Shown: one piece after another, positions 1 through 41,896 of the stretch
Layout of the letters: every line of letters starts with the position of its first letter
How positions within the stretch are numbered: position 1 is the first letter of the stretch
Source of the DNA: Pseudomonadota bacterium
Lineage (GTDB): Bacteria > Myxococcota_A > UBA796 > GCA-2862545
Direction: 5' to 3'
Length of the DNA stretch: 41,896 bases
Assembly: GCA_023954855.1 (NCBI GenBank)
Contig: JAGSGY010000049.1
Span: forward strand, 1 to 41,896
Notes under the pieces: generated by a model
Seen by the model: only the letters and a program-made list of their open reading frames with translations
Database searches by the model: none
Told to the model about the DNA's origin: nothing
Program-made: the position numbers and the translations under genes

Positions 1-308
1 CCGCCGCCGCCGCCGCCGCCGTAGCCGCCACGTCCGCCGCCGCCACGTCCACCGCGGTCACCGCGGCTCTGGGCTTCGTTCACGCGGATGCTACGACCGT
101 CGAGCTCTGCGCCGTCCATGTCGGCAATCGCCTGGTCTGCAGCCGCAGCGTCATCGAACGTGACGAAGCCGAAGCCGCGCGAGCGGCCGGTGTCACGGTC
201 AAGGATGACCTTGGCCTCGCTGACCGCACCAAAGGTCTCGAAACCAGCGCGGAGGGAGTCGTCAGAGGTGGCCCAGGCAAGGCCGCCGACAAAGAGCTTC
301 TTGGACAT
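1..308 (-). CDS. RRM-domain RNA-binding protein, glycine-rich tail (3' end missing)
   Basis: Small single-RRM RNA-binding protein, expected to bind single-stranded RNA in the cytoplasm. The ATG at 308 opens a reading frame with RNP2 (LFVGGL, residues 5-10) and RNP1 (RGFGFVTF, residues 44-51), the two aromatic strands that contact RNA. The RRM ends near residue 80. An Arg/Gly tail follows (RGDRGGRGGGG then GGYGGGG) and runs off the left edge, so the stop is not seen. This is the layout of the bacterial and cyanobacterial Rbp family, which in known cases is often cold- or stress-induced. A purine-rich AGAAAGAGAG lies about 9 bases before the ATG. The gene follows the TPR-Clp gene on the same strand, separated by a probable terminator and a hairpin leader. 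The targets cannot be read from sequence. Confidence 0.93.
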   Translation of the reverse strand, partial: MSKKLFVGGLAWATSDDSLRAGFETFGAVSEAKVILDRDTGRSRGFGFVTFDDAAAADQAIADMDGAELDGRSIRVNEAQSRGDRGGRGGGGRGGYGGGGGG

Positions 309-353
309 ACTTATATTCTCTCTTTCTAGGGCGCCGAATGGATCGGGCCCGCT

Positions 354-385
354 CTAGCTGCATCACGTACTGATGCCGCAGCTAG
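354..385 (-). promoter_or_regulatory. Stem-loop in the leader of the RRM gene
   Basis: Arms CTAGCTGCATCA (354-365) and TGATGC-cgc-AGCTAG (371-385) pair over 12 bases around a 5-base loop, with a 3-base bulge in the right arm. The element is 46 bases upstream of the RRM start codon. No T-run follows it in the direction of transcription, so a leader structure fits better than a terminator. Whether the transcript covers it is unknown. Confidence 0.45.
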
Positions 386-422
386 TTAGCGTGGCGTGCT
401 GGGTTGCGCTCGCCGAAGTCGG

Positions 423-455
423 AAAAAAGGTGCTGCCGAGCCGGTTTCCGACGGC
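423..455 (-). terminator. Probable intrinsic terminator of the TPR-Clp gene
   Basis: Read on the minus strand just after the TAG at 459-461, GCCG-t-CGG pairs with CCG-gct-CGGC around an AAA loop (435-455). Six T residues follow a few bases later (A-run at 423-428 on the plus strand). The internal loop and the gap before the T-run make it a weak but plausible Rho-independent terminator. Confidence 0.45.
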
Positions 456-458
456 CGT

Positions 459-3400
459 CTAAGAGACTGGTTCTTCATCGTCTTCGGTGTCGTTGAGCAG
501 TGCGGCCGCATCCCCGGGCGAAAGCTCTTCGGTCGGAGGCCGTGAGAGCGCCTCGAGAATCCGTTCGAAATGAACTTCGCCGTCTCGGACGATGGCTCGG
601 TAGCTTCGGTGCGCATCATCGTCGCGGAACAACAGATGCGACAGCGGCTCCGCGATGATGTCGTCGATGGCTCGCAGGGCGGTGCGGGCGCCAAAGCCCG
701 AGTCACGGCGGTGCGACACACAGAGGTCCACGACATCCGGGTCCCACGAGAGGTTGATCCCCTCGAGGGCTGCGCGCTCGCGGAGCTGGTCCAGGTGCAT
801 CTGGATGATCTGCGCCAAAGACTCATCCGCGAGCGGACGGAACCAGATCACCTCGTCCATGCGGTTGATCAGCTCGGGGCGGAAGTACGGCTTCACGCGC
901 TCGATGACCCATTCGCGTGAGGCCTCTGCTGCGGCGCCGCCGAAGCCTACACGGGTCCGAGAGCTGACCTCGGTGCCCGCGTTGGTCGTCATGATGAAGA
1001 AGGCTTCGCGGGCCTCAACACGACGGCCCTCGGAGTCCGCGATGACCCCCTCGTCAAAGAGGGAGAGGAAGACGGCCTGCACGTCCGGGTGAGCTTTCTC
1101 GAACTCGTCGAGAAGAACGACGGCGTACGGGCGCCGCCGCAACGGCCCAGTCAACTGGCCCTCCTCGCCATGGCCGGAGTAGCCGGGAGGGGCGCCGAGC
1201 AGGCGGCTGACCGTGAACTTGTCGGAGTACTCGGACATGTCGAGCTTGATGAGTGCGTCGCCCTCGGGGAACAGGAAGTCGGCGACCTCGCGGGCCAAGT
1301 GCGTCTTGCCGACTCCAGAGGGGCCGACGAACAAGAACACACCGCGGGGTCGCTTCGGGTCGCGAAGGCCGGCACGGGAGAGCTTGACGGTGTTTGCGAG
1401 GTGCTGGACGGCTTCGTCTTGGCCGATGACCTGACCCTTCAGGTCGTCTTCCATGTTGGACATCCGCTCGCGCTCTTCGGAGGTGAGCTTGTTCACGGGA
1501 ATGCCGGTGCGCTCGGCGACGACCTTGGCGACGACCGTGGCCGTGACCTGACTCTCGCCGCCAAGGCTGGCCTCGGCGCAAGCCTCGTCGAGTACGTCGA
1601 GTGCCTTGTCAGGAAGGCGGCGGTCGGGGATGAACCGAGCCGCCATACGCACGCATGCCTCGATGGCCTCCTCGGTCACGGAGACGTCGTGGTGGCTCTC
1701 GTAGAGATGCTGAATCTCGCTGAGCAGGTTCACGCTGTCCTGTAGTGATGGTTCGTCGATCGAGATGGGCTGGAAACGCCGCTCGAGCGCCGAGTCGGAC
1801 TCAAAGTGCTTGCGGTACTCGGCCAGTGTTGTCGCTCCAATGACCGTGATCTCGCCTCGGGCGAGGGCGGGCTTCAGAATGTTCGCGGCGTCGAGCGAAC
1901 CACCTTCCGTGCGTCCGGCGCCGACGAGGGTGTGAATCTCGTCGATGAACAGGATGATGCCGGGGTTCTCTTTTGCCTCGCGAATGATGGCCTTGAGACG
2001 CTCTTCGAAAGTGCCACGGTACTTGGTCCCTGCCACGAGCGAGCCAATCGAGAGCTCGATGATGCGTCGGTCCGCCAGTCGGGCTGGACGGCTGTCCCCG
2101 GCGAGCACCTTTGCGACACCTTCGACCACCGCGGTCTTTCCAACGCCTGGGTCGCCAAGCAGCAGCGGGTTCGCCTTCTGTCGACGGACCAGCGTCTTGA
2201 GCACGCTGCGGATCTCTTCCTCTCGGCCGACGATGTGTCCGAGGCGGCCATCGCGGGCGAGCGCAGTCAAGTCCCGTCCCTGCTCATCGAGGGTGGGGGT
2301 GGCGCTCTCCTCCTCTTCTTCGACGATATCGTCGTCATCCCCGCTGCGACGTAGCTGCCCCTCGCAATAGGACTTTCCGTCGAGGGCGAACTGCGACTGT
2401 GGGTCGATCGTCAGCGCGCGTTCCCAGAGCGGAAGGGCCTCTTTGTAGCGGCCGAGTGAGTTGAGCGCCGCAGCCTTGCCCTGCAGAGCGAATGCGTGGC
2501 GTGCGCCGACGACCAGGGCCCGGTCAAACCACTCGAGACAGCCCTCGTAGTCGCCGAGCATGCGCATGGCCTCGCCGCGGCCGGCGAGCGAGTAGAGGTA
2601 GTCGCCGCGGATTGCCAAGGCGCGGTCGTAGGCCTGAATCGCCTCGGCGTAGCGCTCATTCTTGCGGTGGGCCTCGCCGATGTTGGTGGCGGCTTGGTAG
2701 TGATCGGGCTGAATCGACAGGCAGCGCTCATAGGCTTCGATGGCGCGCCGGAACTGGCGGTCGTCTTCGAGGGCCATTCCCTGGCGCAGTGCGGCCTCGG
2801 CAAAGCTGGGGTCGATGGCCAAGGCTCGGTCGAACGCCTCGATGGCAGCCGGGTAGTTGCGTTCCTTGTGAAAGGAGCGGCCGCGGTCGAGCTCGTCGCG
2901 GGCAGCGCCACGGTCGCCAGCGGGCTTCGGCTCGGGGCGGGTGGCTTGGGACCGGCCCAGCTGCGTTTCGGTGTGACTCATGCCTTGGAGTGCGCGTGCG
3001 TCGCTGGGTGCGGCCGCGACTGCGCGGGACCAGACCTCATGCGCTTCGTCGAGCTTGCCGAGGGCGCTGAGTGAAGACGCATGTCCGATGAGGGCATCGA
3101 CGTTTCCGGAGTCGAAGCCAATGACGTGGTCGAATTCCTCGGCTGCCTTCTCGAACTCGCCGAGCATCCACAGCGTCTGGGCATGGCCGTTGGAGACGCG
3201 GGAGTCGCCGCCATGCGTGACCAGAAGGGCATCCCAGGCGGCAAGCGCTTGCGTCAGCAGGCCGGCCTCGGTCAGTGCGCTCGCGTGAAGAAGGCGCGTC
3301 TCGATATCTTCGGCGCCGCGCTCGATGGCCGAGGCGTACGCATGGACAGCTCGGGTGGGTTGGCCTGCCTGGGTCCAGGTGCGGCCGAGCAGCACCAGGG

Positions 3401-4772
3401 GCTCGGCGAAGGTTTCATCGAGCTCCGCAGCCTTGGTGAGGGCATCGACGGCTTCGGTCCAGCGGCCCTGAGCGACGAGGGCGCGCGCTTCGTTGTAGGG
3501 GACACGTGCAGCGTCCGAGCCCGCGTCGTCTGGGGCCGGGTGTGCGGCACGGGCGTAGGCCGCTTGCCGTTCGCGACGCGAGACCTCGGCTCTCGCGTGG
3601 CGCAGGCCGCGGTCCGAGACAGGATCGCCGGGGTCGACGCCGAGGGCGCGCTGCCACAGCGAGAGGGCTTCTTCGTGGCGTGCCAGGTCGGTGAGCACGG
3701 TCGCCTTGCCCCGCAGCGCATCGGCGGATGTAGGCAAGGATGCAAGCGCTTGGTCGTAGGCGGTCAGCGCCTCGTCGACGCGACCCAGCGTGTGCAGCGC
3801 CTGGGCGTAATGGGTGAGCGAGGGCACATGGCCCGGCGCGAGCGCGAGCGCGACACTGAAGCGGCTGAGGGCCTCCTCAGGGCGACCTGCAGCCTCGAGC
3901 ACGGCGCCCCGTCGCCAAGCGGCATCGAGGTGCTTCGGATCGAGGTCGAGGACCTCGGACCAGGCGTCGTGGGCTTCATTCCAGCGGCCAAGCGCGTCGA
4001 GCGTGCGGGCCAGAGACGTGGCCGCTTCGATGGACTCGGGATCGGCTTGGACGGCGGTGCGGTAAGCGGCAATCGCCTCGTCACTTCGGGCGTCGGCTAG
4101 CAGGGCCTGTGCGCGCTCCGTCGCGACCCGGCAAGCATGCTGGGCCTCGGAGAGACCGGGAGGTGCCGGAGGGGCGTCGGCTGCTGCGGGCGTCTTCTTC
4201 GCGTGCACGCGCGCCGATGCTTCGGCCTGGCCGCGGCTCGCGAAGGGGCTCGAGGGCTCGAGGCGAAGCGCATCTTCCCAGTACGGCAGGGCCTCGGCGA
4301 AGCGCCACAGCGCGTTCAGGCAGGCGGCCTTTCCGCGAAGTGCGAAGGCGTGCTCGGGGGCGAGGGAGAGGGCATGCTCGAAGAGCGGCAGTGCTTCTTG
4401 GGCACGGCCGAGTACGCGCACCGTCTCGGCGGCTCCGGCGACTGCGTGCAGGTGGTCCGGGTCGAGGGCGAGGGCTCGCTCGAACACGGGTTCGGCCGAG
4501 AGGTGGCAGTCGCCTTGGCGAAGGGCCTCAGCCAGTGCCGTGACGGCCTGAATGTCGTTGGGCGCGATGTGGGTGGCCTGTTCCGCCGCGTCGATTGCGC
4601 GACTCCAGTGCTCCGAGCTCGCGTGAATGCGGGCGAGTTCGAGCAGGGCCTCGACGAAGTCCGGATCGGACTCGAGCGCGGCGGTGAACTCGGCGACTGC
4701 TCGTTCGACTTCGCCGCCTTGGCGGGCGCGGAGTCCTTCTTCGAAGTGCGTCAAGGCCGGCTCGTCGTGCAT
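459..4772 (-). CDS. TPR super-repeat / ClpA-ClpC-type AAA+ unfoldase fusion
   Basis: Predicted 1437-residue cytoplasmic protein. Residues 1-810 are TPR repeats; an acidic linker (about 811-825) leads into a Clp/Hsp100 double ATPase. D1: Walker A GDPGVGKT (873-880), pore loop KYRG (917-920), Walker B ILFIDE (940-945), arginine finger ALERRF (995-1000). D2: Walker A GPSGVGKT (1150-1157), pore loop GYSG (1197-1200, where GYVG is usual), Walker B VVLLDE (1218-1223), sensor-2 GAR (1361-1363). No ClpB-type coiled-coil M domain separates the rings, and the usual Clp N domain is replaced by TPRs. TRVGFGG (1273-1279) sits where ClpA and ClpC carry the ClpP-docking IGL/VGF loop, so it may feed a protease. 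The start is set at 4772 because GGGGAG lies just upstream; an in-frame ATG at 4802 has no ribosome site. Substrates are unknown; the TPRs probably select them. Confidence 0.88.
2343..4772 (-). repeat. Four TPR super-repeats of about 206 residues
   Basis: The TPR half of the protein is itself periodic. The anchor AL-x-G recurs with its glycine at residues 147, 355, 563 and 765, that is 208, 208 and 202 residues apart. Each anchor is followed by a similar EALxLWxxAL unit, and three of the four blocks are followed by Pro/Ala-rich or acidic linkers. Each block holds five to six TPRs. This indicates duplication of a whole multi-TPR block rather than of single TPRs. Confidence 0.7.
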
Positions 4773-4802
4773 CGTCTCCCCAATGCCTCCTCGCGGAAGC
4801 AT

Positions 4803-4836
4803 GCCGTTGGGTCGAGGTTACCTCTGGCGGAACGGC
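4803..4836. promoter_or_regulatory. Nested dyad upstream of the TPR-Clp gene
   Basis: Outer arms GCCGTT (4803-4808) and AACGGC (4831-4836) enclose an 11-base palindrome GAGGT-T-ACCTC (4814-4824). It lies in the 73-base gap between the nrtR stop and the TPR-Clp start, so it could be an operator, a leader stem or a processing site. No protein can be assigned to it. Confidence 0.35.
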
Positions 4837-4845
4837 CTCGCGCGA

Positions 4846-5574
4846 TCAGTCTCGGAAGCGGTACAAGCCGGCGGGCTTACGCGAGTGGTACCGGCGGCCA
4901 GGTACGGCCTCGACACGGCCCTCAGCGACCCATCGGCGAAGACGCCGACGGAAGTTCCCCGGATCGGTTCGCGTGCCGAGCACGGCGTCTGCGGCTGCGC
5001 GAAGCTCGGATGCGGTGAAGGTCGGGGGGACCAAGCGAAACAGCAACTCACCGCGCTGGACTCGCTCGCGAAGAACGCGCTGGGCGGCCTCAAGGATCGC
5101 GTCGTGGTCAAACGCGAGCGGCTCGGGCAGGGCGTCGATGTCGAACCACTGGGCCTTTGCGGCGTCGTCACCTGCGGCCACGAGGGGGGCCAGGTCAGGC
5201 CGGACCAAGGCGTAGTACGCGATCGTGACCACGCGAAGCCTCGGGTCTCGGTACGGCGAACCGAAGGCGCCCAGTTGCTCGAGCCAGGTGGCTGCACCCG
5301 GTAGGCCGGTCTCTTCTTGCAGCTCCCGCGCCGCCGCATCGCGCAGGTCTTCGCCCTGGTCGACAAAGCCGTCGCCGACGTCCACAAAGCCGCCAGGCAG
5401 GGCCCAGCTTCCTGCAAACGGCGGTTGAGCGCGCTCGATGAGCAGCAGCTTCAGCAGCCCGTCGATGACGGTGAACACGATGAGGTCGCAGGTGAGCGAC
5501 GGGCGGGCCCACTGATCTGCGCGGGCTCTATAGGCGTCGACGTCCGACTCGCTGAGACCGTGGTCGTCACGCAT
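4846..5574 (-). CDS. nrtR: NrtR: Nudix-domain regulator of NAD metabolism
   Basis: 242 residues. A Nudix domain (about 25-165) carries a complete Nudix box, G69 ... E75 ... RELQEETG (83-90) with a final Leu. A C-terminal winged helix (about 181-242) has the NrtR-type signature FTASELR...NFRRRL...LYRF. NrtR proteins bind ADP-ribose-type ligands and repress NAD synthesis and salvage genes; many have lost hydrolase residues, but here the box is intact, so ADP-ribose pyrophosphatase activity is possible. The gene is last in pncB-pncA-nrtR and its ATG overlaps the pncA stop (TGATG), which implies translational coupling. A longer reading frame upstream lies over pncA and is not used. The family call is firm from motif and context; whether it acts as enzyme, regulator or both is inference. 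Confidence 0.88.
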   Translation of the reverse strand: MRDDHGLSESDVDAYRARADQWARPSLTCDLIVFTVIDGLLKLLLIERAQPPFAGSWALPGGFVDVGDGFVDQGEDLRDAAARELQEETGLPGAATWLEQLGAFGSPYRDPRLRVVTIAYYALVRPDLAPLVAAGDDAAKAQWFDIDALPEPLAFDHDAILEAAQRVLRERVQRGELLFRLVPPTFTASELRAAADAVLGTRTDPGNFRRRLRRWVAEGRVEAVPGRRYHSRKPAGLYRFRD

Positions 5575-6365
5575 CAGAGGGTGACCTCTCGGCTCTTCGC
5601 GAGCGCCATGCCTGCCGTTGCGAGTTCGGCGGTGAACGCCGCTCCGAGACTGTCGAATCCGGGCACCGAGCTCGCGAGGTCCTCGACTAAGACAATGCGC
5701 TCGGCCTCGCCGCCCCACGCCGTCACGAGGTCCCGCACGGTGTTGGCGACGCAGTGCGAGAGCGCCTCTCCGGCGACCAAGACGGTGTCGGCTTGCCGCA
5801 GGGTCTCTACCCATGCGTCGTCCTGGTGGGTTCGCGCGTCGGCGGGGTCAACCACCTCGGCATGCACGGCCGAGAAGTGCTCGGTCCATGGACTCAGGCC
5901 CTTCCACACATAGGTGGCGCGGCGAAGGTGCCGCGTCTCCCAGCGACCGATGGCTTCGTTGAGCGGCGCCCAGACGGCATGCCCCGACGTTCCAACCAGG
6001 CAGTGCTCGGGCCACACTACGTGCGGGTATCGCTCGGCTTGCTCCAGGCTGCGCAGGTAGGCGAGCGTGCGCTCTTGCGCGTCGGGGTCGCGGGTCGACC
6101 ACTCGCCGGTCTGCATCTGTTCTGCCGAGATAGCGGTGAAGGGCGGCGGAGGATTGCCCTCGGCGTCGGCCCACCAGAGTGGGTGGCTGATGTCCATCTT
6201 TTGGTGCGTGTCGAGCGTCACGTGGACGGCGTCAATCTTTTCCGAGAGCCGGTCGATCATGGCCGCGAGCCGGTTCATGTCGCCGTCTGCGCCCGGCACC
6301 GAGAGGGCCCCATCCGGCGACACGAAGTCGTTCTGAGGGTCGATGATGAGGAGATGGGTGCTCAT
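5574..6365 (-). CDS. pncA: Nicotinamidase-like isochorismatase-family hydrolase
   Basis: 263 residues, cytoplasmic cysteine hydrolase expected to convert nicotinamide to nicotinate and ammonia. The family triad is visible: D9 in DPQNDF, K155 in VWKG and C205 in SHCV. A metal site is formed by D52, H54 and H61 (LDTHQKMDISHP). It is about 50 residues longer than E. coli PncA, so a related isochorismatase-type amidase cannot be excluded from sequence alone. Placement between pncB and nrtR strongly favours nicotinamidase. The start codon has GGAGG at good spacing and lies 12 bases after the pncB stop. The stop overlaps the nrtR start. Confidence 0.85.
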   Translation of the reverse strand: MSTHLLIIDPQNDFVSPDGALSVPGADGDMNRLAAMIDRLSEKIDAVHVTLDTHQKMDISHPLWWADAEGNPPPPFTAISAEQMQTGEWSTRDPDAQERTLAYLRSLEQAERYPHVVWPEHCLVGTSGHAVWAPLNEAIGRWETRHLRRATYVWKGLSPWTEHFSAVHAEVVDPADARTHQDDAWVETLRQADTVLVAGEALSHCVANTVRDLVTAWGGEAERIVLVEDLASSVPGFDSLGAAFTAELATAGMALAKSREVTL

Positions 6366-6377
6366 GGGGTCCTCCGG

Positions 6378-7847
6378 TCAGTAGCGGTCGTGGGTCCTAC
6401 GGCTCGCGTCGAGCTCGTCGGCGAGTGCCTGTGTGGCGGGCGAGAGCACGACGGCGTTCGGCTCTCGGAAGCGCTTCACCAGGGCGGGGGAGAGCACGTT
6501 GAAGAACACGGCTTCGGTGCCCTGGCCGGTGAGCTGGTAGTAGCCGTCGGGCGGACACTCACCTTGCTGGCCGACGACGGTCATCGGCAGACGACCGCGC
6601 TCGGCACCCTGTGGCGCGGAGAGCCTGAACACGACGGGCCTTCCGGGGATGGACGACTTGGCGGGGTTGTCCGAGAACTTCATGGTCGCTCGGCGTCCCG
6701 TCTGCGAGAGCTTGTAGACCGCCCCGATGTCACCGCGGGTGGGCAGCGGGGAGTGCGGCTGCACGAGGTACTGGCCATACATGTACTTCTGGTGGGACTT
6801 CGGAAAGCCCGTGAACTCGGCGAGCTCTTCGAACTTGCGGGTGATCTCGGCATCGAAGCCTCCGCCCAGGTTCAGTCCCGCCTCAAGCCCTTGCTCCTCG
6901 AGCATGTTGACGCCGAGCAGGTAGTCGCCGCGCATGGTCGACTCTGAGTCGAAGCGCATCGAGAACAGCCGTCCGGGAGTCTCCTTCATGACCTCGAGGG
7001 CGACGGGAAGGCCACTCATGCGGGTGGAGTAGGTGTCGAGCAGGAAGGTGACGGCACCCGGGACGTTGTCGCGGACCGCGGTGAACGCGTCATAGTCGGA
7101 GCCCCACCGCTGGGTATGTTCGTGGCCCGTGGTGCCGGCCGGATTCATGCCGAGTTCTTTCGCGAGCAAGACATTGGAGGTGTAGCGAAAGCCCGCCTCA
7201 CGTGCGGCCGTCAGCGCGGCGCGATGCTGATCCATGCACGACACGGCGCGCATGCCTGCCTCCATCACGCGGGCCGGGTCACCACCCGCGGCGTCGAGGG
7301 CTGCCGTTGCCCGCTTTTTGACGAAGGCGTGGTACCCCTCGGGATCGGCGCGCACACCGGGGTCACGAACATCGGCGTCGTCGAGGAGGGCGCGGATGAT
7401 GTCGGCTTCGGCCTCACAGCTGGCCACCATCAATCGGTTCGGGACGTGCTCGTCTTCGAGCCTTGCGAGCGTCGCGACCTGAATCTGGAACTGAAGCCAG
7501 ATCAACTGTGGCTCGAGCCAAGACACGAGCGCCGAGGGGCCCGAGATGATGGCGACAGGCTCGCGGTCTCCGAACCAGCTGCCCTTCGGGAGGGCTTGCA
7601 CGGTGACCTTGCCCGCCATGGCCGCTCTCCAGGAATCGTCCATGCGCATGCCGTTGGCCACAAGGTAGGCGCTGTCGTCCTCGGTGAGACGCGGCAGCAG
7701 GGACTGCACATAGGAGGGGATGTCCACCGGCAGGTAGAATGGCCCGCCGCGACGCAGCATGAGCACGAAGGTCTCTGGGCGCAGCGGGGCGCCGGCTTGG
7801 GCCATCACCATCTTGTACTTGTCGGTCGCCAGAACGGATGGGGTCAC
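6378..7847 (-). CDS. pncB: Nicotinate phosphoribosyltransferase
   Basis: 489 residues. It converts nicotinate and PRPP to nicotinate mononucleotide, the entry step of the Preiss-Handler pathway. Family features are the N-terminal TDKYKMVMAQA, a central GTTGHEHTQRWGSDYDAF block followed by FLLDTYST (PRPP and substrate site), and KFSDNPAKSSIPGR near the C-terminus. The length is normal for PncB. The start is GTG at 7847, with GGAGG at 7852-7856 immediately upstream; an overlapping ATG at 7849 is out of frame. It is the first gene of the operon, so the palindrome in its leader would control all three genes. A nicotinamide-specific (NadV) role is less likely because a nicotinamidase follows. Confidence 0.93.
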   Translation of the reverse strand: MTPSVLATDKYKMVMAQAGAPLRPETFVLMLRRGGPFYLPVDIPSYVQSLLPRLTEDDSAYLVANGMRMDDSWRAAMAGKVTVQALPKGSWFGDREPVAIISGPSALVSWLEPQLIWLQFQIQVATLARLEDEHVPNRLMVASCEAEADIIRALLDDADVRDPGVRADPEGYHAFVKKRATAALDAAGGDPARVMEAGMRAVSCMDQHRAALTAAREAGFRYTSNVLLAKELGMNPAGTTGHEHTQRWGSDYDAFTAVRDNVPGAVTFLLDTYSTRMSGLPVALEVMKETPGRLFSMRFDSESTMRGDYLLGVNMLEEQGLEAGLNLGGGFDAEITRKFEELAEFTGFPKSHQKYMYGQYLVQPHSPLPTRGDIGAVYKLSQTGRRATMKFSDNPAKSSIPGRPVVFRLSAPQGAERGRLPMTVVGQQGECPPDGYYQLTGQGTEAVFFNVLSPALVKRFREPNAVVLSPATQALADELDASRRTHDRY

Positions 7848-7856
7848 ATTGCCTCC

Positions 7857-7879
7857 AATGCGGTCGTTGTGACCTTATT
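7857..7879 (-). promoter_or_regulatory. Candidate NrtR operator in the pncB leader
   Basis: Interrupted palindrome AAT-gc-GGTC-(5 bases)-GACC-tt-ATT. It ends one base from the GGAGG ribosome site of pncB, so bound protein would block transcription or translation. NrtR regulators are known to use palindromes upstream of NAD genes, and nrtR is in this operon. The protein assignment is inferred. Confidence 0.55.
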
Positions 7880-8004
7880 GTAGTCCGTCGGCCGCGGAGG
7901 GCAAGGGCCCTGATTGGACTCATTCGATCCCTTCTCGACGATCGGCATGGAAAGCACCTCGTAGAGGTGTGTGTGATTCCGATTCTGGTTTTACTGGCAC
8001 TAAT

Positions 8005-8023
8005 TACTGTTACCGTTACAGTA
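8005..8023 (+). promoter_or_regulatory. Dyad before the MerR-family gene (probable autoregulatory operator)
   Basis: Arms TACTGT and ACAGTA are perfect inverse complements separated by 7 bases (TTACCGT). The dyad ends 5 bases before the ATG of the regulator gene. MerR-family proteins commonly bind dyads in their own promoters. No convincing -35/-10 pair was found. Confidence 0.5.
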
Positions 8024-8028
8024 GTTTT

Positions 8029-8535
8029 ATGTCGACTTCTTCCCTGCATCGCTATCGAGACCAGGCCTTCAGCCTCGCCGAGTTGGTCCAGGCATCCTGC
8101 GAGCTTCTCGCGGGTCACGTGCCCACGGATGCTCGCGTCTCTCCGCAGCCCGATGCGCGCACCGTGCGCTACTACCAGACCCTCGGCATCGTCGACCGCC
8201 CCGAAATGACCGGGCGGCGGGCTCGCTATGGCTTTCGGCAGCTCGTGCAGGTGGTCGCGACCAAGCTCCTTCAGGGCCGCGGGTACTCGCTTGCCCAGGT
8301 CCAGACCGCGCTCAGCGGTCGCACAACCGACCAGATCTCGGCTGCTGCCGCGTCTGCCCTCGGTGTCTCTCTCCCTCCGTCCCCGCCCCCCGCGAAGCCC
8401 GCTGTCGTCCGCCCCCTTGTGGCCGCAGAGCTGGCACCAGGAATCACTGTCACCATCGACCCCGCACGTGTGGCCGATGTGGATGATCTTGTTCGCCGCC
8501 TCAGCGCGGTTCTTGCCTCTGGAGGCTCCTCATGA
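8029..8535 (+). CDS. MerR-family transcriptional regulator
   Basis: 168 residues, cytoplasmic DNA-binding protein. The winged helix-turn-helix signature begins with FSLAELV, and RTVRYYQTLGIVDRP forms the recognition and wing region, followed by RYGFRQLVQVVATKLLQGRGYSLAQVQ, which is typical of MerR. A Pro-rich linker (PPSPPPAKP) leads to a short C-terminal region with no Cys cluster, so a metal sensor is unlikely. The ATG at 8029 is chosen because it follows the dyad and starts a normal MerR N-terminus; in-frame sequence upstream would run through the dyad. The gene overlaps the VIT/VWA gene by ATGA, so it probably regulates its own operon. Confidence 0.88.
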   Translation: MSTSSLHRYRDQAFSLAELVQASCELLAGHVPTDARVSPQPDARTVRYYQTLGIVDRPEMTGRRARYGFRQLVQVVATKLLQGRGYSLAQVQTALSGRTTDQISAAAASALGVSLPPSPPPAKPAVVRPLVAAELAPGITVTIDPARVADVDDLVRRLSAVLASGGSS

Positions 8536-10907
8536 CGTCCCTCATTTCTCCCACGCTCCCCGCTCCACACGATGACCGAGGCTTTGGTGGGCTGATTGCT
8601 CTAGTCGAGGGCGTCGAGCATCCGCTTCCTCTGCGTGAGGTGACCGTACGTGGGCACATCACCGGTGGCTTCGCGCGGACCGTGATTGAGCAGCACTTTG
8701 CGGCTCCGGAAGGTACGGCAGCGCTCGAGGCTGTGCACATCTTCCCGCTGCCGCCAGATGGTGCGGTGACCGAGGTGGAGCTGATCGCAGGAGATGTGGT
8801 GGTTCGCGCCGAGTGCCATGAGCGAAAGGCGGCCGAGCAGGTGTTCGAGAAGGCCCGCGAATCGGGTCATCGTGCCGCTCTACTCACGGCCGAGCGCGCT
8901 GATGTGCACACCCTCCGGGTCACGAACTTGCCGCCTGGCGAGGCGATTCAGGTGCGCATTGTCGTCATCGAGGCACTCGACAACGTCGACGGTCGCTTTC
9001 AGTGGCGTTTCCCGACCGTGGTCGCGCCTCGGTTCATGCCGGGCAACCCCACGGGACACGCCGGTCCCGGTGTGGCACCTGACACCACCCACGTGCCCGA
9101 TGCGAGCCGGATCTCCCCGCCGCTGCGCCTCAAGGGCGGAACGACCCTCGACCTAGAGGTACGTGTCGAAGGCCCCGTCTCAGAGGTGGCCTCATCGCTG
9201 CACGCGCTGACCGTAGGGTTCGGCGAGGGTGGCGTTCGCGTCTCTCCGTCGGGCGATGCCTCGCTGGACCGCGACTTCGTCCTCGCGTTTTCTACGGGTG
9301 ATGCCGAACAGGTGGCCGCACGTGCGTGGACCGATGGAAAGGCGACGGCTGTGCTCGTGGAGCCGCCGACCCTGCGGATTCCAGAGGCGCTGCCCCGCGA
9401 TGCCGTCTTCATCGTCGACGTTTCGGGTTCGATGGGCGGCCAGAAGATCGAGGCGGCTCGGCGGGCACTCGTCGCGGCCCTGCACGGCCTCATGCCCGGT
9501 GACCGCTTTCAGTTGATTGCCTTCTCGTCGGGAATGACCGCGTTTCGTGCCGGGTGGACCGAGCTGACAGACCAGACCTTGGCCGCCGGCGACCGCTGGA
9601 TTGCCTCGCTTCGGGCGAGCGGCGGCACGGTGATGCTTCCACCGATTCAGGCGGCACTCGATGGAGCGACCCCTCCAGGACGGCTGCGCACGGTGCTGTT
9701 CATCACGGACGGTCAGGCGGGCAACGAGGCCGAGTTGGTGGCGGCGGTGCACAACCGACGGGCAGAGGGCCGCTTCTTCACCCTCGGCATCGACACGGCG
9801 GTCAACGCCTCGCTGCTCAAGCGTCTTGCTCGCGTGGGCGGCGGAGTGGCGGAGCTCGCGACCCCCGACGACAACATCGAGTCCATCGTGGCCCGGCTCG
9901 AGGCGCGCTTTGGTTCACCGATGGCGCTCAATGTGACCGCGCCCGGGGCGCTTGAGGCGTCGGACCTCTTTGCCGGTCGTCCAGCCCTTCTCTGGGTGGA
10001 CGGCGCCCCTGAATCCGTCGAGCTGACGGGGGAGGGCTTCGCGGCGACTGTGACGCCCAAGGCTACCCAGATGCCGCTCGCGGCCCTGCTTGCCCGTCAC
10101 CAGATCGCGATGCTCGAGGACCAGATTGCCCTGCAGCCATGGACCGAGGAGGCGACGCGTCCCCGCATCATCGAGCTCGCGCTGGCGCACACGCTCGCGA
10201 GTCGCTTCACCGCTTTTGTGGCCGTGGAGCGCTCTTCCGCATGGGAAGGGGACCGTGTTGCGGTGACCCAGCCCGCAGAGCTTCCACACCAGTGGCAGGC
10301 GATGTCTGCAGGTGCACCACCGCCGCCGATGGCCATGCGTGCCGCGGCTGCACCGTCTCGGAAGCGCCGCAAGATGGCGATGAGGCCGTCCGCTCCGCCG
10401 CCGGAGATGCTTGACGAGTCGAGCCTCGACATGATGATGGACCTCGAGATGGGCGGCGCCCCGCCGGCACCGAGTCCGGCGTCCAACGCGCGGTCTGGCA
10501 TTGGCGCGCTCTTCGGCAAGGTCGCGGAGGCGTTCTCGGGTCGCAGCGAGTCTGTTGAAGCCGAGGAAGCCGAGGAGTCTGTTGCACCAACCGGGGACCC
10601 CGCGAGCCGCCTGGCCCGCACTCAGTCGGCGGATGGTTCCTTCGGGCAGGACGTGGCTCGGACCGCTGCGGCCTTGCTTGCCCTGGTGCTCCTTGGCCAC
10701 ACGCGTCGGGCTGGCGTCCGTCGTCGTACCGTGCTCAAAGCCGCTCGCTGGCTCGAGGGCCATCGCGAGGACCCGCTCGCGGCACTCGCTCTCGAGGCAT
10801 TGGCGGAGGCCGAGCGCGGTGCGACTCCTGCGCGCGTCGAGGGTTGGGCTCGGCTGCTCTCAGCGGGTGCCGAGGGACATGCGCTGTCCCAGGCGGTGGA
10901 CGCATGA
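8532..10907 (+). CDS. VIT and von Willebrand A domain protein
   Basis: 791 residues, no signal peptide, so probably cytoplasmic. A VIT domain (about 25-150) is followed by a VWA domain whose metal-ion-dependent adhesion motif is D296-x-S298-x-S300. After the VWA come a Met/Pro-rich low-complexity stretch (PPPPMAMRAAAAPSRKRRK, then DMMMDLEMGG) and a C-terminal helical segment that starts QSADGSFG (from residue 698), reminiscent of the Q-x-x-x-G-x-F repeats of alpha-toroid folds. VIT-VWA proteins are widespread and mostly uncharacterised scaffolds. The start overlaps the MerR gene (ATGA) and the stop overlaps the next gene (ATGA), so all three should be made together. Confidence 0.9.
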   Translation: MTSLISPTLPAPHDDRGFGGLIALVEGVEHPLPLREVTVRGHITGGFARTVIEQHFAAPEGTAALEAVHIFPLPPDGAVTEVELIAGDVVVRAECHERKAAEQVFEKARESGHRAALLTAERADVHTLRVTNLPPGEAIQVRIVVIEALDNVDGRFQWRFPTVVAPRFMPGNPTGHAGPGVAPDTTHVPDASRISPPLRLKGGTTLDLEVRVEGPVSEVASSLHALTVGFGEGGVRVSPSGDASLDRDFVLAFSTGDAEQVAARAWTDGKATAVLVEPPTLRIPEALPRDAVFIVDVSGSMGGQKIEAARRALVAALHGLMPGDRFQLIAFSSGMTAFRAGWTELTDQTLAAGDRWIASLRASGGTVMLPPIQAALDGATPPGRLRTVLFITDGQAGNEAELVAAVHNRRAEGRFFTLGIDTAVNASLLKRLARVGGGVAELATPDDNIESIVARLEARFGSPMALNVTAPGALEASDLFAGRPALLWVDGAPESVELTGEGFAATVTPKATQMPLAALLARHQIAMLEDQIALQPWTEEATRPRIIELALAHTLASRFTAFVAVERSSAWEGDRVAVTQPAELPHQWQAMSAGAPPPPMAMRAAAAPSRKRRKMAMRPSAPPPEMLDESSLDMMMDLEMGGAPPAPSPASNARSGIGALFGKVAEAFSGRSESVEAEEAEESVAPTGDPASRLARTQSADGSFGQDVARTAAALLALVLLGHTRRAGVRRRTVLKAARWLEGHREDPLAALALEALAEAERGATPARVEGWARLLSAGAEGHALSQAVDA

Positions 10908-11197
10908 GCATCGACGACTGGAAGCAGGTCGCACCGTCGCTCGACATTCGACTCGCGTTCCGCTGTCCCGTGCCGTGGGATGCGATGACCGTGTCAGGCG
11001 AGGGGGTGCGTCACTGCGACACCTGCGACCGGGCGGTGTTCGACTTGCTCGGCCGCGGCCGCACCGAGATCGCGGCGCTCATCGAGGAGCACGGCGAGGA
11101 CCTGTGTGGCCGTGCCCGGGTTCGCGAGGATGGCAGGCTCACCTTCGGACGGTGTGCGTCCGGGCCGATCATGCGCGGTCGAATCGTCGCGCGCTAG
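10904..11197 (+). CDS. Small CxxC protein of the MerR-VIT/VWA operon
   Basis: 97 residues, no signal or membrane segment. It has a single Cys early (FRCPVPWDAM), then HCDTCDRAVFDL, LCGRAR and a final GRCASG. This spacing of CxxC followed by V-x-D-L is one I recognise from small uncharacterised proteins of deltaproteobacteria and may bind zinc. It is encoded directly after the VIT/VWA gene with an ATGA overlap, suggesting a partner or assembly factor. Its TAG stop shares the CTAG tetranucleotide with the stop of the convergent topoisomerase gene. No function is assigned. Confidence 0.78.
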   Translation: MSIDDWKQVAPSLDIRLAFRCPVPWDAMTVSGEGVRHCDTCDRAVFDLLGRGRTEIAALIEEHGEDLCGRARVREDGRLTFGRCASGPIMRGRIVAR

Positions 11198-13095
11198 ACG
11201 TCCAGCGCGTCCGCGGCGATGTCTGAGCCCTCGGCGAGGATGAAGTCGCGGCGCGGCTTGGCATCCTTGCCCATCAGGCGCTGCACGGTGAGCTCGGCGA
11301 GCTCCCGCTCTTCGAGGCTGACCTGAAGCATGCGGCGTGAGTTCGGATCGAGCGTGGTCTCAAACAGGGTCTTCGGAGGCATCTCTCCGAGGCCCTTGAA
11401 TCGCGTGATCTCGGGCTTGGCGCGGGCGGGAAGCCCGTCGAGCACCTCGTTGAGGTCGATGTCATCGAGGGCCCACCAGGTTTCCTTGCCGACGTTCACG
11501 CGGTACAGCGGCGGCTGGGCAATGTACACGTACCCGCCTTCGATGAGCGGCTTGAGGTAGCGGTAGAAGAAGGTGAGCAGAAGGGTCGTGATGTGGTGCC
11601 CATCGCTGTCGGCGTCCATGAGCAGGACCACGCGGCTGTACCGCAGTTGGGACTCGTCGTAGTCCTTGCCGATGCCACAGCCGAGGGCGGTCACGATGTT
11701 CGAGAGCTCTTCGTTCGCGAGCACCTTCTTGAGCTGGGCCTGCTCGCAGTTGAGCACCTTTCCACGTAGCGGAAGAATCGCCTGGGTCCGCCGGTCGCGA
11801 CCTTGCTTCGCGGAGCCGCCGGCCGAGTCGCCCTCTACGATGAACAGCTCGCGCTCGTCCTGGTCGCTGGCACTACAGTCTGCGAGCTTGCCGGGTAGGC
11901 TCATGCGCGACTTGCGCGGCTTGCGGCGAACCTGCTGGGCGGCTTGTCGTGAGGCGATGCGCGCCCGAGCGGCCTGAACGGCACGACTGACGAGGACCTC
12001 GCCTCGGTTCTTGTTGTCGTGGAGCCACTGCTCGAGCAGGGGACGCACCGCGCCCTCGACCCACTGCTTGGCTTCGCCGTTGTTGAGACGTTCCTTGGTC
12101 TGGCCCTGAAACTGCGGATCCGAGATGAAGATCGAGAGCACGGCGACCACGCCTTCGCGGAGGTCGTCGGCCGTCACCGTGAGGTTCTTTGGCTTGAGCT
12201 CGTGGGTCTCCATGAAGTGGCGCATGGCCTTGACCAGCGAGTCCTTCAGTCCCTGCACGTGCGTGCCGCCGTCGGCAGTCGGGATGCCGTTGACGTAGCT
12301 CTTCAGCCGCTCGCGGGGAGCATCGCTCCAGGTCATGGCGAGCTCGATGCGGAAGTCGTCGTTCTTCTCGAGAACAAAGGGCGCATCGACCACAGGAGTG
12401 GCCCCGGTTCGGGCCACGATGGCGTCGAGGAAGTCGGCCACGCCGCCGTCGTGCTTGAACTCGTGGGTCTCGGAGTTCACCTGGTCGCGGAAGATGATCT
12501 TCAGGCCCTTGTTGAGGAAGGCCTTCACCTCGAGCCGCTGGAAGATGCGACCCGGGTCGTAGGTGGTGTCGTCGAAGATCTTCTCGTCGGGCGTGTACGT
12601 GATGCGCGTGCCGCTGCCGCGGGCGGGCCCGATCTGGGCGACGTCGCCGGTGGGACGGCCGCGCTTGTAGACCTGCACCCACTCGGAACCATCGCGGCGA
12701 ATGCGGGCCTCGAGCTTGCGCGAGAGGGCGTTGACGACCGAGGCGCCCACACCGTGCAGACCGCCAGAGGTGGCGTAGTTCTTCTCACCGAACTTGCCGC
12801 CGGCGTGAAGGGTCGTGAGGATCACCTCGAGGGCCGAGCGCTTCTCGACGGGGTGCTCATCGACGGGAATGCCGCGGCCGTTGTCTTCGACCGACATGGT
12901 GCTGCCGTCGCTGTGAAGCGTGACCTTGATGGTGGTCGCGAAGCCGTTGATGGCCTCGTCCACCGAGTTGTCCACGACTTCCCAGAGCAGGTGGTGCAGT
13001 CCATCTGGACCGGTGCCGCCGATGTACATGCCCGGGCGTTTACGGACGGGCTCGAGGCCCTTGAGAACGGCGATGTCACGTGCGGAATAGCTCAT
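11194..13095 (-). CDS. parE: Type IIA topoisomerase subunit B (ParE-like)
   Basis: 633 residues, the ATPase subunit of topoisomerase IV or gyrase. GHKL ATPase motifs are EVVDNSVDEA, DNGRGIPVDEH and GGLHGVGASVVNALS. The TOPRIM domain shows VEGDSAGGSA and DADSDGHH, and the C-terminus has FKGLGEMPP. The length fits ParE and short GyrB proteins, without the insert seen in long proteobacterial GyrB. It follows the A subunit with an ATGA overlap. Partner order and length favour topoisomerase IV; since the rest of the genome is not visible, gyrase cannot be fully excluded. Confidence 0.88.
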   Translation of the reverse strand: MSYSARDIAVLKGLEPVRKRPGMYIGGTGPDGLHHLLWEVVDNSVDEAINGFATTIKVTLHSDGSTMSVEDNGRGIPVDEHPVEKRSALEVILTTLHAGGKFGEKNYATSGGLHGVGASVVNALSRKLEARIRRDGSEWVQVYKRGRPTGDVAQIGPARGSGTRITYTPDEKIFDDTTYDPGRIFQRLEVKAFLNKGLKIIFRDQVNSETHEFKHDGGVADFLDAIVARTGATPVVDAPFVLEKNDDFRIELAMTWSDAPRERLKSYVNGIPTADGGTHVQGLKDSLVKAMRHFMETHELKPKNLTVTADDLREGVVAVLSIFISDPQFQGQTKERLNNGEAKQWVEGAVRPLLEQWLHDNKNRGEVLVSRAVQAARARIASRQAAQQVRRKPRKSRMSLPGKLADCSASDQDERELFIVEGDSAGGSAKQGRDRRTQAILPLRGKVLNCEQAQLKKVLANEELSNIVTALGCGIGKDYDESQLRYSRVVLLMDADSDGHHITTLLLTFFYRYLKPLIEGGYVYIAQPPLYRVNVGKETWWALDDIDLNEVLDGLPARAKPEITRFKGLGEMPPKTLFETTLDPNSRRMLQVSLEERELAELTVQRLMGKDAKPRRDFILAEGSDIAADALDV

Positions 13096-15443
13096 GAGTC
13101 CACCTCCTCATCGACGGCGACTGGGGGCTCGTCACCCTTGCCCAGCTGCACACTCGTGCTGCGGATCCAGGTGTCGATGGTGCCGCGTTGCAGCACGACA
13201 TTGCCGCGTCCACCGCGCTTGGAGACGCCAAACTTGCGCTCGGTCACGTTGATGTCGCGGCCCTTGCCGGTGATGACCGCGGGCCCCTGGATGGTGTTCA
13301 GGGCCAGGCCAAAGGCCATGATGCGGTCGTCGTCGCGGAGCTTGAGGCCGATGACGCCCTTGGAGACGCCCTTGCGGGGAGGAATCTCCTCGATGGGGAA
13401 CAGCATGGCGCGGCCCAGTGTCGAGGCGACACAGGCGTTCTCGCCTCCGCGGACGGGCAGCACCGACAGCACTTCTTCGCCCTTGGCGGCGTTGACGCGG
13501 CAGTAAAGGCGGCCCGCCTTGGTGCTGGTGTCCTCGTGCGAGGCAATCGGGAAGCGCACCGCGCGTCCATGCACGGTCATCGCCACGGCGTAGGGCGGCG
13601 GGGGAGTGCCGTCGGCCAGGGGCAGGGTCTCTTGCACTTCGATGCGGTGGCGTGCGTCGTGGCTGATGACGCCCACGACCCGCTCGCCGTCCGAGAACTT
13701 GAAGTGCGCCTGCAGGGGCTCACCGTAGCCGGTTGTCGCCGGAACCTTGTCGACGCGCATGACGTATGCAGCACCGTGGCTGCCGAAGAAGGTCAGCGTG
13801 CTTCGGGTGTGGGCCTTGATGAGCCAGCCGATCTCGTCGTCTTCGCGGATGCGGATCTTGTCGAGGTCCGAGAACGAAGACTGGCGCTTGATCCAGCCGC
13901 CGCGCGTGACCACGACGTAGGCCTCTTCCTTCACGATGTAGGCGTCTTCGTTGTAGGTCAGGTCGAGCACCGGGGCACCGACGACCGTGCGGCGCTCTTC
14001 GCCGTAGAAGTTGCGAATCTCGATCAGCTCGGTGCGAACCACACCCCAGAGGCGCTTCTTGGACGAGAGGATGGTCTCGATGGCCTCGGCCTCGCTTCGC
14101 TTCTCTTCGAGCTCCTCGACGATCAGCGCAATCTCGAGCTTGGCGAGGCGGTACAGCTTCAGCTCGAGGATGGCATCGGTCTGGATCTCGGAGAGATCGA
14201 AGTGATCCATGAGCTTTTCGGCGGCGTCGCGCTTGCCTTCCGACTCGCGAATCAGGCGAATCGCCTTGTCGAGGTCGAGGAAGATGATCTCGAAGCCTTC
14301 GAGCAGGTGAATCCGCTCGCGAAGCTTGGCGAGGTCGTGCTCGAAGCGCCGGCGGACGGTCTCGAAGCGGAAGGTGAGCCAGTGGCTCAGCACCTCGACC
14401 AGGTCGAGTCGGCGGGGCTGGGCGACGTCGGTGCCCTCGGTCGGGACCAGGGCCGTGACGTTGACGGGAAAGGAGTTCTCGAGCGGGGTGCGCTTGTAGA
14501 GATAGGCCATCACCGCTTCGATGGAGCCGCCCATCTTGACTTCGATGACCACGCGGATGACGTCGGTGGACTCATCGCGGACGTCGACGACCTGCGGAAG
14601 CTTCTTGGCCATCACCTCGGCGCCGATCTTCTCGAGAATCGAGGCTTTGTTCTGCCCGTATGGGATCGAGTCGATGACGATGAGCTTGCGGCGGCCCTCT
14701 TTCTCGACCGTGTAGGTCGCGCGCATGCGGACCTTGCCGTGGCCGTTCTCGTAGATGTTGATGATGTCGGCGTGGTCGTTGAGGATCTTGCCGCCGGTGG
14801 GGAAGTCTGGGCCCTTCACGTAGGCGCACAGGTCGGCGACCGTGCTCTTCGGCTCGTCGATCAGGGCGATGGTCGCGTCGATGACCTCGCGCAGGTTGTG
14901 CGGAGGAATGCGGGTCGCCATGCCGACGGCGATGCCCTCGCTGCCGTTGACCAGCAGCTGTGGGAACTGCGCCGGAAGCACGATGGGCTCGAAGCGCTGG
15001 CCGTCGTAGTTGGGACGGAAGTCGACCGTCGACTTCTTGATCTCGCTGATCAGCTCCTCGGCGAGAGGACGCAGCTTGCACTCGGTGTACCGCATCGCCG
15101 CAGCGCGGTCGCCGTCGAGTGAGCCGAAGTTGCCCTGTCCATCGACCAGGGGGGCGAGGAGCGAAAAGGGCTGCGCCATGCGGACGAGAGCGTCGTAGAT
15201 CGAGCTGTCGCCGTGGGGGTGAAACTTACCCATCACCTCGCCGACGACTGCCGCGCACTTGCGGTACCGCCCACCAGGGTGAAGCCGCAGCTCGTTGAAC
15301 ATCGTGTAGAGGATGCGCCTCTGCACTGGCTTCAGTCCGTCGCGCACATCCGGAAGCGCTCGGGAGGTGATGACCGAGAGCGCGTACGAGAGGTAGCGCT
15401 CACGGGCCGCAATGTGCAGCGGGACCGGCTCGATAGCCAGCAT
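13092..15443 (-). CDS. parC: Type IIA topoisomerase subunit A (ParC-like)
   Basis: 783 residues, the DNA cleavage subunit. The catalytic tyrosine is Y119 in [10 protein letters not shown]. The quinolone-resistance region [10 protein letters not shown] keeps Ser80 and Asp84, the residues expected in a drug-sensitive enzyme. A coiled-coil and leucine-rich gate region (about 350-490) is followed by a beta-pinwheel C-terminal domain from about 495. SKRGGRG at 741-747, near the very end, resembles the GyrA box but with Ser in place of the first Gln. The start at 15443 has GGAG about 8 bases upstream. It is cotranscribed with the B subunit. ParC is preferred over GyrA because no standard GyrA box is seen at the start of the pinwheel. 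Confidence 0.87.
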
Positions 15444-15455
15444 GGGGACTCCGAA

Positions 15456-15477
15456 GGGAGGGGAGAGGTGGGGAGGG
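15456..15477 (+). other. G-quadruplex-type motif before the ParC start
   Basis: On the plus strand four G-runs occur in order: GGG, GGGG, GGGG, GGG with loops of 1, 6 and 1 bases. It lies 13 bases upstream of the ParC ATG, on the template strand, so the mRNA leader carries the matching pyrimidine tract. Motif only; folding is not shown. Confidence 0.5.
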
Positions 15478-15631
15478 CGAGGGCGCTCGGCGGGGATGCC
15501 GGCGGGGACCTCAAGCAGGGCAACTTAGCATAGCTAGCCGCTGCACTGCGGCCTATTCACGATGCCGCTGCACAGGGGGTCGTAGGCCCGCGGCCGATGG
15601 CCTGCTCGAGCACTCGCGGGGCGCGCCAGAT

Positions 15632-18175
15632 CTAGCTGTCGAGCCAGACCTCACGGGCGGGAGCACGGAGGTTGTAGTGGCTGCTCATCGCGCGCCCATA
15701 CGCCCCGGCCACGCCGATCAACAGCACATCGCCCTCTTCGGTGGGGGGGAGTCGCCGGGCGCGTCCGAGGGTGTCGCCGGTCTCGCAGATCGGACCGACC
15801 ACGTGGGCTTCCCACTCAGCGGGAGTGTCGAGGCGAGTCAGGTTCACGATCGGGTGCCACGATCCGTACAGAGCGGGGCGAATCAGCGAGTTCATGCCGG
15901 TGTCGACACCGACGTAGCGCACGTGACCCTTCTGCTTGATCTGGGTCACTCGCGCGAGCAAGACGCCCGCCTCTGCGACGAGGAAGCGACCGGGCTCGAG
16001 CCAGAGCTGCCTGGACGTCGCCGCCTTGATCTGCCCGAGGGCATCGTCGAGTTCTGAGAGGTCGAGGGCCTGCTGTCCGGGGCGCTCGACCACCCCGAGT
16101 CCCCCGCCGAGGTCGAGGATCTTCGCCGTGGGGAAGCGCTCGACCGCATCGGCGAGAAAGCGCCCAACCTCAGCCCAGTTGTCGGCGCTGCGCACGCCGC
16201 TGCCGCTGTGGGCATGCAGTCCGATGACCGTGGCCCCGGCCCGCTTGAGCGCGGCTTCGAGTGCGTCGATCTCTTCCCAGGCGATGCCGAACTTCGAGGC
16301 CTTTCCGCCGGTCTGCACGTGCTGGTGATGTCCGCGTCCGCGTCCGGGATCGAGGCGAATGAACACCTCGGCGCCCTTGAAGAGCTCGGGCCAAGCCTGG
16401 ACCGGGTGCAGGTTGTCGAGGGTGACGTGTACGCCCGCCTTCAAGCCGGCGGCATATTCCTCACGCGGCGCAAAGTTCGGGGTGAACAGGACCTTGCCTG
16501 GGGGCAGGGAGCCGAGAACCGAGGACGCGTGGTCGAGCTCACCGGTCGACACCGTCTCGAGCCCTACGCCTTCGCTCCGTACCGTGCGGAGCACTTCGGC
16601 ATGGGGGTTGGCCTTCATCGCGTACAGCACTTGGTCGGCATGCTTGAGCGCGGTGAGCTGTCGTGCTTGCTGTCGGACGGTCGCACCGTTGTAGACGTAG
16701 GCGCAGCCCTGCTCGCCGATGGCCAGGAGCTCATCCCGTCGCTCTTGCCACCAAGCCCGCGTGGTCGCGGTCGGCCGCGGGGTCGTGAAGGTCTGCTCCC
16801 AGGTCGGGCCAAGGTCCGCGCGGCTCTCGAAGAGCGAGCCGTGCAGGCGTTCCACGAGCCTTGCCTCTTGGTCCGCATCGACCACAAAGGTGAGGTTTAG
16901 ATCGCTGGACGCGAGGCTGACCATGTGGATGCGGTGCTCTTGAAACAAGCCAAGCACCGGGCCAAGGCGGTGCATGACCCGCCGGATGCCGGAGCCCACG
17001 AGACTGACAGCCGCGGTGCCGCGGACGATTCGGGGACGGCAGTAGGGAGCCAGACGGTCCACGAGCGCGACAAGGGTGTCTTCGTCGACGGCCTGGGAAG
17101 GGTCGAGTGAGACGGTGACGCCGGTCTCGGAGGTGCTCACGAGGTCGACGGACAGCCCGAGCTGGGCAAACTCGCCAAATGCCTTCGCGAGGAAGCCGAC
17201 CTGCTGCCACATGCCGACGGTCTCCATCTCGACCAAGGTGACGCCGTTTCGAGACGAGATGGCCTTGACGCCTTCTGCACCGACGCGGTTGTCGATCACG
17301 GTGCCATCGATGTCCGGGTGCGGAGTGCAGCGGATCTGCAGCTCGATCCCGGCGTCCCGGAGTGGAGGAATGCAGCGCGGGTGAAGCACCTTCGCGCCGC
17401 AGGTCGCGATCTCCTGGGCCTCTGCATAGCTGAGGTGGCGAAGCAGACGGGCGCTCGGCACCTGGCGTGGGTTGGCCGTGTACATCCCTGGGACGTCGGT
17501 CCAGATCTCGCAGCGGGTTGCGCCGAGCTTGGCGGCGAACAGCGCCGCTGAGGTGTCGGAGCCGCCGCGTCCGAGCAACACGGTCCGCCCCGTCGTGTCT
17601 CGTGCGATGAAGCCTTGGGTCACGGCGATGGCGCTGCCCGGGAGGGCGGCGTTCAGCTCCGGTTGACGCTCGTGGGCGATGCGGGCCGAGAGAATGCGCA
17701 CACTCTCGGGCAGCTCCGGCTGGTCCACGGAAGTGAAGAGTTCCCGGGCGTCCATCCAAGTGGCATCGGCCCCAAGACGCTGAAGAAAGGCGGCGCCGAG
17801 GCGGGTGGACAAGATCTCGCCCGCGGACAGCATGCGCGCGCGCAGTCGTGGACTGACCTCGCCGATCAGGCTGGCGCCAGCGCACAGTCGCTTGAGGTCT
17901 GCCAGCTCCGCATCGATGCACGAGGGCGAGACCTCGAGGTCTTCGGCGTGCTTCAGGTGGCGATCAACCAGGCTCTGGAGGGCCTCTTCGTGGTCGCCGG
18001 CGAGAACGGCACGGCACAAGGCCTCGAGCTGGTCCGACACCTTCGACAGGGCAGAGCAGACCAAGACGACCTTGTGGCCCTCTGCGACGCGGTCCACGCA
18101 GACCTGGTGGATAGTGTTCCACCGAGCGCGCGATGCGACGCTGGTGCCTCCGAACTTGAGAACGACGATGGACAT
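15632..18175 (-). CDS. lysAC: Fused aspartate kinase / diaminopimelate decarboxylase
   Basis: 847-residue bifunctional enzyme joining the first and last steps of lysine synthesis. The aspartokinase part begins VVLKFGGTSV (residues 4-13) and ends in ACT-type regulatory repeats (about 300-460). The second half is a PLP-dependent LysA: MKANPH (about 525) holds the PLP lysine, and HAHSGSG plus ILDLGGGLGV form the phosphate and barrel sites. Such LysAC fusions are known in some proteobacteria, where the kinase is expected to be feedback-inhibited by lysine. The ATG at 18175 begins the conserved kinase N-terminus; an upstream in-frame start would add 36 unrelated residues over the DUF938 gene. It starts 16 bases after DUF938, so it may be read through from that operon. 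Confidence 0.93.
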   Translation of the reverse strand: MSIVVLKFGGTSVASRARWNTIHQVCVDRVAEGHKVVLVCSALSKVSDQLEALCRAVLAGDHEEALQSLVDRHLKHAEDLEVSPSCIDAELADLKRLCAGASLIGEVSPRLRARMLSAGEILSTRLGAAFLQRLGADATWMDARELFTSVDQPELPESVRILSARIAHERQPELNAALPGSAIAVTQGFIARDTTGRTVLLGRGGSDTSAALFAAKLGATRCEIWTDVPGMYTANPRQVPSARLLRHLSYAEAQEIATCGAKVLHPRCIPPLRDAGIELQIRCTPHPDIDGTVIDNRVGAEGVKAISSRNGVTLVEMETVGMWQQVGFLAKAFGEFAQLGLSVDLVSTSETGVTVSLDPSQAVDEDTLVALVDRLAPYCRPRIVRGTAAVSLVGSGIRRVMHRLGPVLGLFQEHRIHMVSLASSDLNLTFVVDADQEARLVERLHGSLFESRADLGPTWEQTFTTPRPTATTRAWWQERRDELLAIGEQGCAYVYNGATVRQQARQLTALKHADQVLYAMKANPHAEVLRTVRSEGVGLETVSTGELDHASSVLGSLPPGKVLFTPNFAPREEYAAGLKAGVHVTLDNLHPVQAWPELFKGAEVFIRLDPGRGRGHHQHVQTGGKASKFGIAWEEIDALEAALKRAGATVIGLHAHSGSGVRSADNWAEVGRFLADAVERFPTAKILDLGGGLGVVERPGQQALDLSELDDALGQIKAATSRQLWLEPGRFLVAEAGVLLARVTQIKQKGHVRYVGVDTGMNSLIRPALYGSWHPIVNLTRLDTPAEWEAHVVGPICETGDTLGRARRLPPTEEGDVLLIGVAGAYGRAMSSHYNLRAPAREVWLDS

Positions 18176-18191
18176 GGCCGGAGCCCTAACC

Positions 18192-18803
18192 TCATCGTCC
18201 TCGTCGCCACACCACCAGGAAGTTGTTCGCCGGCATCTCTTCGATGCGGTCGATGTGCAAATCGTGTCCTTGCGCCTCGACAATCAGCTCATCGAGGTCG
18301 CGAATGCCGTAAGACGGATGCCAGCCACGAACCGTGACATCGAAGGCGGCATTCGACGGGGTCGTGAAGGCGCCGTGCCGCTTGAACGGCCCGTAGATGC
18401 ACAGCGGAGCCCCTACCCGAAGCACCCGAGCCGATGCGCTCAGGACCGCGCTGCTGGCGGAGCGGGCGGACACATGAAGCAGGTTGCAGGCGTAGATCGC
18501 GTCGGCGACGTCGATCGGCCATGGCTGCTGTACGTCGAGCTCAAGTGGCGCCGCCAAATTGGGGTTGTTCACGTGCTGACGCCAAGCTTCGATGGATGCT
18601 CGTCGCGCGGCTTCCGGCTCGGTGGGTTGCCAGGTCAGGTGCGGAAACCGCCCCGACATATAGGCGGCGTGCTGGCCGCCTCCGGACGCGAGCTCGACGA
18701 CCGTGCCCGCGGAGGGCAGCACGCCGGTGAGCACGTCCGCGATGGGCTGCTTGTTGCGATCGGCAGCGCCAAAGAACAGCGCGCCTGGGGGTGCATCGCT
18801 CAT
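18192..18803 (-). CDS. DUF938 SAM-dependent methyltransferase-like protein
   Basis: 203 residues. A Rossmann methyltransferase motif I is seen as VVELASGGGQHAAY, followed by the acidic and aromatic pattern of DUF938 (YACNLLHVSA, YGPFKRHGAFT, NNFLVVWRR at the end). The fold predicts SAM binding, but no substrate is known. The start has GAGGAGGG nine bases upstream and overlaps the stop of the CAP lipoprotein gene (ATGA). The product should be cytoplasmic, unlike the secreted proteins encoded before it. Confidence 0.85.
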   Translation of the reverse strand: MSDAPPGALFFGAADRNKQPIADVLTGVLPSAGTVVELASGGGQHAAYMSGRFPHLTWQPTEPEAARRASIEAWRQHVNNPNLAAPLELDVQQPWPIDVADAIYACNLLHVSARSASSAVLSASARVLRVGAPLCIYGPFKRHGAFTTPSNAAFDVTVRGWHPSYGIRDLDELIVEAQGHDLHIDRIEEMPANNFLVVWRRGR

Positions 18804-19738
18804 GGCTCGAAGCCCTCCTCGCCGGTGGTGAAGCTCCAGGTCACTTCCTTCTCCTCGTCGTCCCATGAGAGGTCGATCCACACGGTGTAGGTGGTCAAGG
18901 GCTCAAGCGGTTGTTCCGGCACGATGCCCACCGAGTAGGGGAGTGCTGCGGTCTGCGTCGTCGGCCGTATGGTGAAGGTCGCGACCTCTCCGTCGGGACC
19001 GGTCAGCCTCCAGTCTCGAATCACCATGCCGTAGGGGTCGGCGCTGCCGAGCTGGCCCGTGCTGCTCCCGACTGTCGCGGTGGCGACGTAGCCGCGAAAA
19101 CTCGTGCTGAAGTCCTCGTTCAGGAAGGGGGCGTGGGTGGGAATGTCGACGGCACCGTCGACCGGCCAGAGCACGGGGCGCTCGGTGTGGGCGCTGGTTG
19201 GCCAGTCGTAGTGCCAGTCGCTCACAGCCCACTCACCTTCGGTCCCGTAGCCAACGGCTCGAAGGCCCGGCTGGAGCACTGCCTGGCGCGAGTAGGGCTC
19301 GTGCATGAACGAGGCGACGTACTCCGCAGGCGAGAGGTCGGCCTCTTGGGTGCTGCCCTCCCAGAAGGCGATGTCGCGCAGGCCCCAGTCGTAGCCGAAC
19401 TCGATGCCCCGCTCGATAGGGTCGACGCCCGTGAACCCGTCGTACGCGGGGTCCTCGAAGAGTCCGTTGCCGGTCGCCTCCCACCCGTTGAGGTCGAGGT
19501 AACGGGCGTGTGCTGACGCAGAATCCGAGAGCTGACCGCTGACCCGCGTGCGAAACATGCCGGCGAAGCGTCGATAGCAGTTCACCTCGGCCACCACCGC
19601 TGTGGCTGTCGAACCGTCGTCGACACCGGCCTCGCCCGGCGTGCGGGACATGCAAGCTTCCTCGAGGGTGTCGAAGCTCGGGCGGCAGGCCGTCGAAAGG
19701 AACAGGCACAGGGCGACGAAGCCAGGTTTCGCGGTCAT
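18800..19738 (-). CDS. CAP/SCP-domain lipoprotein
   Basis: 312 residues. The N-terminus MTAKPGFVALCLFLSTAC is a lipoprotein signal with lipobox LSTAC and acylated Cys18. The middle resembles a CAP (SCP/PR1) domain, with NCYRRFAG, SASAHARYLDLNG and a conserved-looking FMHEPYSRQAVL...AVGYG. The last 100 residues look like a beta-rich Ig-type domain ending YTVWIDLSWDDEEKEVTW. CAP domains in bacteria occur in secreted or surface proteins of diverse function. The start at 19738 is chosen for the signal peptide and the adjacent GGAGG; an upstream ATG at 19765 would precede the signal with nine residues. It is followed directly by DUF938. Confidence 0.75.
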   Translation of the reverse strand: MTAKPGFVALCLFLSTACRPSFDTLEEACMSRTPGEAGVDDGSTATAVVAEVNCYRRFAGMFRTRVSGQLSDSASAHARYLDLNGWEATGNGLFEDPAYDGFTGVDPIERGIEFGYDWGLRDIAFWEGSTQEADLSPAEYVASFMHEPYSRQAVLQPGLRAVGYGTEGEWAVSDWHYDWPTSAHTERPVLWPVDGAVDIPTHAPFLNEDFSTSFRGYVATATVGSSTGQLGSADPYGMVIRDWRLTGPDGEVATFTIRPTTQTAALPYSVGIVPEQPLEPLTTYTVWIDLSWDDEEKEVTWSFTTGEEGFEP

Positions 19739-19780
19739 GAGGCCTCCACCGATGATGTAGCGCACCCATGCGGGCGTTGC

Positions 19781-20779
19781 CTACTCCCGGGGCGCCCATT
19801 CGTCGCTGATCAGGGGGCGACGTGAGTAGGGACCGATGACGAGTACCGTGAGCTTTGGAAGCCGAACGCCATCGAGGCTCTCGACACCGTCGAAGCGCAC
19901 GATCACACGGTGCTCGCGACCGGGCTGCCACGCGCCGAATGGGCTGTAGTCGAGTTGGTAGGAACCACAGCCTTCAAAGTCGTCGGTGCGGTCGTTCTCG
20001 CTGCAGTCCAAGCTGTGGCGGTGGCCCACCGGGTCGACCCAGTCGCGGGCATAGACGGGGTGTGAGAGGCTCGCGCCGCTGAGCTCGAACAGGAACACCC
20101 GGTCTTCGAGTGCCTTGGTGTTGGCGATGAGTTCCTGTGCATCGGGGATGGGCTGGAGGGTGCCGGCCTCCTCCCACTTTCCGCGGGTCGAGACCATCCG
20201 ATCGACGGCGGCCCTTCGCTCGGGCTTGTCGTCGCGAACGAAGCGGTCTTCGTCGTCGACCCAGTGACGGTTGAGCTGGACGACCCGGCCACCCTGCGTC
20301 CGTACGATCGCGAGGTCGGGGTCGAGCACGGTGACCTGCTCTGAAGGCAAGAACAGGTAGGCGTGCTCCCACTCTGGGTCGTCCATCGGAATACCCTGCT
20401 GCGAGCGACCGGAAGGCATGCTGACGAATGCGGCTTCGCCGGTGGAGCCCCACTTCTCGGGCTTCTGCGGCGGGTTGGTGGACACCTGGTGCGGGAGCAC
20501 ACGGATCCACTCCGTTCTTCGTGGACCGATGCTCGAGTACATGTCCAAAAAGACGTAGGTCTCACCGCAATCGGGCGTCACCAGGTGGGCGCGTGCCCGC
20601 GTGCCGGCGGGGATTTCCCAGTCCACTGCGGCGTGGTCGCACTTATCGGCCTTGTAGCCCTCAAGTGGAGCGACTGCTTCGGTGAACCAGACGATGGTCG
20701 GCTCGCGCCGCGACGTCGAAATGGTCTCGGCCTTTGCCGGGGGCTTGGCGATGGCCATGGCTAGGAAGAGCGTGATCAC
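19781..20779 (-). CDS. Secreted protein of unknown function
   Basis: 332 residues; I do not recognise a family. The GTG start at 20779 overlaps the preceding stop (GTGA) and gives a short signal-like N-terminus MITLFLAMAIAKPPAKA, with cleavage after AKA plausible. Cys pairs in KCDHAAVDWE...PDCGETY and LDCSENDRTDDFEGCGSY suggest disulfides outside the cytoplasm. The C-terminal part is beta-rich (LDYSPFGAW, HRVIVRFDGVESL, LTVLVIGPYS). A longer in-frame extension upstream lies over the CsgG-like gene and is rejected. Position in a run of envelope genes suggests an envelope role, but no function can be stated. Confidence 0.72.
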   Translation of the reverse strand: MITLFLAMAIAKPPAKAETISTSRREPTIVWFTEAVAPLEGYKADKCDHAAVDWEIPAGTRARAHLVTPDCGETYVFLDMYSSIGPRRTEWIRVLPHQVSTNPPQKPEKWGSTGEAAFVSMPSGRSQQGIPMDDPEWEHAYLFLPSEQVTVLDPDLAIVRTQGGRVVQLNRHWVDDEDRFVRDDKPERRAAVDRMVSTRGKWEEAGTLQPIPDAQELIANTKALEDRVFLFELSGASLSHPVYARDWVDPVGHRHSLDCSENDRTDDFEGCGSYQLDYSPFGAWQPGREHRVIVRFDGVESLDGVRLPKLTVLVIGPYSRRPLISDEWAPRE

Positions 20780-22512
20780 AGGCGGTACCCACTGGTGATG
20801 CTGCTCTCGAGTGTCGTGCGGTACTTCTCGGCCTCTTCGTCGTCTCTTGGCGGCACTTGCTCTTGGTAGGTGAGCAGGTGCTGCAGCTTGATTTCGCGGT
20901 ACCAGTTGGAGCGGAAGATGCCGTCCGCGACGCCCTTCCAACGCTTGGCGAGGGATCGGAAGTAGCGCTGGTTGCTCGAGTCCGAGCGGATCTGGTCGTA
21001 GTAGCCGGAGTCGACCCGTGCCAAGAAAGCGCGATAACCACGCAGCGCGTGACCACTCGCGACCAGGTCCCCGCTGATGGCGCGTTCTTCCTCTCGGACA
21101 AGACGGACGAGATCATCCACGGTGGCGGGGGAAGTGGTGAGCTTGCGGGCGACCACCTCGTAGCGTTCTGTGGCTTCTCTCATGGATTCGGCCTGACCGA
21201 GGGCATCGGAGAGCTCTTTGTCTGCGCGGATCAGCATGTCGCGGTCGCCGCCGAGCTCGGCGTGTCGAACCATCTGTTGGGCAAAAGCGATGGCGGTCGG
21301 CCACTGGTCCCAGCGCTCTGCAGTCTTGTAGGGGTGGGGGGGGCCTTCGGACCAGGAACGCATGGGGCCGGGATGTTGGTAGTTTTCGACCACCAGCGCG
21401 AGCGCTTGCTGGCGCTCCCCCATCAACATGAGGGTCTCCGCAAGCTGGTGCTTGATCTCCCAAGGCCAGAACAGGATCTGGTTGAAGAACCAGTCGCTCT
21501 GGCCGTAGGTGCCGGTGGCCTTCAGCGTGTCACGACGCGTCTCGGAGAAGGTGTTGTGCGGCGAGAACTTGCTGGGTGCGTCACCCGGGCGACGCGTCTC
21601 TGGGCGATTGGCCTCGATCCAAGCGGTGGTCTGCTCGATGCGCCGCTCTTCGAGCTCGAAGTAGGTCTCGAAGTCGCCGACTATCTGGGCTCGGCGGGCC
21701 ATGAGCGCAAGGTGTGCGAACTCTTCGGGGCCGGGGTTTGGGACCTGTGCCGCCGGTGCAATGACCTCGTCCAGCTTCGCCCAGGCAGCGTGTGCCTTCT
21801 CGATGGCTTCGTGGGCCCAGGCGCTTCGACGGGCACCCACTTCGGCGGAGAGGCGGGTGAGTGCTTCTTCGGCCAGGGTGAAGCCCGGCTCGAGGGTGAC
21901 CGCCCGTGAGAGCAGCTGCTGGGCATCGGACGATTCGCCAGACTCCATCGCTTCGAGCGCGCGGCCGTACACGTCCACCGTCGACAGCTCGCGCACATCG
22001 ACCTCGCCGAAGGCCAGGCGGTCGCGGGCGGCCAGGCGAAGCTCGAGGGCGTCGAGGATCGCGAAGGCCAGCTCGTCGATGAGCACGAAGAACTCCTCGC
22101 CGCGCTCACCGATCTCTCCGCGGACTTCCTCGCTGGCGATGACCTTGCCGGTCTCGACGTCAACGACCCAGAGGGTGACCGACAGGGCGGGTAGCCTGGC
22201 CGAGACCAGGCTTCCGAAAACCATGTAGTCGGCGCCCAGGATTCGGCCGGCCTCGGCGGCCGTCGACGGGTCCACCAACCCGGATGCGCCGAGCTCGATC
22301 TCTTGGACCAGGCTGGCGAGCCGCTCGCGCTCGACCACGTCCACAGCCTCGACCTTGGTGAACTTCGACGTCAGCACCGCCGCGACGCCATGCCCTGCGC
22401 CATCGAGGGTGGCGTCGCCGGTGTGGTTGTCGATGGCGGCGATCGCGAGCTTGGGGGCTCCGAACGCAGGCGTGCCGACGAACAGCAGCAAGGTGAGGGC
22501 GAAGCGAATCAC
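20776..22512 (-). CDS. CsgG-like secreted protein with helical C-terminus
   Basis: 578 residues. The GTG start at 22512 overlaps the previous stop (GTGA) and gives the signal peptide MIRFALTLLLFVGTPAFGA. Residues about 20-150 match the CsgG/penicillin-binding activator LpoB-type fold: KLAIAAIDN, VEAVDVVERERLASLVQE, AGRILGADYMVFGSL, VTLWVVDVETGKVIASEE. The remainder is helical with a TPR-like segment (AQQLLSRAVTLEPGFTLAEEAL) and many Trp/Glu-rich helices. CsgG-type domains occur in outer-membrane secretion or lipoprotein-like accessory proteins; here there is no lipobox. The exact role is unknown. Overlaps at both ends indicate tight cotranslation with its neighbours. Confidence 0.78.
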   Translation of the reverse strand: MIRFALTLLLFVGTPAFGAPKLAIAAIDNHTGDATLDGAGHGVAAVLTSKFTKVEAVDVVERERLASLVQEIELGASGLVDPSTAAEAGRILGADYMVFGSLVSARLPALSVTLWVVDVETGKVIASEEVRGEIGERGEEFFVLIDELAFAILDALELRLAARDRLAFGEVDVRELSTVDVYGRALEAMESGESSDAQQLLSRAVTLEPGFTLAEEALTRLSAEVGARRSAWAHEAIEKAHAAWAKLDEVIAPAAQVPNPGPEEFAHLALMARRAQIVGDFETYFELEERRIEQTTAWIEANRPETRRPGDAPSKFSPHNTFSETRRDTLKATGTYGQSDWFFNQILFWPWEIKHQLAETLMLMGERQQALALVVENYQHPGPMRSWSEGPPHPYKTAERWDQWPTAIAFAQQMVRHAELGGDRDMLIRADKELSDALGQAESMREATERYEVVARKLTTSPATVDDLVRLVREEERAISGDLVASGHALRGYRAFLARVDSGYYDQIRSDSSNQRYFRSLAKRWKGVADGIFRSNWYREIKLQHLLTYQEQVPPRDDEEAEKYRTTLESSITSGYRL

Positions 22513-23159
22513 TCGGTCGGTGCCTCTCCGAGCACGAGCCGGTGCACTGCACGGGTGGGGCCCTCGGCCTCGGGAAAGCGAAGGCGTGGTGCGAGCGCGT
22601 CGTGAAGACACTCCGCCGTGGGCTCGTCGACGCCCTCGACTTCGAGCTTCGAGAGGGCACCATCGGGAAGCACGGTCATATACAGGCGCGCGATCCCGGT
22701 GCCGCAGCCCTGCAGGGACTCTGCGAAGGGCTCGAGTGCGGCTCGGATCGGTGCCTCGTCAAGGGCACCGGTCGTGCTGGTCGGGCCCGGAGCTGCGACC
22801 ACGCCACCGACCCGCTCACGTCGCGCGGGGAGTGGGGGCGGAGTCGTCGCCGGCGCGGTGACGTCCCCATTGAGCGCCGCTTGATGCAGCGCCGATTTGG
22901 CCTCGGTCGCGCAGAAGCCGCGAGGATGTGTGAGCGAGTAGGTCTGCCACAGCGAGGCGTCCGTCCACTCGCGGGCGGCGACACAAGCCTTCACATCGGC
23001 CGCGGCCGGAGCGCGCGCGCAGATTCCCTTGGGATGGTCCTCAAGGTAGCTCGACCAAGCCTCGAAGCTGTTGTCCACCTGGGCTCGGGCACACGCCTGG
23101 AGATCCGCCTCTGTGGGGGGACTTGCGAGCGCGTGCAAGGTGAACAGGAGGGTGAACAT
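22509..23159 (-). CDS. Envelope protein with TonB-C/AgmX-like C-terminus
   Basis: 216 residues. It begins with a short hydrophobic signal, MFTLLFTLHALASPPTEA. Two similar Cys-containing segments follow: ACARAQVDNSFEAWSSYLED...GICARA and ACVAAREWTDASLWQTYS...GFCATE. A Pro/Thr linker (TTPPPLP) leads to a C-terminal domain (about 138-216) with the pattern LQGCGTGIARLYMTVLPDG ... CLHDALAPRLRFPE seen in TonB-C/AgmX-type proteins of myxobacteria. It is the first gene of a leftward operon whose promoter region contains a strong dyad. Confidence 0.75.
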   Translation of the reverse strand: MFTLLFTLHALASPPTEADLQACARAQVDNSFEAWSSYLEDHPKGICARAPAAADVKACVAAREWTDASLWQTYSLTHPRGFCATEAKSALHQAALNGDVTAPATTPPPLPARRERVGGVVAAPGPTSTTGALDEAPIRAALEPFAESLQGCGTGIARLYMTVLPDGALSKLEVEGVDEPTAECLHDALAPRLRFPEAEGPTRAVHRLVLGEAPTE

Positions 23160-23194
23160 CAGCGTTCCGGAGGTCGGGCGTAGCGATGCCCCGT

Positions 23195-23221
23195 GGAGGG
23201 GTACTACACCTTACCCCCTCC
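23195..23221 (-). promoter_or_regulatory. Dyad in the promoter region of the CsgG-like operon
   Basis: Arms GGAGGGGTA (23195-23203) and TACCCCCTCC (23212-23221) pair with a single bulged C around 8 bases. The element is 36 bases before the ATG at 23159, in the divergent gap that also serves the outer-membrane protein gene at 23343. It could be an operator or a leader stem; no T-run follows. Confidence 0.45.
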
Positions 23222-23342
23222 AACCCATCCCTTGATAGAGGGTTGTTGCTGGCTGGGCTACTGGCCACCGATCGGGGTCAGCGCATCGGGCTGGCCAGTC
23301 ACGCACTGTGGCGCGGCGCGCTAGGCTGCGACGGGAGGTTGG

Positions 23343-24314
23343 GTGCAACTGGCGAACACACTCGGATCGAGAACGGCAATCATTGCAATCGTACTCGGGC
23401 TGTCCACCGTGGCCGAGGCGGGGAATGGACCTTGGGTTCTCGGGCAGGGGGACCAGTCTCTGTACGTCGGGGTGGACTCGCAACGCATCACGAAGCTGTT
23501 CGTGCAGGTGGAAGGCGAACGGCAGACGGTGGATGTCGATGCGCGTATCAGCACCTTCTCGGCAAAGGCGGTGCTCGCCTACGGATTGGGCGCTCGCGTC
23601 GAGATCGAGGGTGCCGTTCCTTGGACGCGGGTGTGGATGGCGCGCAAGGACCAACTCCCTTGCGGAACGCTGGGCCTCGACGCCTGCCGCACCACCCAGG
23701 GAATCGGGGTGATCGAGGGGCGCGTCAAGTTTCTGCTCGCGGACGAGCTGGCTGGTTCTCCCGTGTCGGCATCGGTGGGAGGCCATGCTCGATTTGGTGG
23801 GCTGACCCACAGCACACGGGCGCGACTCACCAACATCGGAGAGGGCACGACAGACCTTGGTGGCTTCGCCTCGGTGGGCAGAACTGGCGGACTGGGGGCT
23901 GGCTACTGGTCCGGCTACGTCGATTTGTCGGGCATGTACCGCATGCCGAACACGCGCTCCTTCCCGAACGGGGACGGCGACCAGCCTGCTCCGGGCTCGG
24001 AGTTCCACGCAGCTTCCGATCTGCTGTTCGCACCGATGTCGGGCGCGAATCTGTCGTTTGGACCGAGCGTTAGCGTGCTCTGGCGTCCGTTTGGTGTCGA
24101 CTGGGATGCGCTCGATCTCTCGGACCCGGACCGTTTCGGCGCGCTTCGCATCATCTCGCCTCGTGTGGGTGCGAAGGTCATTGTCCGGGACGGCGCCCGA
24201 GCGGCCTTCTCGGTGTCGGCACATCAAGCGGTGGGACCCATAAACAACCCAAATCCGTTCACGCTCTCAGCGGGCGTGTCGGTGAATGGCCTGTTCACTC
24301 GCGGGAACCGCTAG
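23343..24314 (+). CDS. Outer-membrane beta-barrel-type protein
   Basis: 323 residues. The GTG start at 23343 has GGAGG four bases upstream. A signal peptide of about 26 residues (TAIIAIVLGLSTVAEA ending) is followed by alternating hydrophobic strands typical of a beta-barrel: RVEIEGAVPWTRVWM, VSASVGGHARFGG, GLGAGYWSGYVDLSGMY, NLSFGPSVSVLW, TLSAGVSVNGLF. There is no clear family motif. It abuts the receptor kinase gene with no gap (stop then ATG), suggesting cotranscription and perhaps a shared envelope signal. The substrate or ligand is unknown. Confidence 0.7.
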   Translation: MQLANTLGSRTAIIAIVLGLSTVAEAGNGPWVLGQGDQSLYVGVDSQRITKLFVQVEGERQTVDVDARISTFSAKAVLAYGLGARVEIEGAVPWTRVWMARKDQLPCGTLGLDACRTTQGIGVIEGRVKFLLADELAGSPVSASVGGHARFGGLTHSTRARLTNIGEGTTDLGGFASVGRTGGLGAGYWSGYVDLSGMYRMPNTRSFPNGDGDQPAPGSEFHAASDLLFAPMSGANLSFGPSVSVLWRPFGVDWDALDLSDPDRFGALRIISPRVGAKVIVRDGARAAFSVSAHQAVGPINNPNPFTLSAGVSVNGLFTRGNR

Positions 24315-26039
24315 ATGCTCGAACCCGGTGCACGTATCGATGGTCGCTTCGTCGTTGAGGCCCTGATTGGGCAGGGGGGGCTCGCCGAGGTCTACCGGGT
24401 ACGCCATGTCGAGCTGGGCTCTCTGCACGCCTTGAAGCTGCTGGTCTGGAAGAAGAAGCAGCTCGAGGAACGCTTGATCCTCGAAGGGCGTATTCAGGCC
24501 CAGCTGCGGCACCCCAATGTGGTCGCGGTGACCGATCTAGTGCGCCATGACGGGCAGGTTGGCCTGTTGATGGAGTACGTCGATCACGAGTCCCTCGACG
24601 ACTTTCTGGTGCGCAGCGGGGCGATCCCCCCCGCAGACGCGCTTCAGCTGCTCGCGCCGATTCTTTCAGGGGTCACGGCGGCCCACGATGCCGGTGTGCT
24701 GCATCGCGACCTGAAGCCGGCGAACGTGATGCTGGCGCGCTCCGCATCGGGCATTTTGCCAAAGGTCACCGACTTCGGCATCGCCAAGGTCGTCGAAGAA
24801 GTGCAGGCCGGACGAACGGCTGCGGGCGTCACGATGGGTACGCCCGGGTACCTCGCCCCGGAGCAGATCCTCGACTCGGCCGACGCCGATCTTCGGGCCG
24901 ATGTGTTCGCGCTCGGCGCCATTCTCTACGAGATGATCGCAGGACGCCGGGCCTTCGCCGACGCCAACGGCGAGGTCAGTGTTCGGTCGACTCTCGAGGG
25001 TGAGGTCGTTCCCCTCGATGAACTGGTCGATGGCTTGGATAAGGGCGTCGCCTCGGCCGTTGCGCGCTCGCTTTCCCGCCGTCGCGAAGACCGCTTCGAG
25101 GACTGCCGGGCGTTTGCACGCGCCCTGTACCCGGATCGACCCGAGCTTCTCGCAATGGTCATCGGTCGGCATGTCGGGGGCCCGATCTCGCTCGACAGCA
25201 GCATCGCGCTGCCGCAAGGCGGCATGACCCTTCAGCCGATTCCAGAGCCGAGTCTCGAGACCTTCTTGCCAGTCGAACAGGCCGGGGCACCCGCACCGAG
25301 CACGAAGACATCTTCGCGATGGCCTGCGTTGCTGCTCGTGGGGGTCGGGGTGTTCGGGTTGGTGTTGGTGGCGTCGGCCGTCTGGGTCGCCAGCCAGACT
25401 CCGGCCGAGGCTCCGCCAGAAGGACCTGCCGTGGTGGTCGCCGATCCCGCGCCAGAAGCTGCGCCTCCGGCCGCTGAGCCCCTCGAGGTGGTCACGCCCG
25501 CGCCATCGGACGTTGCGGTGGTTGCGCCCGCACCCCCTCCGCCTGTGCCGGTGGCCGAACCTGCGGCGGCCGAGCCCTCCCCGGTCGTTCAGCCCGAGCC
25601 CACGCCGGCCGTTCAGCCCGAGCCAGCGCCGGTCGTGGAACCCGAGGTCACACTGGAGCCTGCGCCAGCTGCAGAACCCGAGCCGGTGGTGGAACCCGAG
25701 CCGGCGGTCGTTGCGGCACCCGAGCCCGCACCGAAGCCCTTGGCGATTCCCGACTTCTCGGCGTTCGTCGGTAAGTGGTCGGGGACGGCCAACTCGAGGC
25801 CCCTCGAGCTGCGGGTGGCCTCTTCGAGCGGCGGCGTGATCGCAGGGGAACTCACGTTCTACCTGGGGCCCACGCCCCGCACGGTTCCCGCGGAGGGGAG
25901 CGCGGATGCGGAGACCGGGCAGGTCGTCATTCGCGGCGGAGACTTCGTGCTCAAGGGGACGGCGGCGGGGCCGTCGATGACCGGCACCTACGCTGCGGGC
26001 AAGAAGGTGCTGCCTTGGACGCTGGTCAAAGGCGGCTAG
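24315..26039 (+). CDS. Transmembrane Ser/Thr protein kinase (Hanks type)
   Basis: 574 residues. The kinase domain (about 12-275) has a full catalytic set: Gly-rich IGQGGLAEVY (18-27), K41, E57, HRDLKPANV (130-138), DFG (153-155) and APE (181-183). One membrane helix (about 336-357, LLLVGVGVFGLVLVASAVWV) follows. A Pro/Glu/Val repeat region (about 360-475) leads to a C-terminal beta domain (about 480-574, FVGKWSGTANSRPLEL ... LKGTAAGPSMTGTY) outside the membrane. That domain resembles the one in the membrane protein at 27129-27665. The kinase should be active and phosphorylate cytoplasmic targets on sensing an envelope ligand. Its TAG shares CTAG with the convergent hydrolase stop. Confidence 0.94.
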   Translation: MLEPGARIDGRFVVEALIGQGGLAEVYRVRHVELGSLHALKLLVWKKKQLEERLILEGRIQAQLRHPNVVAVTDLVRHDGQVGLLMEYVDHESLDDFLVRSGAIPPADALQLLAPILSGVTAAHDAGVLHRDLKPANVMLARSASGILPKVTDFGIAKVVEEVQAGRTAAGVTMGTPGYLAPEQILDSADADLRADVFALGAILYEMIAGRRAFADANGEVSVRSTLEGEVVPLDELVDGLDKGVASAVARSLSRRREDRFEDCRAFARALYPDRPELLAMVIGRHVGGPISLDSSIALPQGGMTLQPIPEPSLETFLPVEQAGAPAPSTKTSSRWPALLLVGVGVFGLVLVASAVWVASQTPAEAPPEGPAVVVADPAPEAAPPAAEPLEVVTPAPSDVAVVAPAPPPPVPVAEPAAAEPSPVVQPEPTPAVQPEPAPVVEPEVTLEPAPAAEPEPVVEPEPAVVAAPEPAPKPLAIPDFSAFVGKWSGTANSRPLELRVASSSGGVIAGELTFYLGPTPRTVPAEGSADAETGQVVIRGGDFVLKGTAAGPSMTGTYAAGKKVLPWTLVKGG

Positions 26040-26902
26040 GCGGCTTCTGCACCCTTGATGTGTTCAAGGATGCGGTCGGCAATCTCGGGCCAGAGGGGGC
26101 GCGGAAGGTCGTGCCCCATGCCGTCGACGAAGTAGAGCTCCGCGTTGGGAATCGCCTCTGCCTGTGCGCGCGCGAAGCGCGGCGGAAACAGGGGGTCTTG
26201 GGCGCCATGGAGAATCAGTGTCGGTGCGGTCACGCCACGAAGGCCGTGACTTCGGCTGCCGGAAGCCAGGATTGCCGCGAACTGCCGAATAAAGCCGTCG
26301 GTAGAGATGCCGCGCTCCCAGACGACCTCGGAGACCTCGAGGGCGCGCTCTGGATCGATGGCGAAGCGACCGCTCCCCAGGCTGTTCTGAAGCTTGAGCA
26401 GCTTGGCGCGGTAGTCTGCGGCGGACTTGGGTGCGGGGCCGAACAGCGAGGCAAGGGCGCGGAGGCCGGGCGTTCCGAGCTTTCGAGAGCTGGTCGTCGA
26501 CATGATCGACGTCAACGAGTGAACCCTCTCCGGATGTTCGATCGCGATGGTCTGCGCGATCATGCCGCCCATCGAGGCGCCGACGACATGCGCTCCGGGG
26601 GCATCGAGCTTGTCGAGCAGGGCGATGGCATCGCCGGCCATGTCCGACACCGTGTACGGCGCGTTCACGCGCCTGCCTAGCAGCATGCGTCCGATCATGG
26701 GGGCGAGCGACGGGGCGGGCTCCTCGGCGCGTGGCGATTCGCCACAGTCCCGGTTGTCACAGCGGACGACCCGAAAGCCTCGGTCGGCGATGCGCTGCAT
26801 CAGCGGCTCGGGCCAGAGCACGCGCTGCGCGCCAATTCCCATCAGCAACAGGACGGTGGGACCTGTTCCGATGCTGTCCCATGCGAGCTCGACGGGTGGC
26901 AT
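26036..26902 (-). CDS. Alpha/beta hydrolase
   Basis: 288 residues, cytoplasmic alpha/beta hydrolase of esterase/lipase type. An oxyanion-hole-like LLLMGIGA precedes the nucleophile elbow GASMGG (Ser). The acid residue is the Asp in LILHGAQDPLF and the base is the His in VDGMGHDLP, giving a complete triad. The start at 26902 (MPPVELAWDS) sits one base after the stop of the small membrane protein gene, so the two are coupled; an upstream in-frame start would lie inside that gene. The substrate is unknown; candidates include esters or lactones. Confidence 0.87.
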   Translation of the reverse strand: MPPVELAWDSIGTGPTVLLLMGIGAQRVLWPEPLMQRIADRGFRVVRCDNRDCGESPRAEEPAPSLAPMIGRMLLGRRVNAPYTVSDMAGDAIALLDKLDAPGAHVVGASMGGMIAQTIAIEHPERVHSLTSIMSTTSSRKLGTPGLRALASLFGPAPKSAADYRAKLLKLQNSLGSGRFAIDPERALEVSEVVWERGISTDGFIRQFAAILASGSRSHGLRGVTAPTLILHGAQDPLFPPRFARAQAEAIPNAELYFVDGMGHDLPRPLWPEIADRILEHIKGAEAA

Positions 26903-26903
26903 G

Positions 26904-27089
26904 TCAGGTCTGGCGGTTGCGGAACAGCAGTGAGCCGAATCCCAGAATGCAGAGCACCGCAATGCCGGTGTACAGCGGGTTCGACATCGCCGCCGCCACT
27001 GCGTCGTCCACGCTGGACATCAGCTCGGTCGAATCGAGGCGAACGAGTTGTTGAGCGAACACAGGCACGAGCCCTCCGTTGATTTTCAT
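26904..27089 (-). CDS. Small single-pass membrane protein
   Basis: 61 residues with one hydrophobic helix (about 40-56, LYTGIAVLCILGFGSLLF) and a basic C-terminal RNRQT. I do not recognise a family. The ATG at 27089 lacks a strong ribosome site. Support comes from the clean membrane helix followed by charged residues (positive-inside rule) and from the one-base spacing to the hydrolase gene. It may be an accessory or anchor of the hydrolase, but that is inference. Confidence 0.5.
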   Translation of the reverse strand: MKINGGLVPVFAQQLVRLDSTELMSSVDDAVAAAMSNPLYTGIAVLCILGFGSLLFRNRQT

Positions 27090-27116
27090 ACCTACACGAC
27101 ATTACCCTGTCAGGTG

Positions 27117-27125
27117 GAAGGAGGC
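27117..27125 (+). promoter_or_regulatory. Ribosome site deciding the TTG start at 27129
   Basis: GGAAGGAGG stands four bases before TTG at 27129. Earlier in-frame starts (TTG 27048, GTG 27114) have no ribosome site, and the first would overlap the divergent gene, so TTG 27129 is preferred. Confidence 0.6.
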
Positions 27126-27128
27126 TTC

Positions 27129-27665
27129 TTGGAGCCAGGTTCGTCGCTCGTACCCGCAGAGAAGCGGGGCGCGACCCATGGAGAAGGAACGCAGGATGCG
27201 CCTACGCCGCCCGATGTAGTGGGTGTTCCTTGGGGTGGACCCGAGTTTCTACACCTGCTGGCGCTGTATGCCGGTAGCTTCATCGCTACGTGCAGCATCA
27301 TCCTCGGGGCTTGGTATTTGGTGCTGCGCCCCGAACCGCAGAGCCCGGACGACCTCCGCTCCACGGTTCGTGAAGAGGTTCGTGACGCGTTGTCGGCGAC
27401 GAGCATCACCGGGGTGTACGCCGGGCGACTGGGTGAGGAACCCGTTTCGTTCCGTATCGAGTTGACCAGTGGTGGCGAACTCTCCGGTTTCGTGCAGCGA
27501 CGTGGCGAGGAGGTGGCTGCCACCGGCACCCAGACCGATGATGCCTTCACCTTCGTCGAGACAGGGACGGGCTGGGTTTGGACCGGAACGGCCACTGAAG
27601 CCGGCATCTCCGGAACTGCCCGAAACAGCACCGGGGCCCAAGGCACCTTCAAGGTGGAGCGCTGA
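27129..27665 (+). CDS. Single-pass membrane protein with sensor-like domain
   Basis: 178 residues from the TTG start. A short N-terminal region (about 1-45, Pro/Asp-rich) precedes one membrane helix (LLALYAGSFIATCSIILGAW). A linker follows (SPDDLRSTVREEVRDALSA) and then a beta-rich domain (about 100-178): GVYAGRLGEEPVSFRIEL ... SGGELSGF ... WTGTATEAGISGTAR. This domain parallels the C-terminus of the receptor kinase at 24315-26039 (GTA...[MI][ST]GT, SGG). The stop overlaps the pseudokinase ATG (TGATG). I infer that it forms a signalling pair with that protein, the two halves of a receptor encoded separately. No known family name fits with certainty. Confidence 0.68.
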   Translation: MEPGSSLVPAEKRGATHGEGTQDAPTPPDVVGVPWGGPEFLHLLALYAGSFIATCSIILGAWYLVLRPEPQSPDDLRSTVREEVRDALSATSITGVYAGRLGEEPVSFRIELTSGGELSGFVQRRGEEVAATGTQTDDAFTFVETGTGWVWTGTATEAGISGTARNSTGAQGTFKVER

Positions 27666-28768
27666 TGCTGATCATCGGAGAGCGCGAGGGACGCTGGTTC
27701 ATCGAGGACCTAGCACTGGCGGGCGAGACCCGGCTGTTCAAGGTGGCGCACACACGCAACGGTCAGCACGGCGTGCTTCGCCTGTTCACGGGAGACGAGG
27801 CGGGGCAGGCAGCTGCCGAACGTGCCGCGTCTGCGCTTCAGGGCATGGACCACGCGAGCATCCCAAGCCTTCTTGACCGCGGTGAGACCCGCGATGGCGA
27901 GCCGTGGATTGTCACTGAGGCCTTCGAGGGACGCTCGGTCGGCGACCTCATCGCCTTTGATCCCATGGAGCCGACTCGGGCCGCGCGAATCTTCGAGCAC
28001 CTCGGCGAAGCGATCGCCCATCTTCATGAGCGCGGATGGATTCACCGCGACGTGAACCCCGAGACGATCATCGTCACCGATGAAGACGAGGTGTGGCTAA
28101 TTGGCTTCGAGCACGCCCTCACGTCCCGTTCTCTCGAGAAGGTGGACGACCCCACCTTCGGCCCACTCGGCTACGTCGCCCCCGAAGTACTCCGCCTGTA
28201 CACCGATCACGGCCACCGGGCCGACCTCTACTCAACAGGGGTCGTGCTCTACGAGGCGATCACGGGTCGGTCCGCCTTCCCCGCCGCCATGATGGACACG
28301 AGCGCCAACCAAAAGGCGCGCTCACTGGCTTGGAAGACGCGGGACCGAGTGCTCGATCCCGGGCCCGATCAACCGCAGTGGCTTCGGGGTCTGGTGAAGA
28401 AGGCCACGCAGCCCGACCCCACCAAGCGGCTGAAGGACCACTACGCGCTCCTGGGCTGGCTGGACGCGGCGCGTGAAGAGTGGGATGAGCCCGAGGAGGA
28501 GGCTCCGTCGGCACTGGCGTCGCTGCCTCCTTTCCAGATGGGTGCGCCGAGCATCAAGCCGTCGATCTTGCCGAGCATTGGCCCGTCAATTGGCCCCCCG
28601 GCGTACACGTCCGCTCCTCAAGGAGACCAGCGCCCGCCGGCGCAGGTGATCTACAAGCAAGAGGCGCCACCGCCAGCGCTTCATGGTGTGGTCGCTGGCC
28701 TGCTCGGAGCCGTCTCTGGCGGCGTGCTCTCGGCGCTTTGGATTCTCGTCGACTTGGGCAAGCTCTAG
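27665..28768 (+). CDS. Membrane-anchored pseudokinase
   Basis: 367 residues. The kinase fold is recognisable (HRDVNPETI at 127-135, GPLGYVAPEV, ADLYSTGVVLYEAITGR) but key residues are changed. The VAIK Lys is R39 (VLRLF), the DFG Asp is Gly (G147 in IGFEHA), and the HRDxxxxN Asn is Thr (T134). Only the HRD Asp129 remains. ATP-Mg chemistry is therefore unlikely, and a scaffolding or regulatory role is expected. A Pro/Ser/Ile-rich linker (PSIKPSILPSIGPSIG) leads to a C-terminal membrane helix (about 344-362, GLLGAVSGGVLSALWIL). It is cotranslated with the membrane protein before it. Confidence 0.87.
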   Translation: MLIIGEREGRWFIEDLALAGETRLFKVAHTRNGQHGVLRLFTGDEAGQAAAERAASALQGMDHASIPSLLDRGETRDGEPWIVTEAFEGRSVGDLIAFDPMEPTRAARIFEHLGEAIAHLHERGWIHRDVNPETIIVTDEDEVWLIGFEHALTSRSLEKVDDPTFGPLGYVAPEVLRLYTDHGHRADLYSTGVVLYEAITGRSAFPAAMMDTSANQKARSLAWKTRDRVLDPGPDQPQWLRGLVKKATQPDPTKRLKDHYALLGWLDAAREEWDEPEEEAPSALASLPPFQMGAPSIKPSILPSIGPSIGPPAYTSAPQGDQRPPAQVIYKQEAPPPALHGVVAGLLGAVSGGVLSALWILVDLGKL

Positions 28769-28777
28769 GGCACGGCT

Positions 28778-29497
28778 CTAGAACCGGTAGCCCGCAGAGA
28801 ACACCCACGAGAAGCCGCTGGTCGGCCGTTGGTTGCCCGACCACTCGAACAGCTCGACCGTGTCTCCAGACACATCGTCGAGCTCGACAACGTCGGTGGT
28901 CCGGAAGCGAACGCCGACGAGGTAACGAAGCTCGAGTCCGGCGGTGAAGCCATTCGGAGCGACGCCGGCGACGCCGACACCCATGCCTGCTCGCAGGCCT
29001 GCGGTCGAGAAGTTGCCGTTCCCGCGGAGATCGTCGCTGTCGACGCGTGCACGAAACCGCGTCAGACTCGGTCCGGCGAGCAGGACGGCATAGGGGTCGA
29101 GGATTTCGAAGTTCGAGTAGTGGAAGGTTGCGCGGGCCGCCACTCCCGTCTCGACGAGGCGCCACCGCAGGTTCAGGTCGGTGCTTGCCCCAACCACGGT
29201 GCGACTCAGGAGTTGCAGGAACCAGGGCTGGCCGTAGTAGGCCTCCGCGCCGAGTCCGATCGAGAGGTCGCCCGCCTTGTAAACGCTTCCATCGACCGTG
29301 AGCTGGAGCTCATTCCAGGAGAGGAACGAGGTGAACAGGGACCAAGGCCCGTAGTTGGCTCCGGTGAACGCCAGCCGCACCTTCACCTCGACGGCCCCTG
29401 GCTCGAAGGCGGCGGGCGCGTGCCCCGGGCTCTCGACCTCGACGGATTCGACTAGAGCGGGCGGTGGGGGCAGGGGAGGAGGGGGCAGCAGCGGCAT
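28778..29497 (-). CDS. Probable outer-membrane beta-barrel protein
   Basis: 239 residues, no named family. The C-terminal part alternates hydrophobic and polar residues and ends in GYRF, the terminal-Phe signature of outer-membrane barrels. Strand-like segments include LSIGLGAEAYYG, LNLRWRLVETGVAARATF, RAGMGVGVAGVAPNGF and GLELRYLVGVRF. However, the N-terminus is MPLLPPPPLPPPPALVES, which is not a signal peptide, and an in-frame TAG lies four codons before the ATG, so an upstream start is excluded. Either the protein uses another start or export route, or a frameshift has removed the signal. It is convergent with the pseudokinase gene. Confidence 0.6.
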   Translation of the reverse strand: MPLLPPPPLPPPPALVESVEVESPGHAPAAFEPGAVEVKVRLAFTGANYGPWSLFTSFLSWNELQLTVDGSVYKAGDLSIGLGAEAYYGQPWFLQLLSRTVVGASTDLNLRWRLVETGVAARATFHYSNFEILDPYAVLLAGPSLTRFRARVDSDDLRGNGNFSTAGLRAGMGVGVAGVAPNGFTAGLELRYLVGVRFRTTDVVELDDVSGDTVELFEWSGNQRPTSGFSWVFSAGYRF

Positions 29498-29684
29498 GGG
29501 CGGATGCTACACGCCGTGGATGCATGCGTCTGGGTCGATCGCGATGTTGACGGTTCTCTGAAGGGTGGCGCTTGTGTTCGCGCCCCGCGAGTGGGTTCAA
29601 AGCCGTTTGCATCCGCGGGCTGTGCCTTCGCTTTTTGGGGCGGCGACTCGGTTTCTTCGGCTGATCCAACAAAAAATGAAGTTT

Positions 29685-29709
29685 GTTTGAATGGTCGGCG
29701 GATTCAAAC
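29685..29709 (+). promoter_or_regulatory. Palindrome before the lipoprotein gene
   Basis: GTTTGAAT (29685-29692) and ATTCAAAC (29702-29709) are perfect inverse complements 9 bases apart. The element ends 35 bases before the ATG at 29745, in the most AT-rich part of the region. It is a good operator candidate; the binding protein is unknown. Confidence 0.5.
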
Positions 29710-29744
29710 GTAAGGCATGGTGTCCCTGACGAATGGAGAGCAAC

Positions 29745-30722
29745 ATGCGCGTCCTCACTCTTGCAACGACCCTTGCCATGCTGGCGGCCTGCGACGGCGG
29801 CCTGCAGTTCAGCCACACTTCGACGCTGAACCAGGACACACGCGGCGTTGCGCTGAATGACAGCGATGATGCTCGCGTCGGAATGAGCGGCACCACCTGC
29901 GACGTCGACACTGACTACGGCTCCATCGGCACCGACTACGACTACCCGGGCAGCGAGGACACCATCCAGGACTCGACCCCCGAGAAGGTGGTCGTCACGT
30001 CCGGCAACGGCCTCCACATCCAGGACCGTGGCCCCGGAATGGGCGACGGCCGTGAGGACTACGACCTGCCCACCGCCGAATACTCCGAAGGCGTCTTGAT
30101 CGAAGACGGTGCCGTGGTTCTCGGTCACACGCCAAGCGGCTGCCATGTCAGCTGGCGGGGCCCGGAGCTCGACAACACGGTTCACCTCAAGCCCGATGTC
30201 TGCGCCTCCGGCCCGGCTCTCGAGGCTGACCCCGTGCTCGGCACCGCGTGGGTCGGGACGGCCGACGGTATCTACACCGCACCTCCCGAGGCCGACGCCG
30301 GCGTGAGCACCATCACCGAGACGCCCGCTGACCTGCTGGCCTTCGATGACTCCACCGGCTTCATGTACGCCGCCCTCAAGGGCTCCAACGAGGTTCGCGC
30401 TCTCGACCTCGACGGGAACGAGGTCTGGGTCACCGACGTCATGGCACAGGTCACGGACCTCGAAGACTTCGGCAGCCGGTCCAGCGCGCTCGTCAGCGTC
30501 ACCCACGACGACGGCAGCGGCTCTGTCCTGGTGCTCGACGGCCTGACCGGCCAGATCACTTCCGAGATGGGCACGCCCGATGGCAACCAGCGCATCGCTT
30601 CGTCGGCTGGCGGTGGCCAGATGGCGCTGGTCCGCGACAACGAGGTTCACTTCTACCAGGCCCACAACGGGTTCAACATGGACTTCGGAGACATCGTGGA
30701 AATCGCGGACGGCCTCGAGTAA
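29745..30722 (+). CDS. Secreted acidic lipoprotein, possible beta-propeller
   Basis: 325 residues. The lipoprotein signal is MRVLTLATTLAMLAAC with Cys16 acylated; GGAGAG precedes this ATG by 5 bases, so it is preferred to the ATG at 29733. The mature part is rich in Asp/Gly and low in Lys. Repeating blocks of the type VLGTAWVGTADGIYTAP, FMYAALKGSNEVRALDLDG, SVLVLDGLTGQ and MALVRDNEVHF suggest a PQQ-like or WD-like propeller, as in lipoproteins that read out surface or protein-quality signals. No family is certain. A strong terminator follows the stop. Confidence 0.75.
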   Translation: MRVLTLATTLAMLAACDGGLQFSHTSTLNQDTRGVALNDSDDARVGMSGTTCDVDTDYGSIGTDYDYPGSEDTIQDSTPEKVVVTSGNGLHIQDRGPGMGDGREDYDLPTAEYSEGVLIEDGAVVLGHTPSGCHVSWRGPELDNTVHLKPDVCASGPALEADPVLGTAWVGTADGIYTAPPEADAGVSTITETPADLLAFDDSTGFMYAALKGSNEVRALDLDGNEVWVTDVMAQVTDLEDFGSRSSALVSVTHDDGSGSVLVLDGLTGQITSEMGTPDGNQRIASSAGGGQMALVRDNEVHFYQAHNGFNMDFGDIVEIADGLE

Positions 30723-30741
30723 GCAGCCGCCGTTCGATGGC

Positions 30742-30767
30742 GAGGGCGTCGGTTTACCGGCGCCCTC
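30742..30767 (+). terminator. Intrinsic terminator after the lipoprotein gene
   Basis: GAGGGCGTCGGT pairs with ACCGGCGCCCTC, one G-T wobble, around a very short TT loop, followed by TCTC and a TTT. It lies 20 bases past the TAA at 30722 and before the xdhA start. Confidence 0.72.
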
Positions 30768-30858
30768 TCTCATTGGATCTTTGCCGGCCGAGCGGCACGC
30801 TCTTGCTTTTGCCTCCGCGCTCGCTACGATGGGCGGTCTATGCAGGGCTTCTGGCCCC

Positions 30859-30863
30859 GGAGG
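30859..30863 (+). promoter_or_regulatory. Ribosome site deciding the TTG start of xdhA
   Basis: GGAGG lies four bases before TTG at 30868. The in-frame ATG at 30829 has no ribosome site and would add 13 residues outside the conserved N-terminus. Confidence 0.6.
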
Positions 30864-30867
30864 CAGA

Positions 30868-32307
30868 TTGATTCGCTTCTCCCTGAACGGGAAGACCCTC
30901 GAGGCCGACACATCGCCAAACACCACGTTGCTCGACTTTCTTCGGCAAGAACAGCGCCTCACCGGCACCAAGGAAGGCTGCGCCGAGGGAGACTGCGGAG
31001 CCTGCACGGTCGCGCTCCTGGACCCAGATGCGGTCGGTGGGCCCGCATGGCGTGCGATCAACAGCTGCCTGACGCTGCTTCCGATGGTGAATGGACGCAC
31101 GTTGGTGACGGTTGAGGGACTGTCGGACGGCGAGACCCTACACCCGGCACAACAGGCGGTTGTGGAGCGCCTCGGCTCTCAGTGCGGCTACTGCACCCCC
31201 GGTGTGGTGATGAGCCTCTTCGAGAGCTGCTACCGCGATGACGCGGCTTCCGAGGCCGCTCAGAGCGACCAGATGTGCGGAAACCTCTGCCGCTGCACCG
31301 GCTACCGACCGATTCAGGATGCGGCGAAGGATGTCGCTGGATGTCGACCTGCCGATCGCTTCGCTGCGGCGTTGGTTCCTGCAGTGACAGATCCATCGGG
31401 GGCGTGGACGCGCGGAGACGAGAGTTGGTCGATGCCCGACGACTGGTCGGTGTTCTTCGATGCCGTCGAGCAAGAAGAGGCTCAGATCGTCTGCGGCGCC
31501 ACGGACCTCGGCCTGCAGGTGACCCAGCGCGGGGTTCGCTTCAGCACGCTGGTGTCCGTCGAGAGCCTTCCTGGTCTGCGTGACCTTCACGTGGATGGAG
31601 ATGTCGTTCACATTGGCGCGGCGGTGCCGTTGACCGACCTCGAGCGTTTCGCGGCCGAAGAGCTGCCCGTCGTCGCGCGGATGTTGCGCTTCTTCGGGTC
31701 ACGCCAGATCAAGCACCGGGCCACCCTTGGCGGAAACCTCTGCAACGCCTCACCCATCGGCGACATGGCTCCGGTGATGCTCGCCCTCGACGCGACGCTC
31801 GTGCTGCGGAGCCGCGCGGGTGAGCGCGAACTTCCGATTCGTGAGTTCTTCCTCGGATACCGCCAAACTGCGCTTGCGGCCGGCGAGGTCGTTGCTGCCA
31901 TCCGGGTGCGAAAGCCAGGGCCATCCGCCCGAGTCGGGGCCTACAAGGTGTCGCGCCGGCGCGAGATGGACATCAGCGCGGTGGCGCTGGGGGCCTGGGT
32001 CGAGGTCAGCGATGGTCTGGTCATCGCGGCGCGTCTCGGCTTCGGAGGCATGGCGGCGACGCCCAAGCGCGCCAGTGCGCTCGAAGCGGCACTGGTGGGG
32101 CAGCCCTGGACCATCGATGCGGTCGAGCGGCTGATCGGCCACCTCGACGAGGACTTTCAGCCCCTCTCTGACCATCGCGGATCGGCCTGGTATCGCCAGA
32201 CGGTCGCGAAGAACCTGGTGCGCGGCTTCGTCGAGGAGACCGAGCACGCGTCCTTTCAAGCCTTGCCGGATCGACCGCTCTCCACCATCGTGCAGGTGTC
32301 CAAATGA
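30868..32307 (+). CDS. xdhA: Xanthine dehydrogenase small subunit (FeS/FAD)
   Basis: 479 residues. Two [2Fe-2S] clusters are visible: plant-type C38-C43-C46-C67 in KEGCAEGDCGAC, and the second C106-C109-C137-C141-C143 region with CGYCTPGVVMSLF and CGNLCRCTGYRP. The FAD-binding domain has CGATDLGLQV and GGNLCNASPIGDMAPV. The subunit passes electrons from the molybdenum site to FAD and NAD. The TTG start is chosen because GGAGG precedes it and the protein then begins at the usual N-terminus. The stop overlaps the xdhB ATG (ATGA). The substrate is xanthine or hypoxanthine, judging from the large subunit. Confidence 0.93.
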   Translation: MIRFSLNGKTLEADTSPNTTLLDFLRQEQRLTGTKEGCAEGDCGACTVALLDPDAVGGPAWRAINSCLTLLPMVNGRTLVTVEGLSDGETLHPAQQAVVERLGSQCGYCTPGVVMSLFESCYRDDAASEAAQSDQMCGNLCRCTGYRPIQDAAKDVAGCRPADRFAAALVPAVTDPSGAWTRGDESWSMPDDWSVFFDAVEQEEAQIVCGATDLGLQVTQRGVRFSTLVSVESLPGLRDLHVDGDVVHIGAAVPLTDLERFAAEELPVVARMLRFFGSRQIKHRATLGGNLCNASPIGDMAPVMLALDATLVLRSRAGERELPIREFFLGYRQTALAAGEVVAAIRVRKPGPSARVGAYKVSRRREMDISAVALGAWVEVSDGLVIAARLGFGGMAATPKRASALEAALVGQPWTIDAVERLIGHLDEDFQPLSDHRGSAWYRQTVAKNLVRGFVEETEHASFQALPDRPLSTIVQVSK

Positions 32308-34568
32308 GCAGTCCGCTGCACAAGAGTGCGTCCCACGAGAGCGCGGTCGGCCACGTGACCGGACGGGCCCGCTACGTCGACGACATCGCCGAGCCCCACG
32401 ACACCGCGCACGCGGCAGTGGCGACAAGCACAGTGGCCGCGGGACGCTTGCTCGGACTTGAACTCACGGCGGCCCGCGCCCTGCCCGGAGTGCTTGGCGT
32501 CTACTCAGCGGCCGACATCCCCGGTGTGAACCGCATTGGGCCCATCGTGCACGACGAGCCACTACTCGCCGAGGACCAGGTGTTCTTCCACGGGCAAGCA
32601 CTCGCCGTCGTTGTGGCTGAGACCCGCGAGGTCGCTCGTGCCGCGGCGGCCCTGGTGAAGCCCCAGATCGAGCCGACACTTCCAGTGCTGACGATGGATG
32701 AAGCCATCGAGCGGGCAGACTTCCACACCGACGCCCACGTGATCGCTCGCGGAGACGTCGAGCAGGCGCTCGCTTCCGCTGCGGTGGTGGTTGAGCAGGA
32801 CGTTCGCACCGGCGGGCAGGACCACTTCTACCTCGAGACCCACGGCAGCTTCGCCCAGCCCGTCGAGGGTGGGCTCAAAGTGACCTCTTCGACCCAGCAT
32901 CCCACCGAGGTTCAGCGCGAGGTGGCGGCGGTGCTCGGCAAGCCGGCGTCTACGGTCGTCTGCGAGGTCGCTCGACTCGGCGGGGGCTTCGGCGGCAAGG
33001 AGTCCCAGGCCTCCCAGTTTGCCTGTCTTGCGGCGATGGGGGCTCACTTCACGGGTCGACCGGTGAAGCTGGTGCTCAAGCGGCATGAAGACATGGCGTG
33101 GACGGGCAACCGGCATCCCTTCTTGGGCCGCTACCGCGCTGGGTTCGATGCCCAAGGCAAGCTCGTCGGCTTTGCGGTGAAGATCTACTCGAACGGCGGC
33201 TGGACCAGTGATCTGTCGAGTCCCGTGATGGACCGCGCGCTGTTTCATCTCGACAATGCCTACCGAATTCCGGCGCTGCGCTTCGAGGGACGTGTCTGTC
33301 GCACCAACTTGCCTTCGAACACGGCCTTCCGCGGCTTTGGCGGCCCCCAGGGCGTGGCGGTGATCGAGGATGCGATGGAGCGCGGTGCCGCTGCGCTTGG
33401 CATCGACCCGGTCGAGCTGCGGCGTCGCAACTACTACGTCGATGGCGACGCGTGCCCCTACGGCCAAGTCGTGGACAACGTGCGGCTTCAGCGCATCACC
33501 GACCAGCTGCTCGAGAGCGCGGACTATGTCGCTCGACGCGCAGAGATTGACGCCTTCAACGCATCGTCCCGCTGGATTCGTCGCGGCATTGGCTTCGTGC
33601 CCCTGAAGTTCGGGATCAGCTTTACCGCCTCCCTGCTCAACCAGGCAGGCGCGCTGGTGCTCGTCTACGCCGACGGCTCAGTGCAGCTGAATCACGGCGG
33701 CACCGAGATGGGGCAGGGCTTGTACAGCAAGATGCTCGCGGTGGCAGCCGACACCCTGGGGGTGCGTCTCGACCAGATCCGCCACATGGCGACCTCGACC
33801 GAGAAGGTGCCGAACACCTCGGCAACGGCGGCGTCCTCGGGCACCGACCTGAATGGCGCAGCGGTGCTCGATGCTTGCACCACTGTGCGGGAGCGCATGC
33901 GTCCGGTGGCCGCCGAGATGCTCGATTGCAAGCCCGACGCGGTTCGTTTCGTCGACGGAAGCTGCGTCGCTGGCGACAGCTCCGTGCCTTTCGCAGATGT
34001 GGCCAACCTCTGCTGGGTCAAGCAGATTTCGCTCTCTTCGACCGGCTACTACGCCACCCCCGGCATCGCGTACGACGCCGAGACGGGCCGAGGCACGCCG
34101 TTTTTCTACTATGCCTACGGCGCGGCCTTCGCAGAGGTCGAGGTCGACGCGCGGACGGGGCAGTACGGCCTGGTTCGGGTCGATATTCTGCAGGATGTCG
34201 GCGACAGCCTGAACCCGAGCATCGACCGAGGACAGGTCGAAGGTGCCTTCGTGCAAGGGCTTGGCTGGCTCACCGTCGAGGAGCTGATCTACGACGACAG
34301 CGGACGGATGGCGACCCATGGGCCCTCGACCTACAAGATTCCGGCGGTCGGCGACATCCCCGCGGACTTCCGGGTCGCACTGCTCGATCGCTCGGCCCAG
34401 GAGGGCGTGATCGGTGGCAGTAAAGCCGTCGGCGAGCCTCCGTTCCTACTTGCCTTCGCGGCGCTCGGCGCGCTTCGCCATGCCGTCGGTTCGTTCGGTG
34501 GACTGCCCGAGATCGCAGTTCCTGCGACCCACGAGAGTGTGCTGCGCGCCATCGAGGCGCTTCGCTAG
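32304..34568 (+). CDS. xdhB: Xanthine dehydrogenase large subunit (molybdopterin)
   Basis: 754 residues, the molybdenum-cofactor subunit. Key residues for purine hydroxylation can be placed: the Glu in LGGGFGGKESQ (about 226-236), the Arg in AFRGFGGPQG (about 340), and the catalytic Glu in VGEPPF (about 709). GTEMGQGLYSKM (about 466) lies on the cofactor loop. The Arg and both Glu residues correspond to those of xanthine oxidoreductase, which favours xanthine rather than aldehyde. The start overlaps xdhA. No xdhC (cofactor-insertion) gene is next to it. The TAG shares CTAG with the convergent aldolase-like gene. Confidence 0.94.
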   Translation: MSSPLHKSASHESAVGHVTGRARYVDDIAEPHDTAHAAVATSTVAAGRLLGLELTAARALPGVLGVYSAADIPGVNRIGPIVHDEPLLAEDQVFFHGQALAVVVAETREVARAAAALVKPQIEPTLPVLTMDEAIERADFHTDAHVIARGDVEQALASAAVVVEQDVRTGGQDHFYLETHGSFAQPVEGGLKVTSSTQHPTEVQREVAAVLGKPASTVVCEVARLGGGFGGKESQASQFACLAAMGAHFTGRPVKLVLKRHEDMAWTGNRHPFLGRYRAGFDAQGKLVGFAVKIYSNGGWTSDLSSPVMDRALFHLDNAYRIPALRFEGRVCRTNLPSNTAFRGFGGPQGVAVIEDAMERGAAALGIDPVELRRRNYYVDGDACPYGQVVDNVRLQRITDQLLESADYVARRAEIDAFNASSRWIRRGIGFVPLKFGISFTASLLNQAGALVLVYADGSVQLNHGGTEMGQGLYSKMLAVAADTLGVRLDQIRHMATSTEKVPNTSATAASSGTDLNGAAVLDACTTVRERMRPVAAEMLDCKPDAVRFVDGSCVAGDSSVPFADVANLCWVKQISLSSTGYYATPGIAYDAETGRGTPFFYYAYGAAFAEVEVDARTGQYGLVRVDILQDVGDSLNPSIDRGQVEGAFVQGLGWLTVEELIYDDSGRMATHGPSTYKIPAVGDIPADFRVALLDRSAQEGVIGGSKAVGEPPFLLAFAALGALRHAVGSFGGLPEIAVPATHESVLRAIEALR

Positions 34569-34575
34569 CCGAAGC
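34559..34575. terminator. Short hairpin across the shared stop of xdhB and the aldolase gene
   Basis: GCTTCG and CGAAGC flank CTAGC. CTAG here is the stop of both genes. It is short and has no T-run, so terminator activity is uncertain. Confidence 0.3.
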
Positions 34576-35749
34576 ACTGCCCCATGCCGCGGTAGGTCGG
34601 CTCGCGAGCCACGATCACACCGTCCTCGACGAGGAGGTACTCGGCGAATCGCTCGGCGAGCTCTCCGCCTTTTGCGTGGCGGCAGACCACGGGGTCGCCC
34701 ACCCGTAGTGCGGTTTTCCCCAAGGTGAGGGGCGTCTGCACCTCGCCGAAGCCCTCGAGATCGAGGGGTGCCATGCCTTCGGGCAGGTGCACGATCGGAA
34801 GGCGGTCTGGGCCGGCGCTTCCACTCGCGATGAATCCGCCGCCGGCGCAGGTCACGAAGCCCTCGTCGCTCACGCGAGACACGGCGAGCGCGAAGAACGC
34901 CGCCGGGAGAAGCGGCAGGTCGGCATAGCCGTCGAAGAGGTGGGGGCAGAGAAAGCCAGAGCCGGCTGTGATTTCGGTGACACTGGGGTCACCTGAAGTG
35001 AAGCGTACCGACCCCGTTCCGCCGCCGTTCACCAGGGCGATGTCGAAGCCAGCCTCACGAAGTGCGGCGAGCACGTGTGCACGGCGATCGAGCACCATCG
35101 GCTTGCTACGGCGCTTGATGAAACGTCGAATCGGGTCGAGGTGGCGGCTCGTGGGGTTGTGCTCGCGAATGCCGGCGATCTGAGCCTCGTAGGCAAGCAC
35201 CGAGTCGAGGAGGACTCCAGGACTCTCTGCGATGCAGTGGGCCACCCGCATCGCATGCTCGGCGCTGCGGACCGGAGAACGTCGCACGCCGAAGTGCTGC
35301 CCGAGCGTCCGCCACGAGGCGTCGATGTCCAGACAAAGGCGCAGCTGGACTCCACCCGCCTGGGCTGCGTGTGAGAGCAAGGCGACGTGCTCTTCGCTGT
35401 CGACGGCCACGCGGATGGTGGTGGCGCCGGCGAGCTTTGCGAGTGCCGCAGCTTCGCTTGCCCGCGAGATGGGGTAGGCGAGCAGGAGGTCGTCGAATCC
35501 CTGCTCGGCCAGAAAGCAGGTCTCGGCGGCCGTGAAGGTCATCAGGCCTTGGAATCGGTCCCCGCCCCAATCGAGCAGGCGTCGCAAGAGGCCGACATGA
35601 CGGACGGACTTGGAGGCCACTCGCAGGGTGACTCGGTTGCCCATCTGAGTCTGCAGGAGCTCGAGATTCGAACGCATGGCGTCGAGGTCGACCCACGCGA
35701 CGGGCAGGGCCTCTTCCGCGAGAATGGCTTGCGTGGCCGGGTAGTTCAC
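34565..35749 (-). CDS. PLP-dependent alanine racemase/aldolase-like enzyme
   Basis: 394 residues. The N-terminal half matches the alanine racemase/D-threonine aldolase-type barrel: WVDLDAMRSNLELL, then ASKSVRHVGLLR with K47 as the likely PLP lysine, and LALVNGGGTG-like phosphate binding (VNGGGTGSVRF). The C-terminal part carries CRHAKGGELAERF, where a His and Cys or Asp normally form a metal or active site in D-serine dehydratase-like enzymes. The natural substrate may be a D-amino acid or beta-hydroxy amino acid; the sequence does not decide. The GTG start at 35749 overlaps the TetR stop (GTGA). Confidence 0.83.
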   Translation of the reverse strand: MNYPATQAILAEEALPVAWVDLDAMRSNLELLQTQMGNRVTLRVASKSVRHVGLLRRLLDWGGDRFQGLMTFTAAETCFLAEQGFDDLLLAYPISRASEAAALAKLAGATTIRVAVDSEEHVALLSHAAQAGGVQLRLCLDIDASWRTLGQHFGVRRSPVRSAEHAMRVAHCIAESPGVLLDSVLAYEAQIAGIREHNPTSRHLDPIRRFIKRRSKPMVLDRRAHVLAALREAGFDIALVNGGGTGSVRFTSGDPSVTEITAGSGFLCPHLFDGYADLPLLPAAFFALAVSRVSDEGFVTCAGGGFIASGSAGPDRLPIVHLPEGMAPLDLEGFGEVQTPLTLGKTALRVGDPVVCRHAKGGELAERFAEYLLVEDGVIVAREPTYRGMGQCFG

Positions 35750-36321
35750 TGCCGCTCCAGGCGTGCGGCGAGGGCGTCTGCTGCCTCATCGATAGCGGAT
35801 TCAGCGTCGACTCTGTCCGGGTCGAGCTGCTTCTGGGTCACGATTCCGATGACCGTGCCCACCATCAGGGTGGCGAAGGCGTCTGCGTTTGGGCCGGCCG
35901 AGAGGGAGCGCGCCTGGGTCCGGTACACGCGGAACAGCTCCTGGTTGACGCGCCGCGCCTTCGGGTCGTGATGGGCCCGGGCCCAGAACGACAGGAGGAT
36001 CCGCGCCGCTTCGGGATGATCGAGAAAGCCATTCACCTTCGAGCGAAGCACCGCACGCACCTGGGACGCGAGATCGGAGCTCGCCGACACATCGTCTCGA
36101 GTCGCCCCGTCGATCTCGCGAATCGCGGAGTCGAGCACGGCGGCGACGATTTCGTCTCGGTTCTCGAAGTGGTAGGTGATCACCCCTCGAGTGAAGCTGA
36201 CACTGCGCTCGAGCTTGCCGAAGGTGAGGGCTTCGATGCCCCCGTCGGCCACGAGCTTGCGGGCCGCATCGACGATCTCGGCGCGGCGCAGGTCGCGGAC
36301 AGATGGTGCCGCGCTAGGCAC
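35746..36321 (-). CDS. TetR-family transcriptional regulator
   Basis: 191 residues. The helix-turn-helix lies in residues 12-58: LRRAEIVDAARKLVADGG, LTFGKLERSVSFTRGVITY, HFENRDEIV. The rest is a helical ligand-binding domain. The GTG at 36321 is used because it starts just before a normal TetR N-terminus; it overlaps the oxidoreductase gene by 8 bases, and upstream in-frame residues lie inside that gene. The start has only a weak ribosome site, so translation is probably coupled to the gene before it. It probably represses its own operon through the twin operators at 38001-38038. Confidence 0.88.
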   Translation of the reverse strand: MPSAAPSVRDLRRAEIVDAARKLVADGGIEALTFGKLERSVSFTRGVITYHFENRDEIVAAVLDSAIREIDGATRDDVSASSDLASQVRAVLRSKVNGFLDHPEAARILLSFWARAHHDPKARRVNQELFRVYRTQARSLSAGPNADAFATLMVGTVIGIVTQKQLDPDRVDAESAIDEAADALAARLERQ

Positions 36322-37984
36322 TGGCCGCCTGGCGAACAGTCTTCTTCTTGGCGGTGGCAACGGCCTTCTGGGCGCGTTCAGGCCACTGCGAGACATCATC
36401 CGCAGGCCAGAGGACGGTGTCTCCGTCGTGGTGAGAGAGCAGCTCCTTCATCGGCTTGCGAAGCACCTTGGCGGCGGCGACCAGGCCCGACATCGTCGCG
36501 CCCGCAACGCCGTGCCCAAGGGTGGCCGAACCACACAAGTACAGGTCCTTGACCTCGGTGCGCACCTGGAAGGCCCAGGGGCCGACCTGCCACGCGCTCT
36601 TCTCGGTTCCGTACATGTTTCCGTCCACCGACTTCACATAGTAGCGGTTGGTTGCCGGCGTGCCGATGTCAGAGAACACCAAGTTGTCCGTTACCCCCGG
36701 CACCACGTGCTCCGCGGTCTTCAGCATCGCGCCTAGCACGTGCTTCTTCATCTCGGAGTAGTCCTCGGGGCGGCTTCCGAAGCTACCCGCGTACTTCTTG
36801 AAGACATCGGGCGTGATCAAGTTGAAGGCCTCGAAGGTGTGGGTCGTGCCCTTCACCTTGGAGCGGTCCTTGAGCGAGGTGAACGTCACGAACATCGCTT
36901 CGTATTCGGCGTTCTTGAGGCAGCTTCCGCGCTCTGCCTCCGCGTAGGTTGCTTCGATGTCTGTCGTGCGGTTGTACCAGTAGTTTCCGGAGTCGTAGCC
37001 CTGGGCCTCGAGGTCCATGTCGACAGCGCCGAAGAGCGACAGATTCGAGAGCGACCACTTGGTCTTGTTGAGCTTCTTTGCGGTCTTCGACGAGACGTGC
37101 TCGAGCCCGAGCATCGACCGCAGCGTCAGGTCCGGGTCTGCATTCGAGATCACGGATCCGGCGCGAATCTCGTCCCCGTTGCTGAGCTGTACGCCCGTGG
37201 CACGAGGGCGGTCCCCGGAGCTGTCGACGAGAATCTTCGCGACCTCGGTCTCGAGCAGAACCTCGGCACCGTGGCGCTTGAGCTCGCGCATGTACGCCTT
37301 GGGAATCGCCTGGGCCCCCCCCTTCGGGTACCAGCCGCCCTCGAAGTAGTGGTTGACCACGGAGGCGTGCAGAGCGACGGGGACGCGCGACGCCGGCAGG
37401 CCGTGGTCGCCTGCCTGGATGGTCACCACCGCCTTGAGGAAAGGGTCCTTGAGGTACTTGTTCTGGAGGTGCGCCAACGGACGCATGCCCCAGCGTGCCA
37501 AGTTGGGGGTGCGGAAGGGCATCGAGAGCAGGTCGCGCTTGCGGCTCTTGCCCATGTTGGCCTTGAGTTCTTCGGCCACGGAGCGAAGGGTGCCCATGTA
37601 TGCGCGAATGCCCGCGGCCTCGGCCGGGAAGGTGTCGATCAGGCGGCTGACGAAGGTCTCGAAGCCGCTGGGGATGTCGAACTTGAAGTCATCGCCGATC
37701 AGCACATGGTCGTAGCCGTCGGGGTTCAGCTCGAGCCAGGTCAGGTGCTTGGCAAGGCCGAGTCCTTCGTACACCGCGCGCATGTCGCCGCCGGGTCCGA
37801 GATCGCCAACGTAGTGAACGCCTGGGGAGTACTGAAAGCCGCCGAGTGGGAAGCTGTGGCACCAGCCGCCGGGCATGTAGTGCTGCTCGCAGACCACGAC
37901 CGTCTTGCCTGCCTGGGCACAGGCGAGGGCGGCGGTGAGGCCGCCTGCTCCGGAACCGATCACAAGAACATCGACATCGCGCAT
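36314..37984 (-). CDS. FAD-dependent oxidoreductase, RetSat/CrtI-like
   Basis: 556 residues. The FAD-binding motif GSGAGG (10-15) in VLVIGSGAGGLTAALA is followed by EQHYMPGGWCHSF and SPGVHYVGDL, the pattern of the carotenoid desaturase/isomerase and retinol saturase family. A conserved C-terminal GSATLGHGVAGATMSGL contacts FAD. These enzymes saturate or isomerise conjugated double bonds; the substrate here may be a carotenoid or other isoprenoid but is not shown. The ATG at 37984 follows GGAG by 8 bases. An in-frame ATG at 38011 lies inside the first operator and has no ribosome site, so it is rejected. First gene of the oxidoreductase-TetR-aldolase operon. Confidence 0.87.
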   Translation of the reverse strand: MRDVDVLVIGSGAGGLTAALACAQAGKTVVVCEQHYMPGGWCHSFPLGGFQYSPGVHYVGDLGPGGDMRAVYEGLGLAKHLTWLELNPDGYDHVLIGDDFKFDIPSGFETFVSRLIDTFPAEAAGIRAYMGTLRSVAEELKANMGKSRKRDLLSMPFRTPNLARWGMRPLAHLQNKYLKDPFLKAVVTIQAGDHGLPASRVPVALHASVVNHYFEGGWYPKGGAQAIPKAYMRELKRHGAEVLLETEVAKILVDSSGDRPRATGVQLSNGDEIRAGSVISNADPDLTLRSMLGLEHVSSKTAKKLNKTKWSLSNLSLFGAVDMDLEAQGYDSGNYWYNRTTDIEATYAEAERGSCLKNAEYEAMFVTFTSLKDRSKVKGTTHTFEAFNLITPDVFKKYAGSFGSRPEDYSEMKKHVLGAMLKTAEHVVPGVTDNLVFSDIGTPATNRYYVKSVDGNMYGTEKSAWQVGPWAFQVRTEVKDLYLCGSATLGHGVAGATMSGLVAAAKVLRKPMKELLSHHDGDTVLWPADDVSQWPERAQKAVATAKKKTVRQAASA

Positions 37985-38000
37985 GGGGAACTCCAAGATT

Positions 38001-38014
38001 GTAACGGTCATTAT
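38001..38014. promoter_or_regulatory. TetR operator candidate, site 1
   Basis: The 14-base imperfect palindrome GTAACGGTCATTAT agrees in 12 of 14 positions with the reverse complement of site 2. It is 17 bases before the oxidoreductase ATG and probably covers its promoter. Confidence 0.62.
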
Positions 38015-38024
38015 GGGGCAGATT

Positions 38025-38038
38025 ATAACGACCGTTAT
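38025..38038. promoter_or_regulatory. TetR operator candidate, site 2
   Basis: ATAACG-AC-CGTTAT is a perfect palindrome around two central bases. It lies 24 bases from site 1, about two helical turns and a little more, and 36 bases before the DUF4301 ATG. Confidence 0.62.
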
Positions 38039-38073
38039 TGAGTCTGCAACCTCGGCGATGGTTATCGTCCTGC

Positions 38074-39351
38074 ATGCTCACGAATGCGGACTACACGGCC
38101 ATCTCCTCGCAAGGGCGCGACCCTGACGAAGCGCGCCACTGGCTCGAGGTCCTCGCGGGCCCCCGGCGCTTCTGCAGCTTGATTCGGCCGGCAGTGGTCG
38201 GTGACGGTCTCGTTGACCTCCCGCAGGATGGGTCCCTCGAAGCCTACGCGAATCGGGCTGCGGCACGCGGGCGGGTCAGTAGCTTTGTGCCTGCCTCCGG
38301 AGCCGCCACACGCTTGGCATCGTCGTTGACCCCGGAGGCGCTCGAGCGTCTCCCCCACGTCGCGTCGGCCCTCGGGGCGCTGGACCCGAGTCGGCTTCCG
38401 AAGGCTCTTGTGCCGGTGCATGACTACGGCTCCAGCACGCGTACGGCGCTCGAAGAGCATCTCCGCGAAGCAGCGGCACTGTCCATCTCCGACCAAGGGA
38501 CGGTCCGCGTGCACTTCACCGTGGGACGAGACGACGTCGATCGCTTCCGTGAGGCCGCCGCCCAGACCCGCATCACGGGTGTGGATTTTCAGGTGGGGTT
38601 GTCGGTACAGGATCCGCGCACCGACACGCCGTACGTTCGAGCCAACGGTGAAGTGGTGCGCGCTGGCGATGGCCTGGCTTTTCGACCGGGTGGGCACGGC
38701 GCACTCCTCTCCAACCTCAACGCCCTCGACGCTGACATCGTCCTGGTCAAGAACATCGACAATGTGGTGGTGGACCGGCTTCGGGAGCCGGTGCTCCGTG
38801 CCCGTCGGCAGCTGCTGGGGCTCGCCGTCTCGTTGCAGGCCTCTCTGAGGCGCGCTCGTGAACACGGCGAGGAGGCGCTGCGAGCCTGGTTTCTCGAGCA
38901 CACGGGTGAGCAAATCGCCGACCTCGACGCGGCGGTGGCGCGGCCACTTCGGGTCTGCGGAATGGTTCCCAATGCGGGACAGCCGGGTGGGGGACCGTTC
39001 TGGACGATGCGCGGCCTCCAGATTGTCGAGGGTGTCGAGATCGACCGCGGAGATGCGTCTCAGGCCGAAATTCTATCGGCAAGCACGCACTTCAATCCTG
39101 TGGAGCTGGTGCTGTGTGTACGCGACCTCGATGGCGAACCCTTTGATCTCATGCAGTTTGTCGACGCAGAACGCCCGCTATTGGCTGATAAGAGGGTCGG
39201 TGGCGTCGCTTGTCGGGTGGTTGAGCGTCCTGGGCTGTGGAACGGCGGGATGTCGAACTGGATCACCGTGTTTGCAGCGGTCCCGGCGTGTGTCTTCGCC
39301 CCGATAAAGACAGCGGAAGACCTCTTCTCCGAGGCTCATCGCGCTCAGTAG
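38074..39351 (+). CDS. DUF4301 family protein
   Basis: 425 residues. Sequence blocks characteristic of DUF4301 are FVPASGAATRL (71-81), AFRPGGHGALLSNLNAL, VLVKNIDNVVVD and VPNAGQPGGGPFW. The first resembles the nucleotide-binding loop of sugar-nucleotidyltransferases, and the family is thought to share that fold, but no reaction is established. The ATG at 38074 is used because in-frame sequence upstream runs into the operator region; its ribosome site is weak. The gene is divergent from the oxidoreductase, so the two operators could affect both. Confidence 0.83.
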   Translation: MLTNADYTAISSQGRDPDEARHWLEVLAGPRRFCSLIRPAVVGDGLVDLPQDGSLEAYANRAAARGRVSSFVPASGAATRLASSLTPEALERLPHVASALGALDPSRLPKALVPVHDYGSSTRTALEEHLREAAALSISDQGTVRVHFTVGRDDVDRFREAAAQTRITGVDFQVGLSVQDPRTDTPYVRANGEVVRAGDGLAFRPGGHGALLSNLNALDADIVLVKNIDNVVVDRLREPVLRARRQLLGLAVSLQASLRRAREHGEEALRAWFLEHTGEQIADLDAAVARPLRVCGMVPNAGQPGGGPFWTMRGLQIVEGVEIDRGDASQAEILSASTHFNPVELVLCVRDLDGEPFDLMQFVDAERPLLADKRVGGVACRVVERPGLWNGGMSNWITVFAAVPACVFAPIKTAEDLFSEAHRAQ

Positions 39352-39499
39352 GGCACGGCTTGTGCGGCGGGCGCGCCGTTGACGGTCCACTTGCAGAATT
39401 CGGATCTTCAACCGGAATGCACGGAGTAGGGCGGTCTATGGTGTTTGCGCTGTCCTAAGCGGGCCCAGCCTGCGATACTGCGGCCGTCGAGGATTACTC

Positions 39500-40750
39500 G
39501 TGAGTCAATCGCCCAGAACTTGCGCCCGCTGCGGCGGTGTCACGCACTCTTCCTTCGTCAAGGGTCTGCCTGTCGACAAGTGCAGTGCCTGCGGCGCCGT
39601 GACCTTGTCGGAAGCGGACCTGCACGAAGTCGTCGGCGAACTGAACACCGAGGACGCCCCCACGGACTGGGCACCGACCGAAGAAGCGGACCGCACCGTT
39701 CTGCAGTCGCTTCCAGCTCAGGCATCGCCCGACGATGAGACGGCCATTGGTGGGCCTGACCTGCCGTTCTCGATCGAGAGCAAGCCGCCCCCGCCGAAGC
39801 GAAGCCGGGCGCCAGAGCCCGTCGAGTTCGCAGCACCACCCATGCTCACCGAAGAGTTCGAGTACGCGAACCTCGCCGACGTCGACCGCACCGAAGAAGC
39901 CCCCAAGCTGACCATGCCGGTGCGCGGGGCCGCGATGACGGGTGAGCCGCAGATCGATCTCTCATCGCTTCGCGAAGCTTCGGCACCGCCCGCCCGTGAG
40001 ATGGGCCCAGCCCCCGCGAGCGACTTCAACGACGAGCCGACGCGCCCTGCCTACCCGATGGAAGGAACCCTCGAGCCCGCTGACGACGTGGGTCACTACA
40101 TGGCCGAGCGCGAGCGGCGCCGGCAGACCTGGGTGTTCGCAGCGATTGGCGCAGTCGCCATCGTCCTGATTGTCGCGGCGACAGGGACTATCTCCTACCT
40201 GCGCGTCGCTGCGCCGGCGGACGGGTCGAGCACGCGTCCGGGGCTCTCCGAGGTGATCAGCTCCTCGGATGGTCGGGTCGCGGTCGAGGTCGAAGAGCCT
40301 TCGGTGGCCGACATGCTTCCGCCTGCGCCCCGTGCCAAAGCGCCGGCTCCTGCCCCCGAGATCAAGATCACGCGAACGGCCCCACGGGTAGGCCCGACAC
40401 GCGTGGTTCGCGCCCCCGTCCCGGTGGCTGTCCCGGTGACGGCGCCGGCACCTTTGTCGGCTGCGACGCCGGCTCCGGCTCCCTCATCGACCGGGTTCGC
40501 TAGCCTGCTCAAGCAGGGTTGGTCGTCCGTTTCGGGCGATCCGGCTTCGGCGGTGATCAGCTTCCGCAGTGCGCTCGATCGGCGGCCCGGTGACGCTGAA
40601 GCGAGCTACGGCCTCGGCTACGCGCTCTGGCGTCTCGAACGTCAGAGCGAGGCTCTGCCGCACCTCTGCCTTGCGCTTCGTTCTGGTGGTATCGATACCC
40701 AGCGCGAGGTCAACGGCATGCTCGCTCGGAGCAGCCTGTCCTGCGACTGA
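39500..40750 (+). CDS. Zinc-ribbon, transmembrane and TPR protein
   Basis: 416 residues. A TFIIB-type zinc ribbon at the N-terminus (C8-x2-C11 and C28-x2-C31 in CARCGG and KCSACG) is followed by a long acidic, Pro-rich disordered region. One membrane helix (about 213-234, VFAAIGAVAIVLIVAATGTISY) crosses the inner membrane. Another Pro/Ala-rich linker leads to a C-terminal TPR-like segment (SAVISFRSALDRRPGDAEASYGLGYALW). This topology puts the zinc ribbon in the cytoplasm and the TPR outside, which is common in myxobacterial motility and gliding accessory proteins; the function here is unknown. The GTG at 39500 has GAGG eight bases upstream. Confidence 0.82.
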   Translation: MSQSPRTCARCGGVTHSSFVKGLPVDKCSACGAVTLSEADLHEVVGELNTEDAPTDWAPTEEADRTVLQSLPAQASPDDETAIGGPDLPFSIESKPPPPKRSRAPEPVEFAAPPMLTEEFEYANLADVDRTEEAPKLTMPVRGAAMTGEPQIDLSSLREASAPPAREMGPAPASDFNDEPTRPAYPMEGTLEPADDVGHYMAERERRRQTWVFAAIGAVAIVLIVAATGTISYLRVAAPADGSSTRPGLSEVISSSDGRVAVEVEEPSVADMLPPAPRAKAPAPAPEIKITRTAPRVGPTRVVRAPVPVAVPVTAPAPLSAATPAPAPSSTGFASLLKQGWSSVSGDPASAVISFRSALDRRPGDAEASYGLGYALWRLERQSEALPHLCLALRSGGIDTQREVNGMLARSSLSCD

Positions 40751-40773
40751 GCCACGGTTTACGCCACCGTGGC
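40751..40773. terminator. Bidirectional hairpin between convergent genes
   Basis: GCCACGGT (40751-40758) and ACCGTGGC (40766-40773) are perfect inverse complements around a 7-base loop. It starts right after the TGA of the zinc-ribbon gene and 15 bases past the peroxiredoxin stop. There is no T-run, so it may act with Rho or as a 3'-end stabiliser. Confidence 0.55.
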
Positions 40774-40788
40774 GACTGTGGGCTGGCG

Positions 40789-41259
40789 CTAGGCGGCGTT
40801 GACGGCCGCCTTGACCTCTTCGATATCGGGAAGCACGCCGGGGTTGGCGCCCTGCCAGCTCCAGGCCACGATTCCATCCGCGTTGACGATGACGACGGCG
40901 CGCTGGGCCGAGGTGTAGCCAGGCATGCCTACGAAATTGTCGTAGGCCACGTCGTAGGCGCGAACAGTCGAGCGGGTGTAGTCGGTGAGCAACGGGAAGC
41001 TGAGCGCATTCTGGCTCGCAAAAGCGAGGTTCGTGAACAGTCCATCGACGCTGATGCCAAGCACCTTGCTGCCGAGCTCGTTGAACTCGGCGAGAGCGTC
41101 CTGGAGCGAGCAGAGTTCCTCCTCGCATTTCCCGGTGAAGGCTGCGGGGAAGAAGGCGAGAACCACGGTCTGGCCTCGGAAGTCCGAAAGGGTGAGCGTC
41201 TCTCCCTTTGCGTGGAAGAGCGTAAAGTCAGGTGCGGGATTTCCTGGAGCGATAGCCAC
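40789..41259 (-). CDS. Peroxiredoxin (BCP/PrxQ-like)
   Basis: 156 residues, thiol peroxidase that reduces hydrogen peroxide and organic hydroperoxides. The active-site motif PxxxTxxC is P38-T42-C45 (FFPAAFTGKC). A second cysteine, C50, is five residues later, the spacing of BCP/PrxQ atypical 2-Cys enzymes. The GTG at 41259 (MAIAPGNPAP) has AGAGG about six bases upstream. It is divergent from the amidase gene and shares an 86-base gap with it. It probably needs thioredoxin for recycling, although no reductase gene is next to it. Confidence 0.92.
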   Translation of the reverse strand: MAIAPGNPAPDFTLFHAKGETLTLSDFRGQTVVLAFFPAAFTGKCEEELCSLQDALAEFNELGSKVLGISVDGLFTNLAFASQNALSFPLLTDYTRSTVRAYDVAYDNFVGMPGYTSAQRAVVIVNADGIVAWSWQGANPGVLPDIEEVKAAVNAA

Positions 41260-41345
41260 GGTGGACCTCTGAGTAGAGTGGTGTGTTCCTCTGCCGCTAA
41301 CGCGGCCCGGCCCGGCGCGGTACGCTCCCGCCTCGAAGGAGTTCT

Positions 41346-41896
41346 ATGACGCTCTTGGATCAGTCGGCTCGGCAACTTGCGGCGGGGATCCGATCTCGAG
41401 AGGTCAGTCCCCTCGAAGTCGTCGACGCGCATATTGCCCGCATTGAACAGGTGAATGGCGCGATCAACGCGCTCGCCGTGGACCGGTTTGCAGCGGCCCG
41501 GGCCGAGGCGCGTGAAGCCGGAGAGCTGATTGCACGCAGCGATCCGCGCGAGTTGCCGCCACTCCTTGGTGTCCCGTTTACCGTGAAAGAGTTTCTCGCA
41601 GTGTCGGGCATGCCGCAGACGGGAGGCCTGGTGCGGCGTCGTCATCACATCGCAAGTGAGGATGCGACGACGGTTGCGCGGGTTCGTCGGGCTGGAGCCA
41701 TCTGCCTTGGTGTGACCAATGCAGCGGAGGCGGGCCTGTGGAGCGAGACCACCAACCGCGTCTATGGGCGTACACGCAACCCCTGGGATCTCCGCCGGAC
41801 ATCCGGTGGCTCCTCAGGCGGAAGCGGTGCGTTGGTCGCAGCTGGAGGCGTGCCCTTCGATCTCGGCGCCGACGTTGGCGGAAGCATCCGAATTCC
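41346..41896 (+). CDS. Amidase signature enzyme (3' end missing)
   Basis: 183 residues seen; the frame runs off the right edge. Amidase signature motifs are present: catalytic K81 in GVPFTVKEF, the glycine-rich GGSSGGSGALVAAG, and the serine-bearing GADVGGSIRI (nucleophile at S180 in the usual Ser-cisSer-Lys triad). This fold includes GatA, acetamidases and other amide hydrolases, and the missing part would be needed to tell them apart. AAGGAG is five bases before the ATG. Confidence 0.9.
   Translation, partial: MTLLDQSARQLAAGIRSREVSPLEVVDAHIARIEQVNGAINALAVDRFAAARAEAREAGELIARSDPRELPPLLGVPFTVKEFLAVSGMPQTGGLVRRRHHIASEDATTVARVRRAGAICLGVTNAAEAGLWSETTNRVYGRTRNPWDLRRTSGGSSGGSGALVAAGGVPFDLGADVGGSIRI

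Follow-up and report, generated by a model that had tools for sequence, protein, structure and literature searches.

A TPR–Clp fusion protein with a predicted ClpP-docking loop recurs in a bacterial family

Introduction

Clp proteases normally choose their substrates through a small N domain and separate adaptors, such as ClpS and MecA. In type VII secretion, EccA carries N-terminal TPRs on a CbxX-type single AAA ATPase. Docking of the ClpP-loop tripeptide into the clefts of ClpP is established for ClpA and ClpX (PMC7707817), and the presence or absence of this tripeptide separates ClpC from ClpB (PMC10149685). In the second ring (D2) of ClpA, the tyrosine of the GYVG pore loop grips the translocating chain (PMC9663308). 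Disaggregation by SKD3 (human CLPB) requires its ankyrin repeats, to which substrates bind directly (PMC9934407). ClpI of Actinomycetota is a recently recognized, separate Clp class in which the LGF loop is either kept or not; it differs from the protein described here in having an N domain and an M domain of ClpC length, and no TPRs are described for it (PMC10149685).

Here we describe TPR–Clp, in which an N-terminal TPR region is joined to a Clp ATPase. We found no description of such a fusion in the literature searched, which comprised papers available without subscription. We consider it reasonably likely that TPR–Clp is a ClpP-docking unfoldase that would use its TPRs to select its substrates or a partner. 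As judged from the sequence, the retained ClpP loop probably makes it a protease feeder that would choose its own substrates.

Architecture of the fusion

The window, the whole stretch of DNA analysed here, comprises 41,896 nucleotides of contig JAGSGY010000049.1 (assembly GCA_023954855.1). On its minus strand, an uninterrupted reading frame (459..4772) encodes 1437 amino acids from an ATG at 4772, with TPRs N-terminal to a complete two-ring Clp ATPase. Starting from an in-frame ATG further upstream, at 4802, the product would have 1447 residues (459..4802, minus strand); we prefer the start at 4772 because the orthologue starts align with its MHDEP... and because GAGGAGG lies just upstream. 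Residue numbers follow the 1447-residue frame, in which the VGF tripeptide discussed below occupies residues 1285–1287, as against 1275–1277 when counted from the ATG at 4772. All features of the gene are given in window coordinates and lie on the minus strand.

Pfam places TPRs at residues ~14–819, AAA (880–1011) and AAA_lid_9 in the first ring (D1), and AAA_2 (1151–1318) and ClpB_D2-small in D2; TPR_2 scores 234 bits, above its cut-off. Clp_N is absent from the best 25 of the 38 Pfam families matched, and TPRs fill the N-terminal region. At the site of the M domain, between D1 and D2, TPR–Clp has 5 residues, compared with 5–6 in ClpA, ~66 in ClpC and ~130 in ClpB. To the extent of these matches and this alignment, the complete two-ring ATPase without Clp_N and M domain that the preliminary description placed behind the TPRs is borne out. 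Among NCBIfam models, ClpB, ClpA (635.8 bits; cut-off 993.15) and TssH (TIGR03345, 626.4; cut-off 884.95) all match far under their cut-offs, and the EccA match is weak (50 bits versus a cut-off of 467). The LcrH_SycD model exceeds its cut-off (125.6 > 104.8), a score that we read as the sum of many generic TPRs, and we rejected that identity. PADLOC matches to PDC-M37B and DolB cover a partial AAA only and were rejected as evidence of a role in defence.

D1 and its lid (1560..2282; residues ~841–1081, from Pfam and the alignment) contain the Walker A motif GDPGVGKT (2133..2156), whose Lys and Thr are invariant in the family, and the equally invariant pore loop KYRG (2013..2024). D2, including D2-small (564..1559; residues ~1082–1413), contains the Walker A motif GPSGVGKT (1302..1325) and the pore loop GYSG (1173..1184). 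Walker A is intact at both ATPase sites and their key residues are invariant in the family; TPR–Clp has the hallmarks of a class I, two-ring Hsp100/Clp protein, namely two AAA+ domains with Walker A and B motifs, arginine fingers and pore tyrosines. The preliminary description had singled out GYSG in place of GYVG, and the change proved to be family-wide: at D2 position 1209, the 14 orthologues have Ala (5), Ser (4), Gln (2), Thr (2) or Asn (1), whereas Val or Ile occupies the same position in 92 of 92 reference Clps. With neither Val nor Ile in any of the 14, GYSG represents a fixed trait of the subfamily. The preceding tyrosine is kept in 13 of the 14 and is Phe in L041. The lack of a hydrophobic residue after this tyrosine could weaken pulling; the preliminary description had suggested that GYSG may alter grip or speed.

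Comparison with known Clp proteins

A predicted model of D1–D2 (mean pLDDT 76, built from 14 sequences) finds its best structural matches in ClpC and ClpC–ClpP complexes (for example, PDB 9a66, 8xoo and 9gi1), with VIA Z ~30–32 and an rmsd of 5–7 Å over ~570–580 residues at 43–45% identity; a PDB sequence search likewise puts ClpC on top. TPR–Clp shares with ClpC the D1–D2 fold, the KYRG pore loop of D1 and a GF loop for ClpP. It differs from ClpC in its TPR crown, in having GYSG and not GYVG, in lacking an M domain of ~66 residues and, within the best 25 of 38 Pfam families, in lacking Clp_N. That last difference, subject to the same limit, also separates it from ClpA and means that it has no ClpS site; the TPR crown, the D2 pore loop and a position outside the ClpA clade set the two further apart, whereas the M-less two-ring layout and a loop of the IGL/VGF type are common to both. 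ClpB, with its long M domain and no ClpP loop, is the opposite of TPR–Clp on both counts. TssH (ClpV) is the nearest named clade in our trees, yet it has an M domain of ~110–160 residues, GYVG in all but one sequence and no GF loop. SKD3 resembles TPR–Clp in that a repeat domain, which in SKD3 binds substrates, replaces Clp_N; it differs in having a single AAA ring and ankyrin repeats rather than TPRs, and in being a mitochondrial disaggregase. To our knowledge, SKD3 has no ClpP partner.

The predicted ClpP-docking loop

The ClpP-loop region of TPR–Clp (909..974; residues 1277–1298, from the orthologue alignment and the model) is variable and contains the tripeptide VGF (942..950; residues 1285–1287), which is predicted to dock into ClpP. 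VGF aligns with the ClpP loop SVGFGG of the ClpA encoded in the same genome and with the [VLI]GF of ClpC, inside the docking loop and not outside it. A hydrophobic-Gly-Phe motif is invariant in all 14 orthologues that cover the loop, and the remainder of the loop varies. The position that the preliminary description had assigned to VGF is confirmed by the alignment and by this conservation. An invariant Gly-Phe inside an otherwise variable loop takes the VGF match far beyond chance. The motif is missing from the ClpB of the same genome and from the ClpB, TssH, ClpK and ClpL references. Loop residues 1281–1290 (449–458 of the model) have pLDDT <50, a low confidence that is expected of a flexible loop.

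Four TPR modules

An AF2 model of the TPR region (pLDDT 90.8) contains 44 helices, arranged as four blocks of eleven (five TPRs and a cap helix in each), with dips in confidence at the linkers between blocks. Together with a module HMM, the model delimits module 1 (4203..4763; residues 14–200), module 2 (3546..4148; residues 219–419) and module 3 (2961..3524; residues 427–614). Module 4 (2346..2912; residues 631–819) adjoins the ATPase and is followed by an acidic, flexible linker (2295..2345; residues 820–836), in which residues 822–832 have pLDDT <50. The roughly 810 TPR residues of the preliminary description are therefore present (~14–819), although as four separate five-TPR blocks and not as a single array. 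In all six pairwise comparisons of the blocks, the in-register offset gives the best ungapped alignment (26–36% identity), and block 4, used as a query against the genome, matched only the other three blocks. By the module profile, the window gene and every N-terminally complete orthologue have four copies, except L041 (genome G002), which has two; there, the end of parE, only 139 bp upstream, leaves no space for more.

Conservation is concentrated in module 4, in which mean identity among the orthologues is 0.61, compared with 0.32–0.36 for modules 1–3. Within module 4, the concave positions reach a mean identity of 0.81 against 0.51 at other positions; the concave positions of modules 1–3 average 0.20–0.38. 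The pattern in module 4 fits a ligand groove, although packing on the ATPase ring could also explain it. By eye, N707 falls at one of the Asn positions of the Hsp70/Hsp90 carboxylate clamp (Lys/Asn/Asn/Lys/Arg), of which the full set was not seen.

Distribution and gene neighbourhood

The TPR–Clp gene is present in 17 of 21 genomes of one bacterial family (in one of them only a fragment, where a contig ends) and in nine of the nine best assemblies of that family. Elsewhere in the phylum, none was seen in a sample of ~358 genomes; a looser threshold in this sample gave four more matches, none with a reading frame longer than 851 amino acids. In another phylum, 396 sampled genomes yielded 14 matches, with no TPR fusion among those read. 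The window genome has one full-length, canonical ClpP gene (C161:74607-75146), and of the 17 family genomes with TPR–Clp, 15 also have clpP (E<1e-75), so the genome search proposed in the preliminary description finds the domain order and clpP together. The other two carriers, G010 (94% complete) and G014 (88%), gave no clpP match, perhaps owing to assembly gaps.

The window genome also encodes ClpB, ClpS and, adjacent to ClpS, an ordinary ClpA. Because the genome keeps ClpS next to ordinary ClpA, the TPRs stand in for the N domain of TPR–Clp and not for ClpS in the cell. No protein of this genome exceeded the TssH cut-off, and a role in type VI secretion was rejected on that ground.

Upstream of TPR–Clp in the window, on the same (minus) strand, are overlapping genes for parC-like topoisomerase subunit A (13092..15443) and parE-like topoisomerase subunit B (11194..13095), separated from it by 6.4 kb of other genes. 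Of 14 loci, the window included, 10 have a parC–parE pair upstream of TPR–Clp and in the same orientation; the pair is directly adjacent in 6. The linkage is missing from the other 4 within the flanks examined, and it may be just a shared location.

Phylogeny and unfused relatives

In the main tree (41 sequences, 542 columns, LG+F+R4), the TPR–Clp family forms a clade with support of 100/100. It groups with two unfused Clps, L181 and L185 (97.4/98), then with L182 and L191 (89.6/92), and the family and its unfused relatives group with TssH (96.1/94). In AU tests, forcing the family into ClpA, ClpB or ClpC was rejected (p = 0.035, 3e-6 and 2e-6, respectively), whereas constraining it with TssH was not (p = 0.22). 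The label 'ClpC-like' in the preliminary description thus fails as a statement of descent, because the tree and the AU test put TPR–Clp outside ClpC, even though ClpC still leads its fold and sequence matches. Earlier trees with one and then 12 TssH sequences also joined TPR–Clp to TssH (0.98 by FastTree). An earlier AU test without the unfused relatives rejected neither ClpA (p = 0.22) nor ClpC, and the ClpA, ClpB and ClpC placements dropped out only once those relatives were added. Since the smaller test kept ClpA and ClpC and the placement is sensitive to long branches, the deep branching order is tentative.

The unfused relatives L181, L182 and L185 come from another phylum and L191 from the phylum of the window. 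With a short or absent M domain and a [VM]GF loop, they resemble TPR–Clp; they differ from it in being unfused, in having GYVG in D2 and in their Clp_N-type domain, for which L181 and L182 give a Pfam match. At L185/L187, the gene just upstream of Clp encodes a 1731-residue protein with a Cys-rich start, a Ser/Thr kinase and many TPRs, and the stop codon of this gene overlaps the start codon of Clp (ATGA). These TPRs match the module profile built from the window family, which would give a score to any TPR. At L188, two proteins are encoded upstream of Clp, one of 1306 residues whose TPR match is weak and the other a weak J-domain protein; at L189 and L191, no TPR gene adjoins Clp. Read from gene order, the putative split Clp/TPR pairs comprise one strong case (L185/L187) and one weak one (L188). 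Three other candidates, raised by their scores, were rejected as relatives: L176 (G380) belongs to another kind of M-less Clp, with VGY in its loop and without TPRs, L193 is a ClpA beside a ClpS-like gene, and L192 looks like ClpA.

Discussion

In the mechanism that we propose, two-ring Hsp100/Clp subunits would assemble into a hexamer docked on ClpP, with a crown of TPR modules, four five-TPR modules per subunit, in place of Clp_N at the N-terminal end. This crown would take substrates, or one dedicated partner that delivers them. The concave groove of module 4, which lies beside the D1 ring, would be the binding site for a conserved peptide or partner, and modules 1–3, free to diverge, would widen or vary the range of clients. 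The KYRG pore loop of D1 and the GY-x-G pore loop of D2 would thread captured chains into ClpP, which the hydrophobic-Gly-Phe loops would hold, and degradation would follow. It is plausible that the TPRs serve in place of ClpS- or MecA-type adaptors by selecting substrates directly.

Docking on ClpP is suggested by the invariant Gly-Phe and its precedent in ClpA and ClpX, by the invariant ATPase sites, by the fold match to ClpC–ClpP and by clpP in 15 of the 17 carriers. Capture by the TPRs is suggested by the conserved groove of module 4, by the ATGA-coupled TPR gene of the unfused L185/L187 Clp and by the precedent of the SKD3 ankyrin repeats. The closeness to TssH, which itself has no ClpP loop, is a point against docking. 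That position in the tree (96.1/94) would suit a remodeller or disaggregase that works independently of ClpP, in which the rings would dismantle a complex or an aggregate captured by the TPR crown, much as TssH acts on the T6SS sheath or SKD3/CLPB on aggregates, with the Gly-Phe loop either ancestral or serving another contact. Such a role would also agree with repeat-domain Clps such as SKD3 being disaggregases, and with a genome already supplied with ClpA, ClpS and ClpP. We nevertheless regard it as unlikely, because, if ClpP played no part, it is difficult to see why hydrophobic-Gly-Phe stays invariant in a loop that can otherwise drift, and the TssH and ClpB references lack the motif.

We give still less credence to TPRs that act as a scaffold or localizer, holding a ClpP-coupled motor at a single, fixed partner (for example, a kinase, a membrane complex or a product of the topoisomerase locus) and selecting no substrates. 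Strong conservation of the ATPase-proximal module alone, the coupling of an unfused relative to a kinase–TPR protein and the parC–parE linkage in 10 of 14 loci, including the window, all speak for a tether. However, a pure tether would be unlikely to keep four modules in nearly all genomes, and the parC–parE linkage, missing from the flanks examined at four loci, possibly reflects shared location. That TPR–Clp is an ordinary ClpA or ClpC that gained TPRs by chance, or an assembly artefact, is highly improbable: although ClpC provides the best PDB sequence matches, the same architecture recurs across the genomes of the family, which refutes an artefact, the clade has support of 100/100 with ClpC, ClpB and ClpA placements rejected by the AU test, and ordinary ClpA and ClpB are present in the genome as well.

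There is a fair chance that TPR–Clp marks a wider, undescribed branch of Hsp100 proteins. A fuller version of this idea, which we put forward as a doubtful conjecture, is that TPR–Clp is the fused form of an Hsp100 clade (M-less, with a GF loop and near TssH) partnered by TPR proteins, in one case by a Ser/Thr-kinase–TPR protein through coupled translation; in this view, the clade would constitute a ClpP protease under signal control, with TPR arrays as built-in adaptors, its D2 pore altered in the fused branch.

With ~20 TPRs per subunit, and possibly 120 per hexamer, TPR–Clp would be an extreme case of an adaptor built into the motor, and it provides a natural test of whether repeat arrays can serve as ClpP adaptors. 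Because the whole subfamily lacks a hydrophobic residue after the D2 pore tyrosine, it is a natural test, too, of the need for that residue in unfolding. TPR–Clp also draws attention to an uncharacterized branch of the Hsp100 proteins.

Genomic neighbourhood of the TPR–Clp gene

A parE–parC pair is linked to the TPR–Clp gene in most genomes of the family. In the window, the two genes overlap on the reverse strand (11194–15443), and parE is separated from the TPR–Clp gene by genes (4846–10907) encoding a NUDIX/NrtR-like protein, an isochorismatase-like protein, a 489-amino-acid open reading frame with no Pfam match and, on the opposite strand, a VIT–VWA protein; these intervening genes are missing where parE directly adjoins the TPR–Clp gene. 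Also on the reverse strand, a gene joining a diaminopimelate/ornithine-decarboxylase-type domain to aspartokinase (AA_kinase and ACT; 15632–18283) is apparently a lysC–lysA fusion, and two forward-strand genes (24315–26039 and 27665–28768) encode protein kinase domains. Genomes G002, G004, G012, G015 and G020 have a main clpP and a second ClpP-like gene.

Loci of other Clp genes

The Clp of Deltaproteobacteria bacterium RIFOXYA12_FULL_58_15 (L176, 5155–7872, reverse strand) lacks the middle (M) domain and carries a VGY loop; its N-terminal approximately 315 residues have no Pfam match. At another Clp locus (L188, 1593–9512, forward strand), a 1,306-amino-acid protein with a weak TPR match is followed by a small J-domain-like protein (match under the Pfam cut-off), another gene and an M-less Clp with a VGF loop. 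In a sample of another phylum, an unfused, M-short Clp that retains a Gly-Phe loop starts (L185, 1946) at the stop codon of a forward-strand gene (L187, 4754–9949; overlap ATGA) encoding a 1,731-amino-acid protein with a Cys-rich start, a Ser/Thr kinase and many TPRs.
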